From NCBI GenBank assembly GCA_014323865.1, contig JACONG010000010.1, positions 124,001 to 188,000 on the forward strand: a stretch of 64,000 nucleotides of DNA, in the 5' to 3' direction. The position numbers and the translations under genes were made by a program. The DNA comes from Rhodospirillales bacterium (lineage in GTDB: Bacteria; Pseudomonadota; Alphaproteobacteria; SP197). Under the pieces are notes generated by a model. It was not told where the DNA came from. It was given only the letters and a program-made list of their open reading frames with translations, and did not search any database. Shown piece by piece: positions 1 to 64,000 of this stretch; positions within the stretch are counted from its first letter, which is position 1; each line of letters opens with the position of its first letter.

Positions 1-868
1 CAAGTCGACCTTCGCCAAGGTGCTGACCGGTCTCGAGACCGCGACCGACGGCGAAATCATGTTCGAAGGCACGAACATCGGCGTGATCCCGGCGCAGAAG
101 CGTGACCCCAAGCTGATCCGTGCCTTGCAGATGGTCTTCCAGAACCCGGACGGCACACTCAACCCGAGCCATTCGGTCGGTCATTGCATCGGCCGCGTGA
201 TCAAGAAGTTCGGCATCGAGCAGGATCCCGGGAAGATCCGCGATCGCGTCGGCGACATGCTCGAGATCGTGCGCCTGCCGCGGGCCTTCATCACCCGCAA
301 GCCGCGCCAGCTTTCGGGCGGGCAGAAGCAGCGTATCGCTGTGGCTCGCGCCTTCGCCGGCAACCCGAGCATGGTGATCGCCGACGAGCCGGTCTCCGCG
401 CTCGACGTGTCGGTGCAGGCTGCCGTGATCAACCTGCTGAACGACGTGCAGAAGCAGTACAACACGACTCTGCTCTTCATCAGCCACGACCTTTCGGTCG
501 TGCGTTTCATCTCCGATGAGATCGTCGTGATGTATCTCGGCCAGATCATGGAATCGGGTGCCGCCGACAAAATCTTCGATCCGCCGTATCACCCGTATAC
601 GGAGGCGCTGCTCTCGGCCGTGCCGATCCCGGATCCGGATATTGAGCAGAAGCGCATTCGTCTCGAAGGCGAGATGCCGTCGGTGCTGAACCCGCCGTCG
701 GGCTGCCGCTTCTCGACCCGCTGTCCGCGCTATCTCGGCAAGCTTTGCGACGAGCAGGAACCGCCCAACCAGGATGTCGGCGACGGCCACGTCATCAAGT
801 GCCACATCCCGCTGCGCGAGCTGGCCCAGGTCGAGCCCATCTTCCACCAGAAGGACGCGGCGGAGTAA
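1..868 (+). CDS. Oligopeptide/dipeptide-type ABC transporter ATP-binding protein, 5' end cut by the window
   Basis: The gene is already open at base 2; the first visible residues (KSTFAKVL) are the tail of a Walker A motif, so the start lies upstream. About 288 residues remain. In order they show the Q-loop (MVFQNPDGTLNP), the ABC signature LSGGQKQR, Walker B (MVIADEPVSALD), the H-loop (LLFISHDLSV) and the C-terminal extension typical of OppF/DppF proteins (HPYTEALLSAVPIPDP, then a Cys-containing GCRFSTRCP). The protein would energise import of peptides or similar small solutes on the cytoplasmic face of the inner membrane, paired with a DppD-like ATPase and permeases presumed upstream. The substrate cannot be read from the ATPase. 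Its downstream neighbour is the degraded reverse-strand remnant at 940-1601. Confidence 0.93.
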   Translation, partial: KSTFAKVLTGLETATDGEIMFEGTNIGVIPAQKRDPKLIRALQMVFQNPDGTLNPSHSVGHCIGRVIKKFGIEQDPGKIRDRVGDMLEIVRLPRAFITRKPRQLSGGQKQRIAVARAFAGNPSMVIADEPVSALDVSVQAAVINLLNDVQKQYNTTLLFISHDLSVVRFISDEIVVMYLGQIMESGAADKIFDPPYHPYTEALLSAVPIPDPDIEQKRIRLEGEMPSVLNPPSGCRFSTRCPRYLGKLCDEQEPPNQDVGDGHVIKCHIPLRELAQVEPIFHQKDAAE

Positions 869-939
869 CGCCAAGCTTGTCGACCGCCCCGCTCCTCGCC
901 TCGCGAGTCGGGCGGCGACAGGGTCGTGGCGCTGGACGT

Positions 940-1601
940 CGTCTGGGCGCAGCATTCCCATTCGTACTGGACCGCAAGTGTTTTCATCTGGTTTGCGAGA
1001 GAGGCCCCCAGGTTGTCCTCAAGCACGGCGATCAATGAGTCCCTGATCTCTTCGGCCGATCGATAGTCGTCGCCTTGCGGCACTTCGCGATCGGGATCGA
1101 CGAAGGGGTCGGATGGCTGGCAGGTGCGGGCAAGATAGAGCGTCGACAGGGCTTCGACGGGTTTTTCCTGAGCCATGTACATGCCGCCTGCATAAGGCGC
1201 GTCCGAAGATCCGTGTCTCGCCAATCTTGAGAGCATGCGGAGTCCGATCTCCTGATCGATGGCGTTGGACCGGTAGGTCAGGCAGGTCAAGCCTCAGAAC
1301 AGCGGAAGGAACGCGTTGCATGCAAGTCTTCGGCGATGACATTCTCAAGCCTTGTCACATCCACGCGGCCGTCGGCTCGGAGTTCATCGAGAACATTGCC
1401 TTCGGAACCCGGTGCGAGATAGTGGTCATCATGGGTGCATGGGACCTGGGCTCGTGCCGAAGCGAGCGACGCCGATAGCAGCATCAACAGCAGGGCCAGG
1501 ACGGACGTGCGACGAGGCTGTCGCCAGCCGCCGAGAGCCTGGTTTGCCGGGCTGGCCGGTGGTCTGGTTGAATATCTGGAGTGTTCCTTTTGCCGTGACA
1601 C
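940..1601 (-). pseudogene. Probable frameshifted secreted protein of unknown family
   Basis: Two reverse-strand frames each look protein-like and abut at 1287-1290. The upstream frame (1287-1601) has a signal-peptide-like stretch (SVLALLLMLLSASLASARA) followed by about 50 acidic/polar residues. The downstream frame (from 1290) continues with a natural-looking composition (AIDQEIGLRMLSRLARHG, then EEIRDSLIAVLEDNLG). After about 940 the second frame runs into the antisense of the ABC gene and stops only at 730, so the native stop appears lost. I read this as one exported protein of about 200 residues broken by a frameshift and truncated at its 3' end. Two overlapping genes coupled by a TTGA overlap are possible but less likely. 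No family recognised. Confidence 0.4.
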
Positions 1602-1800
1602 GCGAGGGGAATGTCACTCCGGCCCGATACAACCGCTGGCACCCGGTGCATTCTCAATGTCGGCCTGACGCGGGTCGTTTTCCAACGCATTGCGTCGTTC
1701 ACGGGACAAACGGGGTTGGCTACCCTCGTTAGCTTGCGCCGCCTTTTCGGCTGTGGTCGAAAGGTTCGTCTTCGTTGGGGCGATCGGCGTAGAAGCTGCC
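1602..1800. promoter_or_regulatory. Intergenic region upstream of the sox operon
   Basis: Non-coding stretch between the divergent remnant and soxB. It should carry the sox promoter, but I could not identify a convincing -35/-10 pair, operator or strong ribosome site. The soxB frame stays open back to 1690 but the extra 37 residues do not resemble the family. Confidence 0.35.
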
Positions 1801-3048
1801 ATGAAGTATTCGATCTTCAGCCTGCTCAGGCAGGCTCGCGACTATCACAAGAACTGGCCCCAGGCTTGGCGCAGTCCAGAGCCGAAGCCGGCCTATGATG
1901 TCATCATCATCGGTGGCGGCGGTCATGGTCTGGCGACGGCCTACTACCTTGCCAAGGAACACGGCATCACCAATGTCGCGGTCCTGGAGAAGGGCTGGCT
2001 GGGTGGCGGCAACACCGGCCGGAACACCACGATTGTCCGCTCCAACTATCTGTGGGACGAGAGCGCGTTCCTCTACGAGAAGTCGCTGCAGCTCTTCGAG
2101 GGCCTGAGCCAGGACCTGAACTACAACGTCATGTTCAGCGCGCGCGGCGTGATCAACCTGGCGCACAACGAGCACGACCTGAAGGAGCTGGCCCGGCGCG
2201 GCCATGCCTGCCGGCTGAACGGCATCGATTACGAGCTCGTCACGCCCGAACAGATCAAGGAAATCGCGCCGATCATCAACATCTCGAAGTCGATCCGCTA
2301 TCCGGTGCTGGGCGGTGCCATGCAGCGCCGCGCGGGCAACGCGCGCCATGATGCTGTTGCCTGGGGTTTCGCGCGCCGCGCCGACGAGTACGGCATCGAC
2401 ATCATCCAGAACTGCGAGGTCACCGGGATCGATGTCGAGAACGGCAAGGTCGTCGGTGTAGAGACCACCAAGGGCCCAATCAAGGCCAACAAGGTCGGCG
2501 CCGTGCCGGCAGGCCACGCCTCGGTCGTCGGCCAGATGGCGGGTTTGCGGATGCCGGTCGAGAGCCACTGCCTCCAGGCCATGGTCTCGGAGCCGATCAA
2601 GCCGGTGCTCGACACCGTCATCATGTCGAACACCGTGCACGTCTACATCAGCCAGTCCGACAAGGGCGAACTGGTGCTCGGCGCCGGCATCGATGGCTTC
2701 AACAGCTACAGCCAGAACGGTGGCATCGACATCATCGAGCACCAGCTCGAGGGTCTGATCGAGCTCTACCCGATTGTCAGCCGCCTGCGCGTGATGCGCA
2801 CCTGGGGCGGCATCGTCGACATCTGCCCGGATGCCAGCCCGATCATCTCGAAGACTCCGGTCGAGGGCTTCTACATGAACTGCGGCTGGGGTACCGGCGG
2901 CTTCAAGGCGACGCCGGGCTCGGGCTGGTCGTTCGCCCACACCATTGCGCAGGATCGCCCCCACAAGCTCAACGAGGCATTCGACCTCAAGCGCTTCGAG
3001 ACCGGCTTCCTGATCGACGAGCACGGCGCTGCGGCCGTGGCGCACTAG
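1801..3048 (+). CDS. soxB: Sarcosine oxidase beta subunit
   Basis: 415 residues from the ATG at 1801, matching the 405-417 usual for heterotetrameric SoxB. The FAD-binding GGGGHG motif lies at residues 38-43, followed by the acidic end of the second strand ([19 protein letters not shown]). His183 in [10 protein letters not shown] is in the segment that in this family carries the covalently bound FMN. With SoxA, SoxD and SoxG it oxidatively demethylates sarcosine to glycine, passing the methyl group to tetrahydrofolate and electrons to oxygen as H2O2. It is the first gene of a tight soxBDAG cluster (14 bp to soxD). The family assignment is firm; the exact methylamine substrate is inferred from family and context. 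Confidence 0.96.
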
Positions 3049-3061
3049 GGGAGGAACGAGG

Positions 3062-3355
3062 ATGCTTCTGATCACCTGCCCCTGGTGCGGCGAACGCGAG
3101 AGTTCCGAGTTCATCTGCGGCGGCGAGGGTCACATCGTACGGCCCGATCCCAGGACCGCGACCGATGAGGAGTGGGCCGACTATCTCTTCATGCGCAAGA
3201 ACCCCAAGGGTGTGCACTTTGAGCGCTGGTTCCATGCGCATGGCTGCCGCCAGTGGTTTCACGTCGCGCGCGACACCGTGACCCATGAGATCCTCGCAGT
3301 ATACGGCATCACCGAGAAGCCGCCCGCCCGCGACGGCGGGGAGAGCGACCGATGA
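3062..3355 (+). CDS. soxD: Sarcosine oxidase delta subunit
   Basis: 97 residues, the normal size of this small subunit. The N-terminus MLLITCPWCGERESSEF gives Cys6 and Cys9; with a downstream His and Cys (HAHGCRQWFH) they form the zinc site known in SoxD. The body ends in the conserved RDTVTHEILAVYG. It is a structural subunit of the cytoplasmic SoxBDAG complex. Start preceded by a GGGGAGGA-like ribosome site at about 3049-3058. Its last four bases overlap the soxA start (ATGA), indicating coupled translation. Confidence 0.96.
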   Translation: MLLITCPWCGERESSEFICGGEGHIVRPDPRTATDEEWADYLFMRKNPKGVHFERWFHAHGCRQWFHVARDTVTHEILAVYGITEKPPARDGGESDR

Positions 3356-6300
3356 GCCAGCCCTTCCGCAACAGCGACGGCGGCCATGTCGATCGCGGCC
3401 AGCGCGTCAACTTCACCTTCGACGGGCGGAGCTATACCGGTCATGGCGGTGATACGCTGGCCTCGGCCCTGCTGGCAAACGGCATCCGGCTCGTGGGCCG
3501 CAGCTTCAAGTATCATCGTCCGCGCGGCATCGTCTCCGCAGGCTCTGAAGAGCCCAACGCACTGATCCAGCTTGCGACCGACGCGCACACCGAGCCCAAT
3601 ATCCGCGCAACGCAGATCGAGCTCTACGACGGGCTCGTGGCGGAGAGCCAGAACCGCTGGCCGAGCCTCAATCTCGACGTCGGTGGCATCAACAATGTGC
3701 TGTCGAAAATCTTTCCGGCCGGCTTCTACTACAAGACCTTCATGTGGCCCGACGGCGCATGGATGTTCTATGAGAAGTTCATCCGCCGTGCGGCAGGCTT
3801 GGGCAGGGCGCCAACCGAGCCCGATCCCGACAGTTATGAGAAGCGCCGCACCCACTGCGACGTCCTCGTCGTCGGTGGCGGTCCGGCCGGCCTCGCGGCC
3901 GCGCACGCCGCCGGTGCCTCGGGTGCCCGGGTGATCCTGGCCGACGAACAGTCGGCGTTCGGTGGATCGCTGCTCTCCAGCCGCGCCGGGATCGGCGGCG
4001 AGCCTGCAGCCGAATGGGTCGCCGGCATGGTCAGGGACCTCGAGGCCATGCCCGAAGTCCGCTTGCTGTCGCGCACGACCGTCGCGGGTTACTACGATCA
4101 TAACTTCCTGATGGCCGCCGAACGGCTGACCGACCACCAGCCGATCGGCGAACGCATCGGTCCGCGTCAGCGTGTCTGGAAGATCCGCGCCCGCCGGGTC
4201 GTGCTCGCGACCGGCGCGATCGAACGTCCGCTCGTCTTTGCCCAGAACGACCGGCCGGGCGTCATGCTCGCCGATTCGGTACGGACCTACGTCAACCGTT
4301 ATGGCGTCAGGCCGGGCAATCGTGCTGTTGTTTTCACCAACAACGACAGCGCCTACCGCGCGGCGGCGGATGCGGCCGACGGCGGAATCCACGTTGTCGC
4401 CATCATTGACGTGCGTGCCAGGCCGGAAGGTGGTCCGGTGCGCGCCGCGCGTGACCGTGGCATCAAGGTGATTGCCCGGAGCGCGATCACGAACGTCACG
4501 GGTGCCAGGCAGGTTGCCGGTGTCGATGTCATGGCCCTGGGCGACGACGGCACCTCGGTCAGCGGTGCGGCCCGTTCGTTCGGCTGTGATCTCGTCATGA
4601 TGTCGGGCGGCTGGAATCCCACGGTTCACCTGGCCTCGCAGTCAGGTGCCAGGATGCGCTGGGACGAGGGGCTGGCGAGCTTCGTTCCCGGTGTGCTGAA
4701 GCAGGCGCAGGCCAGCGTTGGTGCTGCGGGAGGCACGCTGTCTCTGGCGGGTTGCCTCGCGGAAGGTTCCGAGGCCGGCGCCGAGGCCGCGACATCGGCA
4801 GGCTTTCCCGTCGCGCCGATGGCTGTGCCGGATGTCGAGGCCGATGAGAGCGACGGGGTCCTCAATCTCGAGGCGATCTGGTCGGTGCCGACCGACCGCA
4901 AGGGCGCCAAGCGGTTCCACGACTTCCAGAACGACGTAACGGCGTCCGACATTGCACTGGCCCACCGCGAAAACTACGCCTCGATCGAGCACGTCAAGCG
5001 CTACACCACGACCGGCATGGGCACGGACCAGGGCAAGACCTCGAACGTCAACGGTCTTGCGATCCTGGCCGATCTCCGTGGTGAGCCGATCCCGCAGGTC
5101 GGTCACACGACGTTCCGGCCGATGTACACGCCCGTGACGATCGGTGCGCTGGCCGGCATCGACACCGGCTCCGAGCTGCTCGATCCCGTGCGCAAGACGC
5201 CGATGCACGGCTGGCACGAGAAGCATGGCGCCCGTTTCGAGGACGTCGGCGCCTGGAAGCGCCCGTATTGCTATCTGCGCGACGGCGAGACGGTGAAGCA
5301 GGCGGTCGATCGCGAAGTGCTTGCCGCACGTACGTCGGTCGCCATCCTCGATGCCTCGACGCTGGGCAAGATCGACATCCAGGGTCCTGACGCCGCCGGG
5401 TTCCTCGACCGCATCTACACCAACAGGTTCTCGACGCTGAAGGTGGGGTCCTGCCGCTACGGCCTGATGTGCAAGGACGACGGCATGGTGTTCGACGACG
5501 GTGTGACCGCGCGAATCGGCGAGAACCGGTTCCTCATGTCGACCACCACGGGGGGCGCTCCCAACGTGCTGAACTGGCTCGAGGAATGGCTCCAGACCGA
5601 GTGGACGGACCTCGAAGTCTATTGCACCTCGGTCACGACCCAGTGGGCCGCGATCGCCATCGCGGGACCCGACAGCCGCCGCCTTCTGAGCGAGCTGACC
5701 GCGATGGATCTCTCGAACGAGGCGTTCCCGTTCATGACCTGGCAGGATGGCGAGGTCGCAGGCATCGAGGGCCGCATCTTCCGCATCAGCTTCTCGGGCG
5801 AGACCGGCTTTGAGGTTCATGTGCCGTCGAGCTGCGCGCTCGCACTCTGGCGTGCGCTGATCACCGCGGGTGAGACGTACAACATCACGACCTATGGCAC
5901 CGAGGCGATGCATGTGCTGCGCGCCGAGAAGGGTTTCATCATCGTCGGCCAGGATACTGACGGCACGACGACGCCCCACGACCTCGGCATGAGCTGGATC
6001 GTCTCCAGGAAGAAGGACGATTTCCTCGGCATGCGCGGGCTCTTGCGTCCCGACACCCTGCGCGAGGACCGCAAGCAGCTCGTCGGCCTGCTGACCGAGA
6101 ACCCCAACGAGGTGATCCCCGAAGGCGCCCATATCTCGCCCGAACCCGCTGCCCAGGCACCGGTGCCCATGGAGGGCTGGGTGTCGTCGAGCTACTACAG
6201 CCCGAACTGCGGGCGCTCGATCGCCATGGCGCTGCTCAAGCGCGGGCACGAACGCATGGGCGAGCAGGTGGCGATCCCGCTCGAGAACAGGATCGTCAGA

Positions 6301-6357
6301 GCGAAGGTCGTGAAACCGGTCTTCTTCGACGAGGAGGGGGAGCGTCTCCGTGGCTGA
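3352..6357 (+). CDS. soxA: Sarcosine oxidase alpha subunit
   Basis: 1001 residues, as expected for SoxA. An N-terminal ferredoxin-fold domain without cluster cysteines (residues about 15-85, including GRSFKYHRPRGIV) is followed by an NAD/FAD-binding oxidoreductase domain (GGGPAG at 175-180, ATGAIERPLVFAQNDRPGVM further on) and a C-terminal GcvT-like folate-binding half from about residue 600. SoxA holds NAD+ and the folate site; formaldehyde released at SoxB is channelled here to form 5,10-methylene-tetrahydrofolate. Start overlaps soxD by 4 bp and the end overlaps soxG by 8 bp, so the complex is translated from one message. All expected domains are intact. Confidence 0.97.
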   Translation: MSQPFRNSDGGHVDRGQRVNFTFDGRSYTGHGGDTLASALLANGIRLVGRSFKYHRPRGIVSAGSEEPNALIQLATDAHTEPNIRATQIELYDGLVAESQNRWPSLNLDVGGINNVLSKIFPAGFYYKTFMWPDGAWMFYEKFIRRAAGLGRAPTEPDPDSYEKRRTHCDVLVVGGGPAGLAAAHAAGASGARVILADEQSAFGGSLLSSRAGIGGEPAAEWVAGMVRDLEAMPEVRLLSRTTVAGYYDHNFLMAAERLTDHQPIGERIGPRQRVWKIRARRVVLATGAIERPLVFAQNDRPGVMLADSVRTYVNRYGVRPGNRAVVFTNNDSAYRAAADAADGGIHVVAIIDVRARPEGGPVRAARDRGIKVIARSAITNVTGARQVAGVDVMALGDDGTSVSGAARSFGCDLVMMSGGWNPTVHLASQSGARMRWDEGLASFVPGVLKQAQASVGAAGGTLSLAGCLAEGSEAGAEAATSAGFPVAPMAVPDVEADESDGVLNLEAIWSVPTDRKGAKRFHDFQNDVTASDIALAHRENYASIEHVKRYTTTGMGTDQGKTSNVNGLAILADLRGEPIPQVGHTTFRPMYTPVTIGALAGIDTGSELLDPVRKTPMHGWHEKHGARFEDVGAWKRPYCYLRDGETVKQAVDREVLAARTSVAILDASTLGKIDIQGPDAAGFLDRIYTNRFSTLKVGSCRYGLMCKDDGMVFDDGVTARIGENRFLMSTTTGGAPNVLNWLEEWLQTEWTDLEVYCTSVTTQWAAIAIAGPDSRRLLSELTAMDLSNEAFPFMTWQDGEVAGIEGRIFRISFSGETGFEVHVPSSCALALWRALITAGETYNITTYGTEAMHVLRAEKGFIIVGQDTDGTTTPHDLGMSWIVSRKKDDFLGMRGLLRPDTLREDRKQLVGLLTENPNEVIPEGAHISPEPAAQAPVPMEGWVSSSYYSPNCGRSIAMALLKRGHERMGEQVAIPLENRIVRAKVVKPVFFDEEGERLRG

Positions 6358-7021
6358 CAGCTATCTCCGCCAGAGCCCGCTGGCCCATCGCGCGCTCGAC
6401 GCACGGGCGTCCGACGACACGGGTGCGGCCGCGCTGGTGCTCACCGAGCGGCGCTTCCTCGCCAAGATCAACATTCGCGGCAAGGCTGACGGTGCAACCG
6501 TGAGGCAGGCGGTCGGCGTGGAACTGCCGCCCGAGCCCAACACCGTGGCCGAGGGCAACAACCTCTGCGCGTTGTGGCTTGGGCCGGCCGAATGGCTGAT
6601 CGTCGGTCCGGCAGGGGCGGAAGCGGCGATCGAAGAGAACCTGGTCGAAGCGCTCGCCGGCGCCAGTGCGTCGGTCGTCGATGTCACGGAGGGTCGCTCC
6701 ACGATCCGCGTCAGCGGAGACATGGCCCGCGATGTGATTGCCATGGGCTGCCCGCTCGACCTGCATCCGCGTGCCTTCGGAACGGGACGCTGCGCTCAGA
6801 GCTTCATCAGCCGCAGCCCGGTCATCATCCACCAGGTGGCGGACAACGCTGTGTTCGACATCCACATCGAACGCAGCCAGACCGACTACCTCTGGACCTG
6901 GTTCGAGACCGGCGGCGGCCCCTACGGCGTGGCGGTGGTGCCCGAGCCCGGGACACCGACCTGGTGTCGTCCGGCCCGCTCCAGCGCCAGCGCCAAGGCT
7001 AGCGCCAAGGCCAGCGAATGA
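6350..7021 (+). CDS. soxG: Sarcosine oxidase gamma subunit
   Basis: 223 residues from a GTG at 6350 that overlaps soxA by 8 bp, with a GGAGGGGGAG ribosome site just upstream inside soxA. The protein has the GcvT-like fold of SoxG (LCALWLGPAEWLIVG, SVVDVTEGRSTIRVSG, HPRAFGTGRCAQSFISRSPV). SoxG caps the alpha subunit of the complex. The last about 15 residues are a low-complexity tail (SSASAKASAKASE) not usual for the family. Last gene of the sox cluster; a hairpin follows at 7079-7105. No glyA or purU accompanies the cluster here, unlike in many proteobacteria. Confidence 0.93.
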   Translation: MADSYLRQSPLAHRALDARASDDTGAAALVLTERRFLAKINIRGKADGATVRQAVGVELPPEPNTVAEGNNLCALWLGPAEWLIVGPAGAEAAIEENLVEALAGASASVVDVTEGRSTIRVSGDMARDVIAMGCPLDLHPRAFGTGRCAQSFISRSPVIIHQVADNAVFDIHIERSQTDYLWTWFETGGGPYGVAVVPEPGTPTWCRPARSSASAKASAKASE

Positions 7022-7038
7022 CACCGGTTCCAACGAAG

Positions 7039-7075
7039 TGCGTGAATCCGCTCTGCATCCAAAGCCTCACAGCAT
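7039..7075. repeat. 37-nt intergenic repeat, copy 1
   Basis: Aligns without gaps to 9911-9947 over 37 nt with about seven mismatches. The shared core is TGCGTGAA, then GCTCTGCATCC, then AAGCCT, then AGCAT. Both copies sit directly after a forward-strand gene (soxG, GST gene). In copy 2 the ends form an inverted pair; here only part of the pairing remains. Confidence 0.6.
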
Positions 7076-7078
7076 GTT

Positions 7079-7105
7079 CCGTTCAGATTGATTCACTCTG
7101 AACGG
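7079..7105. terminator. Hairpin between the convergent soxG and MttB genes
   Basis: Perfect 9-bp inverted repeat CCGTTCAGA / TCTGAACGG with a 9-nt loop, located 58 bp after soxG and 110 bp from the end of the convergent MttB gene. There is no T-run, so it is either a weak bidirectional terminator or part of a dispersed palindromic element with the preceding 37-nt repeat. Confidence 0.55.
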
Positions 7106-7214
7106 GATATGCCCCGGCCCGGCCTCGGCCCCGATGAGACCGAAATGGAATGGTTCCTGGCCACCGGCTGCGGCCAGTGCGACGAGGCGCATGCCAGCTT
7201 CATGTGCCAGCTTC

Positions 7215-8801
7215 TCAGGTGAAGGCGTCGGGCATCGAGTCCTTCTTTCTGGTCATGAACGCGATCAGCGCTTCGTCGATGCCGGGATCGATGGAAGGTG
7301 CCTCGTAGTCGGCCAGCATCTCCTTCCAGAGCTTGTTGGCGCGCCTGGCGGCGTCCAGCGAGCCTTCCGACTCCCACTGCTCGAAGCTGTTGTTGTCGGC
7401 GATCGTCGAGCGATAAAAGGCGTTCTCGAAGTTGGCCTGGGTGTGGGCGCAGCCGAGGAAATGCGCACCCGGTCCGACCGTGCGGATGGCGTCCATGGCC
7501 TGGCCGTTCTCGGAGATGTCGACGCCGCCGGCCAGCACCTGCATCATGCCGATCTGGTCGGCATCCATGACGAACTTCTCGTAACCCGAGGCAAGGCCGC
7601 CTTCGAGCCAGCCCGCGGCATGCAGCACGAAGTTCACACCACCCATCAGGGTCGGCAGGATCGTCTGGGCACTCTCATAGGCCGCCTGGGCGTCGGGGAT
7701 CTTCGAGCCGCACAGCGAACCGCCCGAACGGAACGGTACGCCCAGGCGGCGTGCAAGCTGGGCCGAGGCGAAGAGCACCAGGGCCGGTTCCGGCGTGCCG
7801 AAGGTCGGCGCGCCCGACTGCATCGAGATTGAGCTGCCGAAGGTGCCGAACACCACCGGTGCGCCCTTGCGGATCAGCTGTGTGGTCGCCATGCCGACGA
7901 GTGCCTCGGCAAACAGCTGGGCCACGGTGCCGGCCACCGTCACGGGGCTCATCGCGCCTGCCAGGATGAACGGGGAGACGACGCAGGCCTGGCCCGCGCC
8001 GGCATAGACCTTCATGGCCCCCAGCATGGTGCCGTCGAAGGTCATGGGCGAGTTGGCGTTGATCAGATTGATGATGCAGCAGCTGTTCTCGACCGTGTCC
8101 TCGCCGAGCACGATCTTTGCCATGTCGACGGTGTCCCGGGCGCGCTCGGGCGCTGTCACCGAACCCATGAACGGCTTGTCGCTGTAGCGCAGGTGGGCGT
8201 AGACCATGTCGAGGTGACGCTTGTTCACCGGGATGTCGACCGGCTCGCACACGGTGCCGCCCGAGTGGTGCATGGCGGGCGTCATGTAAGCCAGCTTCAC
8301 GAAGTTGTTGAAGTCCTCGATCGTGGCGTAGCGCCGACCTTCATCAAGATTGCGGATGAAGGGCGGTCCGTAGACAGGAGCGAAGACGGTGGCACCGTCG
8401 CCGATCTTGACAGTGCGGTCGGGATTGCGTGCGACCTGCATGAAGTGCCTCGGTGCCGTCTTCAGCAGCTCGCGGGCCAGGCCACGCGGCACATGCAGTG
8501 TCTCGCCATCCCTGGCGACCTGGGCACCGGCGTCCTTCCACATCGCCACGATCTCGGGATCGTCCTTGATGGCGATGCCGACCTCTTCCATGATGGTTTC
8601 GGCGTTGTTCTCGATGATCTCCATGCCCTCTTCGGAGAGGACATCGAACACGGGCACTTTGCGCTGGATATAGGGCAGGGGCGTGGTGTCGAACTTCTGG
8701 CCGCGTTGCGCCCGTCGTGCGCCGCTGCCGCCCCGGTCGCCGCGTCCCCTGCGGCCCCGACGTCCGCCCCCTGCCTGGCCCTGATCCTGTTCGTCGCTCA
8801 T
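7215..8801 (-). CDS. MttB-family (COG5598) methyltransferase, paralogue 1
   Basis: 528 residues from the ATG at 8801, which has a good AGGAG ribosome site 7 nt upstream; the reading frame extends further but without homologous sequence. The body is a trimethylamine methyltransferase-family TIM barrel (NLINANSPMTFDGTMLGAM, SPFILAGAMSPVTVAGTVAQ, SGAPTFGTPEPALV, FVLHAAGWLEGGLASGYEKF). No in-frame TAG is present, so this is a non-pyrrolysine member; characterised bacterial members demethylate glycine betaine and other quaternary amines onto a corrinoid protein. Residues about 10-35 form an unusual Arg/Gly-rich tail (GGGRRGRRGRGDRGG) absent from the three other paralogues in the window. It lies between sox and the GST/dehydrogenase genes, which supports methylamine catabolism. 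No corrinoid protein gene is adjacent. The substrate is unknown. Confidence 0.9.
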   Translation of the reverse strand: MSDEQDQGQAGGGRRGRRGRGDRGGSGARRAQRGQKFDTTPLPYIQRKVPVFDVLSEEGMEIIENNAETIMEEVGIAIKDDPEIVAMWKDAGAQVARDGETLHVPRGLARELLKTAPRHFMQVARNPDRTVKIGDGATVFAPVYGPPFIRNLDEGRRYATIEDFNNFVKLAYMTPAMHHSGGTVCEPVDIPVNKRHLDMVYAHLRYSDKPFMGSVTAPERARDTVDMAKIVLGEDTVENSCCIINLINANSPMTFDGTMLGAMKVYAGAGQACVVSPFILAGAMSPVTVAGTVAQLFAEALVGMATTQLIRKGAPVVFGTFGSSISMQSGAPTFGTPEPALVLFASAQLARRLGVPFRSGGSLCGSKIPDAQAAYESAQTILPTLMGGVNFVLHAAGWLEGGLASGYEKFVMDADQIGMMQVLAGGVDISENGQAMDAIRTVGPGAHFLGCAHTQANFENAFYRSTIADNNSFEQWESEGSLDAARRANKLWKEMLADYEAPSIDPGIDEALIAFMTRKKDSMPDAFT

Positions 8802-9292
8802 CGAAAACTCCTGCGTTTTCGCGATTTGTGGCTGCTTATGACACGCGGTCGGGAGCCAAATCGGCCAGATTGCGCCGCAGATGCGGGCCATTTCGTCGTC
8901 TGCGGTCGGATTATCCGCCGGTTCCGGTTTGCCGCCCGTCTGTGGCTGGACCGGGGTTCCAGCCGGCAAGGCGAGGAACCGTGGCATGGCAGGCAACGTC
9001 TTCGTCGACGGATGGAAAGGACACACCCTGCTGGTGGGAGCGCGCAGCCAGGCCCGATTGGCCGGAGGCGACGCTGCCTGGCAAGGTCGATGTCGAGGAC
9101 TTCCTTGCGGGCGAGCAGATCCGCTCCGGGATGCCATGACCGCGGATGTAATCCGATGACCGCGACCGGGTTTCTTGCGGCGCTGGGTTATGCCATTGAC
9201 ATGGTTCGCTCCTTGTCGCCAGACCTGTGGCGGCCATAACTGGGACCGACCACAAAAGAGCCCGGACAAGGACCCGGACAGGAGGAACAGCC
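8802..9292. promoter_or_regulatory. Divergent promoter region between the MttB gene 1 and the GST gene
   Basis: 491 bp without a convincing gene. It must hold the divergent promoters of the MttB gene and the GST gene. A perfect 7-bp inverted repeat (GGCTGGA, 8944-8950; TCCAGCC, 8958-8964; 7-nt loop) is visible. Short open frames on both strands show no recognisable protein; some may be gene debris. The GST gene has a clear GGAGGAAC ribosome site at its end. Confidence 0.4.
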
Positions 9293-9910
9293 ATGTACCG
9301 TTTGATCCACGCCCGCGGCTCCGCCGCCTATGCGCCGCGTATCCTGCTCGAGGAGATCGGCGCGGAGTACGAGATGATCCAGACCGGCATCAAGTGGGGC
9401 GGCCCGCGTCATCCGGAGCTTCTCAAGCACAATCCCAACGGCTGGGTGCCGGTCCTGATCGACGGCGATGTCGCGATGCACGAGGCTTCGGCGATCTCGA
9501 TCTACCTGACGGACAAACATCCGGAAGCGGGCCTTGCACCGGCGGTTGGCAACCCCGCGCGTGGGCCGTTCCTGACCTGGCTGGTCTACATGTCGAACAC
9601 GCTGCAGATCGCCTACCAGATGACCTATTACCCGGCCCGCTACACCAAGGGCGAGGAGCACCATGCCGCCTCACGGGAGCGTTCCTGCGAACGGCTGCGC
9701 GAGATCTGGGGCTACATCGATGCCGCGCTCGAGGGCAGGACATGGTTTGTCGGTGAGCGTTTCAGCGCGGCCGACGTCCACCTCCACATGCTCACGACCT
9801 GGCTGAACACCGGCATGGGTCATCCCGCGCTTGCCGAGTTCCCGAACGCCAGGCGTATCGCCGACGCCGTGGCCGAGCGTCCGGCCGTGCAGATGGTGCA
9901 CGCCTTCTAG
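9293..9910 (+). CDS. Glutathione S-transferase family protein
   Basis: 205 residues from ATG 9293, with the ribosome site GGAGGAAC 4 nt upstream. The N-terminal thioredoxin-fold half carries the classic NPNGWVPVLIDGDVAMHEASAI segment (split here: NPNGWVPVLIDG then VAMHEASAISIYLTDKHPE), where the Glu-Ser-Ala part binds the gamma-glutamyl of glutathione. The C-terminal half is helical (YIDAALEGRTWFVGERFSAADVHLH). Probably a cytoplasmic glutathione-dependent transferase or isomerase. In this block it might detoxify electrophiles such as formaldehyde adducts or acrylate made by demethylation or onium lysis, but that is inference. It is divergent from the MttB gene and followed by a 37-nt repeat. 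Confidence 0.88.
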   Translation: MYRLIHARGSAAYAPRILLEEIGAEYEMIQTGIKWGGPRHPELLKHNPNGWVPVLIDGDVAMHEASAISIYLTDKHPEAGLAPAVGNPARGPFLTWLVYMSNTLQIAYQMTYYPARYTKGEEHHAASRERSCERLREIWGYIDAALEGRTWFVGERFSAADVHLHMLTTWLNTGMGHPALAEFPNARRIADAVAERPAVQMVHAF

Positions 9911-9947
9911 TGCGTGAAGATGCTCTGCATCCGAAGCCTGAGAGCAT
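9911..9947. repeat. 37-nt intergenic repeat, copy 2, with hairpin ends
   Basis: Begins at the base after the GST stop codon. ATGCTCT (9920-9926) and AGAGCAT (9941-9947) form a 7-bp stem around a 14-nt loop, so it can act as a transcript end. Same element as 7039-7075. Confidence 0.6.
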
Positions 9948-10120
9948 CCTGAATCGCGCGCCGGGGGAATCGTCCGGATCGGAGGTTGCCCCTGGCCCCC
10001 CGGCCGGTTGCGTGCGGCGAACGTGCGGCGAATAATCCATGGCGGACGTCGCGAACGGTCCGGATGTCGTTTGCATGAAACTTCACTGTCCCGCTGCGCG
10101 CTAGTGAAGCGCCCTGCCAT

Positions 10121-10150
10121 TTGTCGGGACAGATGTTGTCGGAACAGATG
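10121..10150. promoter_or_regulatory. 15-bp tandem direct repeat upstream of the GcvT-type dehydrogenase
   Basis: TTGTCGGGACAGATG at 10121-10135 is followed directly by TTGTCGGAACAGATG at 10136-10150, one mismatch in 15. The first unit contains the dyad TGTCGGGACA. The pair ends 36 bp before the start codon, a plausible place for an activator or repressor bound as two adjacent dimers. The regulator is unknown. Confidence 0.45.
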
Positions 10151-10186
10151 GCGACCGGGGAAGCCTTCGGCTGAGGGAGTGGCGCG

Positions 10187-12622
10187 ATGAAGACCCATGC
10201 TCGTGTTGTCGTGATCGGTGGTGGTGTTGTCGGTGTCGGCACGCTCTACCACCTTGCCAGGAAGGGTTGGACCGATGTGGTCCTGGTCGAGCGCAAGGAG
10301 CTGACATCGGGCTCCACGTGGCATGCTGCCGGATTGCTGCCACTCTTCAACATGAGCTACTCGGTCGGCCAGGTACACAAGTATTCGGTGCGCTTCTATC
10401 AGGAGCTCCAGGAAGAGACCGGCATGGATGTCGGCTTCAGGAAGGTCTCCAACATCCGCCTCGCGACCAACCGCGACCGCATGGACGAGTACCATCAGTA
10501 CGCCGGTGTGGCCGAGACCATCGGCGTCGAGGTCAATTTTCTCACGCCGGACGAGGTCGGGGAGGTCTGGCCGCTGTGCGACACCACCGGGCTGGTCGGT
10601 GCGATCCAGCATCCCGAAGACGGCTACATTCAGCCCGCCGATCTGACCCAGGCCCTTGCCGCCGGCGCGCGGAACCGGGGCGCCGAGATCGACCGTAACA
10701 CCTGCGTCACCGGCATCGAGCGCACCTCGGGCGGCGAGTGGCTGGTCAGGACCGACAAGGGCGACATCACCTGCGAGCACATCGTGACCGCTTCGGGCAG
10801 CTTCGCCCGCGATGTCGGCGCAATGATGGGGCTCGAGGTTCCGGTCATTCCTGTCGAACACCAGTACATCGTCACCGACTCCCATCCCGCGATCGTCGCC
10901 CGCAAGGAGCAGGGCCTGCCCGAAATGGGCGTGCTGCGCGGTTCGGACGGCAGCTGGTACATGCGCGAGGAGCGCGGCGGCCTGATCCTCGGCCCCTACG
11001 AGGCCGGTGCGCCGGCCTGCTATGTCGACGGTCCTTCCGACGACATGGAATACGAACTCTTCCAGGAGGACATCGAGCGCCTGGCACCGCATATCGAGTC
11101 GGCGATCGAGCGGGTGCCGGCCTTCGGGGAGGTCGGCGTCAAGCAGGTCTACAACGGTGCGATCTGCTACACACCCGATGGCTCGCCCATTATCGGCCCG
11201 GCCTGGGACCTCCCGAACGTCTGGCTCAACGAAGGCCACAGCTTCGGCATCACCGCTGCCGGCGGTGCTGGCTGGCAGCTTGCCGAGTGGATGGTCGACG
11301 GCACGCCCACGATCGACATGCTGGGCGTCGACCCCCGCCGCTTCGGCGACTACTGCACCAGGTCCTTCCTCGTGAAGAAGAACGAGGAGGCCTACGCCAA
11401 CGTCTTCACGATCCACTACCCCGACGAGGAGCGCGAAGCGGGCAGGCCGCTGCGCACCTTCCCGTGCCACGACCGGCTGAAAGAACTGGGGGCCGTCTTC
11501 GGCCAGACGTTCGGCTGGGAGCGGGCCAACTGGTTCGCGCCCGAGGGCACGCCACGGGAAGACGACTGGTCGTTCCGTCGCTCGGCCTGGTTCGAGCCCG
11601 TCGGCAACGAGGTCCGCAACACGCATGAGAACGTCGGCATGCTCGACATGTCGGCCTTCGCCAAGTGCCGTATCTCTGGCCCCGGTGCCGAGGACTTCCT
11701 CGACTCCATGATCGCCAACAAGCTGCCGAAGACCGTCGGCCGTGTCGGTCTCGTGCATTCGCTGACCGATCCCGGCGGTGTGCATTCCGAGTTCACGATC
11801 CGGCGCGAGGCGGCTGACAGCTTCTACATCGTCAGTGCGGGCGCCACGACACGCCTCGACCACGACTGGCTCAGGAAGCACATGCCGACCGACGGCTCGG
11901 TGCGCTTCGACGACCTGACCAACCGGATGGGCGTGCTGGTGATCGCGGGGCCGAAGTCCCGCGAACTGTTGCAGCGCATCACCCGCGATGATCTCTCCAA
12001 CGAGGCCTTCAAGTGGCTTTCGGGACGCTGGATCGACGTCGGCCTCGCACCGTCGCTCGCGATCCGCATGAACTTCGTCGGCGAGCTCGGTTGGGAGCTT
12101 CACCACCCGGTCGAGTACCAGAACCATATCTTCGATGCCGTCATGGCCGCCGGCGAAGACCTCGGCATCAGGCCCTTCGGCATCCGTGCCATGGATTCGA
12201 TGCGGCTCGAGAAGTCCTACAAGCTCGTCGGCCAGGAGATGTCGATCGAATACGCCGCCTTCGAGAGCGGGCTCGATCGGTTCGTCCATCTCAACAAGGG
12301 CGACTTCAAGGGCCGGCAGGGCCTGACCGCGTGGCAGCAGCGCGGTTTCCGGAATCGGTTCGTCACAATGGAGGTACACGACGTGACCGACGCCGACGCG
12401 CTGGGCAACAACCCGATCCGCAAGGACGGCAAGCTGGTCGGCCGCGCCACCTCCGGCGGCTATGGCTTCCGGATCGGCAAATCGATGGTGCTCGCCATGG
12501 TCCATCCCGACCAGGCGGCCGAGGGCAACGAACTCACGATCGACATTCTGGGTGAGACCAGGCGGGTGACGATCCTGCCGGAAAGCCCGTTCGATCCCGG
12601 AAACGAACGCCTGCGCGCCTGA
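10187..12622 (+). CDS. FAD-dependent dehydrogenase with GcvT domain (dimethylglycine/sarcosine dehydrogenase type)
   Basis: 811 residues, normal for the DMGDH/SarDH family. The FAD-binding GGGVVGVGTLYHLA is at residues 11-24; His46 in GSTWHAAGLL is the position that carries covalent FAD in dimethylglycine dehydrogenase. The middle holds the DAO fold (AICYTPDGSPIIGPAWDLPN) and the C-terminal half from about residue 430 is a GcvT folate-binding domain (AFAKCRISGPGAEDFLD, GIRAMDSMRLEKSYK). Expected reaction: oxidative N-demethylation of dimethylglycine or sarcosine with methylene-tetrahydrofolate as one-carbon product. Together with sox and the MttB genes it completes a path from betaine-like amines to glycine. 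GAGGGAG ribosome site 6-8 nt before the ATG. Dimethylglycine versus sarcosine specificity cannot be decided by reading. Confidence 0.92.
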   Translation: MKTHARVVVIGGGVVGVGTLYHLARKGWTDVVLVERKELTSGSTWHAAGLLPLFNMSYSVGQVHKYSVRFYQELQEETGMDVGFRKVSNIRLATNRDRMDEYHQYAGVAETIGVEVNFLTPDEVGEVWPLCDTTGLVGAIQHPEDGYIQPADLTQALAAGARNRGAEIDRNTCVTGIERTSGGEWLVRTDKGDITCEHIVTASGSFARDVGAMMGLEVPVIPVEHQYIVTDSHPAIVARKEQGLPEMGVLRGSDGSWYMREERGGLILGPYEAGAPACYVDGPSDDMEYELFQEDIERLAPHIESAIERVPAFGEVGVKQVYNGAICYTPDGSPIIGPAWDLPNVWLNEGHSFGITAAGGAGWQLAEWMVDGTPTIDMLGVDPRRFGDYCTRSFLVKKNEEAYANVFTIHYPDEEREAGRPLRTFPCHDRLKELGAVFGQTFGWERANWFAPEGTPREDDWSFRRSAWFEPVGNEVRNTHENVGMLDMSAFAKCRISGPGAEDFLDSMIANKLPKTVGRVGLVHSLTDPGGVHSEFTIRREAADSFYIVSAGATTRLDHDWLRKHMPTDGSVRFDDLTNRMGVLVIAGPKSRELLQRITRDDLSNEAFKWLSGRWIDVGLAPSLAIRMNFVGELGWELHHPVEYQNHIFDAVMAAGEDLGIRPFGIRAMDSMRLEKSYKLVGQEMSIEYAAFESGLDRFVHLNKGDFKGRQGLTAWQQRGFRNRFVTMEVHDVTDADALGNNPIRKDGKLVGRATSGGYGFRIGKSMVLAMVHPDQAAEGNELTIDILGETRRVTILPESPFDPGNERLRA

Positions 12623-12633
12623 CCCCACCCGGT

Positions 12634-12696
12634 GTCATCGCGGCCACGCAAAACCGCAATCCCGTCACGTGATGGCGTTGCGGTTTCCGGGATGAC
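12634..12696. repeat. Palindromic intergenic element (REP-like) after the dehydrogenase
   Basis: Two nested inverted pairs: GTCATC (12634-12639) with GATGAC (12691-12696), and AAACCGCAA (12651-12659) with TTGCGGTTT (12678-12686). The outer motif GTCATCNCGG / CCGGGATGAC is shared with elements at 18631 and 52932. It starts 11 bp after the stop codon and may terminate transcription. Confidence 0.6.
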
Positions 12697-12877
12697 CGCG
12701 CGGTGGTCTGTGCGGTGGTCTGGCCCTCGTCGGGCAGCACCATCGCCATCCGGCTCATGCCGAAGCCGGCTTCGCACGAAGGGGGCGAAACATCGAGCGG
12801 ATCGCTTGAGGCCCGGCCCGCCCGACTCTCGCCCGATTATGAGACCATGATGCCCTCCAATCTGGTATGAGGATGCC

Positions 12878-13513
12878 ATGATCCAACGTGCATATGCAGG
12901 TTTCATTGCCGGGCTTCTGCTGATCGCCATCGGGCGCGCTGAAGCGCATCCCCATGCCTGGATCGATCTCGTGAGTGCGCCTGTGTTCAACGATGCGGGA
13001 GAGATCACCGGCATCGAGCAGACATGGACCTTCGATATCTACTACTCGCTTTTCATCGTCGAGGAGCTGAAGGCCGAAGGGGGTGTCACGCAGGCCGGTC
13101 TTCAGGACGTGGCCGACGAGAACATGATGACCCTGGAGCCCTTCCGCTACTTCAACGATGTGCGCATCGGCTCTCATTCTCTGGCGCTCGGCATTGCGGA
13201 GGGTGCGGTGACGGGGATCGCGGGCGAACGGATCTGGATGCGTTTCACGGTTCCGCTTGAGCAGCCGATCGATCCTCGTGACGACGCCATTCGTTATGCC
13301 ATCTTCGATCCGACCTACTTCGCCGAGATGTTGCATGTCGAGGGCGAACCGATCTCGCTCGCCGGTGGTGCGCCGTCCGGATGCGACACGGACCTGATCG
13401 CGCCGGAGCCGACGCCCGAGGCGGTCGGGTTGGTCGCCGCCCTCGACATCAATGCCACCGCTCCCGACAACTTGGGTGAATTGTTCGCCGAATGGATCGC
13501 AGTGGATTGCTGA
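12878..13513 (+). CDS. DUF1007 family periplasmic protein
   Basis: 211 residues. The N-terminus is a signal peptide (GFIAGLLLIAIGRAEA) followed directly by the HPHAW motif that defines DUF1007 (HPHAWIDL, then ITGIEQTWTFDIYYSLF). The protein is exported to the periplasm. It overlaps the NicO transporter gene by 22 bp, a pairing seen repeatedly with metal uptake systems, so it probably presents or buffers Ni2+, Co2+ or Zn2+ for the transporter; histidines next to the cleavage site fit metal binding. Its biochemical role is not established. Confidence 0.85.
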   Translation: MIQRAYAGFIAGLLLIAIGRAEAHPHAWIDLVSAPVFNDAGEITGIEQTWTFDIYYSLFIVEELKAEGGVTQAGLQDVADENMMTLEPFRYFNDVRIGSHSLALGIAEGAVTGIAGERIWMRFTVPLEQPIDPRDDAIRYAIFDPTYFAEMLHVEGEPISLAGGAPSGCDTDLIAPEPTPEAVGLVAALDINATAPDNLGELFAEWIAVDC

Positions 13514-14409
13514 ACCCGCCCGCGCGGGTCTGGGGGATTGTCGCACTCGCCGGGACCCTGGCGGGCTGCCTTGTTGTCTGGCTGATTGCCGTCACGGGGC
13601 TGTGGGGCGATGCCGTTGTCTGGATTCAGGCTCGGCAAAGGGCATTCTTCGATGCCCTGACCGCAGCCATCCATGCGATCCGTGAGCAGGGCCGCGCCGC
13701 GGCGTGGACGCTGATCGCTGTGAGTTTCCTCTACGGCGTGTTCCATGCGGTCGGGCCCGGGCATGGCAAGGCGGTGCTGGCGACCTATCTGATGACCCAG
13801 CGCAGCGATCTGGCGCGGGGGCTCGGATTGTCGTCGATGTCGGCCATGTTCCAGGGACTGACGGCCATCGTCGCCGTTCAGGTGGCGGTGCTGATCCTTG
13901 AAATCCCCTTGCGGCAGGCACGCGGCCTGGCAACCGATCTCGAAACGGTCAGCTATGGCCTTGTCATGCTGATCGGCGTGGTCCTCTGCATCTCAGCCCT
14001 GCGGCGCATGAGAGGGAAGGGGCATCGCCACCATCACGGTTCGGTCGAAGCGGGCTGGGGGTGGCGCAAGCTGGTGGCTGTGGCCTTCACCATCGGCCTG
14101 CGCCCCTGCAGCGGCGCCATCCTTGTGCTCCTGCTCGCCTGTGCTATCGATCTGCGCTGGGCCGGCATCGGGGCCGCGATCGCCATGTCGGCGGGCACGG
14201 CACTCTCGCTCGGCATTCTTGCGTTGGTGACGCTGGTGTTTCGCGATCATGCGGCACAACTGGCCGAACGGCTCGGGCACAGCCACTCTCACAGCCATGG
14301 GCCGAACTGGACCGACTGGATCGCCCTTGCCGGCGGCGTTGTGATCCTGCTGCTCGGTCTGTCACTCCTCAGGACGGCGCTCGCCACACCACAACACCCC
14401 TTGTTCTGA
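13492..14409 (+). CDS. NicO-family nickel/cobalt transporter
   Basis: 305 residues from ATG 13492, overlapping the DUF1007 gene by 22 bp. Hydrophobic segments fit six or seven membrane helices. The signature HAVGPGHGKAVLATYLM lies near residue 90, and two His-rich loops follow (GKGHRHHHG; LGHSHSHSHG), with RPCSGAILVLLLAC in a later helix. It should move Ni2+ or Co2+ (possibly other divalent ions) across the inner membrane. Cobalt supply would suit corrinoid-dependent MttB methyltransferases nearby, but that link is inference. A short imperfect duplication (CCCCTTGTTCTGAGG, twice) covers the stop codon region at 14397-14428. Confidence 0.87.
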   Translation: MDRSGLLNPPARVWGIVALAGTLAGCLVVWLIAVTGLWGDAVVWIQARQRAFFDALTAAIHAIREQGRAAAWTLIAVSFLYGVFHAVGPGHGKAVLATYLMTQRSDLARGLGLSSMSAMFQGLTAIVAVQVAVLILEIPLRQARGLATDLETVSYGLVMLIGVVLCISALRRMRGKGHRHHHGSVEAGWGWRKLVAVAFTIGLRPCSGAILVLLLACAIDLRWAGIGAAIAMSAGTALSLGILALVTLVFRDHAAQLAERLGHSHSHSHGPNWTDWIALAGGVVILLLGLSLLRTALATPQHPLF

Positions 14410-14442
14410 GGCACCCCCTTGTTCTGAGCCGCCGCAGCTGAT

Positions 14443-15972
14443 CTAGGCCGCCTTGCCGTGGATCGCTTCCTTGCGCTGGGCAACGTAGTCCCGCATCGCC
14501 TCCTCCCTGGCGGGGTCGAGCGGCGGTTTCTCGTAGTTCTTCAACATGCGCTTCCAGACGTCGTTGGCGCGTGTGGCGGTGTCCTTGGCGCCAGCCTCCG
14601 ACCAGTTCTCGAAGTTGTTCCAGTCCGACACCAGCGGTGCGTAGAAGGCGTCCTCGTAGCGCGCCAGCGTATGTCGGGCGCCGAAATAGTGCCCGCCCGG
14701 CTGGACCTCGGCGATGGCGTCGAAGGCGAGGCTGTCGTCGTCGACCCGAATGCCTTCCAGATAGACCGCCATCATTTGCAGCATCTCGACGTCGATGATC
14801 AGCTTTTCGAAGTTGCCGACAAGGCCGCCTTCGAGCCAGCCCGCGGCGTGAAAGATGATGTTGGCGTGGCCCATGACTGCGGCCCAGAGCGACATCATGC
14901 TCTCATAGGCGGCTTGGGCATCGGGCGCATTCGATGCGTTTGTGTTCGATGAACGATAGGGCACCCCGTAGCGGCGGCAGAGCTGACCGGTCGCCTGGGT
15001 CGCCAGTGTGTATTCCGGCGTCCCGAAGGCCGGTGCGCCGGTCTTCATGTCAACATTGCTGGTGAAGCCGCCGTAGACCGCAGGCGCGCCGGGCCGGACG
15101 ATCTGGATCAGCGCCAGGCCGAACAGCGCCTCGGCGTTCTGCTGAGCCAGCGCGCCCGCCACGGTGGCGGGCGCCATCGCGCCGGACAAGGTGAAGGGTG
15201 TGACGACCACGGGCTGGTTGGCACGGGTCAGCGTCAGAAGCCCCTGGGCCATGTTGGCGTCGAGCTGTCGCGGCGAGTTCGTGTTGATGCCGCCCGCTGT
15301 CACGACCTTCCGCTCCAGGTCGCTGTCGTTCATGCCATGGGCAATCTTGGCGAGTTCCAGGCCGTCGCGTGCCCTGCCGGCACCCAGAAGGCCCGATCCC
15401 ACCACCTTGTCGGTCAGCGTGTAGGCCGCGAGCCCCTGATCGAGGTGGCGCGAGTCCTGATGAAGATCGAGCGGCGCGAACGATCCCGCACCGCTGATCT
15501 GGAGAATGTCGAACATCTGGATCAGGCGAATGAAATCACAGAGTTCGTTGAAAGTGCCGGCGCGTCGACCGCGGTCGAGATCGCTGGTGAAGGCAGGCCC
15601 GCCGACCGGTCCGAAGTTGATGACGTTGCCGCCGACCTCGATCGATTTTGCAGGATTGCGTGCGTGCTGTGTAAAATGTTCGGGTGTCGTCGTGATCCGT
15701 TCCTCCACGAGCCCGGGCTCCATGAAGACCATCTCGCCTGCCTCGTCGACCCGCGCACCGGCATCGCGCAGCAGGCTCCGCGTCTCCCCGCAGAGCACCT
15801 TCATGCCGAGTTCGTCGAGCACGCGCAGCGACGTGCGGTGGATCGCCTCGATCTGATCGGCGCGCAACGGTTCGATCGGCGGGAAGGGGTTCTCGACCTT
15901 GCGCCACGGCAGGGTGTTGAGCGCCCTGCGCTCGGTGCCCAGGTCCTTCCGCGTCCGGCGTTGTCGCGCCAT
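14443..15972 (-). CDS. MttB-family (COG5598) methyltransferase, paralogue 2
   Basis: 509 residues; ATG at 15972 with GGGAG 7 nt upstream. It shares with paralogues 3 and 4 the N-terminal LPWRKVENPFPPIEPL block and the core motifs ITTTPEHFTQHARNP, TPFTLSGAMAPATVAGALAQ, GGFTSNVDMKTGAPAFGTPE and IIFHAAGWLEGGLVGNFEKL. It has no in-frame TAG, so it is a non-pyrrolysine member. It should transfer a methyl group from a quaternary or tertiary amine (or related onium compound) to a corrinoid or other acceptor in the cytoplasm. It is divergent from the tandem DddP-like genes, with a 127-bp shared promoter region, which links it by position to onium-compound catabolism. The substrate is unknown. Confidence 0.9.
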   Translation of the reverse strand: MARQRRTRKDLGTERRALNTLPWRKVENPFPPIEPLRADQIEAIHRTSLRVLDELGMKVLCGETRSLLRDAGARVDEAGEMVFMEPGLVEERITTTPEHFTQHARNPAKSIEVGGNVINFGPVGGPAFTSDLDRGRRAGTFNELCDFIRLIQMFDILQISGAGSFAPLDLHQDSRHLDQGLAAYTLTDKVVGSGLLGAGRARDGLELAKIAHGMNDSDLERKVVTAGGINTNSPRQLDANMAQGLLTLTRANQPVVVTPFTLSGAMAPATVAGALAQQNAEALFGLALIQIVRPGAPAVYGGFTSNVDMKTGAPAFGTPEYTLATQATGQLCRRYGVPYRSSNTNASNAPDAQAAYESMMSLWAAVMGHANIIFHAAGWLEGGLVGNFEKLIIDVEMLQMMAVYLEGIRVDDDSLAFDAIAEVQPGGHYFGARHTLARYEDAFYAPLVSDWNNFENWSEAGAKDTATRANDVWKRMLKNYEKPPLDPAREEAMRDYVAQRKEAIHGKAA

Positions 15973-16037
15973 GGCGTTGCTCCCGTTGAGTGTGTCTGAA
16001 TGTTACTCCGATTTCCGATGCCTGCAAGGACAATTCG

Positions 16038-16066
16038 CATTGACAGCTTGTGCGCCAGACCGTCTC
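16038..16066 (+). promoter_or_regulatory. Weak candidate promoter for the DddP-like pair
   Basis: A perfect -35 box TTGACA (16038-16043) is followed after 17 bp by TCTCAT (16061-16066), a poor -10. It lies in the divergent region between MttB paralogue 2 and the first DddP-like gene, 34 bp before the ATG at 16100. Only the -35 match is strong. Confidence 0.3.
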
Positions 16067-16099
16067 ATGGCGTCGGTCTCAAATCGGCAGGTCTCCTCC

Positions 16100-17350
16100 A
16101 TGAACGACATTCCCCTCGAAAGCATCCGCATGGCGCGCGATACGCGCGGCATTGCGCAGCACGATGCCGAGCCGCAGATCGATATCGTGCGGATGCGTGG
16201 CTACCGACTCGGCCGCGTGCAGCAGATGCTGCAGGAGAGGAACCTCGGCGGCGTCTTGCTCTACGACCCGATCAATGTGCGCTACGCCAACGGCTCGTCG
16301 AACATGCAGGTCTGGATCCTGCATAACCAGCACCGCTACTGCTGGGTACCCGCCACGGGCAAGACGGTGCTGTTCGACGATCCGCTCACCGTCCATCTGG
16401 CGGAGCATCTGGAGACCATCGCCGAGATCCGGCCGGCGCGGACATGGACCTATTTCGGTGCAGGCGACGACTATGAAAGTAAGGTCACCGTGTGGGCCGA
16501 TGAACTGGCCGATGTGATCCGCGAGACCGCCGGCGGCGAGACGCGCGTGGCCGCAGACCACCTCGACCCCTCAGGCGCGAAGGCGCTGGAGGCCCGGGGT
16601 TTCACGATCCACAACGGCCAGGAAGTCATGGAGCGGGCCCGTTCGATCAAGTCCGATGACGAGATCCGGGCGATGCTGATTTCGATCTCCGTCTGCGAGG
16701 CCGGCATGGCGAAGATGCAGGAGGAGCTCAGGGCCGGCATCACCGAGAATCAGCTCTGGTCGAACCTCCATCAGGTCAACATCGCCATGGGTGGTGAGTG
16801 GATCGAAACCCGACTGCTGTCCTCGGGCGGGCGCACCAACCCGTGGTTTCGCGAATGCAGCGACCGGATCATCCGGGCGGGCGAACTGGTGGCCTTCGAC
16901 ACCGATATGATCGGTCCCTTCGGTTACTGTTCCGACATCAGCCGCACCTGGTTCTGCAAGCCTGGCCGCCCGACCGACGAGCAGAAGCGCCTTTACAACT
17001 ACGCTTACGAGCAGATCCAGACGAACATCGACGAGATGCGCGCGGGGCGCACCTTCCGCGAGGTCGCCGAGACCTCCTGGCGGGTGCCCAACGAGTTCGT
17101 CGCCCGGCGCTACGGGGCGATGACCCACGGCGTGGGCCTTGCCGACGAATGGCCATATCTGACCTTCTCCGACAAGGCCGATACCTCAATGCCCGGCATG
17201 CTGGAAGCCGGCATGACCGTCTGTGTCGAGAGCTACATCGGGGCCGAGGACGGCAACGAGGGCGTCAAGCTGGAGGAGCAGGTCCTGGTCACCGGGGACG
17301 GTCCCCAGCGCCTGTCGACCTATCCTTACGAACACGAGCTCCTGAACTGA
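16100..17350 (+). CDS. DddP-like M24-fold enzyme (candidate DMSP lyase), copy 1
   Basis: 416 residues from ATG 16100 (an ATG at 16067 is also possible; the ribosome site is weak). Fold: creatinase-type N-domain, then a pita-bread M24 domain from about residue 180. It matches DddP rather than peptidases: LLYDPINVRYANGSSNMQVW at 54-72, GGEWIETRLLSSGGRTNPWF at 231-250. Metal ligands are visible as Asp267, Asp269, Asp279, His343, Glu377 and Glu393. After HGVGL comes Ala-Asp-Glu-Trp-Pro, so Asp349 stands where DddP has the Asp proposed as catalytic base; true M24 peptidases have a His-Glu pair near here. DddP cleaves dimethylsulfoniopropionate to dimethyl sulfide and acrylate. Alternative: a creatinase-like hydrolase feeding sarcosine to SoxBDAG. 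Family call strong, substrate inferred. Confidence 0.82.
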   Translation: MNDIPLESIRMARDTRGIAQHDAEPQIDIVRMRGYRLGRVQQMLQERNLGGVLLYDPINVRYANGSSNMQVWILHNQHRYCWVPATGKTVLFDDPLTVHLAEHLETIAEIRPARTWTYFGAGDDYESKVTVWADELADVIRETAGGETRVAADHLDPSGAKALEARGFTIHNGQEVMERARSIKSDDEIRAMLISISVCEAGMAKMQEELRAGITENQLWSNLHQVNIAMGGEWIETRLLSSGGRTNPWFRECSDRIIRAGELVAFDTDMIGPFGYCSDISRTWFCKPGRPTDEQKRLYNYAYEQIQTNIDEMRAGRTFREVAETSWRVPNEFVARRYGAMTHGVGLADEWPYLTFSDKADTSMPGMLEAGMTVCVESYIGAEDGNEGVKLEEQVLVTGDGPQRLSTYPYEHELLN

Positions 17351-17358
17351 GAGCCGCC

Positions 17359-18621
17359 GTGTCCCGGCAAGACCTCGAAAGCATCGCTCCAGACAGCAAC
17401 ACACTGGCCCGCAACACACCGGGTCTTGCGCAGCACGACGCTGAACCGCAGATCGACATGAAGCGCATGCGTGCCTACCGGCTGGGCCGCATTCAGGAGC
17501 AGCTCGGGCGCCTCGATATCGGCGGCATCATCCTCTACGACCCGCTCAACATCCGCTACGCGACCGGCTCGTCCAACATGCAGGTCTGGTTCACCCACAA
17601 CCCGATCCGCTACTGCTGGGTCCCGGTCGAAGGCGTGCCGGTGCTGTTCGACTATGCGAAGTCGATGCACCTCCATGGCCATCTGGAAACCATCCGCGAG
17701 GTCCGGCCGGCGATCGGCTACATTTACATGACCGCCTCCGAACGTATCGATGAGCGGGTCGCGCTCTGGGCAAGGGACATCGACGAGGTCATGCGCGGCG
17801 ACAACGCGGGCAAGCGCATTGCCGCCGACCGTCTCGATTTCGAGGGTGCCAACGCCCTGCAGGCGATGGGTTACGAACTCCACAGCGGCACGCGCGTCAC
17901 CGAGCTGGCGCGCGTCATCAAGTCCGACGACGAGGTCGCCGCCATGTGCATCGCGATCTCGGCCTGCGAGGCCGGCATGACGAAGATGCATGAGGAGCTC
18001 CGGCCCGGCATCACCGAGATCGAGCTCTGGTCGCATCTCCACCGGGTCAACATCGCGCTCGGCGGCGAATGGATCGAGACCCGGCTTCTGGCATCGGGCG
18101 GGCGCACGAACCCGTGGTTCCGCGAGGCGTCCAGCCGGATCATCCGGGCCGGCGAGCTGGTCGCCTTCGACACCGATCTCGTCGGACCGCTGGGCTACTG
18201 CGCCGATATCTCACGCACGTACTTCTGCGGGCCCGGGCGCCCGACCGACGAACAGAAGCGGCTCTACACCTATGCCTACGAGCAGGTGCAGCACAACATC
18301 GACATGCTGCAGCCCGGCATGACCTTCGTCGAGGCGGCCCAAAAGTCCTGGCGCATCCCCAACGAGTTCCACGCCCGCCGCTATGGCATCACCGCCCACG
18401 GCGTCGGCCTGGTCGACGAGTACCCGTCGATCGCCTTCACCGACAATGCCGATATGTCGTCGACCGGCATGCTGGAGACCGGCATGACGCTCTGCGTCGA
18501 AAGCTACATCGGTGCCGAGGACGGCAACGAAGGCGTGAAACTCGAAGAGCAGGTCCTGATCACCGACAAGGGTGCGGCACGGCTCTCGACCTTCCCTTAC
18601 GAGGATGTGCTGCTGAACTGA
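17359..18621 (+). CDS. DddP-like M24-fold enzyme (candidate DMSP lyase), copy 2
   Basis: 420 residues from a GTG 8 bp after the stop of copy 1, so the two are cotranscribed. It is a clear tandem duplicate: the QHDAEPQID, SSNMQVW, GGEWIETRLL, SGGRTNPWFRE and SYIGAEDGNEGVKLEEQVL blocks are shared. Metal ligands: Asp271, Asp273, Asp283, His347, Glu381, Glu397. The proposed catalytic Asp is kept (Asp353 in HGVGLVDEYP), but the Trp after it in copy 1 and in DddP is Tyr here, and residues after FDTD differ (LVGPLGYCAD). The copies may differ in substrate, for example DMSP against another onium or N-methyl compound. A REP-like element follows the stop. Confidence 0.82.
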   Translation: MSRQDLESIAPDSNTLARNTPGLAQHDAEPQIDMKRMRAYRLGRIQEQLGRLDIGGIILYDPLNIRYATGSSNMQVWFTHNPIRYCWVPVEGVPVLFDYAKSMHLHGHLETIREVRPAIGYIYMTASERIDERVALWARDIDEVMRGDNAGKRIAADRLDFEGANALQAMGYELHSGTRVTELARVIKSDDEVAAMCIAISACEAGMTKMHEELRPGITEIELWSHLHRVNIALGGEWIETRLLASGGRTNPWFREASSRIIRAGELVAFDTDLVGPLGYCADISRTYFCGPGRPTDEQKRLYTYAYEQVQHNIDMLQPGMTFVEAAQKSWRIPNEFHARRYGITAHGVGLVDEYPSIAFTDNADMSSTGMLETGMTLCVESYIGAEDGNEGVKLEEQVLITDKGAARLSTFPYEDVLLN

Positions 18622-18630
18622 CTGCCTCGA

Positions 18631-18670
18631 TTGTCATCCCGGCCGCCGTGGAGCGGAGAGCCGGGATCCC
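18631..18670. repeat. REP-like palindromic element after the DddP-like pair
   Basis: ATCCCGGC (18636-18643) and GCCGGGAT (18660-18667) form an 8-bp stem, preceded by TTGTC. The same TGTCATCCCGGCC ... GCCGGGATCCC design recurs at 52932-52974 in inverted orientation and in degraded form at 12634-12696. Such elements are common between genes in alphaproteobacteria. It sits between convergent genes and may act as a transcript end. Confidence 0.65.
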
Positions 18671-18715
18671 GACAGGCCCGCGCTGGCAGCCCCGCGATCC
18701 TCTCCAGGTCCCGGA

Positions 18716-19384
18716 TCATCGGGCGGCGATGCTGTCGGGGTGGCGCTTGAGATTGGACGGCCATCGGCGGGTCTCAGCGCGGCCACCGTCGAACATGCCG
18801 GCCTCATCGCCCCATGCGTCCCATCCGGGCCGGGTCTGGCGGGCGAACATCTCAAGATAGGGGCCGTCGATCAGCCGTTCGATGCGGTCATAAACCTCAT
18901 CCGGCTTGCGGCTGTGCTCGCGCCGGGGTGCGACCACAAGCTGGCGCACGTCACGGCCCTGGCGCTGCGGCTTGCCACGGGTTGCCAGCAGGCATTGTTC
19001 CGGGTTCGCCCGCGTCCAGTATCCCATCCCGGTGAAGAAATCCCGGTCGGTGTAGCTGCCCCTGCCGGTCGCCGACCGGTTCAGCTTCGCCCAGGTGAAG
19101 CCAACCGTCTTGTAGGTGAAGCCCCATGCCTCAATCAGGTCCAGCGCCCGGGGAAGGTGCGTGTCGGTCGTCCACATGAGCAGCGCCGCATCCGGGGCCG
19201 CCCATGACGCAACGGGGAGCGCTGCCAGGTCACGTTGTGACATGCAGCCGTAATGCGCCGTGGCGCTGCGACCCTCGCCCTTCCCGCTCCATGTGGCGAA
19301 GTGCCACGGCGGATCGGCGTAAATGACCGCGTAACGGCCCGCCTGGGGCGGGGTGCCCGCCCAGTGTGGCGTGTCAAGGACCAT
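18716..19384 (-). CDS. MT-A70 family DNA adenine methyltransferase (orphan)
   Basis: 222 residues; ATG at 19384 with an AAAGGA ribosome site. The N-terminus has the catalytic DPPW motif in YAVIYADPPWHFATW, typical of MT-A70 enzymes, followed by a beta-type layout (ALLMWTTDTHLPRALDLIEA, FTWAKLNR, TGMGYWTRANPEQCLLATRG, HSRKPDEVYDRIERLI). It should put N6-methyl groups on adenine in DNA using S-adenosylmethionine. No restriction endonuclease or phage gene is adjacent, so it is an orphan; such genes often come from phage or plasmids. Its promoter region is AT-rich against a GC-rich surrounding, and a 17-bp palindrome lies in its leader. Target sequence unknown. Confidence 0.88.
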   Translation of the reverse strand: MVLDTPHWAGTPPQAGRYAVIYADPPWHFATWSGKGEGRSATAHYGCMSQRDLAALPVASWAAPDAALLMWTTDTHLPRALDLIEAWGFTYKTVGFTWAKLNRSATGRGSYTDRDFFTGMGYWTRANPEQCLLATRGKPQRQGRDVRQLVVAPRREHSRKPDEVYDRIERLIDGPYLEMFARQTRPGWDAWGDEAGMFDGGRAETRRWPSNLKRHPDSIAAR

Positions 19385-19396
19385 GAGGGTTATCCT

Positions 19397-19413
19397 TTGA
19401 TTTATGCAATCAA
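19397..19413. promoter_or_regulatory. Palindromic candidate operator upstream of the MT-A70 gene
   Basis: TTGATT-TATGC-AATCAA, perfect 6-bp arms with a 5-bp centre, 13 bp upstream of the start codon, inside an AT-rich stretch (19385-19470) that also contains TATA-like runs. The position suggests repression or autoregulation of the methyltransferase. Confidence 0.45.
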
Positions 19414-19516
19414 GGAAACCCTATATCTTGTTGAGATTCAAGCATTTTCTGGTTTATCCTTAAATTACACAGATGTTGAGGTTCGTGCTTGTCCCCAGCC
19501 CAAGATGTCGTGGTCG

Positions 19517-20329
19517 TCAGGCCAGATCCGGGTATCCCAGAGCGGCTGCCTGTTGCTCCATTGCCTCGATCGTGTGGTAGACCGAGGCCGGCAGAAAGTT
19601 GAATCCGGCCAGCCGCACGGCCTTTCGGGCCTCGGCGACATCGGTGTTCCCGGACGCCTCGACCAGAGCCAGTTGCATCGCCTCGACCTCCTCGTCGCGC
19701 CGCCCGATATGGGTGACATAGGGCAGGTTCGGCGCGAGCGGGGTGGTGGTGAGCAGACGCGTGCCTGCAACCCGTTCGGGCATCGTGTCGCACCACAGTG
19801 CGTGGGACACGCAGTCGATGGCGCAGACGTCGGCCTCGCCCTCCGCCACCTTGCGCAGCGAGGCGTGGTGATGTCCCGTTTCGATCACCTTGCTGAAGAA
19901 GCGGCCGCCGCGGGCATGGGGCGCGACCGTGGCGCGCAGCGCGTTGAAACCGGATTGGGAGTCGAAGCCGTTCACCGCGGCGCGTTTGCCGCGCAGGTCC
20001 CCGATCGACGTCGCGGGGTCATCGTCACGGACCATGACAACGCTGCAGTACTGGTGACTCACGGTGTGCGGCGCGCTGTAGAAGGGGATCGCCACCAGCC
20101 GGACCTTGTCTGCGAAGTCGTGGGTCAGCGGATAGCCGCAGGTCTGGGAGAGCAACAGATCGGGCGACGACCAGTGATCGAACCGGTCCCCGAAGTCGCC
20201 GCGGTCGAGTGTGTCGGGCACATCGCGGAAGCCGTGACAGCGAAGCGCCGTGGCGATCGCCCGCCACCACGCATCGGTTGCCTCGCGCAGCGGTTCCAGA
20301 TCGTACATGGGCAGGCTGGCGATGGTCAT
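19517..20329 (-). CDS. PhnD-like (COG3221) substrate-binding protein without signal peptide
   Basis: 270 residues. The sequence follows phosphonate/phosphate ABC binding proteins: IASLPMYDLEPLREATDAWW, LLLSQTCGYPLT, YCSVVMVRDDDPATSIGDLRGKRAAVN, SGFNALRATVAPHA, and GEADVCAIDCVSHAL. There is no N-terminal signal peptide and no ABC permease or ATPase nearby, so it may be a cytoplasmic ligand-binding or sensor protein rather than a transporter part. The start overlaps the end of the GFA gene by 4 bp; the operon is XRE regulator, GFA protein, this gene. The ligand is unknown. Confidence 0.75.
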   Translation of the reverse strand: MTIASLPMYDLEPLREATDAWWRAIATALRCHGFRDVPDTLDRGDFGDRFDHWSSPDLLLSQTCGYPLTHDFADKVRLVAIPFYSAPHTVSHQYCSVVMVRDDDPATSIGDLRGKRAAVNGFDSQSGFNALRATVAPHARGGRFFSKVIETGHHHASLRKVAEGEADVCAIDCVSHALWCDTMPERVAGTRLLTTTPLAPNLPYVTHIGRRDEEVEAMQLALVEASGNTDVAEARKAVRLAGFNFLPASVYHTIEAMEQQAAALGYPDLA

Positions 20330-20766
20330 GCGTCTCGCCCGAACGAACTGCCTTCATGCCGGGTCAGGCCGTCGCAGATCTCGTACCAGTCCGGCTTGTC
20401 GGCGGTGAAGATGTGTTTCGCCAGCCTGAGGTTGGTCGGCTGATCGAGAGTGCCTGCCGAGACTGCGACGTAATCGGCAAAATCCGGCTTCCAGAACAGG
20501 CTCGATCCGCAATGCCGGCAGAAGCCGCGTTGCGCCGTGTCCGAAGCGCGAAACCAGGTCAGCCCCTCGTCCGTGTCGAATCCGAGCCGGTCCGTGTCGC
20601 AGGCGCTGTAAGCCGCGAAGTTGCCGTGCATCCGTTGGCACTGGCCGCAATGACAGGCGACCACCTCGCGCATAGCGCCTGTCACGGTGTAACGCACGGC
20701 ACCGCACAGGCAGCCGCCAGTGTTGTTGGCCCCGTGGTTGTCCTCGTGGTGGGCATTGCCGGTCAT
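20326..20766 (-). CDS. GFA family protein (glutathione-dependent formaldehyde-activating fold)
   Basis: 146 residues. Zinc-binding cysteines appear in the usual pattern: GGCLCGAVRYTVTG, then CHCGQCQRMHGNF, then GFCRHCGSSLFWKP. The fold is named after Gfa of Paracoccus, which speeds S-hydroxymethylglutathione formation; most family members have no proven activity. Middle gene of a three-gene operon (10 bp after the XRE gene; 4-bp overlap with the PhnD-like gene). A formaldehyde link would fit the demethylation genes upstream, but that is inference. Confidence 0.85.
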   Translation of the reverse strand: MTGNAHHEDNHGANNTGGCLCGAVRYTVTGAMREVVACHCGQCQRMHGNFAAYSACDTDRLGFDTDEGLTWFRASDTAQRGFCRHCGSSLFWKPDFADYVAVSAGTLDQPTNLRLAKHIFTADKPDWYEICDGLTRHEGSSFGRDA

Positions 20767-20776
20767 GGTGGAAGCC

Positions 20777-21637
20777 TTATTCGTCCATCGTTGCCAGGAG
20801 ATGTCGCGCCAGTCCCGGGATCTCCGGCGGCTGGACGACGGCCGACCGTATCAGGGAATCGAAGTGTTGCGTGAGTAGCCGAATATGGTCGGTGCTGTTG
20901 AAGACGAAATAGACCTCGCCCGTGTATAGCACCGCACGTTTGGGCCCGAAGATCGTCATCGGCGGTGCGTAACGCTCCAGAGCGTCGAAAAGAAACCAGC
21001 GCACCGTCGGATAGAGTTCGTCGGCCAGGGTTGCGATGGTTTCGAGCTGTTGATGCCGCGCCTCCGTCGGCAGGTCGCGCCAGATGCCCTCGCCGGCCGC
21101 AAACCCCTCCAGGGCATGGAGCGAACTGCAGATCTCCATATCGGTCTCGGGCCGGCGTGAGTAGGCAAGGTGGTCCTGGGCCGTGCGCACGGCGAGCTCC
21201 GGGCTCATGCCCTTGCTGGCGTTGTACTCGAACGCGTTGACCTGCCGGGTCTTCAGCAGATCGGGCAGGGTGGTCGGCACATAGCGCACCTTGTAGCCGG
21301 CCGCCTCGGCATGCCACGCGCGCAGCTTCCGGTTGGCCGGGTCCCACGCGTCGGTCGCGATCTCCAGCGGCGTGCCGATGATCGCGTCGTCTGCCTGCTC
21401 CTGCTGGCTCAGGCCGAGCAGCCAGTCGGCGCTGACCTGGCAGGTCTGCGCGATGGCCGCGACCGTGTCGGCGCGGGGCAGCCGGTCCTCCCGGGTGCTG
21501 AGAAGCTGCGACAGCGTCGAGCGATCGACGCCGATCTGCCGGGCGAAGGCGGCCTGGCTGCCGCCCTGCCGCTTGATGACTGCCATCAGGCGTTCGCGGA
21601 ACACACGGGTGGCGTCGCGTCTGTCGTAGGGACGCAT
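20777..21637 (-). CDS. XRE-family transcriptional regulator with ligand-type C-terminal domain
   Basis: 286 residues. An HTH of the Cro/CI type covers residues about 12-70 (GGSQAAFARQIGVDRSTLSQLLSTRE, quoted in part; then LPRADTVAAIAQTCQVSADWLLGLS). The remaining about 200 residues have no sensor family I recognise but look folded (YAPPMTIFGPKRAVLYTGEVYF). It is the first gene of its operon and is transcribed away from the fatty acid desaturase; two inverted repeats in the shared 160-bp region are candidate binding sites. It probably controls itself, the GFA/PhnD-like genes and perhaps the desaturase. Confidence 0.85.
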   Translation of the reverse strand: MRPYDRRDATRVFRERLMAVIKRQGGSQAAFARQIGVDRSTLSQLLSTREDRLPRADTVAAIAQTCQVSADWLLGLSQQEQADDAIIGTPLEIATDAWDPANRKLRAWHAEAAGYKVRYVPTTLPDLLKTRQVNAFEYNASKGMSPELAVRTAQDHLAYSRRPETDMEICSSLHALEGFAAGEGIWRDLPTEARHQQLETIATLADELYPTVRWFLFDALERYAPPMTIFGPKRAVLYTGEVYFVFNSTDHIRLLTQHFDSLIRSAVVQPPEIPGLARHLLATMDE

Positions 21638-21693
21638 GGTTTACCACAATTGTTGATAAAAATGAACATACGATGTCTTTGGTGACAAAGCGA

Positions 21694-21752
21694 TGCAAAA
21701 TGTTTGCAGAGTCACATTGTCGCGAGGGCTTTGGTGTCGCTCCAATGACACC
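21694..21752. promoter_or_regulatory. Two inverted repeats in the XRE/desaturase divergent promoter
   Basis: TGCAAA-ATG-TTTGCA (21694-21708) and GGTGTC-8 bp-GACACC (21733-21752), both with perfect 6-bp arms, lie in the AT-rich divergent region. They are the natural candidates for binding by the adjacent XRE regulator. No transcription start could be fixed. Confidence 0.45.
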
Positions 21753-21797
21753 CGACGAAAATGACATGTGACGAACGGGGAGGCTTCGTTGGGGCGC

Positions 21798-22763
21798 ATG
21801 ACAATCCGAACCGACACCTTGCGAGCAGACACCCCGGCGCTGTGGCGTCGCTGGGAACTGCCCACCTGGGGCGTGATCCTTGTGATCTACGCCAGCTGGC
21901 TTGCGCTGACATGGTGGCACGCCGCCTTGCCGGCATGGCTCATCATTCCTGTCGCGGCAATTCTGCTGTGCTGGCACGGCCATCTGCAGCACGAGGTGCT
22001 CCACGGTCACCCCACGCGCATCACCTGGCTGAACGAGCTCCTGGTCTTCCCGCCGCTCGGCATGTGGTTTCCGTACGGGCTCTATCGTGACACACATCTT
22101 GCGCACCACATGGACTTCCATCTGACATGTCCGATCGACGATCCCGAGAGCTGCTACGTCACGCCCCGGCAGTGGGAGCGGATGGGTGCGTTCCGCAAGG
22201 CCGTGCTTCGGTTCAACAACACGGTCCTTGGCCGCTTATCGATCGGTCCGGCCCTTGCGACCGGCGCGCTCTGCGGCGACGCTGTCCGTCGCTTGGCGCA
22301 GGGTGACACCACCGATCTCAACAGCTGGGTCCTGCATGCCATCGGCTGTGCCCTGGTTCTGACCTGGCTCGTCGGCGTGGTGGGCTTTCCGCTCTGGCTC
22401 TACCTGCCCTGCATGTATCTCGGGGTTTCGCTGATCATGATGCGGTCCTATGCCGAGCATCGTCCGGCGGTCTCGGTCGATCACCGCATCTGTATCAACG
22501 AGGCCGAAGCGCCCATGGCCCTGCTCTTCCTCAACAACAACCTGCACGCGGTGCACCACGAACTGCCGGGTACCGCGTGGTACGAACTGCCGCGTATCTA
22601 CCGCGAGAACCGGGACGCCTGGCTCGAAGCCAACGGCGGGTTTCTGTGGAAGGGCTACCGCGACATCGTCAGGCAGTTTCTCTTCGTGCCGAAGGACGAG
22701 CCTGTCCATCCGAACGTTCATCCGAATGTCGAAGAGCTGGCACCGGAGGCGCAGCACACCTGA
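21798..22763 (+). CDS. Membrane fatty acid desaturase family protein
   Basis: 321 residues from ATG 21798; a GTG at 21768 would add 10 residues but has no ribosome site, while GGGGAGG lies upstream of 21798. The three histidine boxes of integral-membrane di-iron desaturases/hydroxylases are present: HGHLQHEVLHGH, HLAHHMDFHL and NNNLHAVHHELPG. Hydrophobic stretches fit about four membrane helices. It should introduce a double bond or hydroxyl group into an acyl chain or similar lipid at the inner membrane, using O2 and reduced ferredoxin-type donors. The exact substrate is not evident. Divergent from the XRE operon. Confidence 0.87.
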   Translation: MTIRTDTLRADTPALWRRWELPTWGVILVIYASWLALTWWHAALPAWLIIPVAAILLCWHGHLQHEVLHGHPTRITWLNELLVFPPLGMWFPYGLYRDTHLAHHMDFHLTCPIDDPESCYVTPRQWERMGAFRKAVLRFNNTVLGRLSIGPALATGALCGDAVRRLAQGDTTDLNSWVLHAIGCALVLTWLVGVVGFPLWLYLPCMYLGVSLIMMRSYAEHRPAVSVDHRICINEAEAPMALLFLNNNLHAVHHELPGTAWYELPRIYRENRDAWLEANGGFLWKGYRDIVRQFLFVPKDEPVHPNVHPNVEELAPEAQHT

Positions 22764-22853
22764 CCGCGGCACCGCCCTGGCTGATCCCGTCACCTTCCTG
22801 ACCCTTCGCCTTGCGCTCGCCGTGGTGCCGCCTGCGCGGCTGTGGAGGCGTGC

Positions 22854-23912
22854 GTGATACCGCGCTTGCCATGGCCGACGCGGCGTCAGCTGCTCTGGGC
22901 GACGATCACGCTTGCCATCGGAACGGCGGGCGGCATCGTCTTCGATTCGGTCGGCGTTCCCGCTGCCTTCCTGGCCGGTTCGATGATAGCCGTCGCGCTG
23001 GCGGCGCTGGCCAGGGTGCCGGTCGCCCTGCCGATGCCCCTGCGCGAGGCTGCGTTTGTCATCCTCGGCGCGATCCTGGGTACGACCGTGGATCGCCGGA
23101 CCCTCGACGCCCTGCCCGAGTGGCCGGTCTCCCTTGTCGGCTTGCTGATCGGCCTGGTGCTGTTGATGACGCTGGTTCCGCTCTACCTGGAGCGGCTGCA
23201 CGGGATCGACCGCCGCACGGCGCGCATGTGCGCCATTCCGGGCGCGCTCGGCCATGTCGTCGTGCTTGCCCTGCAGCTCAATGTCGACGCACGGCGTGTT
23301 GCCATCCTCCACACCCTGCGTCTGGCCACGCTTCTCACGCTGATTCCTGCGGTCGGCGCGCTCAACGACGAACTCAGGCATGTTGCGCTTGCGGGCGCGA
23401 GACCGGCGCTCGACTGGGGTCCGGCGATCCTGCTGATCGCGCTGTCATGTGCCATCGTGCCGCTTGTGAAGACGTTGCGCTTCCCGGCACCGACCTTCAT
23501 CGCGCCGATGTTGTTCGTCGGCGGGCTCTCAATGACCGGTGTGGTCGACGGCCTCATGCCGGGCGAGCTTCTGTATCCGTCGCTGATCGTCAGCGGTTCG
23601 GTCGTCGGTGCCCGCTTTGCCGGGACGACGCTGCCCTACATGTGGCACAGCCTGAAGGCCGGTGTCGGCGGCATCCTGCTGGGCATCGTCCTGATGGGTC
23701 TGATGGCCTGGCCCGTTTCGGTGTTCACCGGCGTGCCCTTCGTCCAACTCTGGCTTGCCTATGCGCCAGGCGGCTTTGATGCCATGCCGGTGCTTGCCTT
23801 CTCGCTCGGCCTGGACCCGGCGTTTGTCGCGGGCCACCAGCTCATCCGTTTTGTTGCGATCAGCGCGGCGCTCCCGTTCCTCTTCCGCTGGCCGAAGGAC
23901 GTGGACTCGTGA
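22854..23912 (+). CDS. AbrB family integral membrane protein
   Basis: 352 residues from GTG 22854, chosen for GGAGG 5 nt upstream; GTG 22842 is an alternative. The protein is almost wholly hydrophobic, with about ten predicted helices in two similar halves, as in the duplicated AbrB/ammonia monooxygenase-like membrane family (DSVGVPAAFLAGSM and FPAPTFIAPMLFVGG; AFVILGAILGTTVD; YAPGGFDAMPVLAFSLGLDP). Function in this family is poorly known; names referring to gene regulation or ammonia oxidation are historical. It ends 73 bp before the first CRISPR repeat, with a hairpin between. Confidence 0.82.
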   Translation: MIPRLPWPTRRQLLWATITLAIGTAGGIVFDSVGVPAAFLAGSMIAVALAALARVPVALPMPLREAAFVILGAILGTTVDRRTLDALPEWPVSLVGLLIGLVLLMTLVPLYLERLHGIDRRTARMCAIPGALGHVVVLALQLNVDARRVAILHTLRLATLLTLIPAVGALNDELRHVALAGARPALDWGPAILLIALSCAIVPLVKTLRFPAPTFIAPMLFVGGLSMTGVVDGLMPGELLYPSLIVSGSVVGARFAGTTLPYMWHSLKAGVGGILLGIVLMGLMAWPVSVFTGVPFVQLWLAYAPGGFDAMPVLAFSLGLDPAFVAGHQLIRFVAISAALPFLFRWPKDVDS

Positions 23913-23921
23913 GCGCGCCGC

Positions 23922-23938
23922 CCTGGCCGAGCGCCAGG
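23922..23938 (+). terminator. Hairpin after the AbrB-family gene
   Basis: CCTGGC (23922-23927) and GCCAGG (23933-23938) with a 5-nt loop, 10 bp after the stop codon. No T-run. It may stop transcription before the CRISPR array. Confidence 0.35.
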
Positions 23939-23985
23939 CGCATGATGGGCCGGGCCGGCAGGCGTCGAACGACCTCGCTGACTGC

Positions 23986-24610
23986 GCTTCAATGAGGCCG
24001 GGGCACGTGTGCCCCGGAAGCGTCTTCAGCAGTAACAAGCCCTGCCCGTCGCACACCTTCGCTTCAATGAGGCCGGGGCACGTGTGCCCCGGAAGCAAGA
24101 CCGCCTGGTACCTCGTCGATGCCAGCAGGATGATGCTTCAATGAGGCCGGGGCACGTGTGCCCCGGAAGCCCCGGACCTTGCGGAGCCGCCACTCGGCGG
24201 CGTAGCCACGCTTCAATGAGGCCGGGGCACGTGTGCCCCGGAAGCGCTCCCTTCACTGAGGCGCACAAACGAAGACGGCGGAAGCTTCAATGAGGCCGGG
24301 GCACGTGTGCCCCGGAAGCTCGGCACCGGCTTGTGGAAGTCCGACCACCCGATGGGCTTCAATGAGGCCGGGGCACGTGTGCCCCGGAAGCAGATTTCGG
24401 CTTGGGTGTCCTTGAACTCTTGAAGGTGCTTCAATGAGGCTGGGGCACGTGTGCCCCGGAAGCGCCGGACAGTCCGTTCGAGGCGGCGGACCAATTCTCC
24501 GCTTCAATGAGGCCGGGGCACGTGTGCCCCGGAAGCTACTCGTTGCGCCGCTCGTCGAGATAGGATTGCTCAAGGCTTCAATGAGGCCGGGGCACGTGTG
24601 CCCCGGAAGC
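23986..24610 (-). CRISPR. CRISPR array, 9 repeats of 36 bp and 8 spacers, subtype I-G
   Basis: Repeats start at 23986, 24061, 24135, 24210, 24284, 24356, 24428, 24501 and 24575. On the + strand each begins GCTTCAATGAGG, has the core CCGGGGCACGTGTGCCCCGG and ends in AAGC. The core folds into an 8-9 bp hairpin, and the ends GCTTC/GAAGC are also complementary. Only the repeat at 24428 differs (one C to T in the first half). The spacers are all different and measure 39, 38, 39, 38, 36, 36, 37 and 38 nt. Read on the minus strand the repeat ends in ATTGAAGC, which resembles the 8-nt 5' handle (AUUGAAAC-type) of other type I crRNAs. Transcription is therefore probably leftward from the cas2 side. 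This fits the I-G cas operon next to it. Confidence 0.98.
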
Positions 24611-24857
24611 CGCCATCCTATAATCCATTGCAGAGAAACACAAATCCCGCGTGAATTCGAGCGCTGCCTTGCCTTGCAAGGCGGTCAGCCCCGAAATCCC
24701 GGCCCATGCGTTTACAATTTCAAACATCCGAATGATAACAGCCACTTGCAGGAATCGAGCGCTGGTGAGGTTCATATCGGCACCGGACCTCTCGAATCGA
24801 CGCGGCAGCAGGTCACGGAAACCCCGATGTCTCACCTTGTCCCCTCGGTTGGCGTTA
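24611..24857 (-). promoter_or_regulatory. CRISPR leader region
   Basis: 247 bp between the array and the end of cas2, poorer in GC than the surroundings. For leftward transcription a weak promoter can be drawn next to the array: TTTGTG (complement of 24639-24644), 16 bp, TATAGG (complement of 24617-24622). The leader assignment rests on the repeat orientation and on adjacency to cas2; the promoter is tentative. Confidence 0.5.
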
Positions 24858-25151
24858 TCAGATCACCGTTGCCTGACGTTGTACCTGCGAAAACTGCTTG
24901 CCGATGCTTTCGATCGCCGGATTGACCTTTGCGGCAGGGCCGACATCGAGCAAAAGAACGTGATCGTGGCCGTCCTTCACCGCCTCACGAAGCTCTGTCT
25001 CGAGTTCGGCACGGCGTCTCCTTGTCAGTCGACACTGGAAGACCGAAAGTTGCAGCCATTCTCCATATCCCTGCATGATCCTGAACACCCGCCGCCAACG
25101 CCGTTTGTCGGCGATGTCGTAAGTGACAATATAGAGTTGTTCCTTGCTCAT
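24858..25151 (-). CDS. cas2: CRISPR adaptation endonuclease Cas2
   Basis: 97 residues. The N-terminal ferredoxin-like strand carries the metal-binding Asp in YIVTYDIADKRRWRRVF, and the rest follows Cas2 (GYGEWLQLSVFQCRLTRRRR, HVLLLDVGPA). As a dimer it bridges two Cas1 dimers during spacer integration. It starts 10 bp after the cas4-cas1 stop and is the last gene of the cas operon, nearest the array. Confidence 0.97.
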   Translation of the reverse strand: MSKEQLYIVTYDIADKRRWRRVFRIMQGYGEWLQLSVFQCRLTRRRRAELETELREAVKDGHDHVLLLDVGPAAKVNPAIESIGKQFSQVQRQATVI

Positions 25152-25161
25152 GCAGAGACGT

Positions 25162-26898
25162 TCAACGTGGCAGGTAGTGAGGGTATGACGGCAACTCCCC
25201 GAGCAGGAAACGCGACAGCAATCGGGCCTGCACGATCAGCATTCGGCGCATGCTGACGCGGTAGCCGAAGACGGGGTGTGTCGTTTCCTGCGACAGCCGG
25301 CGTTCGAAGGCCTGCACGAACCTGCGGCGGCCGGCCTGGTTCAGCGCCGTTCCGGTCGGGGCCACGACAAAATCGCCTGGCCGGATTTCGCCGTTGTTAA
25401 CAGCATTGAGGACAACGCTGTCGGCGATGATCGGCCGGAACGGTTCCATGATATCGAGCGCAAGCGCCGGTCGTCCGTAGCGCGGCGCATGGAAAAAGCC
25501 GCGATAGGGATCGAGCCCGACGGAACTGAGTGCGACGGTCAGGTGCCGCGTCAACATGGCATAGGCCAGGGACAGCATGGCGTTGACGGGGTCCGCCGGA
25601 GGGCGGCGATTTCTGGCCCTGAAGTCGAAAGCGTGCGATCCCTTGTCGGATTGCGGCGCGTCGATCAGCCCGGCAAAGGCACGGAAGTAAACGGCCGCCG
25701 CATCCCCTTCGAGGCCAAGAAGCCTTGCGGGTGTCTCGGCACCTCCGACGGATTTCCTGGCCGCTGCCAGGCGATCAAGGACGGGTTTGCGTTCATCCGG
25801 CATTCCCCGCCAGTTTCGCCGCAGGATCGTCCGCTGGTTGACGATCTTGGCAGCAACGAGCTCCCGTGAAAAACGCAAACAGGCCGCCCTGTCGAAGCTC
25901 ATGGCATATTGTGCCGTGCGCACCTCGACATTGCGATGCCCCGCGCCGTGTGCAATGCCGCGAAACCAGCCGCCGTAGCTGTGGAAACTGACCGGGATCT
26001 CCCGTTCAAGCAGGGCCGAGAGGGCCGGCGTCGTGATCGCGATATTGCCGAACAGCGCGACATCGGAAATGTCGATAAGGCGAACCCGGGTCTCCTCTTC
26101 GTCATGGCTGATTTTCAGGGATTGCGCGTCCTTGCCGATACGGGCCCCCTGGGCCTGAACCACAAGCGGCAAGGCGTCATCCGCGGGCACGGCGACAGAA
26201 CGCGGTTCGAGGGACATGCCCGACAGGCAGCGAACCTCATCGGGCAGGCACACGGTCACAAGCGCACACCGCGGACATTTCGGGCTGTCCTTCAGGGGCG
26301 GCGGTATGCGGCCCTGCGTCACGGTCAGCCGCAAATCGCCGACTGCCGCGAGCGTTACAGACCGCAGGTCGTCATCGAGCGCCACCCGCACACGCTCTCT
26401 GCTGCCGGCATACCATATCGCACCCTCTTCGACGCGATAGCCATGCTCTTCGAGAAGCAGGGCCTGAAGGCACACCTGGATGCGTTCGGGCTCAAAAGCA
26501 CCGTGTGCGACATGCGGGCGCTTGCCGCGCTTGTAGTCGACGGGCGTGACCGTGCCGTTCCCGGCCTCTGCGACATCGAGCCTGGCAATAACGCCCAGCC
26601 GCTGCGATGACAGTGTCATCGAACGACTGACGACGCTTTCAAATTCGGCAGCGTCGTCGTCGAGCGCTTCGGGTGCCGGCAACGGCGTACCGGGCTTGTC
26701 GACACGGGCGTGGACGCGCCGGCCCTCGACCGTATCGCCGGTCTCGGCCCATTCGCCCTGTGCCCACATCAGATAGGCCAGGCGCGGACAATAGACGAAT
26801 TCGTTGACCATGCGGGCCGGGGCCAGTGGGGTCTGGTCATCGGCCGCGGGCGCCGTAAGGTGCAGTTCAAACTGGCCGCCGGATGTCATCGTCGCCAT
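25162..26898 (-). CDS. cas4-cas1: Cas4-Cas1 fusion protein, subtype I-G (I-U)
   Basis: 578 residues from ATG 26898 (ATG 26889 also possible); the longer open frame upstream is antisense to csb2. Residues about 25-235 are a Cas4 RecB-like nuclease: Cys37, Cys208, Cys211 and Cys217 for the iron-sulfur cluster, and Asp121/Lys123 in PVDYKRGKRP. Residues about 245-578 are Cas1, with likely active-site Glu397 (LGLEGDAAAVYF), His470 (GFFHAPRYG) and Asp482/Glu485 (LALDIMEPFRP). Cas4 trims and orients prespacers by PAM; Cas1 integrates them. The fusion is a hallmark of I-G. It overlaps the 3' end of csb2 by 32 bp. All catalytic residues are present, so adaptation looks intact. Confidence 0.96.
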   Translation of the reverse strand: MATMTSGGQFELHLTAPAADDQTPLAPARMVNEFVYCPRLAYLMWAQGEWAETGDTVEGRRVHARVDKPGTPLPAPEALDDDAAEFESVVSRSMTLSSQRLGVIARLDVAEAGNGTVTPVDYKRGKRPHVAHGAFEPERIQVCLQALLLEEHGYRVEEGAIWYAGSRERVRVALDDDLRSVTLAAVGDLRLTVTQGRIPPPLKDSPKCPRCALVTVCLPDEVRCLSGMSLEPRSVAVPADDALPLVVQAQGARIGKDAQSLKISHDEEETRVRLIDISDVALFGNIAITTPALSALLEREIPVSFHSYGGWFRGIAHGAGHRNVEVRTAQYAMSFDRAACLRFSRELVAAKIVNQRTILRRNWRGMPDERKPVLDRLAAARKSVGGAETPARLLGLEGDAAAVYFRAFAGLIDAPQSDKGSHAFDFRARNRRPPADPVNAMLSLAYAMLTRHLTVALSSVGLDPYRGFFHAPRYGRPALALDIMEPFRPIIADSVVLNAVNNGEIRPGDFVVAPTGTALNQAGRRRFVQAFERRLSQETTHPVFGYRVSMRRMLIVQARLLSRFLLGELPSYPHYLPR

Positions 26899-29158
26899 TA
26901 TTGTCCGCGACGAACGGACTTTCCGCGACGAACAGGCCCCCGCCGCGATGGCTGTCGCGACCGAGCAGCAACGGCCCGTCCACGGCGGTGGTGAAACGCA
27001 GGCGCAGGCGGGCCGAAGGGTTCCCGCCTTTTGGCCCCGCACGGAACGCCAGAACGTCGATGCACGGCACGGGCAGGCCGCGGCGTCGGCATTCGAGCGC
27101 GGCATCCTCGCACACCGCCGCTTCCGCGTCGCGGCCACGGCTGGCGTGACGGGTCGGACGATAGGGCGTTCGGCTTGTCCAGGCCCGTGCGGGTCCGACA
27201 ATCGGATCGCCCTCGGGAGGCGTAACGGGTTCGGCAAATTCCAGGACACCGAGCCGACCGGCCCGCAACCGGCGCAGGCACGGAACGATCTCGTCGAACA
27301 TCGCACGCTCTGCGGGTTTCGGAGCGCCCCGCGAACGATCGCAGAGCCACGGCGCAGCCACCAGAAGCCGGTCGAGATGACCATCGCCATCGGCATCCTC
27401 GGCGGTCAGGAAGATATGGCGGTGTCGGCCCGATCGTGCCGGCCCGTCGCCTTCGTGGCCGCAGAAAAGAAGAGGCACATTGCCGTCGTCGCATCGGGAA
27501 AGCGCCATCAGCGCCCTGCGCACGGCCTCAAGCAACGGGCCGGTATCGGCGACGCCGATGCGGTTTTCCGGCGGCATGGCAAACACCCACAGGCCGCGGC
27601 CTGTCCTGCGGACAGGCTGCATGAGACCGAGGCCGACATAGCGGCCATCGCCGATCGCGAGCGGGCCGGGAACCGGTTCCCGGAAGACGATCTCCAGATG
27701 CCACAGGCGGGAGGCGCAGAACCGCCCCGCCGCAAAGGCTTCGGCACGGGTGCCCTTTGCATCGAACGGCTCCCGCTGGACCCGCACCGTCATGGGGGGT
27801 ACGGCGATCCCGGCATGGCGCAGGGCCCGGGTGACCGCGCCAGTCGCCCGTGCCTCCTCCTCAAGCCGAACGGGTGCGGATTTGCGACCGCCGGCGCGCC
27901 TGGCAGAAAAGGGTAGCGCCACCGGCGTCACCGATCGCCATGACCGATGGCCTTTTTCGTCGGCGATCCCGTAGTGCTTCAGCATCGTGTCGGCGGCAGT
28001 CGGCAGAAGACGGCGTCCCCTGCCCAGATCGAGGCCCGCAAAGGCCCAGTCGATGTCGCCGGATTCGATCCTGCAGTCCGGCGGAACCTCGACCAGCAGG
28101 CGGCGGATGCCGTAATCGGCGTGCTTATGGCCGATGGACGGCAACGGCACGATGCGAATCCGCGCACTCTTGTCGCGCGGCCCGGCACCGCGTCCAATCA
28201 CAAGGCGCTCGATCTCCGCTTGCCGCTTTGGAAGTCCCGAAGCCAGTCCCGAAATGAGCCTGGCGGCGGCCAGATCGCGCACCCTCTCGACCAGCTGCAC
28301 CGCGTCGGACGCCGACTGTGGCTGCCAGCCCTGGCCCGCAGTATCGCGAATCTCGTAAACCCTGTGCCATGGCGGGCTGTCACATGGCTGGCTGCCATAG
28401 GCAATGCGGTTGAAACGGGGCTTCGGCGGCTGGGCAAAAACCAGCCCGTCGGGTACGCGGTGTGCCGGATCCTTCTTCGTCGGCTTGTTCCGGTAACGGG
28501 GCGAAAACCGGCTGACGAATGCACGATGGCGCGCGATCAGACTGTCGAGCGAGCCGGGCACAGGACAGGCAAGGGGGCGGGACCCGTTGCCCCCAGGGCG
28601 GTACACCACTCCACCGTTGTTGGCGTGATCGGCGAGCCGTTTTTCGCCGTCTCGCCCGTCGAGCATCTCCCCGCATGCCCATGCCATGTCCACGCCGCGG
28701 CCCAACTGGAACACGTCCTCCGCCATGGCGCATACATATGAGGCATGAACGTCGTTCTCCGGATCGTCATCGACGGTCCACATGTACAGAAAAGGCATGT
28801 CGGCCTTGAAGATCTGCGGTCGGATCGTCTTCCCGACACGGATGCTGGCCACTGCTGCGGCAAGATTGCCGCCGTGTTTCTTCTCCCTGAGCGCCGCGTC
28901 GAGATCGTTGTTCGGGACATATGTCGTATGGCCGACTCCCGTTCGCCCGGGCGGCGCGGCGATCGAAGGCGGCGCGAGCCCTTCGAGCCAGCGCAGCGCC
29001 GCCGTCGCCTCCTCGGCCACAACCCCACCCCGCGCACCCCCCGCAAGCAGCGCCTGGAAAAGACGCGCCGGCGCAGGGGGCCAGTCGCCGACACCGTCGC
29101 TGACACCATGGTAGCGGCCGTCATGGAAGCGGACCGAGAGGAGAAGCGCCCGGACCAT
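26867..29158 (-). CDS. csb2: Type I-G Cascade subunit Csb2 (Cas5-Cas6 fusion)
   Basis: 763 residues. The N-terminal Cas5-like part shows RALLLSVRFHDGRYHG and DWPPAPARLFQALLAG. The C-terminal Cas6-like part ends with ARLRLRFTTAVDGPLLLGRD then HRGGGLFVAE, the Gly-rich loop of RAMP RNA-binding proteins. In I-G systems Csb2 processes pre-crRNA and caps the 5' handle in the effector. The protein seems long for the family. It begins 3 bp after csb1 and overlaps cas4-cas1 by 32 bp. Confidence 0.92.
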   Translation of the reverse strand: MVRALLLSVRFHDGRYHGVSDGVGDWPPAPARLFQALLAGGARGGVVAEEATAALRWLEGLAPPSIAAPPGRTGVGHTTYVPNNDLDAALREKKHGGNLAAAVASIRVGKTIRPQIFKADMPFLYMWTVDDDPENDVHASYVCAMAEDVFQLGRGVDMAWACGEMLDGRDGEKRLADHANNGGVVYRPGGNGSRPLACPVPGSLDSLIARHRAFVSRFSPRYRNKPTKKDPAHRVPDGLVFAQPPKPRFNRIAYGSQPCDSPPWHRVYEIRDTAGQGWQPQSASDAVQLVERVRDLAAARLISGLASGLPKRQAEIERLVIGRGAGPRDKSARIRIVPLPSIGHKHADYGIRRLLVEVPPDCRIESGDIDWAFAGLDLGRGRRLLPTAADTMLKHYGIADEKGHRSWRSVTPVALPFSARRAGGRKSAPVRLEEEARATGAVTRALRHAGIAVPPMTVRVQREPFDAKGTRAEAFAAGRFCASRLWHLEIVFREPVPGPLAIGDGRYVGLGLMQPVRRTGRGLWVFAMPPENRIGVADTGPLLEAVRRALMALSRCDDGNVPLLFCGHEGDGPARSGRHRHIFLTAEDADGDGHLDRLLVAAPWLCDRSRGAPKPAERAMFDEIVPCLRRLRAGRLGVLEFAEPVTPPEGDPIVGPARAWTSRTPYRPTRHASRGRDAEAAVCEDAALECRRRGLPVPCIDVLAFRAGPKGGNPSARLRLRFTTAVDGPLLLGRDSHRGGGLFVAESPFVADNNGDDDIRRPV

Positions 29159-29161
29159 GGC

Positions 29162-31163
<2,002 letters not shown>

Positions 31164-31164
<1 letters not shown>

Positions 31165-33938
31165 CAGTCCGCACCGTTCCGCGCATCGTTGTCGCGCGAT
31201 GCCTGCTGATCGGCAGCGCGCAGCAGCGTCTCGAACCAGGCGAGCCCCCAGGGTCCCCAGCGTTCCTGCAGCCGCGCAAAGCGCCGCGCGACATCCCGGG
31301 CGCGTTTCCGCAGAACCGAGGGTGGCGCGTCCTCGCAGCCCAGCGTCGGGATCGTCGGGCGGGCGCGGCCATGGTGGGCGGCAACCAGATGCAGCGTCAA
31401 ATCCTGCAGCCCAGGGGAGAGCGCGGCAAACTCCTCATCGCGCTCGGCATGGGGAAGCGATCCGAATTCATGGCGGTAGCCGTTGAGTTCGTTACCCCGA
31501 AAGGGGCCCCTGGTTTTCGCATAAACCCCGTCCCCAGGCGCGTTCGCTGCCCTTTGCCAGGATTCTGCCCGCTTGCCCTCGTCATGCAGCCGTGCCGCCA
31601 GAACGAGGGCCTGGCGATAGTCTTCCGGCAAGCCGAGTCGTTCGCCGAGCGCCTTTGCCTTTTCCGCCGTCTCGGCAAGGTGGTCCTCCAAAAGCTGCGC
31701 ATTGGCAGCGACCGAACGGCTCGTCTCGCTCGTCTCATTTGCCAGAGTCTGGACATGCAGGAACTCTGTCGGCTCGCCCTCCTCGGAGTAAGCTATCGCG
31801 AAGCTGTGCACCGTGCGGTCCGGCAGAGTTTCGCAAGCCTGCGACCGCTGCACCTTGAAATCCGGGACCAGTCCGTCAAGCCACGCTTCGCCGCTGTCCA
31901 GGGTCTGCGGGGGTTCGTCGATGTTCTCGTCCAGAAGCCCGGCTTTCGAGAGCCCGCCGAGCCGTGCATCGACCACCACCACAGCATGGCCAGAGAGCGC
32001 TTTCTTGATCCCGTCCTTTGTCTTGCCCTTTGTCTTGTCGATGATGAGATCGTCCAGCCGCCAGGATCGGGACACTTCGCCACGATTGTCAAGGGCAAGG
32101 GCGACGACGGTTCCCTCGTCCAGCGGGGGACATTGCGCGGTTTCTGGAGACTCGTCGTCTGCATCGGGCGGGTCTGTCCTTGCATCGGCAGACTTCGATA
32201 TCTTCTCGATTTTCCTGACCCGCGCAAGCAGCCAGTCGGAAACCCGGTGGGTCTCCGTTTCCAGCCGCTCGGTGAGATGCGGCGGGGCGGCGCGGAAGAA
32301 CGCATTGCGCTCGCTCTCCTCGCTTGCGGTTGCATCGCCATCGCCAGAGGGACGAACCGGCAAATGGCTGCGCCAGATCACAGTGGTCCGGGGCCTCTCA
32401 TCCTCCTCCCAGCCGCGCAGCCAGGGGTTCACCTCCGGCCGGCCGCTATGGTGCTCCAGCGATGTCATCGACCAAGCATCGACAAGCGGTCGCGTCAACG
32501 CCGGGTAGAGCGGGGCCGGTGTCGTTGCGGCCTTGATCTTGGCGGCAAGGCACGGATCGCCTTCCGCACGTTCTTTCAGGTTGAGCAGATTGCCGGGGCT
32601 CACATCGAACGCTTCGTCATCCGCATCGCCGCTGCAACCAGAGGCATCACGGAGTTCTTCGAGAAGGTCTTTCGCAGCATCCTTGACCGCCTCCCGGGCA
32701 TCGGCCGATTTGTCTCTGGCCACGATGAGCCGGATTTCAGCCTTCTTGCCGCCGCGCCGGTTGACCCGCCCGAAGCGCTGCACAAGCCGCTCGAAGGCAA
32801 CGAGATCGCACACCATGTGATCGGCATCGAGATCGATACCGACCTCGCCTGCCGAGGTGGCGATGAGAAAGGCGGAACCGTCCCGATCTTGCTTGCCGTT
32901 GTCTCCGGCGAGGAAGCCAAGCTCCTTGAGGCGCTGTTCTGCCCTGCTGCGCTCACGAACGCGCCGGGCACCGACGAGCAATTCGGTCTCGACATTGTTG
33001 GCCTGCTTGGCTTTTTTATCGAGCGCTTCTTTTGTCTTTTCCGCGACCTCGCGACTGTTGCAATAGACAAGGAAGGTTGACGCCGCGGTTCCCTCATCGG
33101 CGAGTTTCCAGGCCTCGTCTGCCAGTTTCTGCGCAAGTTCGACCGGCTTTGGCTCATCGTCGATGTCACGCATGGCCAATCTCTTTGGCGCGTCCAGCCT
33201 TTGCCGGACGACACTGTCCTCGCGGTCTGCCTCCTCAAGCCGGAAGACATCGCTATCCGGCTCACGGTCCGTCCCCCCGCGTCCGGTCGCCGAGAGACAA
33301 AGCAGCCGGAAAGGCGGAATCGCAGCCCGATCCGCCTCGTTCGCCGCTGCGAGGCTGCGACCCCGATCGTCGCCGCGTCCCTGGTCCTCGACCGCGCGCA
33401 ACAGCCGCTCGAACGGCGGTACGAGATGCGATTCGTCCAGCACCACGAGCGCGTCGGCACCGAGCAAACCGGCGTGAAAGGGGCGCATCCCGCGCGAGAC
33501 GCCATAGCCGGAAAACAGCAGGCGCGAGCCGATCATGTCCACGGTGCCGACCACGATCGCCGGAGCCGCCGGATCCTCAAGCCACGCGCGGTTGTCTGCA
33601 TACTGGCCACGCAGCGTGCTGACGCGCAGCTCCGCATCGCGGGCCGCCAGTTTCTCCGCCTCGCTTGTCGCCTGGTCGACCACCGCCCGGCGGTCGACCA
33701 CATAGACGAGGCGGCGCGGCAGCCCGGCACCGGACTGTTGCGCCAGATACCAGATCGCCATGACCGAGGTCTTGCCAAGACCGGTCGGAAGGTCGAGGGC
33801 TTGCGGGATCCGGCCATCTTGGAACCAGTCCGTGAAAAGCCGTCTTTGCCAGGCGAACGGCGCGTGGCCGGTCAGTCTTTCGAAGTCACTGTCGAAGTTG
33901 TCTTCGGTGTGCAGGATATCATGATCGGTCATCGGCAC
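31164..33938 (-). CDS. cas3: CRISPR helicase-nuclease Cas3, helicase-HD order (type I-G/I-U)
   Basis: 924 residues from GTG 33938 (ATG 33932 equally possible). The superfamily 2 helicase comes first: Walker A LPTGLGKT at 50-57, LDESH as DEAH-like box, and motif VI region VQRFGRVNRRG. The HD nuclease is C-terminal (LAARLHDEGKRAESW, LHLVAAHHGRARP, LLRAADQQAS), the order known for this subtype and opposite to most Cas3 proteins. It unwinds and degrades target DNA after the effector binds. First gene of the cas operon; no internal damage. Confidence 0.95.
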
Positions 33939-33940
33939 CG

Positions 33941-33969
33941 ATCATTGCCGTCGCCGGGAGCGCTGTCAA
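33941..33969 (-). promoter_or_regulatory. Candidate cas operon promoter
   Basis: On the minus strand TTGACA (complement of 33964-33969) is followed after 17 bp by AATGAT (complement of 33941-33946), 4 of 6 to the -10 consensus. Transcription would start at or next to the cas3 start codon, so the mRNA could be leaderless. Confidence 0.4.
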
Positions 33970-34010
33970 ACCGTCCGCGCTGAACGCAGGACATCCCCCC
34001 GATCGACATC

Positions 34011-34043
34011 CAGCCCGATCCAGCCTGATCCAGCCTGATCCAG
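34011..34043. repeat. 10-bp tandem repeat upstream of cas3
   Basis: CAGCCCGATC, CAGCCTGATC, CAGCCTGATC, then CAG: 3.3 copies of a 10-bp unit, about 42 bp upstream of the candidate -35 box and 20 bp before the end of the convergently read MttB gene 3. The 10-bp period places all copies on one face of the helix, which could suit a regulator; it may also be simple slippage. Confidence 0.5.
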
Positions 34044-34062
34044 TTATAATTGGGCAATCCGA

Positions 34063-35598
34063 TCAGTTGTCGTGGACACCGCCTTCGGCCTTGCGCCTGG
34101 CAACAAAGGCTTCAAGCTCCTCACAGATCGCCGGATCGAGCGGCGGTTCCTCAAAGTCGGCCAGGATCTGTTTCCAGATTCGGTTGGCACGGACCGCAGC
34201 ATCCGGTCTGCCGGCCTCGACCCAGGTCTCGTAATTGCGCCAGTCCGACAGCATGGGCGCGTAGAACGCGTTCTCGTAACGGTCGAGCGTGTGCTGCGTG
34301 CCGAAGAAGTGGCCGCCGGGGCCGACCTCGGCCATGGCATCGATGCCGATCTCGGCGTCGTTCACCGTGACCGGCGCCATGGTCTCGAACATGCCCTGCA
34401 GCATTTCCGCATCCACGATCATCTTCTCGAAGCTCGCGACCAGCCCGCCCTCGAGCCAGCCCGCGCCGTGGTGGATGAAGTTGCCGTGTGCCATGAACGC
34501 CGCCCACAGGGACATGCCGCTCTCGTAGGCCGCCTGGGCGTCGACCGCGTTCGAGGCGTTCACGTTGCTCGAGCGGAACGGGATGCCGTACTTGCGCGCC
34601 AACTGGCCGCCCGCCAGCGTCGCCTTCACGTATTCCGGCGTGCCGAAGGCCGGCGCGCCCGACTTCATGTCGACGTTTGAGGTGAAGCCGCCGTAGACCG
34701 AGGGATTGCCGGGCCGGACAAGCTGGATCAGTGCGATACCCGCCAGCGCCTCGGCGTTCTGCTGGGCAAGTGCGCCCGCGAGGGAGGTCGGTGCCATGGC
34801 ACCCAAAAGGGTGAACGGCGTAATCGAGACGGCCTGTCCGGCGGTCGCCATCTCGATCAGACCCTGGCTCATGGGTTCGTCGAGGCGGAGCGGCGAATTC
34901 GTGTTGATCAGCGTGATGATGCCCGGCTTCTCGCGCATCTCGTCTTCATCGATGCCGCGTGCGATCCGGTTCATCACGATGCCGTCGCGGCTGCGCTCGG
35001 CACCCAGCGCGTAGGTGCGCCAGACCCGGTCGGTCTGGGTGATGAAGGTCATGTAGCAGTCGAGGTGCCGGGTCGGGACCGGCAAGTCGATCGGTTCCAC
35101 GGGATAACCCGCGAAGAAGTGGATGCAGTTGAGGCTTGTCGCCACGCGCACGAGGTTCTGGAAGTCCTCGAAGGTGCCGGGTCGGCGGCCGTTGTCGAGG
35201 TCCGACGTGTTGGGCGGGCTGGAGACCGAGGTCACCACGATCCGGTTGCCGCCGAGCGTCACGTCTCGGCCCGGCACGCGGCTGTGGAGCGTGAACTCCG
35301 ACGGCGCCTTGCTGACATGCTCCATCACCATATCGCGGTCCATGCGCACCCGCATGGTGCTGTCGTCCACGTCGGCACCGGCATCGCGGTAAAGGCGGCG
35401 GGCATCCTCGCCCATCACTTCCATGCCGAGGTCCTCGAGGATCGTCAGCGAAGCCTGATGGATATGCTCAAGCTGATCCTCGGAGAGCACGTTGAGCGGT
35501 GGAAACGGGTTGCGAATCTCGCGCCAGGGAAGCTGGGTGAGGCCGGATGACCGCTCGCGACCCGAGGTGCGGCGGCGGGAGCTGGAACGGCGGGACAT
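34063..35598 (-). CDS. MttB-family (COG5598) methyltransferase, paralogue 3
   Basis: 511 residues. N-terminal LPWREIRNPFPPLNVLSEDQ, then FTLHSRVPGRDVTLGGNRIV, TPFTLLGAMAPTSLAGALAQ, GGFTSNVDMKSGAPAFGTPE, FIHHGAGWLEGGLVASFEKM. No in-frame TAG. Same cytoplasmic methyl-transfer role and uncertain substrate as the other paralogues. It forms a tandem pair with paralogue 4 (91 bp apart, same strand); the two are more like each other and paralogue 2 than paralogue 1. The N-terminal tail is basic ([18 protein letters not shown]). Confidence 0.9.
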   Translation of the reverse strand: MSRRSSSRRRTSGRERSSGLTQLPWREIRNPFPPLNVLSEDQLEHIHQASLTILEDLGMEVMGEDARRLYRDAGADVDDSTMRVRMDRDMVMEHVSKAPSEFTLHSRVPGRDVTLGGNRIVVTSVSSPPNTSDLDNGRRPGTFEDFQNLVRVATSLNCIHFFAGYPVEPIDLPVPTRHLDCYMTFITQTDRVWRTYALGAERSRDGIVMNRIARGIDEDEMREKPGIITLINTNSPLRLDEPMSQGLIEMATAGQAVSITPFTLLGAMAPTSLAGALAQQNAEALAGIALIQLVRPGNPSVYGGFTSNVDMKSGAPAFGTPEYVKATLAGGQLARKYGIPFRSSNVNASNAVDAQAAYESGMSLWAAFMAHGNFIHHGAGWLEGGLVASFEKMIVDAEMLQGMFETMAPVTVNDAEIGIDAMAEVGPGGHFFGTQHTLDRYENAFYAPMLSDWRNYETWVEAGRPDAAVRANRIWKQILADFEEPPLDPAICEELEAFVARRKAEGGVHDN

Positions 35599-35689
35599 GG
35601 AACACTCCGAACGGGCGCGGACAGGCTAGGCGCGCGATTCACGCGGCAACAAACACCAGCCCGTCACGTTCCGTCCCGTTTTCGCCCGA

Positions 35690-37219
35690 CTAGGCCGCCT
35701 GCCGTCCGATCTCACTCTTGCGGCGCGTGACAAAGGCGTCGAGTTCCTCGGCGATGGCGGGATCGAGGGCAGGGGGCTCGTAAGCCGCGATCAGGGCCTT
35801 GTAGATGCCGTTGGCCCGGGTCGCTGCATCGGGGCTGCCCGCTTCCTCCCAGCTCTCGAAGTTGCGCCAGTCCGAGACCATGGGTTCGTAGAACGCGGTC
35901 TCGTAGCGCTCCAGGGTATGTTGGGTCCCGAAGAAGTGGCCGCCCGGGCCCACGTCGCGCATGGCCTCAATGCCGATCTCGTCATCGGTGACGACAACCG
36001 GTTCCATGACCTCGGCGATCATCTGGATGGTGTCGGCGTCGATCACCATTTTCTCGAAGCTCGCCACCAGACCGCCTTCGAGCCAGCCTGCACCATGCAG
36101 CATGATGTTGGCGTGGCCCATCACGGCACCCCAGAGCGACATCTGGCTCTCATAGGCTGCCTGCGCGTCGACCGAGGTCGAGGCGTTGGCGTTGCTGGAC
36201 CGGTAGGGCACGCCGTTGAGCCGGGCGAGCTGACCGCCGATCATCGCCGCACGGGTGAACTCCGGTGTGCCGAAGGCCGGTGCGCCGGTCTTCATGTCGA
36301 CATTGCTCGTGAACCCACCGTAGACCATCGGTGCGCCGGGATTGGTCAGCTGCACCATGGTCAATCCGGCGAGCGCCTCGGCATTCTGCTGCGTCAGTGC
36401 ACCGGCGACGGTGGCGGGCGCCATGGCACCACAGAGAGTGAATGGCGTGACGATGACGGGCTGGTTGTGCTCGGCCATCGCCATCATGCCGTCGAGCATG
36501 GGTGTATCGAACCGGAGCGGCGAGTTGGCGTTGATGACCGTGACGATGCTCGGCTCCGCCCTGATCTCTTCGCGACTCATTCCCCGCGCGATACAGATGA
36601 TCGAGAGCGCATCGTCGATCCGCTCCGAACCCAGTGAATAGGCGTGCCAGGCGCGGTCGGTCAGTGTGACGAAGGCCTGCAGGCAGTCGAGGTGACGGCT
36701 GGCGGCTGGCAGGTCGGTCGGCTCGACCGGATAGCCGCCGAAGAAGTGGAGCGCGTTGAGACTCTGACCCAGGCGCAGGAAGTTGCAGTAGTCGTGGAAG
36801 TTGCCTTCCCGGCGACCGCCGTCCATGTCATGCACGAAGGGCGGGCTGGCAACCGGGCAGAACGCGATGCGGTTGCCGCCGATCGTGATGTTGCGCTCGG
36901 GATTGCGGGCATGGAGCCGGAATTCCGAAGGTGCCCTGGCGATGCTCTCGGTCACAAGACCGCGGTCGAACCGCACGCGGAGCGTGTCGCGGTTCACGTC
37001 GGCACCGGCGGCCTCGAGAATGTCGAGGGCGCGGTCGTGCAGGAACTCGATGCCGACCTCTTCCAGCACCTTCAGCGAGCGGTCCTGGATGAATTTCAGC
37101 TCGTCTTCGGACACCGGCGTCATTGGCGGGAACCGGTTGACCACCTCCCGCCAGGGCGACTGACGCACCGCCGGTTCTGCAGACCGTGTCCGTCGCTCGC
37201 GCCGTCTCTCACGCGCCAT
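35690..37219 (-). CDS. MttB-family (COG5598) methyltransferase, paralogue 4
   Basis: 509 residues. Core motifs SPWREVVNRFPPMTPVSEDE, FRLHARNPERNITIGGNRIA, TPFTLCGAMAPATVAGALTQ, GGFTSNVDMKTGAPAFGTPE, IMLHGAGWLEGGLVASFEKM. It is upstream of paralogue 3 and is probably cotranscribed with it. Divergent from hutH with about 98 bp between start codons. AAGGAG ribosome site 5 nt before the ATG (complement of about 37225-37231). Non-pyrrolysine member; substrate unknown. No corrinoid-binding protein, ramA or folate methyltransferase gene accompanies the pair. Confidence 0.9.
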   Translation of the reverse strand: MARERRRERRTRSAEPAVRQSPWREVVNRFPPMTPVSEDELKFIQDRSLKVLEEVGIEFLHDRALDILEAAGADVNRDTLRVRFDRGLVTESIARAPSEFRLHARNPERNITIGGNRIAFCPVASPPFVHDMDGGRREGNFHDYCNFLRLGQSLNALHFFGGYPVEPTDLPAASRHLDCLQAFVTLTDRAWHAYSLGSERIDDALSIICIARGMSREEIRAEPSIVTVINANSPLRFDTPMLDGMMAMAEHNQPVIVTPFTLCGAMAPATVAGALTQQNAEALAGLTMVQLTNPGAPMVYGGFTSNVDMKTGAPAFGTPEFTRAAMIGGQLARLNGVPYRSSNANASTSVDAQAAYESQMSLWGAVMGHANIMLHGAGWLEGGLVASFEKMVIDADTIQMIAEVMEPVVVTDDEIGIEAMRDVGPGGHFFGTQHTLERYETAFYEPMVSDWRNFESWEEAGSPDAATRANGIYKALIAAYEPPALDPAIAEELDAFVTRRKSEIGRQAA

Positions 37220-37317
37220 GAAATCTCCTTGTCCCCAAACGCTTCTTGGGATCGCTATTAGGTCCGGTCCGGAACAGTGTAAACACGGAAATTGCAGTGC
37301 GGCGAATGGGGCTTCCG

Positions 37318-38841
37318 ATGACTGAAACCTTCGTAATGACGCCTGGAGTGCTGGGCCATGACGACATCCGGCGTCTGCGCGACGGTTCTATACGGCTTGT
37401 GCTGGACGAAGCCGCATGGCCTGCGGTCGACGTGTCGGCGCAGCTCGTGCTCGACGTGGCCGATAGCGAGGATCGGGTCTATGGCATCAACACGGGCTTT
37501 GGCAGCCTCGCCAGGACCGCGATACCCCGGGACCGCCTGCTCGATCTGCAGCGCCGCATCGTGCTCAGTCATGCCGCCGGAACGGGCGAAGCGCTCGCCG
37601 CCGACGTTGTGCGCCTCGTTCTTGCCCTGAAGATCAACGCGCTGGCGCGCGGTTTCTCCGGTTGTCAGCGCACCACCATCGAGGCCCTTATCGCGCTCTA
37701 CAATGCCGCCGCCCTGCCGGTCGTCCCGTCGAAGGGCTCCGTGGGTGCCTCCGGCGACCTCGCCCCGCTCGCTCATCTCAGCGCCGTTCTGATGGGGGTC
37801 GGCGACGTGCGCATGGCCGGGGACACGGTGTCGGCCGCTGTGGCGCTTGAGCGGATCGGGATCAAGCCGATTGCGTTCTGCGCCAAGGAGGGGCTCGCTC
37901 TGCTCAATGGCACCCAGGTCTCGACGGCCCTTGCGCTCGACGGCCTCTATCGTGCGCAGGACAACTTCGGCGCCGCCATGATCGCGGGTGCGATGTCGGT
38001 CGATGCCTCGCTGGGTGCCGATACACCGTTCGATCCCAGGATATCCGATGCCCGCGGGCAGCCCGGCCAGATCGAGGTTGCGGCAATCTATCGCGGCCTC
38101 CTCGAAGGCAGCGAGATCAGAAAGTCCCATGAGGATTGCGACCGCGTACAGGATCCGTATTCCCTGCGCTGCCAGCCCCAGGTGATGGGTGCCTGCCTGG
38201 ACCATCTTCGGTTTGCCGCCGGCGTGCTACTGCGCGAGGCCAATGCGGTCACCGACAACCCGCTCGTCTTCGCCGCCGAAGGCGATGTGCTCTCGGGTGG
38301 CAACTTCCACGCCGAACCTGTCGCCATGGCCGCCGACGTCATCGCGCTGGCGCTGTCCGAGATCGGCTCGCTCTCCGAACGGCGCATGGCGCTCCTGACG
38401 GATTCGCGCATGAGCGAACTGCCACCCTTCCTGGTCGAGGACAGCGGCGTCAATTCCGGCTTCATGGTCGCCCAGGTCACCGCCGCCGCGCTGGCTGCCG
38501 AAAACAAGCAGCGCGCCACGCCAGTGTCGATCGACAGCCTGCCGACCTCGGCCAATCAGGAAGACCACGTCTCCATGGCCACCCACGGCGCCCGCCGCCT
38601 GGCCGCGATGAACGACAATCTGGCGGAGATCGTTGCCATCGAACTCCTGGGCGCCGCCCAGGGCATCGATTTCCGCAAGCCGCTGAAGACGTCGCCGCCG
38701 TTGGCGGCGGCCCATGGGAGCATTCGCGATGTTGCGGCGTTCTGGGATCAGGACCGCCTGATGGCGCCCGACATTGCGGCCGTGGCAGGACTGGTTCGTG
38801 ACGGTGAGACGCTCAGCGTCGAGTCGCTCGACCTTGCCTAA
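37318..38841 (+). CDS. hutH: Histidine ammonia-lyase
   Basis: 507 residues from ATG 37318, the usual HutH length; the open frame reaches back to 37246 but the added residues are not family-like. The Ala-Ser-Gly at 144-146 (SKGSVGASGDLAPLAH) cyclises to the MIO cofactor. Other family marks: YGINTGFGSLA, LLNGTQVSTA, QDPYSLRCQPQVMGA, TDNPLVF, SMATHGARRL. It removes ammonia from histidine to give urocanate. The 3' end overlaps convergent hutF by 4 bp. No HutC repressor gene is near. Confidence 0.96.
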   Translation: MTETFVMTPGVLGHDDIRRLRDGSIRLVLDEAAWPAVDVSAQLVLDVADSEDRVYGINTGFGSLARTAIPRDRLLDLQRRIVLSHAAGTGEALAADVVRLVLALKINALARGFSGCQRTTIEALIALYNAAALPVVPSKGSVGASGDLAPLAHLSAVLMGVGDVRMAGDTVSAAVALERIGIKPIAFCAKEGLALLNGTQVSTALALDGLYRAQDNFGAAMIAGAMSVDASLGADTPFDPRISDARGQPGQIEVAAIYRGLLEGSEIRKSHEDCDRVQDPYSLRCQPQVMGACLDHLRFAAGVLLREANAVTDNPLVFAAEGDVLSGGNFHAEPVAMAADVIALALSEIGSLSERRMALLTDSRMSELPPFLVEDSGVNSGFMVAQVTAAALAAENKQRATPVSIDSLPTSANQEDHVSMATHGARRLAAMNDNLAEIVAIELLGAAQGIDFRKPLKTSPPLAAAHGSIRDVAAFWDQDRLMAPDIAAVAGLVRDGETLSVESLDLA

Positions 38842-40217
38842 TCCATCAGGTCTTTGACGGCCTTGTGGTAAGCGCGCGCAATCCTCTCTTCATCAGTGTG
38901 GTGACCGTCCTGGATTATGTGGCGGCCACCGACCACGACGTCGGAGACCGTGGTGTCGTTGCCCGAGAAGACGAGGCTGTCGGTGACATGATGGCCACTG
39001 CGGCCGAAGAGGATCGGGTGATTGGGATTGAGCGCAATGAAATCGGCCCGGTTGCCCGCCCTGATGCCGTCGATCGGACGACCGAGTGCCTGCGCACCGC
39101 CGGCGAGTGCGGCGTTCCAGAGTCTCGCGCCCGTGTGGCGTTCGCGATCCGACGCCATCACGTTGCGCAGTTCGCGGCGCAGACGTTGGACATACTCAAG
39201 CCAGCGCAGCTCCTCGACCGGGCTGACCGAGATATGGCTGTCCGAACCGATCCCAAACCGGCCCTCGCCCCGCATGAAAACCCCTAGCGGGAAGATGCCA
39301 TCGCCCAGGTTGGCTTCGGTCGTGGGGCAGAGCCCGGCCACGGCGCGGCTGTGCGCCACCATCCAGATTTCTATCCGGTTGATGTGGGTGGCGTGCACCA
39401 GGCACCAGCGTTCATCGACGGGAAAGTTGTCATAGAGCCAGGTGACCGGGCGCTGGCCCGACCAGGCGATGCAGTCGTCGACCTCCTTGGCCTGTTCGGC
39501 GATGTGAATGTGGACCGGTGCGCCGTCGTCGATCCGGTTGAGTCCGGTCAGCGCTTCGGAGAGCACGCCCTTGCTGACCGCGCGAAGGGAATGCGGCGCG
39601 ATGCCGAGCCGGACCTGCGGGTCATTGCCGTAGCGTTTGCAGAGATCGCCGAAAAGCCGAAGGAAACGGTCGGCACCATTGATAAAGCGGCGCTGCTGCG
39701 TCTGATGTGGCTGCCCGCCGAACCCGCCGTAGGTATAGAGCACCGGCAGCATGGTCATGGCGATACCGGTCCGGTGCGCGGCATCGATCGCGCGATGCGC
39801 CATCTCGCCAAGATCGTCGTAGGGCGTGCCGTCGGGCTGGTGATGCAGGTAGTGGAACTCGCCGACCGTGGTGAATCCGGCCTTGAGCATCTCGAGATAG
39901 AGCTGTGCGGTGATTGCACCGACCTGGCGGGGATCGAGGCGCGCCAGGAACCTGTACATGATCTCGCGCCAGGTCCAGAAGCTGTCCTGGCTGCCGGTGC
40001 CGGCCTTCTCGCCGAGGCCGGCCATGGCACGCTGGAAGGCGTGGCTGTGGAGGTTCGCCATGCCGGGCAGCACAGGACCGGTGAGCCACACCGCACCGCG
40101 GCTTGCCCGGCTGTTGGCCTTGATCGAGGTGATTGCACCGTCGTCGCCGACGACGATGAGCACGTTGTCGCTCCAGCCCTTCGGAAGAAGTGCTGATGTG
40201 GCGAAATAGTCGGTCAT
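38838..40217 (-). CDS. hutF: Formimidoylglutamate deiminase
   Basis: 459 residues. Amidohydrolase fold with metal site HSHAFQRAMAGLG, later HIHIAEQAKEVDDC, LVHATHI and GIGSDSHISVSPVEELRWLE (split). These are HutF hallmarks. It deiminates N-formimino-L-glutamate to N-formyl-L-glutamate and ammonia. This defines the five-step variant of histidine degradation, which then needs N-formylglutamate deformylase HutG; no hutG is seen in the window. Tail-to-tail overlap of 4 bp with hutH. Confidence 0.95.
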   Translation of the reverse strand: MTDYFATSALLPKGWSDNVLIVVGDDGAITSIKANSRASRGAVWLTGPVLPGMANLHSHAFQRAMAGLGEKAGTGSQDSFWTWREIMYRFLARLDPRQVGAITAQLYLEMLKAGFTTVGEFHYLHHQPDGTPYDDLGEMAHRAIDAAHRTGIAMTMLPVLYTYGGFGGQPHQTQQRRFINGADRFLRLFGDLCKRYGNDPQVRLGIAPHSLRAVSKGVLSEALTGLNRIDDGAPVHIHIAEQAKEVDDCIAWSGQRPVTWLYDNFPVDERWCLVHATHINRIEIWMVAHSRAVAGLCPTTEANLGDGIFPLGVFMRGEGRFGIGSDSHISVSPVEELRWLEYVQRLRRELRNVMASDRERHTGARLWNAALAGGAQALGRPIDGIRAGNRADFIALNPNHPILFGRSGHHVTDSLVFSGNDTTVSDVVVGGRHIIQDGHHTDEERIARAYHKAVKDLMD

Positions 40218-40330
40218 GGAGTCGCTGTTGCCCCTGCGAGGCGGAGACTTAAGCGCAGCGACGGGAGGGTCGCAAGCCTTGCCACTGTGACCGCCACAAC
40301 ACTACGGTCGATCCAAGCGGGAGACGAGGC

Positions 40331-41557
40331 ATGTGGGACACACTCTGGCGCAACGCGCGCCTGGCCACCATGGAGGGCGGAGGCGCACCCTACGGTGCCA
40401 TCGAACCCGGCGCGATCGGCGTGAAGGACGGGACGATCGTCTTTTGTGATGCGGAGGCCGAACTGCCCGGCCCGGCCGATACCCTGGCGCGCGATGTTGT
40501 CGACCTCGAATGGCGCTGGGTGACGCCCGGCCTGATCGATTGCCACACTCATCTCGTCTACGGCGGCGATCGTGCCGCCGAATTCGAAATGCGGCTCGGC
40601 GGCGCGCGTTATGAGGCCTTGCTGCAGGCCGGTGGCGGCATTCTCTCAACGGTGCGCGCGACCCGTGACGCCGATCTCGACACGTTGGTCACCGGTGCCC
40701 TCAAGCGGGTCGATGCGCTACGCGCCGAAGGCGTGACAACGATCGAGGTGAAATCCGGCTACGGGCTCGACATCGAGACCGAGTGCACCATGCTGCGCGC
40801 GGCGCGCCGCCTCGGCGAGCTGCGGCCGGTGACAATCGCGACGACGTTTCTGGGCGCGCATGCCCTGCCGCCCGAGTACGAGGGTGAGGCGGACGCCTAC
40901 ATTGATCTTGTCTGCGATGAGGCGATGCCCGCTGTCGCCGAGGAAGGGCTGGCCGATGCGGTCGATGCTTTCTGCGAGCATATCGCCTTCGATGCCGCGC
41001 AGACCGGACGTGTCTTCGCAAAAGCCAGGCACCTCGGCCTGCCGGTGAAGCTTCATGCCGAACAGCTCTCGGACATGGGCGGGGCAGCGCTCGCCGCGCG
41101 TTGTGGTGCGCTGTCGTGCGATCATCTCGAGTTCCTGTCGGAGGAAGGCGCTGCTGCGATGGCCGAAGCGGGCACCGTGGCCGTCATGCTGCCCGGGGCC
41201 TTTTACTTCCTGCGCGACACCAACGTGCCGCCGGTCGATCTCTTGCGCCGGTCGGGCGTGCCCATGGCGGTCTCGACCGACTGCAATCCCGGAAGCTCGC
41301 CGGCGACCTCGCTTCTGCTGATGATGAACATGGCGGCGATACTTTTCCGCATGACGCCGGAGGAAGCGCTGGCCGGCACGACGCGCGAGGCGGCCCGGGC
41401 CCTTGGCATGCTCGCCACACGCGGCACTCTGAGCGTCGGCAAGGCCGCCGATCTGGCGATCTGGGATATCGAACGACCCGCCGAGCTGAGCTACCGCATC
41501 GGCTTCAATTCCCTGCACCGTGCGGTCAAGGACGGCACAACGGTTGTGCCGGCCTGA
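40331..41557 (+). CDS. hutI: Imidazolonepropionase
   Basis: 408 residues; GGGAGACGAGG precedes the ATG. Metal ligands and substrate residues: [20 protein letters not shown] region near residue 70 ([10 protein letters not shown]), [34 protein letters not shown], and [16 protein letters not shown]. It opens the imidazolone ring to N-formiminoglutamate. It is divergent from hutF across 113 bp, which should carry both promoters; I see no clear HutC-like operator there. Confidence 0.96.
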
Positions 41558-41671
41558 CATCGGGCTGGCACTTTTGTGAAGACCTGCGACTGGCCTCTCG
41601 GCCGGCGCACCCCTAATCTCCCGCTCAGAGGGCAGTGGACGGCTTCATCAAACCGAACGAGAGGGGAAATC

Positions 41672-42193
41672 ATGACTCGCAAAATTCTGCTCGCAGTGTT
41701 GGTCGCCTTTGGATTCGGTGTCGCCGCCGGTGGCACCGCGCATGCCAATGCCGGGACCGCGGTCAACATCACGCCCGACGGCATCGCCATCGGTGGCTGG
41801 GACACTGTGGCGTACTTCACGGAGAACCGCGCCGTCGCCGGTTCGGAAGAGTTCTCCCACGAGTGGGACGGTGCCACGTGGCTCTTCTCGTCTGCCGAGA
41901 ACCGCGATCTGTTCGCTGGCGACCCCGAGACCTATGCGCCGCAGTTCGGCGGTTGGTGCGCCTATGCTCTCTCGAAGGGCCCGTATGCTGCCGAAGTCGA
42001 CCCGGAGAATGCCTGGACGGTGCGCGACGGGATGCTCTACCTGAACTGGAACGAGCGCGTCAGGAACGGCTGGCTGCGCAACAATGTCGACAACGATATC
42101 AAGGTCGGCGAGCGCAACTGGGGCATTGTCTCCGAGGACATCCTTGCCGGCCATGCGAGCTACAGCCGCAAGTCGGACTCGCCCTGGAACTGA
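41672..42193 (+). CDS. Exported YHS-domain protein
   Basis: 173 residues from ATG 41672, with GAGAGGGGA upstream; the longer open frame to 41576 lacks a ribosome site. Signal peptide MTRKILLAVLVAFGFGVAAG ending at about AHA-NA. The mature part is a YHS domain (GGWDTVAYFTENRAVAGSEE, WLFSSAENRDLFAGDPETYA, FGGWCAYALSKG) with a Cys and Tyr suited to metal binding. YHS proteins are linked to heavy-metal or copper handling; this one is probably periplasmic. Sits between hut genes with no obvious pathway link. Its stop directly abuts the end of the reverse-strand ORF at 42194. Confidence 0.85.
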   Translation: MTRKILLAVLVAFGFGVAAGGTAHANAGTAVNITPDGIAIGGWDTVAYFTENRAVAGSEEFSHEWDGATWLFSSAENRDLFAGDPETYAPQFGGWCAYALSKGPYAAEVDPENAWTVRDGMLYLNWNERVRNGWLRNNVDNDIKVGERNWGIVSEDILAGHASYSRKSDSPWN

Positions 42194-42595
42194 TCACGTT
42201 CTGATCGACCGCGCCGGTATCCGGCGCGCGATGGGTTGTCGCATGACTGGTACCTGGCCCATCTGTTGCGCTTCGTGCTTGGCGGTGCCGGCCTGGTTTT
42301 CATCGCGCCCACGGAGGTGATGGCGAACGGTCGTCACACCCCGGACGATCTCGGCCTGTGGCGCGATGATCAGCACGCCGCGGTCTTCCTCGGCGATGAT
42401 GAAACGGTCTTCCGTGCTGAGAACGGTCGGCAGGTAGCCCCGCCAATATGCAGGCCCGGTGCGCGCCAGGTGGGTCTCAAGCGCATCCAGCGGGAAGAAC
42501 GGTGCATGGCCCTTTTCCCGCGCGGTGCGGTGAACCCGCGCAATGCCGTCTGCGCCTGCTTCCCGTGCCTCGCGATGCCGGAACGTCTCGCTCAC
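42194..42595 (-). CDS. Small protein with GNAT-like N-terminus, possibly truncated
   Basis: 133 residues from a GTG that overlaps the hutU stop by 4 bp (translational coupling). The first about 75 residues read like the start of a GNAT acetyltransferase ([20 protein letters not shown], then [14 protein letters not shown]). The rest ([16 protein letters not shown] to the end) is basic and not family-like, and the acetyl-CoA-binding region is missing. Either a decayed acetyltransferase or a short protein of unknown role. Confidence 0.35.
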
Positions 42596-44268
42596 CCCTG
42601 TCCCAGCATCGGCAGGTTCAGGCGCTGCTCGGTGGCGCAGTCGATCGCCTCCTGATAGCCGGCGTCGGCATGGCGCATCACGCCGGTCGCGGGATCATTG
42701 GTCAGCACATTCTCCAGGCGACGGCCGGCCTCTTCGCTGCCGTCGCACACGACAACCATGCCGGCGTGCTGGCTGTAGCCGATCCCGACCCCGCCGCCGT
42801 TGTGGATCGAGACCCATGTCGCGCCCGAGGCAACGTTCAGCATGGCGTTGAGCAGGGGCCAGTCGGCCACGGCGTCCGAACCGTCCCGCATGTCCTCGGT
42901 CTCGCGGTTGGGACTCGCCACCGAACCCGAGTCCAGGTGGTCGCGGCCGATCACGATCGGTGCCTTGAGCACGCCGTCGCGCACCATCCTGTTGAAGGCG
43001 AGGCCGGCACGCGCACGGTCGCCCAGACCGATCCAGCAGATGCGTGCGGGTAGACCCTGGAAGCTGATGCGCTCCCTGGCCATGTCGAGCCAGCGGTGAA
43101 GGTGTGGATTGTCGGGCACGGCCTCCTTCATCATGGCATCGGTCGCGTAAATGTCCTCGGGATCGCCCGACAACGCGCACCAGCGGAACGGGCCGACACC
43201 GCGACAGAACAGCGGCCGGATATAGGCCGGGACGAAACCCGGAAAGTCGAAGGCGTTCTCGAGGCCGTTCTCCAGCGCCATCTGGCGGATGTTGTTGCCG
43301 TAGTCGAAGGTGGGAACACCCACCTTCTGGAAGTCGAGCATGGCCTGAACGTGCAGCTTCATGCTCTCCCGTGCGGCCTGTTCGGTGCCCGCGGGATCGC
43401 TCCGGCTCCGTTCCTCCCACTCCTCCAGGGTCCAGCCTGCCGGAAGGTAGCCGTTGATGGGGTCATGGGCACTCGTCTGGTCCGTCACCATGTCAGGCCG
43501 GATGCCCTTTTCGACCATCTGAGGCAGCAGTTCGGCGCAGTTGCCGACCAGCCCGACCGAGACGGCTTCGCCCGAGGCCCTGGCCTGGTCGATGATCCCA
43601 AGGGCCTCGTCCAGCGAGATTGCCATCCGGTCGAGGTAGCGGGTTTCCAGACGGCGATCGATGCGGCTCGGACGGCACTCGATAGCCAGCATTGAGGCGC
43701 CCGCCATCGTGGCTGCCAGCGGCTGCGCGCCGCCCATGCCGCCGAGGCCTCCGGTCAGGATCCACTTGCCCGTGAGGTCGCCGCCGAAGTGCTGGCGGCC
43801 AGCCTCCACTAAGGTCTCATAGGTGCCCTGAACGATCCCCTGGCTGCCGATGTAGATCCAGGAACCGGCCGTCATCTGACCGTACATCATGAGGCCCTTG
43901 CGATCGAGCTCGTGGAAGTGGTCCCACGAATTCCAGTGGCCGACGAGGTTCGAGTTCGCGATCAGAACGCGGGGTGCGTCCTTGTGGGTGCGGAAGACGC
44001 CGACCGGCTTGCCCGACTGCACCAGCAGCGTTTCGTTGTCCTCGAGCTCGCGTAGAGCGCCGCAGATTCGGTCGAAGCTGCCCCAGTCGCGGGCGGCGCG
44101 GCCGATGCCGCCGTAGACCACCAGCTCCTCGGGCTTTTCGGCCACGTTGGGATCAAGGTTGTTCATCATCATCCGCAGAGGCGCTTCGGTCAGCCAGCTC
44201 TTCGCGGTGATCTCCGTACCCGTCGGCGCAATCACCTCGCGCGCGTTGGCGAAACGGTCGTCAGACAT
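42592..44268 (-). CDS. hutU: Urocanate hydratase
   Basis: 558 residues from ATG 44268, with GGGAGAGGA upstream; family length 550-560. The reading frame continues upstream without homology. NAD+-dependent fold: [73 protein letters not shown], and the catalytic-region Cys in [13 protein letters not shown]. It converts urocanate to 4-imidazolone-5-propionate. It lies on the opposite strand from hutH and hutI, so the pathway is split over at least four transcripts. Confidence 0.97.
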
Positions 44269-44386
44269 GGCGTCATCCTCTCCCTGAAGCCGGGGCGGCG
44301 CGGAGTCTGACCTATCACTCCGCCCATGCCGTGGCCACACGTGGTGCCGATTTCCGGTCGCACCCTCTTTCCGCTGGTTCCCGATC

Positions 44387-45373
44387 GTGCGAGGAAGCCC
44401 GCTTTCGGCTCCGCACAGTGGGCGACTTCGGAAAGATGGGCGGTACCCCTTGGAAGGATTTTTGGCACTGGGATTTCTGATCGGCATGCAGCATGCGCTG
44501 GAGGCCGATCATCTGGCAGCCGTGGGTGCCATGGCGGCAGGTCAGCCGTCCTCGCGGCGATCTTTGGCCCTGCGCGGCGCGGCCTGGGGGTTGGGCCATA
44601 CGATCACGCTGTTCGCGCTCTGCTCGGCGGCGGTCCTTCTCGGCCTGCACCTCAGTGAGCGCCTGAGCGCGACACTGGAGTTCGGAGTCGGTGTCATGCT
44701 CGTGCTGCTCGGCGCGGATGTGCTGTGGTGCCTGCGTCGGAAGAAGGTGCACTTCCACGTCCATCGCCATGACGATGGCAAACCTCATCTCCACGCACAC
44801 AGCCACGCCGAGGCGTCCGGTCCGCATGATGGGGACCCGCATCGCCATGAGCATCCCCGGGGTCTGCCGATGCGTGCCCTGGCGGTCGGTCTGGTTCACG
44901 GTACGGCCGGGTCCGCCGGCCTGCTCGCGCTCGTGGTCGCGGCCACGCAGGATGCGGTCGTGGCGCTGATCTATGTCGTCCTGTTCGGCGCCGGCTCGAT
45001 CCTGGGAATGGTGGCGCTGTCGATGGTCGCAGCCTGGCCGCTCGGAGCCGCCGAACGCCATGCACGCCGGGCGCATCGCGCGCTCAGCATCGGGGCAGGG
45101 GCATTGGCGATCGTCATCGGCATCAATATTGTAGCAGAAACGGGTGCGTTGGCCTGGGGCTTGCACCAGGCTTGGCAAGACAAGCTGTCTGGGCCGCCAG
45201 GCCTGCGGAACACCATGACACAAATGCTTTCCGCGCCACGATCCGAGTTCATCGGTCTCGACGATGGAGTCGTGCTTCTCAGCAGCGGCGGACAAAGCCC
45301 GATGCTCGTGCATCATCGTGACGCGTTTGAACGCTATGCAACCGACCGTGCCAATGGTGAAAAACGGCGATGA
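44387..45373 (+). CDS. NicO/UreH-type metal transporter with doubtful C-terminus
   Basis: 328 residues from GTG 44387; a TTG at 44450 would begin at [20 protein letters not shown] and is more family-like. The signature [20 protein letters not shown] and [16 protein letters not shown] mark the Ni/Co transporter group. A long His-rich cytoplasmic loop follows ([20 protein letters not shown]), then [20 protein letters not shown]. About six membrane helices. After GLHQAW (about residue 265) the last about 60 residues are not membrane-like or family-like and run into the decayed intergenic region, so the native stop may be lost. Second NicO system in the window. Confidence 0.8.
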
Positions 45374-45622
45374 CGCCGGACGAACACGCCTTCGTCGGCA
45401 ACGCATCGGAGGGCATCGCCCGCTTGATCTCGTCGATCGACTCGCGTCCGGGCCAGTCCTCATCTCTTCAACAGCGTTGATGACGTCGACCGCTATCTCG
45501 CGTTGCAAGCGGCCTGAAATCCTGAAGCCCCAGCAGTGTAAGGGTTTGTGGTCGGGTTCACATCGTCGAGAAGTTTGATTGGACCCCTTGCCGGGGTGTG
45601 ACGGAGTGCACATATCCATCTC
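45374..45622. other. Non-coding, probably decayed stretch
   Basis: About 250 bp with no supportable gene. Short frames give unnatural compositions. It leads into the candidate small RNA promoter at 45588-45616 (TTGCCG, 17 bp, CATATC). Confidence 0.4.
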
Positions 45623-45796
45623 ATGAGACGTCGGTCCCGGGCTTCGCGCCCGGTGCCGGGCGATACGTCCACTCCCCCGGGACCCGCCCGGTGGACGCGG
45701 TCCGTATCCTCGTCCCCGACCATACGACCGCAAGCCGGCCGACGTTCTTAAGCCGCGCCGCTCCCGGCTCCCTCTCCGGGGGCGGCGTGCGTTTTT
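45623..45796 (+). ncRNA. Candidate structured small RNA of unknown class
   Basis: Three independent signs fit one short transcript. A promoter-like pair, TTGCCG (45588-45593), 17 bp, CATATC (45611-45616), predicts a start near 45623. A closed structure follows: outer stem ACGTCGG (45628-45634) with CCGACGT (45739-45745); hairpin CCGGGC/GCCCGG (45637-45653); hairpin GATAC-TCCAC with GTGGA-GTATC (45662-45708). A strong terminator ends it at 45796. No protein is encoded. The length (about 170 nt) is in the range of 6S-like RNAs, but I cannot match it to a known class. It could instead be the structured 3' UTR of the NicO gene. Confidence 0.45.
45757..45796 (+). terminator. Intrinsic terminator
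   Basis: GCCGCTCCCGG (45757-45767) pairs with CCGGGGGCGGC (45776-45786), 11 bp with one U-G, 8-nt loop, then a T5 run at 45792-45796. Best terminator in the window; ends the candidate RNA and/or the NicO transcript. Confidence 0.8.
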
Positions 45797-45862
45797 GGTG
45801 ATCCCGCATCAATCGCCAGACGCCTGCGGAGCGAGGACCGGCGACTGAGGCTAAAGAAACAA

Positions 45863-46357
45863 CTACCCTGCGAGCAGGGCTCGCAGCCGGGTGATCTGTT
45901 TCTCGACGGAGATCGGGCTCTGCGAGGTGACCTCCAGGCCCTTGTCTTCATAGACATCGCCTGGATGGCTGCGGTGGCGGGCGTCAACGGCAAGGTCGCG
46001 CTCGCGGATCAGGTCTTTCACGAGCGGCTGGAACAGCCGGACCATCCCGGTGATCCATCGGTTGACCGGCCATGTCGCGTCACCGTCGTAGGGAATGGGC
46101 TCCACGCCGCGTTTCATGCCCGAGGTGCGAAGGAAGGTGTGGAAATGGCCGTGTTCGCCAGGCCGTTGATCCTTCGGAACGGCAACGTGATCGGAACGAC
46201 CAAAGGTGAAGGTTTCGGCAACGTTGCGTTCTGTATCGACTGCCATGTCCATGCCGAACGCGATTCTATGCTCTTCATTCCCGAGGAGTACAGGATGTGA
46301 CACAGTCTGCGGCCATGATCTGGGCCGACAGCCGGAAGGGAGGTGCTGTATGCCCAT
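45863..46357 (-). pseudogene. Remnant of a DUF6969-like gene
   Basis: 164 codons. The segment RPGEHGHFHTFLRTSGM and the C-terminal TWPVNRWITGMVRLFQPLVK ... HPGDVYEDKGLEVTSQSPIS resemble two conserved blocks that I recall from DUF6969 proteins, where they are separated by a longer middle section that is missing here; the N-terminal third is not family-like. I read it as an internally deleted, inactive copy. The family recall is from memory and the function of DUF6969 is unknown. Confidence 0.4.
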
Positions 46358-46454
46358 CCCTTCTGTGAGGGGATGCCGGGGAGCGACGATGGTACCGGCT
46401 GGATTGCCCGCGTCCTTCCGACCGAGCCCTGCGCGACCTGCAGTTGATGCTCGA

Positions 46455-47495
46455 CTAGTCCCGAACGATGAAACAGTCGGTCTGCTGTTGTTTCAGCAGG
46501 TCGCAGATAGCCTCGGCTTCGTCGCTGATCGGCAGCGGCCCGGCCTGTAGGCGGAACACGGAGCTGCCGTCATCGCGCAGGGCCGATGTCACCCTGTGCG
46601 GCAGCCCCTTGAGCAGGTCGGGATGGCGTTTCTCAAGGTCGCTCCAGGCGCGCTCGGCGCGGTCTGCGTCGACGTAGGCTGCAACCTGAATGTAGACCGG
46701 CTGAATGTAGACCGGCCCGGATGCCGGTGCCGGGGAGCGAGGGGGTGCTGCGGGATCCTCGATATGGGCGGTCTGGTTGCCGTTTGCGGTGCCCGCCAGC
46801 TGGTCGATGACATCCTCTTCGGCGGGCGGCGGAGGCGGCTCCTCGGGCGTTGGCGGGAAGGTCAGGGACGTCAGGCGACTGATCGCCTGCTCGACTCCGG
46901 CGGCCGCGGCCAGCTCGTAGTAGTGTCGCGCGGTATCAATGTTCCTCTCGACGCCGGATCCGGTCTCGTAGGCAAACCCGAGCGCATACTGTCCCGGAGG
47001 GTAACCCTGATCGGCCGCGAGTGTGAACAATTCGACGGCTGTCTCGGCATTGGCCGCGACTCCGTCGCCGCGCTGGTAGGCGAGACCCATGAGGACCTGA
47101 GCCTGCGTGAGCCCCTGATCGGCGGCCGCCTGCCACCACCGCACGGCTTCGTCCATGCTCGGCGGAACGCCGGCCCCCAGGCGGTAGAGATGCCCCAGAT
47201 TGAACTGCGCGCCGGTATGGCCCTGTTCCGCGGCTCCAAGGTACCACTCGGCGGCTTCGCGATAATCGCGCCCGACACCGTGACCGTTCTCGAAGATCAC
47301 GCCCAGGCCGTACTGACTGTTGGCGTCTCCTGCCTCGGCCAACGGCCACCATTCGGCCATGGCCGCGGCGTAGTCACCGACGGCGAAAGCCTCGACACCT
47401 TCGTCGTATCCGGCGTCGGCGGACGCCGCAAAGAGGGATACGGACAGAAACGCACACAACACGCGTACCCTGACGTTATGGCGCACTCGTCCCAT
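46455..47495 (-). CDS. Exported Sel1-repeat protein with SPOR domain
   Basis: 346 residues from ATG 47495; the open frame further upstream belongs to the cyclase remnant. Signal peptide VRVLCAFLSVSLFAASADA. Residues about 30-220 hold four to five Sel1-type repeats (AEWWPLAEAGDANSQYGLGV, AAEWYLGAAEQGHTGAQFNL, VRWWQAAADQGLTQAQVLMG, VELFTLAADQGYPPGQYALG). A Pro-rich linker (PPTPEEPPPPPAEED) leads to a C-terminal SPOR-like domain (IQVAAYVDADRAERAWSDLE, VFRLQAGPLPISDEAEAICD), which binds peptidoglycan lacking stem peptides. Probably a periplasmic envelope or division-site scaffold. A 15-bp tandem duplication near 46688-46717 repeats VYIQP. Confidence 0.82.
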   Translation of the reverse strand: MGRVRHNVRVRVLCAFLSVSLFAASADAGYDEGVEAFAVGDYAAAMAEWWPLAEAGDANSQYGLGVIFENGHGVGRDYREAAEWYLGAAEQGHTGAQFNLGHLYRLGAGVPPSMDEAVRWWQAAADQGLTQAQVLMGLAYQRGDGVAANAETAVELFTLAADQGYPPGQYALGFAYETGSGVERNIDTARHYYELAAAAGVEQAISRLTSLTFPPTPEEPPPPPAEEDVIDQLAGTANGNQTAHIEDPAAPPRSPAPASGPVYIQPVYIQVAAYVDADRAERAWSDLEKRHPDLLKGLPHRVTSALRDDGSSVFRLQAGPLPISDEAEAICDLLKQQQTDCFIVRD

Positions 47496-47594
47496 GACTC
47501 CAACCTGAGTCAAGCGCCGCCCGCTGTCAACCGACACCGCGCTGCACATCCACGGCTTCCCGGAACGCGAGGATGCGCAGCGCGGTGCGACGGC

Positions 47595-48003
47595 CCCCGC
47601 ATGGATGCCGATCCCCATGCGAAAGAGCTGCGGCAGATCGTTCGCCATGTCGTCGTTGAGCCGTTCGGGCGCCTGTCCCATCGCCACGAAGCAGCATTTC
47701 AGGATGAAGACCGTATCAATAGGGAAGCTGGTCTTCGGAGAGGCTGATGAAGTCGCGCCGGTCGGCGACGTGTCCGGCGACCAGGATCGGCGCGATGAGC
47801 CCCGGAGATGTCTGCATGGTATCGCGCCATGGCATGGCGAGCGAGCCGTGACGCCAGACCGCCTCAAGCGCCAGGACGAAGTGCACGATCAGGCCGTTGT
47901 CCATCCAAGCCAGGGCGTGTTGGCAAGATGCGTGACGATGAAAGCAAAGAGGAGTCGGTCCCGTTACGAGGCGCAGGCGGATCAATACGAACAGGTCGCC
48001 CAC
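47595..48003 (-). pseudogene. Remnant of a class III adenylate/guanylate cyclase
   Basis: Two adjacent reverse-strand frames carry cyclase fragments: VADRRDFISLSEDQLPY (ending in TGA at 47716) and, one frame over, DTVFILKCCFVAMGQAPERL then LNDDMANDLPQLFRMGIGIH. In active cyclases these read as one path (RGFTSLSE..LPYD..F.LN.YF.AMG ... RMGIGIHAG). One extra T near 47717 explains the shift; the metal-binding stretch between AMG and the LNDD segment and everything after GIHAG are also missing. Inactive. Confidence 0.6.
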
Positions 48004-48622
48004 CGGGCGACAACAACTGGGCGATGGGATGGTTGGGCTGTTGCAGCACGAAGAACTCCGGCACAGGGCCGGTCGCGGTGATGACGAAGGTCATCGCCAC
48101 GGCTTCGTCCGGCTCGACCACGCCGTCGAAGAAGCTGAGACTGTCGCTGGGCTCTTCGAAGATGGCGCTTTGGGCGAAACCGTCGGACGGGAAGGGCCGT
48201 CCGGCTTCCGACATCTGGCCGAAGGACAGGCCGTCGTAGAGATCGCTCGGCGTTCCGAAGCTCTTCTGCAGTTGAATATCGTAGCGGTTCCAGGTGCGCC
48301 CGGTCGCATTGATCACGATCTTGCGAATGGCGAACCCCGCCGGGTGTGCGGTCGGAATGGGATTCCCGGAATGCGGGCCCAGGCCGCGAACGATCAGCAC
48401 CACGCCCTGTGTGCTCGTGACCTCCTCGACGACCGTGATGGGATCGCTCAACGATCCGCTGCCGAAGACGGCCCGGATGGTGAACCCGCCTTCCTCGTCG
48501 CTGAAGGTCAGGCCGTGCACGGTCCATGGCTCGGCGCGGACGTTGGTGGCCAACGCCAGAACCGCAAGGGCAAGAAGATTGGCGAGAGCGGCGAAAGGCC
48601 TGCGCGGCAGTGGAAACGGCAT
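47864..48622 (-). CDS. Exported protein of unknown family, C-terminus probably displaced
   Basis: 252 residues from ATG 48622. Signal peptide (FAALANLLALAVLALATNVRA) followed by a beta-rich stretch (TVHGLTFSDEEGGFTIRAVF, VLIVRGLGPHSGNPIPTAHP, AVAMTFVITATGPVPEFFVL). It resembles small secreted beta-sandwich proteins of no known function. From about 48003 to its stop at 47864 it overlaps the cyclase remnant and the sequence loses character, so the original 3' end was probably lost in the same rearrangement. Divergent from the FIST gene. Confidence 0.45.
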   Translation of the reverse strand: MPFPLPRRPFAALANLLALAVLALATNVRAEPWTVHGLTFSDEEGGFTIRAVFGSGSLSDPITVVEEVTSTQGVVLIVRGLGPHSGNPIPTAHPAGFAIRKIVINATGRTWNRYDIQLQKSFGTPSDLYDGLSFGQMSEAGRPFPSDGFAQSAIFEEPSDSLSFFDGVVEPDEAVAMTFVITATGPVPEFFVLQQPNHPIAQLLSPGGRPVRIDPPAPRNGTDSSLLSSSRILPTRPGLDGQRPDRALRPGA

Positions 48623-48685
48623 GGCCCAGTCTACCACTGCGGCGGCCAGTGTTGACCGCGTCCCAAGGCGTTCTATGGTGCGGAC

Positions 48686-49825
48686 ATGGATCATTCGTCG
48701 CTTGTTTCCGGCTCGCGTTTCGTCATGGGCCATGCCACCGACACGACATGGCAGAAGGCGGCCCGCCGGGTGGCGGAGCAGCTTGGCGACCGTGACGAGG
48801 ACGATGTTGGTTTCGTTTATGTCACGGACCATTTCGCGAACCATCTGGGTGACATCACGTCGTTCCTTTCGGCGGCGACGGGAACGCTCCATTGGTGCGG
48901 CACGATCGGCATCGGGATTTGCGCCACCTGCGTCGAGTATTTCGATAGGCCCGGGATCGTTGCGATGACCTGTAACCTTCCGGGTTCGGGTATCAACACC
49001 TTCACCTCGGTCGACGAGGCGATCACGGCCTACAGCGAACTCGGTGCCGGTCCCGGTGGCGCGTTCGGCATCGTGCATGGTGATCCCCGGCGTGAAGAAC
49101 TGGTGAGCGACATTCCCCGGCTGGCGCGTGACACCGACGGCTTTCTGGTCGGCGGACTGACGTCGTCGCGCGGAGCCTTCGGCACCATCGCAGGGCATCC
49201 GGCCGACAACAGCCTTTCGGGTCTGCTCGTGACCGATGCGCGGGTCGCCGCCGGTCTGACCCAGGGCTGTTCGCCGCTCGGCGGTTACCATCAGGTCACC
49301 GATGCGAAGGACAACGTCGTGCTCGGGCTCGATGACCGGCCGGCGATGGACGTCTTTGTCGAGGTGCTGGCCGAAGCGGGCGTCACGGATCTGCGTTCGT
49401 TGTCGGGCGCGCTTCATGTCGCGCTCCCCGTGACAGGCTCGGACATGGGCGATTATCTGGTTCGCAACCTGCTCGAGCTTGATCCCGAGGCCCGTTCGAT
49501 CGTGATCGGCGATCACGTTCAGGAAGGCGATGCGCTGATGTTCTGCCGGCGCGATCGCGAGGCTGCCGAGACCGACCTGCGACGCATGCTGCACGATATG
49601 AAGGCGCGTGCGCTCAAGCCTTGCGGCGGGCTCTACTTCAGCTGCCTTGCGCGCGGTCCCAACCTGTTTGGCGACGAGGGCAACGAGATGAAGATCGTCC
49701 AAGAGGTCTTGGGCGACATCCCGATCGTGGGTTTCTTTGGCAACGGCGAAATCTCGTTCGACCGGCTCTATGCCTACACCGGCGTGCTCACGCTGTTCCT
49801 GGAGGCTGAGCCCGAACTTCACTGA
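48686..49825 (+). CDS. FIST domain protein
   Basis: 379 residues. FIST_N covers about residues 30-230 (VGFVYVTDHFANHLGDITSF, WCGTIGIGICATCVEYFDRP, GFLVGGLTSSRGAFGTIAGH, VAAGLTQGCSPLGGYHQVTD); FIST_C follows (ALMFCRRDREAAETDLRRML, GGLYFSCLARGPNLFGDEGN, VGFFGNGEISFDRLYAYTGV). These proteins are thought to sense small ligands, perhaps amino acids, and often occur with signalling genes; none is adjacent here. Convergent with the DUF3179 gene, 7-bp overlap. Confidence 0.88.
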   Translation: MDHSSLVSGSRFVMGHATDTTWQKAARRVAEQLGDRDEDDVGFVYVTDHFANHLGDITSFLSAATGTLHWCGTIGIGICATCVEYFDRPGIVAMTCNLPGSGINTFTSVDEAITAYSELGAGPGGAFGIVHGDPRREELVSDIPRLARDTDGFLVGGLTSSRGAFGTIAGHPADNSLSGLLVTDARVAAGLTQGCSPLGGYHQVTDAKDNVVLGLDDRPAMDVFVEVLAEAGVTDLRSLSGALHVALPVTGSDMGDYLVRNLLELDPEARSIVIGDHVQEGDALMFCRRDREAAETDLRRMLHDMKARALKPCGGLYFSCLARGPNLFGDEGNEMKIVQEVLGDIPIVGFFGNGEISFDRLYAYTGVLTLFLEAEPELH

Positions 49826-50856
49826 TCGGCGGCGGTCAATATGTCGCTCTCCGGATAAAACGCCTTGAACGCAAAGGCGAAGTCGACCGTGTAGACCTCG
49901 TCGACCAGCCCGTGATCGGTCATCCTCTGCACGACGACATTGCCGATGTCGACGCTCAGCGCGATGTCGTGATCGTCGAGCGCCGATGCCTGACCGGGTT
50001 TCCAGGTGATCACGAGATTGCCGTCTTCGATCCGGCCCTCCGACTGCAGCAGAAGCAATGACCAGGCCCGGTCGTCGACGCGGACGACACGGGACAACGG
50101 TGGCACCTCTGTCGGCAGGTCGCCCTCGAAGAAGCCGTAAGGGGCATCACGCCTGTCGTAACCGATATAGGGGTTGGTACCGTACTGGCGGGCCCGTTCG
50201 TTATTCGGGATCTGGACCATGCCGTCGGGATGACGCTCCTTGAAGCGGTCGAAGGACTCCAGTCGGGACGGGTAGGCGACCAGCCTGGCGCCGTTCATGT
50301 CGCCGACGATGGCACGGCCTGTGAACTGCTGCCACCAACTCTCCGTCTGCCGGTCGTACATGACGAGATCGGAGTTCCGCAGCTTGCCGGTCGTCCCGAA
50401 GTCGTAGACCACACCGTCGATCGTGCGTTCGAACACGATGCCGGTGTTGCAGAGCGGACAGAAGGTGATCGTCAGCGGGATGCCGGCGACCGTGTCGTTG
50501 ACGATCTCGTGCCACAGCAGGATGCGCAGGGGATAGGCGCGTGCTTCGCCGCCGACCTTGACACTTATAATCGGCTCGATGCCCGGCAGGTCATCCATTT
50601 CCGAGACCGGCACGAAGATCGGATCGTCGATCGAGGGAATACCATCCTTCGGCGGGCCGCCGGAGAGGATCTCATCAAGATCGATCGAGGTATTCTCGAA
50701 ATCGGTGTCGGGCCACTCGTAGCGCCACTGCGACTGTGCCGACGCCAACTCGATGGCACCGCCGGTGACAGCAATCACAACAAGGCCGATCAGAACCCTT
50801 CTCAGCACGGCAGTTCTCTTGGACTTGCGTGTCTTCTTGACGGACGTGCGGGTCAT
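49819..50856 (-). CDS. DUF3179 family exported or membrane-anchored protein
   Basis: 345 residues. A basic N-terminus (TSVKKTRKSKRTAVLRRV) precedes one hydrophobic helix (LIGLVVIAVTGGAIELASA). The DUF3179 core follows: AYPLRILLWHEIVNDTVAGI, LTITFCPLCNTGIVFERTID with a CxxC pair, LRNSDLVMYDRQTESWWQQF and GRAIVGDMNGARL. The function is unknown; the CxxC and conserved His suggest metal or redox chemistry in the periplasm. It overlaps the start of the family-III aminotransferase end by 4 bp, so the two are cotranscribed with the aminotransferase first. Confidence 0.88.
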   Translation of the reverse strand: MTRTSVKKTRKSKRTAVLRRVLIGLVVIAVTGGAIELASAQSQWRYEWPDTDFENTSIDLDEILSGGPPKDGIPSIDDPIFVPVSEMDDLPGIEPIISVKVGGEARAYPLRILLWHEIVNDTVAGIPLTITFCPLCNTGIVFERTIDGVVYDFGTTGKLRNSDLVMYDRQTESWWQQFTGRAIVGDMNGARLVAYPSRLESFDRFKERHPDGMVQIPNNERARQYGTNPYIGYDRRDAPYGFFEGDLPTEVPPLSRVVRVDDRAWSLLLLQSEGRIEDGNLVITWKPGQASALDDHDIALSVDIGNVVVQRMTDHGLVDEVYTVDFAFAFKAFYPESDILTAADQ

Positions 50857-52172
50857 GGCGTCCAGGAAGCGATGGCTTGATCGATGGTGGTGGCGAGCAG
50901 ATCGACGATTTCGTCGACCTCGTCGCGGGTCGCGTTGTAGGGCGGGGAGACAATGATCTGATCGCCCTTCACACCGTCGACGTTGCCGCCGGTCGGGTAG
51001 ACGATCAGGCCGTTGTCGAAACCGGTCTTCATCACGCGATGGAACATGCGGGCGTCCGGAGCGAAGGGTTCCTTGCTGTCACGGTCTTCGACCAGCTCGA
51101 TGCCCTGGAAGAACCCGCGGCCGCGGATGTTGCCGACATGGGTGTGCTGGCCCAGGGCCGCCTGCAGCCGGGTGCGCAGGTAGGCACCGGTCTCGGTAAC
51201 GTTCTGCAGCAGGTTGTTGCGCTCGATGATCGTCTGGACGGCAACGCCGGCTGCGCAGGATACGGTGTGGGCCGTGAAGGTGTGGCCCGTGATGGGCATG
51301 CCGTGCACACCGTAGATCGGCTCGGCGACCTTCCTGGAGTAGACGCAGGCGCCGAGAGGCTGGTAGCCGCCACCCAGGCCCTTGGCGACCGGCATGAGAT
51401 CGGGTTCGACGCCGTCGTGTTCCAGCGCGCGCCAGGTGCCGCAACGACCGACGCCGCACATCACCTCATCGGCGATCATCAGGACGCCGTGGCGGTCGCA
51501 GATCTCACGGATACGCTGGGCGTAGCCCTCGGGCGCGGGCACGGCACCGCCAGCGGCACCGACCAGCGGCTCGAAGATGAACGCGGCCACATTCTCGGCG
51601 CCCTGCTTGATGATTTCTTCCTCCAGCTCGTTCGCGCAGTACTCCGCAACATTCTCGGGCGCTACGCCTTCGGGCGGGCGGTAGGTGTTGACGGGCGAGA
51701 GGAGGCTGACGTCGAGCAGCGAACCGTAGTAGGGCTCCTGCCGAGCCTGGAAGCCGGAGACCGACAGTGCGCCGAGCGTGTTGCCGTGCCAGGAACGCTG
51801 ACGGCTGATGAAGCGGCGGCGCGACATCTCGCCGCGCGCGGCGTGGTATTGCAGGGCGAGCTTGAGGCAGCCTTCGACCGACTCCGAACCGCCGGTCGTG
51901 AAGATCACATGCTGAAGCGTGCCGCCCGCCTTCTTGCGAATGATCTCGGCCAACTCTTCCGCCGCATCGCTGCGGAAATGGTTGCGGTAACCGAACGCGA
52001 TCTTATCGAGCTGATCCTTGATCGCCTGGTTCACCTCTTCGTTGCCGTGGCCGATGCAGAACGTCGCGGGGCCACCCGAAGCGTCGATGTAGCGCTTCCC
52101 GTCCTGGTCGTAGATGTGGATGCCCTTGCCCCAGGCGACCTTGGGCAGAGCGGCAAGCGGATCGTTGACCAT
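50853..52172 (-). CDS. Class III PLP-dependent aminotransferase
   Basis: 439 residues. Fold type I marks: GGPATFCIGHGNEEVNQAIK, TTGGSESVEGCLKLALQYH, RSWHGNTLGALSVSG, LMIADEVMCGVGRCGTWRAL, and the PLP Lys in PDLMPVAKGLGGGYQPLGA. It transfers an omega- or alpha-amino group between a small amine/amino acid and an oxo-acid in the cytoplasm. The group includes enzymes for taurine, beta-alanine, GABA and diamines; which one applies cannot be read from sequence alone. It is followed by the DUF3179 gene (4-bp overlap). Confidence 0.9.
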   Translation of the reverse strand: MVNDPLAALPKVAWGKGIHIYDQDGKRYIDASGGPATFCIGHGNEEVNQAIKDQLDKIAFGYRNHFRSDAAEELAEIIRKKAGGTLQHVIFTTGGSESVEGCLKLALQYHAARGEMSRRRFISRQRSWHGNTLGALSVSGFQARQEPYYGSLLDVSLLSPVNTYRPPEGVAPENVAEYCANELEEEIIKQGAENVAAFIFEPLVGAAGGAVPAPEGYAQRIREICDRHGVLMIADEVMCGVGRCGTWRALEHDGVEPDLMPVAKGLGGGYQPLGACVYSRKVAEPIYGVHGMPITGHTFTAHTVSCAAGVAVQTIIERNNLLQNVTETGAYLRTRLQAALGQHTHVGNIRGRGFFQGIELVEDRDSKEPFAPDARMFHRVMKTGFDNGLIVYPTGGNVDGVKGDQIIVSPPYNATRDEVDEIVDLLATTIDQAIASWTP

Positions 52173-52372
52173 GTCTGGAGCCTCACGCGCACAATTGCAT
52201 CGTGTCGATAGCCCGCGTGCTCACCGGTTGCAACGCCTCGCAAGGCCGCGGTTGCAGGCTCTTCGAGTGACAGACATTGAGACAATCGCCACGTGGGTAA
52301 ACCGCCATGCCCGGTGACGAACGGGTGGCGGCGAGTGAGATGCGTTTCGGAACGATGTCCAAGGATCAAGAA

Positions 52373-52449
52373 TGGTCGGAGTGGGAGGATTCGAACCTCC
52401 GGCCCCTGCCTCCCGAAGACAGTGCTCTACCAGGCTGAGCTACACTCCG
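52373..52449 (-). tRNA. tRNA-Pro (anticodon CGG)
   Basis: Reverse strand, 77 nt including an encoded CCA end. Acceptor stem CGGAGTG/CACTCCG, D-arm GCTCAGCCTGGTAGAGC, anticodon stem CTGTC/GGCAG around the loop TTCGGGA with anticodon CGG, T-arm with GGTTCGAATCC. All arms pair. No integrase gene or duplicated 3' end is seen nearby. Confidence 0.97.
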
Positions 52450-52982
52450 ATTGTCGCGTCAAATCAGCGAGATGCGAAAAAATCTTCAAGCGATCTATCG
52501 CATCGTTTGGCTGCGTTCGGGAGCGCAGGCGGTGATCGACCCGACTTCAGAACGCGGGCTTATAGCGCCTCGCTCTCCGGGCTGCAACAGCGCGAGATCA
52601 GAGGGCGGGCACCGAGCTCTTGCTGCCGCGTCGAGGGGCGGTCGCCGTGGCGTCGACGCCATAGTCGCGTTCGGGCCTTACGAGCCCATCGACGATGTTC
52701 CGCAGCACGGCGTCGACCGACTGTTCCATGGGGGTCGCCTCAGCCGCCGCCGGGTGACTGGGTGCAATACAAACAGGCATCGAAGGAATACGAGCCGTAA
52801 GCGTTGGTCATGCGACATAGATCGTCCCGCGCTTCTGGCTCGCCATGATATAGACGTAGTAGGGCATCGCCGATGGTGGTGATGCAGGTTACCAGGCGTC
52901 AACATGGTTACAGATCGCATTGTTCAGGCATGGGTCCCGGCTGGGCGCGACTTCGGCGCTTGGCCGGGATGACACCGGTTGG
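52450..52982. other. Intergenic region with no supportable gene
   Basis: 533 bp between the tRNA and rarA. It contains short frames without recognisable protein (the best is a reverse frame of about 43-60 codons ending at 52598) and a REP-like element at its right end. The tRNA promoter should lie just right of 52449. Confidence 0.5.
52932..52974. repeat. REP-like palindromic element upstream of rarA
   Basis: TCCCGGC (52935-52941) and GCCGGGA (52963-52969) form the stem; the right edge reads CCGGGATGACA, the complement of the TGTCATCCCGG edge at 18632. Same family as 18631-18670, opposite orientation. It ends just 8 bp before the rarA start codon, so it may influence rarA translation. Confidence 0.6.
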
Positions 52983-54281
52983 ATGAACACGCTGTTCGAA
53001 TCCCAGGCGCTGCGGCCGTTGGCCGACCGGCTGCGGCCCGCGCGGCTGGAAGAGGTCGTGGGCCAGGACCATCTGCTGGCGGCAGCCGGTCCGATCGGAC
53101 GGATGGTCGGGCAGGGCAGGCTGGCGTCGATGATCCTTTGGGGCCCGCCGGGCACGGGCAAGACCACGGTCGCGCGTCTGCTGGCCGACAGGACCGACCT
53201 CGTGTTCGAGCCGATCTCGGCGGTCTTCGCCGGCGTGGCGGATCTGCGCAAGGTCTTCGAAAGGGCTCAGGCGCGGCGCAAGGACGGGCTCGGCACACTG
53301 CTGTTCGTGGATGAGATCCACCGCTTCAACAAGGCCCAGCAGGATGCGCTGCTGCCCTTTGTCGAGGACGGCACGGTCATTCTGGTCGGCGCCACGACCG
53401 AAAACCCCTCCTTCGAGGTCAATTCGGCGCTGACCTCGCGTTGTCAGGTCATGGTGCTCAACCGGCTCTCCGAGGAGGCGCTGGGTGAGCTCTTGCGGCG
53501 GGCCGAGGCGCTGCAGGGACGCACCCTGCCGCTGGAGGATGATGCCCGCGCGGCGCTGGCCAACATGGCGGACGGCGACGGCCGGTTTCTGCTCAACATC
53601 GCCGAGGAGCTTCTGGTCCTCGATGCGCTGGAGCCGCTGAACCGGGAGCAGCTTGCCGAGGTCGTGCAACGCCGCGTGCCGGTCTACGACAAGGCGGAGG
53701 AGGGGCACTACAACCTCATCAGTGCGCTCCACAAGTCCGTGCGGGGGTCTGATCCCGATGCCTCGCTCTACTGGCTCGCCAGGATGTTGGATGCAGGCGA
53801 GGATCCGCTCTATGTCGCGCGCCGGGTCGTGCGCATGGCGATCGAGGATATCGGCATGGCCGATCCAGAGGCCCTGAGGCAGGCGATTGCGGCCAAGGAT
53901 ACCTATGACTTCCTCGGATCGCCCGAAGGCGAATTGGCCATTGCCCAGGCCGTTGTCTATTGCGCCACGGCACCCAAATCGAATGCTGCTTACAAGGCCT
54001 TCAAAGCGGCCACGCGAAGCGCCAGGGAAAGCGGCAGCCTGACCCCGCCCAGGATCATCCTCAACGCGCCCACGCGCATGATGAAGGACATGGGCTACGG
54101 TGCAGGCTACGACTACGATCACGACGCACCCGACGCCTTCTCGGGCCAGAACTACTTCCCCGCCGGCATGGCGCGCGAGCGCTACTACGAGCCCGTCGAG
54201 CGCGGATTCGAGCGCGAGATCGGCAAGCGCCTCGAATACTGGCAGAAGCTGCGCAACAAGCGGCAACGCGACACGGAGTGA
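52983..54281 (+). CDS. rarA: Replication-associated recombination protein A (AAA+ ATPase)
   Basis: 432 residues from ATG 52983. N-terminal [15 protein letters not shown], Walker [10 protein letters not shown], Walker [21 protein letters not shown], sensor [20 protein letters not shown], and the C-terminal MgsA-type domain ([54 protein letters not shown]). It acts at stalled replication forks and gaps, related to RuvB and clamp loaders. Only 2 bp separate it from crcB. The weak ribosome site may reflect the REP element inserted just upstream. Confidence 0.96.
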
Positions 54282-54283
54282 AC

Positions 54284-54667
54284 ATGCTGAAGATGCTGCT
54301 CTTCGTCGCAGCCGGCGGCGCGATCGGGACCATAGCCCGTTACCTTGCGGTGGTCGGCGTAACGGCTCTCATGGGCCACGGTTTTCCGTTCGGCACGCTT
54401 GTGGTGAATGTGCTGGGATCCTTCATCCTTGGGGCGCTGACAGAGACGCTGGCGCTGTCCTGGTCCGTCTCGCAGGAGGTTCGGGCGCTGCTGGTGGTGG
54501 GTTTCCTCGGAGCCTTCACGACGTTCTCGACCTTTTCGCTGGACGTGATCTTGCAGTTGGATCGGGGCAATCTCATGCTGGCGGCGATCTACATCGTCTC
54601 GTCGGTTGCGCTTTCGGTTCTGGCGCTCCTTGCCGGGCTGCGGTTGATGCGTCTGGTGCTCACATGA
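54284..54667 (+). CDS. crcB: Fluoride ion channel CrcB (Fluc)
   Basis: 127 residues, four membrane helices. Family marks: AAGGAIGTIARY, FPFGTLVVNVLGSFILG and GFLGAFTTFSTFSLD, with the Asn and Phe residues that line the fluoride path. It exports F- from the cytoplasm as a dual-topology dimer. The stop overlaps the start of the pseudouridine synthase gene by 4 bp. No fluoride riboswitch is visible because the gene follows rarA by 2 bp. Confidence 0.95.
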   Translation: MLKMLLFVAAGGAIGTIARYLAVVGVTALMGHGFPFGTLVVNVLGSFILGALTETLALSWSVSQEVRALLVVGFLGAFTTFSTFSLDVILQLDRGNLMLAAIYIVSSVALSVLALLAGLRLMRLVLT

Positions 54668-55629
54668 GCGGCGTGCAGCATCTGACGGTCAAGGCGGCCG
54701 ATGCCGAGATGCGGCTGGATCGCTGGTTTCACGGTAAATTTCCGCATGTCGGGCACGGCAGGCTCTCGAAGCTGCTGCGGACCGGCCAGATACGACTCGA
54801 CGGCAAACGCTGCAAGGCCGGCGATCGGCTCGGCGCCGGGCAAACCGTGCGGCTGCCGCCGCTGCCCGATGCCGATGAGCAGGCCGCGGAGCCGCGCCGG
54901 GGCTGGACGCCGAGCGAGCGTGACCTCGACGATCTCGCCCAATGTGTGATTCACAGCGACGACCACGTCCTGGTCCTCGACAAACCCGCAGGTCTTGCAG
55001 TGCAGGGCGGCACGGCGACCGAACGCCATCTCGATGCCATGCTCGACGGCCTGCGCTTTGGCGTCGAAGAACGGCCGCGCCTGGTGCATCGCCTCGACCG
55101 CGACACCAGCGGTGTCCTGCTGCTGGCCCGCACAGCGCAGGCGGCGCGCGCGCTGCATAAGAGTTTCAAGGGCAGGGACGCCGAAAAGACCTACTGGGCA
55201 CTTGTTGCCGGCGCCCCGGACCCCGCTGGGGGCTGCATCCTGCTGCCGTTGCTCAAGAAAGGGCGGGCCGGGGGCGAGCGGGTCCAGGTCGATATGGAAG
55301 AGGGACAGCGTGCGGCAACCCGGATGCGGACCCTCGATCATGCGGGCGGCAAGGCCGCTTGGCTGGAACTGAAGCCGCTGACCGGTCGCACGCATCAGTT
55401 GCGCGCGCATTGCGCGGCCATCGGCCATCCGATCCTGGGAGACGGCAAGTACGGCGGCCGACAGGCGTTTTTCGACCGACAGGCGGTGGCGCGTCGGGTT
55501 CATCTGCATGCCCGTTCGATCTGCATTCCCCATCCCTCCGGCGGTGTGCTGCACGCCACGGCGCCGTTGCCCGCCGACCTGCGCAAGAGCTGGGATTTCT
55601 TCGGGTTTGCGCTGGAAAATGACAAATGA
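54664..55629 (+). CDS. RluA-family pseudouridine synthase (RluC/RluD-like)
   Basis: 321 residues. An S4 RNA-binding domain is at residues about 15-75 (MRLDRWFHGKFPHVGHGRLS, GQIRLDGKRCKAGDRLGAGQ). The catalytic domain has the Asp in PRLVHRLDRDTSGVLLLAR and later LTGRTHQLRAHCAAIGHPIL. It isomerises specific uridines in 23S rRNA; the exact site is uncertain. Part of the conserved rarA-crcB-rluA-HAD-ATP12 order, with 4-bp overlaps on both sides. Confidence 0.93.
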   Translation: MSGVQHLTVKAADAEMRLDRWFHGKFPHVGHGRLSKLLRTGQIRLDGKRCKAGDRLGAGQTVRLPPLPDADEQAAEPRRGWTPSERDLDDLAQCVIHSDDHVLVLDKPAGLAVQGGTATERHLDAMLDGLRFGVEERPRLVHRLDRDTSGVLLLARTAQAARALHKSFKGRDAEKTYWALVAGAPDPAGGCILLPLLKKGRAGGERVQVDMEEGQRAATRMRTLDHAGGKAAWLELKPLTGRTHQLRAHCAAIGHPILGDGKYGGRQAFFDRQAVARRVHLHARSICIPHPSGGVLHATAPLPADLRKSWDFFGFALENDK

Positions 55630-56149
55630 ACGGCGTTCACCTCGTTGTCTTCGACTGTGACGGCACGTTGGCTGACAGCCAGCATGTCAGCACGACAGCC
55701 ATGGACCGGGCCTTTCAGCTGCAGGGGCTGCCGGTGCCGTCGCGCGCATCTGTCCGGGGCGTCGCAGGGGTGAGACTCGATGAGGTTGTGACCATGCTGG
55801 CACCGGACCTCAATGCCATGATGATCGCGGCGGTTGAGGAAGACCACAAACGTTGCTTCTTCGCCCTGCGCCGGGAGCCTGACCATGCGAGCGTGAGCCG
55901 CTCCATGAGGGGATGGTGTTCCAGGCGATGGGCGCGGTCGGCGCGGAGCCCGAGGTGACCGTCGTGTTCGAGGACATGGTGTTCGACATCGAAATGGTCC
56001 GCGCAGCGGGGTTCGCAACTCTCGGCGTGGCTTGGGGTTGCCATCCCGATCAGACGCCCAGCGACGCCGGTGCGCAGGCCATTGCAACGGATTCGCTGCA
56101 TTTGCACGACCTGATCCCCGAGGTGCTCGGACGCATGGTCGGGCCATGA
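55626..56149 (+). pseudogene. HAD-family phosphatase gene with internal deletion and frameshift
   Basis: The first frame (55626-55958) starts well: VVFDCDGTLADSQHVSTTAM contains the DxDGT nucleophile motif, then a normal cap start to FFALRREPDHA. The second frame (to 56149) holds the motif IV region (EVTVVFEDMVFDIEMVRAAG) and the HAD end (GVAWGCHPDQTP). The join near 55890-55915 (EPLHEG then MVFQAMG) lacks about 60-70 residues that hold motifs II and III and changes frame. The product cannot be an active HAD enzyme. The start keeps a 4-bp overlap with the upstream gene, and ATP12 overlaps its end by 4 bp. Confidence 0.82.
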
Positions 56150-56847
56150 AGCGCTTCTACAGGACCAGCGGCACCGAGGTGCTCACGGGAGGCCATGGCG
56201 TCACGCTCGACGGGCGGCCGGTGAAGACCCCCAGGCGCGCCACTCTCATGGTTCCGACAGCCGGTCTGGCCGCGGCCATTGCGAACGAATGGGATGGGCA
56301 GGGCGAGACCGTCGACCCCGAGATCATGCCGTTGATGCGTCTTGCAACCACGGCCATTGATCGTGTCGGCCCCGAACGAGCGGCCATTCTGGAGGATCTC
56401 ACGGCCTACGGCGGCTCCGATCTCATCTGTTACCGCACCGACAGCCCGGCTGAACTGGCCCAACGGCAGATGGAGGCCTGGCAGCCGTTCGTCGACTGGG
56501 CCGCAGCGCGGCACGATGCGCTGCTGGCGGTGACCTCCGGCATTCTGCATGTCGAGCAGCCGGAACCGGCGGTTTCAGCGCTCGCACGCGCCCTTGAGGG
56601 GCTCGACGACTTCCATCTGATGGCGGCCCACACCCTGACCGTCTCGACGGGGTCGCTGGTCATCGCGCTGGCCTTCCTCGATCGCCATGTCGATGGGGCG
56701 GCAGCGTTCGAGGCGGGCTGTCTCGACGATCTCTATGCGCTGGAGGTCTGGGGCGACGATCGCGACGCATGGGAACGTCTGGACGGCCTAAAGGCCAGCA
56801 TTCTGGCGGTCGAGCGCTTCATTTCGCTTCTGCACACAGAGGGTTGA
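56146..56847 (+). CDS. ATP12 family chaperone
   Basis: 233 residues. Family pattern: KRFYRTSGTEVLTGGHGVTL, GRPVKTPRRATLMVPTAGLA, AIANEWDGQGETVDPEIMPL, MRLATTAIDRV and LICYRTDSPAELAQRQMEAW. Mitochondrial Atp12 binds the F1 alpha subunit during ATP synthase assembly; alphaproteobacterial copies are presumed to act likewise in the cytoplasm. Start overlaps the HAD remnant by 4 bp and still has GGTCGGGCC rather than a good ribosome site, so its translation probably depended on the upstream gene. Confidence 0.92.
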   Translation: MKRFYRTSGTEVLTGGHGVTLDGRPVKTPRRATLMVPTAGLAAAIANEWDGQGETVDPEIMPLMRLATTAIDRVGPERAAILEDLTAYGGSDLICYRTDSPAELAQRQMEAWQPFVDWAAARHDALLAVTSGILHVEQPEPAVSALARALEGLDDFHLMAAHTLTVSTGSLVIALAFLDRHVDGAAAFEAGCLDDLYALEVWGDDRDAWERLDGLKASILAVERFISLLHTEG

Positions 56848-56922
56848 GGGGTTGCTTGCTGGCGCGCTGGACTGCGGATAGAACCGGAGCCACGGCAAGC
56901 AAGTGAAAGGGACGGGACGCCC

Positions 56923-58455
56923 ATGCAGGATGTCATCGGCGAGCTTGAAGAGCGCCGTTCGCTCGCGCGCCTGGGTGGCGGCGAGAAACGCATCGCCAAC
57001 CAGCATGCCAAAGGCAAGCTGACCGCGCGGGAACGGATAGAACTCCTGCTCGATGAAGGGTCCTTCGAGGAATGGGACATGTTCATGGAGCACCGCTGCG
57101 CCGAGTTCGGCATGGAGCAGCAGAAGGTGCCCGGCGACGGCGTGGTGACCGGCTGGGGAACCGTGAACGGCCGCCTCGTGTTCGTGTTCAGCCAGGATTT
57201 CACGGTGTTCGGCGGTTCGCTGTCGGATAGCCATGCGCTCAAGATCTGCAAGATCATGGATCGCGCGATGCAGGTCGGCGCGCCGGTGATTGGCCTCAAC
57301 GACAGCGGCGGCGCGCGCATTCAGGAGGGCGTGGATTCGCTTGCGGGCTATGCAGAGGTGTTCCAGCGCAACGTGCTGGCCTCGGGCGTCGTACCGCAGA
57401 TCTCGGTCATCATGGGCCCATGTGCGGGCGGTGCGGTCTATTCGCCCGCCATGACCGACTTCATCTTCATGGTGAAGGACACGTCCTACATGTTTGTCAC
57501 CGGCCCCGACGTCGTGAAGACCGTGACCCATGAGGTCGTGACCCAAGAGGAACTGGGCGGTGCAACGACCCACACGTCGAAGTCGGGTGTCGCCGATCTG
57601 GCCTTCGAGCACGATGTCGAGGCCCTGGCCGAAGTGCGCCGGTTTGTCGATTTCCTGCCGTCGTCGAACCGCGACACGGCAGCCGTGCTGGAGACCGAGG
57701 ATCCGACCGACCGGCCGGAGATGTCGCTTGACAACCTGGTGCCTGCGAACCCGAACAGGCCCTACGACATGAAGGAACTGATCCTGAAGGTGGTCGACGA
57801 GGGCCATTTCTTCGAGATCCAGCCTTCGCACGCGGCCAACATCATCGTCGGCTTCGCTCGCATGGAGGGCCATACCGTCGGCATCGTCGCCAACCAGCCG
57901 ATGGTGCTGGCCGGCTGCCTCGACATCGACGCCGCGCGGAAGGCCGCGCGCTTCGTGCGTTTCTGCGACTGCTTCAACATCCCGATCGTCACCTTCGTCG
58001 ACGTACCCGGTTTCCTGCCGGGTACGGCCCAGGAGTACAACGGCATCATCAAGCACGGTGCCAAGCTGCTTTACGCCTATGCCGAGGCGACCGTGCCCAA
58101 GGTCACCTGCATCACGCGCAAGGCCTACGGCGGTGCCTATGTCGTCATGGCGTCCAAGCACCTGCGCGGCGACGTGAACTATGCCTGGCCGACCTCGGAG
58201 ATCGCGGTCATGGGCTCGAAGGGCGCGGTGGAGATCATCTTCCGGGCCGACATCGGCGACGACGAGAAGATCGAGGCGCGGACCCAGGAGTACCAGGAGC
58301 GTTTCGCCAATCCCTTCGTCGCCGCCCAGCGCGGCTTCATCGACGAAGTGATCATGCCCCACAACACCCGCCGTCGGCTCTGCGGTGCGCTCAGGATGCT
58401 GCGGGGCAAGGAGCTCGAAAATCCGTGGAAGAAGCACGATAATATTCCGCTCTGA
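56923..58455 (+). CDS. pccB: Propionyl-CoA carboxylase beta subunit (carboxyltransferase)
   Basis: 510 residues, standard length. [20 protein letters not shown], acyl-CoA pocket [37 protein letters not shown], and C-terminal [20 protein letters not shown] and [20 protein letters not shown]. It transfers CO2 from biotin to propionyl-CoA, making methylmalonyl-CoA. Followed 16 bp later by pccA. The product feeds the succinate pathway, useful for odd-chain fats, branched amino acids or C3 products from acrylate. Confidence 0.95.
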
Positions 58456-58471
58456 GAATGGACCAGACAAA

Positions 58472-60457
58472 ATGTTCAGAAAAATTCTCATTGCGAATCG
58501 CGGCGAGATCGCCTGCCGGGTCATCAGGACCTGCCGCAGGATGGGGATCGCCACCGTGGCGGTCTATTCGGAGGCCGATGACGGTGCGCTGCATGTCCGT
58601 ATGGCCGACGAGGCGGTCTATCTGGGGCCGCCGCCGCCCGGACAGAGCTACCTGCTGATCGACAGGATCGCCCAGGCGATCAGGGAAACCGGCGCCGAGG
58701 CGGTGCATCCGGGCTTTGGTTTCCTGTCGGAGAACGCGCAGTTCGTGAAGGCGGTCGAGGACGCGGGCGCTGTTTTTATCGGCCCACCGGTCGGTGCCGT
58801 GGCCGCCATGGGCGACAAGATCGAGTCCAAGAAGATCGCCCGGGAGGCCGGGGTCAACGTCATTCCCGGTGTCATGGCGGAGATCGACGATCCCGACGAG
58901 GCCGTGAAGATCGCCCAGCAGATCGGTTATCCCGTCATGGTCAAGGCCGCCGCGGGCGGTGGCGGCAAGGGCATGCGTGTCGTTGACGGCGACGACGAGG
59001 CGCGTGAGGGCTTCCGCGCGGCCCGTTCGGAGGCTGAGACGTCGTTCGGCGACGGCCGGGTCTTCCTCGAGAAGTTCATCGAGAATCCCCGTCATATCGA
59101 AATTCAGCTCATGGCCGACGGCCACGGCAATGTCATCTGGCTCAACGAGCGCGAATGTTCGATCCAGCGCCGCCACCAGAAGGTCGTTGAGGAGGCGCCG
59201 AGCCCGCTTCTGGATGCCGAGACCCGGCGCATCATGGGTGAGCAGGCCTGCGCCCTGGCGCGTGCCGTGGACTACCGTTCCGCAGGTACCGTGGAGTTTG
59301 TGTCTGATCAGGACAAGAACTTCTATTTCCTCGAAATGAATACAAGATTGCAGGTCGAGCATCCGGTGACGGAGATGATCACCGGTCTCGATCTGGTCGA
59401 ACAGATGATCCGTGTCGCGGCGGGCGAGACGCTTGCCTTCACCCAGGACGACGTCGGCATTGACGGCTGGGCCATGGAGGCCCGGATCTATGCCGAGGAT
59501 CCCTATCGCGGTTTCCTGCCGTCGATCGGGCGGCTGAGCCGTTACCGGACGCCAGAGGAGAGCGCGACGGTGCGGATCGACAGCGGGGTCGAGGAGGGCT
59601 CCGAGGTCACCATGTTCTACGATCCCATGATTGCGAAGCTGGTGGTGCATGGCCCTGATCGCGCGGCCGTGGTTGTGGCGATGCAGGAGGCACTCAACGG
59701 CTTCCAGGTTCGTGGTGTGCGTCACAACATCGACTTTCTCGGCGCGATCATGCGCGACGCGCGCTTCCAGAGTGGCGCTCTGACCACCGCATTTGTCGAT
59801 GAAACCTGGCCTGACGGATTCTCCGGTGCCGATTTCGGCGAACGCCAAAAGAAGGTGATGGCGGGCGTCGGCCTGCTGGCCCATCTCACGGTGCTGGCCC
59901 GTGATCGTGGCATTTCCGGCACCTTGGATGGCCCTGTCGCCGTACCCGATCGCTGGATGGCCCGGTTCTCGGATGATCATGTCCACGCCTCGGCCCGACT
60001 GGTGACCGGTGGACTCGATATGACGGTCGATTCCGGCCCCGTTGCTGTGCGTGGTGCATGGCGGCCCGGGCAGACCCTGTTCGAGGGCACGGTCGACAGC
60101 GAGCCGGCGACTGTTCAGATCGAACGCCACGGTACGCATTGGCATCTGGTCCACGCCGGGGTCAGCGACAGCGTCGTCATCATGTCCGAGAAGGCAGAGA
60201 CGCTGCTGGCGCGGATGCCGGAGAAGGAGCCGGTCGACACCACCTCAATGGTGCTCTCGCCCATGCCCGGCATGATCGTCGATGTGCTGGTCAACGAAGG
60301 CGACAGGGTGGAGGCCGGACAGGCTCTCGCCATCGTCGATGCCATGAAGATGGAGAACATCCTGCGCGCCGAGCGTTCGGGTGAGATCGGCAAGGTGCAC
60401 ACGGCCAGGGGCGACTCGGTCGCGGTCGACCAGTTGCTGCTGGAATTTGCTGCCTGA
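58472..60457 (+). CDS. pccA: Propionyl-CoA carboxylase alpha subunit (biotin carboxylase with carrier)
   Basis: 661 residues from ATG 58472; the open frame extends upstream only as an overlap with pccB. Biotin carboxylase: FRKILIANRGEIACRVIRTC, ATP-grasp loop AAGGGGKGMRVVDGDDEA, ERECSIQRRHQKVVEEAPSP, FYFLEMNTRLQVEHPVTEMI. The C-terminal biotinyl domain ends with VDAMKMENILRAERSGEI, where the Lys of MKM carries biotin. It carboxylates biotin using ATP and bicarbonate for PccB. Intact. Confidence 0.95.
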   Translation: MFRKILIANRGEIACRVIRTCRRMGIATVAVYSEADDGALHVRMADEAVYLGPPPPGQSYLLIDRIAQAIRETGAEAVHPGFGFLSENAQFVKAVEDAGAVFIGPPVGAVAAMGDKIESKKIAREAGVNVIPGVMAEIDDPDEAVKIAQQIGYPVMVKAAAGGGGKGMRVVDGDDEAREGFRAARSEAETSFGDGRVFLEKFIENPRHIEIQLMADGHGNVIWLNERECSIQRRHQKVVEEAPSPLLDAETRRIMGEQACALARAVDYRSAGTVEFVSDQDKNFYFLEMNTRLQVEHPVTEMITGLDLVEQMIRVAAGETLAFTQDDVGIDGWAMEARIYAEDPYRGFLPSIGRLSRYRTPEESATVRIDSGVEEGSEVTMFYDPMIAKLVVHGPDRAAVVVAMQEALNGFQVRGVRHNIDFLGAIMRDARFQSGALTTAFVDETWPDGFSGADFGERQKKVMAGVGLLAHLTVLARDRGISGTLDGPVAVPDRWMARFSDDHVHASARLVTGGLDMTVDSGPVAVRGAWRPGQTLFEGTVDSEPATVQIERHGTHWHLVHAGVSDSVVIMSEKAETLLARMPEKEPVDTTSMVLSPMPGMIVDVLVNEGDRVEAGQALAIVDAMKMENILRAERSGEIGKVHTARGDSVAVDQLLLEFAA

Positions 60458-60768
60458 GGGTCGCGCGAGCGGCCGGGTCCTCATGGTCCATCCCGCCCCG
60501 TACTGAAGGTGACGTCAACGCGATGCACCATCTGTCGGTCAATCACAACGTCCCGATGGTTGGTGTCGACTGTCTGCCAGCCATGGGAGCAAAGGTGTTT
60601 GGAGTGCTTTTTGACGTACTCGACGGCAAAGGTATTCCGACCCGGCGGCGAAGGTTCAATCCGTAGCAACGCCCCATATCTGCCTCCCGAAGCCCCTGCG
60701 GGTAGAGAATCATCTGGTGGAACGAATGGGAATCCCCGTGTTCGATTCAGATCAGGAAAGAAGGCCCT
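60458..60768. other. Intergenic region after pccA with a small reverse-strand frame
   Basis: 311 bp. A reverse frame of 62 codons (60481-60669) has a natural-looking composition (FAVEYVKKHSKHLCSHGWQT, VVIDRQMVHRVDVTF) but no family I recognise and no clear ribosome site; it may be a gene fragment. No terminator or promoter could be fixed. Confidence 0.35.
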
Positions 60769-62304
60769 TCAGCTGGCGGCTTTTTTGGGCGCGAGTGTTG
60801 CCAGCCTTTGTTCGACGTTGACCGGCATATCGAGCGCACGGCCGAGCGAGGCGGCGTAGCGTTCGATCCTGTCGAAGGACGCGATCACCGCGTCGGGGCC
60901 GATCGCGAGCAACAGACTGTCGTCCGAGCGTTCCAAAGGCGTCTTGTCGAGCACGTGGCCACGACCGGCGCAGATCTCAAGGGCCAGCCGGAGGGCCTTG
61001 CCCAGTGCCTTGGCCTCTCCGATCCCGTCCTCGTCGAGCAGGCTTCGACATCCGGCGGCTTCGCCGGAGCCGGCCGAACCGCCGTAACGAACGAACACGG
61101 TGAGTGCCAGAAGGGCGCGCTGTTCGTGGTCCAGAACGGACCAGGGCATGCGCAGAATGCGGCTGAGCGCCTGTTCGGCGCGGTACTCCGGGTGCTCGTT
61201 CCAGCCGATGTCAGCCAGGATGCAGGCCGCCCGAACGAGACGTGTGTCGACCTCCACGAATTGGGAGGCAAGCGGCATGAGCCAGGCTTCAAGGGCGCCG
61301 GAGGGGTCGGAGAAGCGGCGATGCTGGCCGGCCAGTTCGCGGCAGGCGGACAGCAGAGGATCTTCCAACTGGATCGCGCGATCCAGCATGCGGAAATGAT
61401 GGCCCTCGCGAAGGCCGTGCGCCGAGAACACCAACTCGTTGGGCTTGAGCACGGTGAGGACCCGTTCCAGCGCGATCGCACCCCACGGCAGCGTCTCGGC
61501 ACGTTTCGCCGACACCGTGCGGATGCGGGCGATGGTCTCGCTGCCGAGGTGTTCGAGCATTCCGGCGAAGTCGCGCGCCTCGCGACGAGCCATGCGATAG
61601 CCATGCACGACCTGCAGCGGATAGTCCTGCTGTGCCATGTGAAGCCGGGCGACGGCACGCCAGGCACCACCGACCGCATAAAACGGCAGGCCGATCCAGT
61701 CGCGCAGCCAATCAACCTTCGCGAGGGCCTTGTCGATCACGCGGGTGGCGTCACCGAGTTCGCCACCTGTCCGTTCGATCAGGCGCAGCGGACCGATGTC
61801 GAGCGAGGACTGTCCGATGATGGTGCCGTTCCTGAGGGCGACCAGTTCCAGGCTGCCGCCGCCCAGATCGCCGATCACGCCTGTGACATCGGGCACAGCC
61901 GACACCACGCCCAGTGCGGACAGGCGTGCCTCCTCGTCACCGCTCAGGACCGTGACGATCGATCCGGTCTTCGCTTCGACGGTGCGGCAGAAGTCATCGC
62001 CGTTCCCGGCGCTGCGCACGCCTGCGGTGGCGAGCAGGGCAAGGTCGGCCACGGGCACGTCATGGGCCGTCCGGACCAGGGCATCGACGGCGTCCACGGC
62101 CTGCCAGAAGAGCGAGTCGCTGAACCGGCCCGAGCGTTCGACATCGGTGCCCAGGCCGATCACGGCCTTGCGGTTGACGATGGGCAGCGGCGCACGACTC
62201 AAACGGTCGTAGACCACCAGGCGGATCGAGTTCGAGCCGATGTCGACGATGCCGAGCCTGTGGCCCGATGTCCCGACCAGCTCTGGCGTGAAGCGCGAAC
62301 TCAT
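60769..62304 (-). CDS. ppx: Ppx/GppA exopolyphosphatase
   Basis: 511 residues. Actin-like ATPase fold: [16 protein letters not shown] (phosphate 1 loop), [18 protein letters not shown] (phosphate 2), [16 protein letters not shown], and a C-terminal HD-like domain ([20 protein letters not shown]). It removes terminal phosphates from polyphosphate and/or converts pppGpp to ppGpp. Its start overlaps the ppk1 stop by 4 bp, the usual ppk-ppx operon. C-terminus ends in a basic tail (LAPKKAAS). Confidence 0.95.
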
Positions 62305-64000
62305 CCCTGGCTGTTGGCCGCCACGTTGCCGCGCCGAATCTGCTTCTGCAGCGCGCTGCCCCGGCCCGACAGGCTCGGGTTGATCATGAAGAATCGGTGG
62401 GCGCTGAAGGCGCTCTCGTCGCTTGTCAGCCGGGTGTAGCTGCCCTCCGCATCGAGCATCCAGGAGTGCGCGACATCGCGCAGGTTGGCGATCATGATCT
62501 GATCGAGCACCTGGCGGTGCACCGTGGCGTTGTTGATCGGCACCATGGTCTCGACCCTGCGGTCGATATTGCGCGGCATCCAGTCCGCCGACGAGACGAA
62601 GACCTTGGCCCTGGGCGAGGGCAGGGACTGCCCGTCGGCAAAACAGAAGATGCGCGAGTGTTCGAGGAAACGGCCGACGATACTCTTGACCCTGATCGTC
62701 TCCGACAGACCCGGCACGCCCGGACGCAGGCAGCAGATGCCGCGGATTACGAGCTCAATCGGCACGCCGGCCTGGGAGGCCTCATAGAGCAGGTCGATCA
62801 GATCGGGATCGACGAGCGAGTTCATCTTGCACCAGATACCCGCCGGTTTGCCGTTGCACGCATTGTCGGCCTCGCAACGAATCAGCGCGGTCAGTTCGTC
62901 GCGCATGCTCAGCGGTGCCACCACCACGGCCTCGAAGTTGCGCGGGCGGATGTAGCCGGTGAGGTAGTTGAAAATCCGGTTGGCGTCGCGACACAGCGCC
63001 GGATCGGCCGTGAAGAGCGAAAGATCGGTATAAATCTTGGCCGTGATCGGATGGTAGTTGCCGGTGCCGTAGTGGACGTAGCTCGTCAGGCGTCCGCTCT
63101 CGCGGCGCACAACGAGTGACATTTTGGAGTGCGTCTTGAGATCGACGAAGCCATAGACGATCTGCGCGCCGGCACGCTCCAGATCGCGGGCCCAGCGGAT
63201 GTTCGCTTCCTCGTCGAAACGGGCCTTGAGCTCGACCACGGCCGTGACCGATTTGCCGGCCTCGGCCGCCTCAATCAGCGCCTTGACGATCGGTGAGCCC
63301 TCGCTGGTCCGGTAGAGCGTCTGCTTGATCGCGACGACGGCGGGGTCCCGTGCGGCCTGCTGCACGAACTGCACGACGACATCGAAGCTCTCATAGGGAT
63401 GATGAACGATGATGTCCTTGGCCCGGATGGCATCGAAGCAGTTGCCGCCGAAGTCCCGGATGCGTTCCGGGAAACGTGCGGCATAGGGTTCGAACAGCAG
63501 GTCGGGTCGGTCACCCACGATGAGTTGGCTGAGATCGGCGAGACCCAGCTCGCCCGTGACCTCGGTGACGTCATCGGGATCGATCAGCAGGCGATCCATC
63601 AGCAGGCGGCGCAGCTCGTCGGGCATTTCCCGGTCGACCACGAGATCGATCACACTGCCGCGGCGGCGGCGCTTGAGCGCGGACTCGAAATGGCGGACGA
63701 GGTCTTCCGACTCCTCGTCGATCTCGATCTCGCTGTCGCGGACGACGCGGAAGTAACCGAGGCCGAGCAGGCGGAAGCCCGGGAAGAGCCGCTTCAGATG
63801 CATGCGCACCGCCTGCTCAAGCGGTAGGAAACGATGAATGTTGCCGGGCATGCGGATGAACCGATCGGTCTGCTGCGGCAGACGAATGATGGCGTAGACC
63901 GGTTCGTCCTGCCTGGCGCGATGGAACTTCAGGACCAGGCCGAAGCCGAAGTTCGGGATGAACGGAAAGGGATGCGCCGGGTCGATCGCCATGGGCGTCA
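62301..64000 (-). CDS. ppk1: Polyphosphate kinase 1, 5' end beyond the window
   Basis: At least 566 residues are visible; the frame is open to the right edge, so the N-terminal about 130-150 residues are missing. Middle-domain and catalytic motifs: [60 protein letters not shown], the phosphorylated His in [35 protein letters not shown] and the second HKD-like site [17 protein letters not shown]. It makes polyphosphate reversibly from ATP at the membrane. Overlaps ppx by 4 bp. Confidence 0.96.

Follow-up and report, generated by a model that had tools for sequence, protein, structure and literature searches.

DddP is an enzyme that releases dimethyl sulfide (DMS) from the marine compound DMSP, and its gene is a standard marker for DMS production in ocean surveys. 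The active-site tunnel of DddP is formed by both of its subunits. The six metal ligands of RdDddP and RlDddP are D295, D297, D307, H371, E406 and E421; Tyr366 and Asp377 sit above the metal site, and a catalytic role has been proposed for them (PMC4108388). A second group of described systems relevant here demethylates quaternary amines with corrinoid proteins, as in the glycine-betaine system of marine bacteria (PMC12478193).

A tandem gene pair in a methyl-group catabolic neighbourhood

The window, a stretch of 64,000 nucleotides from a Rhodospirillales bacterium, contains two co-directional, intact open reading frames encoding DddP-like M24-fold proteins: gene A (16100–17350, + strand, ATG start, 416 aa) and gene B (17359–18621, + strand, GTG start, 420 aa). 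The genes are 8 bp apart, and their products are 65% identical (BLASTP) and carry the Pfam domains Peptidase_M24 and Creatinase_N. The DddP block GGEWIETRLL.SGGRTNPWF, which the original prediction had reported for both proteins, was found in A and in B.

The neighbours named in that prediction, MttB, dimethylglycine-dehydrogenase (DMGDH)-like and sarcosine oxidase genes, are all present in the window. Divergent from A lies an MttB-superfamily methyltransferase gene (14443–15972, − strand; PF06253, 644 bits), whose adjacency is kept in six relatives. The DMGDH-like gene (10187–12622, + strand) encodes a protein with FAD- and folate-binding domains (DAO/FAO_M/GCV_T), and its homologues also occur near DddP-like genes in other families. 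Heterotetrameric sarcosine oxidase genes occupy 1753–7021 (+ strand); SoxB (1753–3048) and SoxA (3352–6357) score above their NCBIfam cut-offs and a SoxG-like protein (6350–7021) reaches 121 bits, under its cut-off of 143.95. They are followed by a second MttB-superfamily gene (7215–8987, − strand). Between the DMGDH-like gene and the MttB gene next to A are genes for a DUF1007 protein (12878–13513, + strand; PF06226) and a NicO nickel/cobalt transporter family protein (13492–14409, + strand; PF03824); the latter adjoins MttB and could supply cobalt for corrinoid enzymes. Elsewhere in the window, type I-G CRISPR-Cas genes (25162–33932, − strand) include a Cas4g/Cas1g fusion (762 bits) and Cas3g (624 bits), each above its cut-off, with unannotated genes between them.

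The A–B pair is found in the same order in related loci (L007–L012 and L036), and L013 and L014 also carry both copies, near contig ends. At least seven related genomes carry intact forms of both, with dN/dS values of 0.09–0.28. This purifying selection on both copies indicates that neither A nor B is a decaying duplicate. The pair, thought at first to be unusual, is thus real but not exceptional, since tandem copies recur: it is conserved in relatives, and L106 (3854–18672), from an unrelated alphaproteobacterial family, has five DddP-like genes in ~15 kb beside an MttB gene. One of these five proteins has Asn at the position of Asp377.

As in the window, MttB is divergent from and directly upstream of the pair in L008–L013; in L007 several genes separate the two. 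A DMGDH-like gene occurs close by in L007, L008, L010, L014, L036 and L015. Neighbouring genes of L007 and L129 were identified by tblastn, those of L007 also from gene calls. A metal ABC transporter with a ZnuA-type component is encoded directly upstream of the MttB/DddP-like genes in L008 (3060–6312), L010 and L036, and a Fur-family regulator was called beside it in L008 and L036. These transporter and regulator genes are absent at the corresponding place in the window.

Relation to DddP and other M24 enzymes

The best PDB matches of A and B are four DddP sequences (1e-94 to 1e-99 for A, 4e-92 to 1e-96 for B), with ~40–42% identity to DddP structures over nearly the full length; prolidase follows at 4e-18 (A) and 2e-19 (B). 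An AlphaFold2 model of A (pLDDT 87.6) superposes on DddP with Z ~46 and an r.m.s.d. of 1.7–1.9, RlDddP being the best fold match, compared with Z ~33–34 and an r.m.s.d. of at least 2.7 for prolidases, DoeA and creatinase. In a phylogeny with DddP, creatinase and prolidase sequences, A and B group with DddP, far from the peptidases and creatinase. Tree and structure comparison together thus place A and B with DddP and not in a peptidase or creatinase clade, the placement that the original prediction had named as refuting it.

On these two grounds we rejected a peptidase identity. Ordinary Xaa-Pro peptidases would carry the Pfam Peptidase_M24 and Creatinase_N domains seen in A and B, but such a function is extremely unlikely: their prolidase matches are ~80 orders of magnitude weaker than their DddP matches, the genome encodes a separate prolidase-like protein (L006), and RlDddP was inactive on Val-Pro (PMC5395565). 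The PepQ peptidase model gave 68 and 65 bits for A and B, far under its cut-off of 630.

Creatinase identity was likewise rejected, on the tree, the fold comparison and the presence of a separate creatinase in the genome (L005; PDB 1chm at 5e-176), to which A and B are only ~22–24% identical and from which they lie far apart in the tree. Related M24 enzymes hydrolyse C–N bonds of small solutes. Together with the shared fold (Z ~33 for creatinase and DoeA) and the nearby sarcosine oxidase and DMGDH-like genes, this would suit metal-dependent, creatinase- or DoeA-like hydrolases that act on an N-methyl or amide osmolyte and feed sarcosine oxidase. We consider this unlikely and rank it third, after the onium and DMSP lyases discussed below, as A and B are much nearer DddP in sequence, tree and fold, retain the DddP-type Tyr, Asp and sixth ligand D297, and coexist with the genome's own creatinase.

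Residues were mapped by alignment to RlDddP, and the numbering was verified with the published RdDddP ligands (PMC4108388). The alignment bears out the claim that both proteins have all six metal ligands: D267, D269, D279, H343, E377 and E392 in A, and D271, D273, D283, H347, E381 and E396 in B. Tyr366 of DddP corresponds to Y338 in A and Y342 in B. The equivalents of the proposed catalytic base Asp377 are Asp349 in A (17144–17146, + strand) and Asp353 in B (18415–18417, + strand), in agreement with the numbering given previously. The accompanying statement that this Asp replaces a peptidase His does not hold as worded; in that column the genome's prolidase-like protein has Leu and its creatinase has Ser. 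Of 87 near-invariant DddP-clade columns, A keeps 78 and B 75, against 29 in the creatinase and 34 in the prolidase-like protein. Two other DddP-like proteins (L023 and L054) keep the six metal ligands but have Phe and Gly, respectively, in place of the Asp377 equivalent in the alignment, which makes them candidates for changed chemistry.

Every Trp of RlDddP was also checked, to cover the one that is proposed to bind the sulfonium group together with a Tyr. The Trp-to-Tyr difference between A and B noted earlier (W351/Y355) is present but not special, being common across the family. Tyr occupies this position in 64% of the sampled DddP-clade rows, and also in L076–L079, which score above the DddP cut-off. 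Because Tyr is the commoner residue in the sampled clade, we dropped this difference as a mark of new specificity. Two other changes affect residues that are invariant in the DddP rows: Cys376 is replaced by Ala348 in A and Val352 in B, and Arg258 by Met230 in A and Leu234 in B. An unduplicated relative (L041) retains both the Cys and the Arg, indicating that the changes accompany the duplicated forms. Their loss could alter the chemistry of A and B.

Several results separate the pair from DddP itself. A and B score 410.4 and 396.5 bits with the NCBIfam DddP model NF043017, below its curated cut-off of 600. They have 30 (A) and 35 (B) residues before the domain, versus ~45–61 in the DddP-clade rows shown, and the N-terminal loop–helix appendix (RdDddP residues 10–50) is missing from both, although it may be dispensable for activity. 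In a tree built without the proven but divergent DddPs (Oceanimonas DddP1/DddP2, Fusarium DddP and scallop-symbiont HWgs001 DddP), RlDddP falls inside a 25-row clade (support 95/93; 22-row core 100/100), and A, B and their orthologues fall outside it; forcing A and B together with the 22-row core was rejected (p-AU 0.0036). In the window's family, all 16 searched genomes carry DddP-like genes and none passes the DddP cut-off. A class-wide sample gave a match at 1e-60 in 78 of 385 genomes, 12 of which pass. A and B therefore belong to the wider DddP superfamily (DddP-like M24), nearest to DddP in sequence and fold and with its residue set, and are not DddP in the narrow sense.

DMSP, MttB and the genomic context

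The original prediction left a choice between DMSP lyases and enzymes acting on a related onium or N-methyl compound. Kinship with DddP and a link to methyl catabolism have both stood; the name DMSP lyase is unsupported for A and B, given their scores below the curated cut-off and their place outside the DddP clade. DMSP is nonetheless a plausible substrate in the cell, as the genome encodes DmdA (563 bits, cut-off 410) and two cupin proteins above the Pfam DMSP_lyase (PF16867) cut-off (G000:C10:52282-52701 and 119036-119473; L171 and L109). Both cupin genes lie only a few kb from an MttB gene. The cell's DMSP may be cleaved by something other than A and B.

The main rival explanation is that A, B or both are true DMSP lyases of a divergent DddP type, converting DMSP to DMS and acrylate. 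It draws on the complete DddP residue set of both proteins and on an organism that, from DmdA and the cupin proteins, appears to meet DMSP. Divergent DddPs can moreover be active: the Fusarium enzyme is only 32% identical to RdDddP (PMC4108388), and the scallop-symbiont HWgs001 DddP released DMS in E. coli (PMC10989825). For the latter, the published residue numbers (D263 and H339), with their spacing compared, imply a short N-terminus like those of A and B. These two enzymes keep the explanation open. We nevertheless regard it as doubtful: besides the sub-threshold scores, the position outside the clade and the loss of Cys376 and Arg258, no acrylyl-CoA reductase (AcuI/YhdH) scored above the TIGR02823 cut-off in the genome, and DddP proper lacks the MttB link.

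That link was examined class-wide by comparing DddP-like with DddP-clade genes from 38 genomes outside the window's family. Among DddP-like genes scoring 375–450 bits, 9 of 22, spread across alphaproteobacterial families, have an MttB gene within 3 kb (0.14 expected; Poisson P = 5e-14), a calculation that ignores kinship between related genomes sampled together, such as G096/G302 and G286/G362, and uses bit-score bands chosen after the neighbourhoods had been seen. For weaker DddP-like genes the count was 2 of 21 (0.16 expected, P = 0.01), and for DddP-clade genes 0 of 20 (0.20 expected). The genomes are similarly rich in MttB, with 3.6, 4.1 and 4.4 listed genes per genome for the 375–450-bit, weaker and DddP-clade groups. 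The linkage is missing from most DddP-like loci, among them all 20 of a third sample. The connection with methyl-group catabolism thus recurs in unrelated families, and is stronger than could be known from the window. The MttB linkage of 375–450-bit DddP-like genes across families is new here; our search of the open-access literature found no paper tying a DddP-like or M24 protein to MttB systems, and nothing relevant on beta-alanine betaine lyases.

In its fullest form (L114, L117 and L122), the neighbourhood comprises genes for a DddP-like protein, a B12-binding corrinoid protein, DUF1638, MttB, a DMGDH-like protein and a 2OG-oxygenase; L114 and L122 also encode a homocysteine methyltransferase and a RACo-type activase. 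These gene sets resemble the corrinoid system for glycine betaine in marine bacteria (PMC12478193). In all three loci the DUF1638 gene is flanked by MttB and the gene for the corrinoid protein, and it may be part of the system; by sequence resemblance, a similar gene stands beside a corrinoid protein gene in the window's genome (L109:13217-13837). About 8–16 kb upstream of the window are genes for MttB, a corrinoid protein, a folate:corrinoid methyltransferase, MTHFR-like proteins and an activase-like protein. MttB-family matches number 15 in the 2.82 Mb genome, and 11 of these are close to full length. The window contains four full-length MttB genes (7215–8987, 14443–15972, 34063–35598 and 35690–37123), and several more are on the same contig.

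Proposed function and comparison with known systems

We tentatively favour, at somewhat under even odds, a role for A and B as paralogous dimetal lyases acting on a small methylated onium carboxylate, betaine- or DMSP-like, within a methyl-group catabolic island. The proposal builds on the computed fold and residue set, the place outside the DddP clade, the purifying selection on the conserved pair and the recurrent MttB linkage. Both proteins have the M24 'pita-bread' fold with a binuclear metal site and a DddP-type Tyr/Asp pair. The dimetal site would grip the carboxylate of the substrate, the alpha proton would be taken by Asp349 in A or Asp353 in B with the assistance of Tyr338 or Tyr342, and beta-elimination would release a methylated amine or sulfide. 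Methyl groups might then be removed from the substrate or the products by MttB, working with a corrinoid protein, and by the FAD/folate dehydrogenases. The reaction, its substrate and the way A and B share the work are inferences.

The eight DddP metal and catalytic residues kept in A and B argue for such a lyase. Against it, the M24 fold hosts mostly hydrolases, linkage is no proof of a shared pathway, the MttB link is missing at most DddP-like loci and loose in L007, and the Cys376 and Arg258 changes could have shifted the chemistry. A bolder and improbable version would make the MttB-linked DddP-like enzymes an unrecognised onium-lyase family for methylated ammonium acids, releasing for example the amine from a beta-trimethylammonio acid, with A and B as an obligate heterodimer. 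A heterodimer is possible in that both subunits form the DddP tunnel and the fixed A/B differences are located in both the N-terminal and the catalytic domains.

A large set of DddP-like proteins retains every proposed catalytic residue but branches apart from the DddP clade, and some of its members are linked with the corrinoid-dependent demethylation of quaternary amines. Should their substrates be nitrogen compounds, loose annotation counts too many DMS producers, and pathway maps lack a step in the turnover of marine methylamines; should they cleave DMSP, the capacity for DMS production is underestimated. We see A and B as a candidate step in methylated-nitrogen chemistry rather than as proven DMS producers.

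Among known systems, DddP (RlDddP, 4rzy/4s00/4s01; RdDddP, 4b28; NF043017) shares with A and B the fold, the six ligands, Tyr366, Asp377 and the GGEWIETRLL block. A and B differ from it in their sub-cut-off scores, tree position, missing appendix and lost Cys376/Arg258, and in their linkage to MttB, which DddP proper does not show. Creatinase and the ectoine hydrolase DoeA have the two-domain M24 fold in common with A and B, at ~14–19% identity in structural alignment, and the metal and catalytic residues of A and B differ from those of creatinase. Xaa-Pro dipeptidase has the same fold and all but one of the six metal ligands; the prolidase copy compared lacks the sixth DddP ligand Asp297 and the Tyr366 and Asp377 pattern. 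The MttB/MtgB corrinoid quaternary-amine systems (PMC12478193) have neighbouring MttB and DMGDH-like genes in common with the A/B locus, and the corrinoid protein and folate methyltransferase genes that belong to them are found here upstream of the window.
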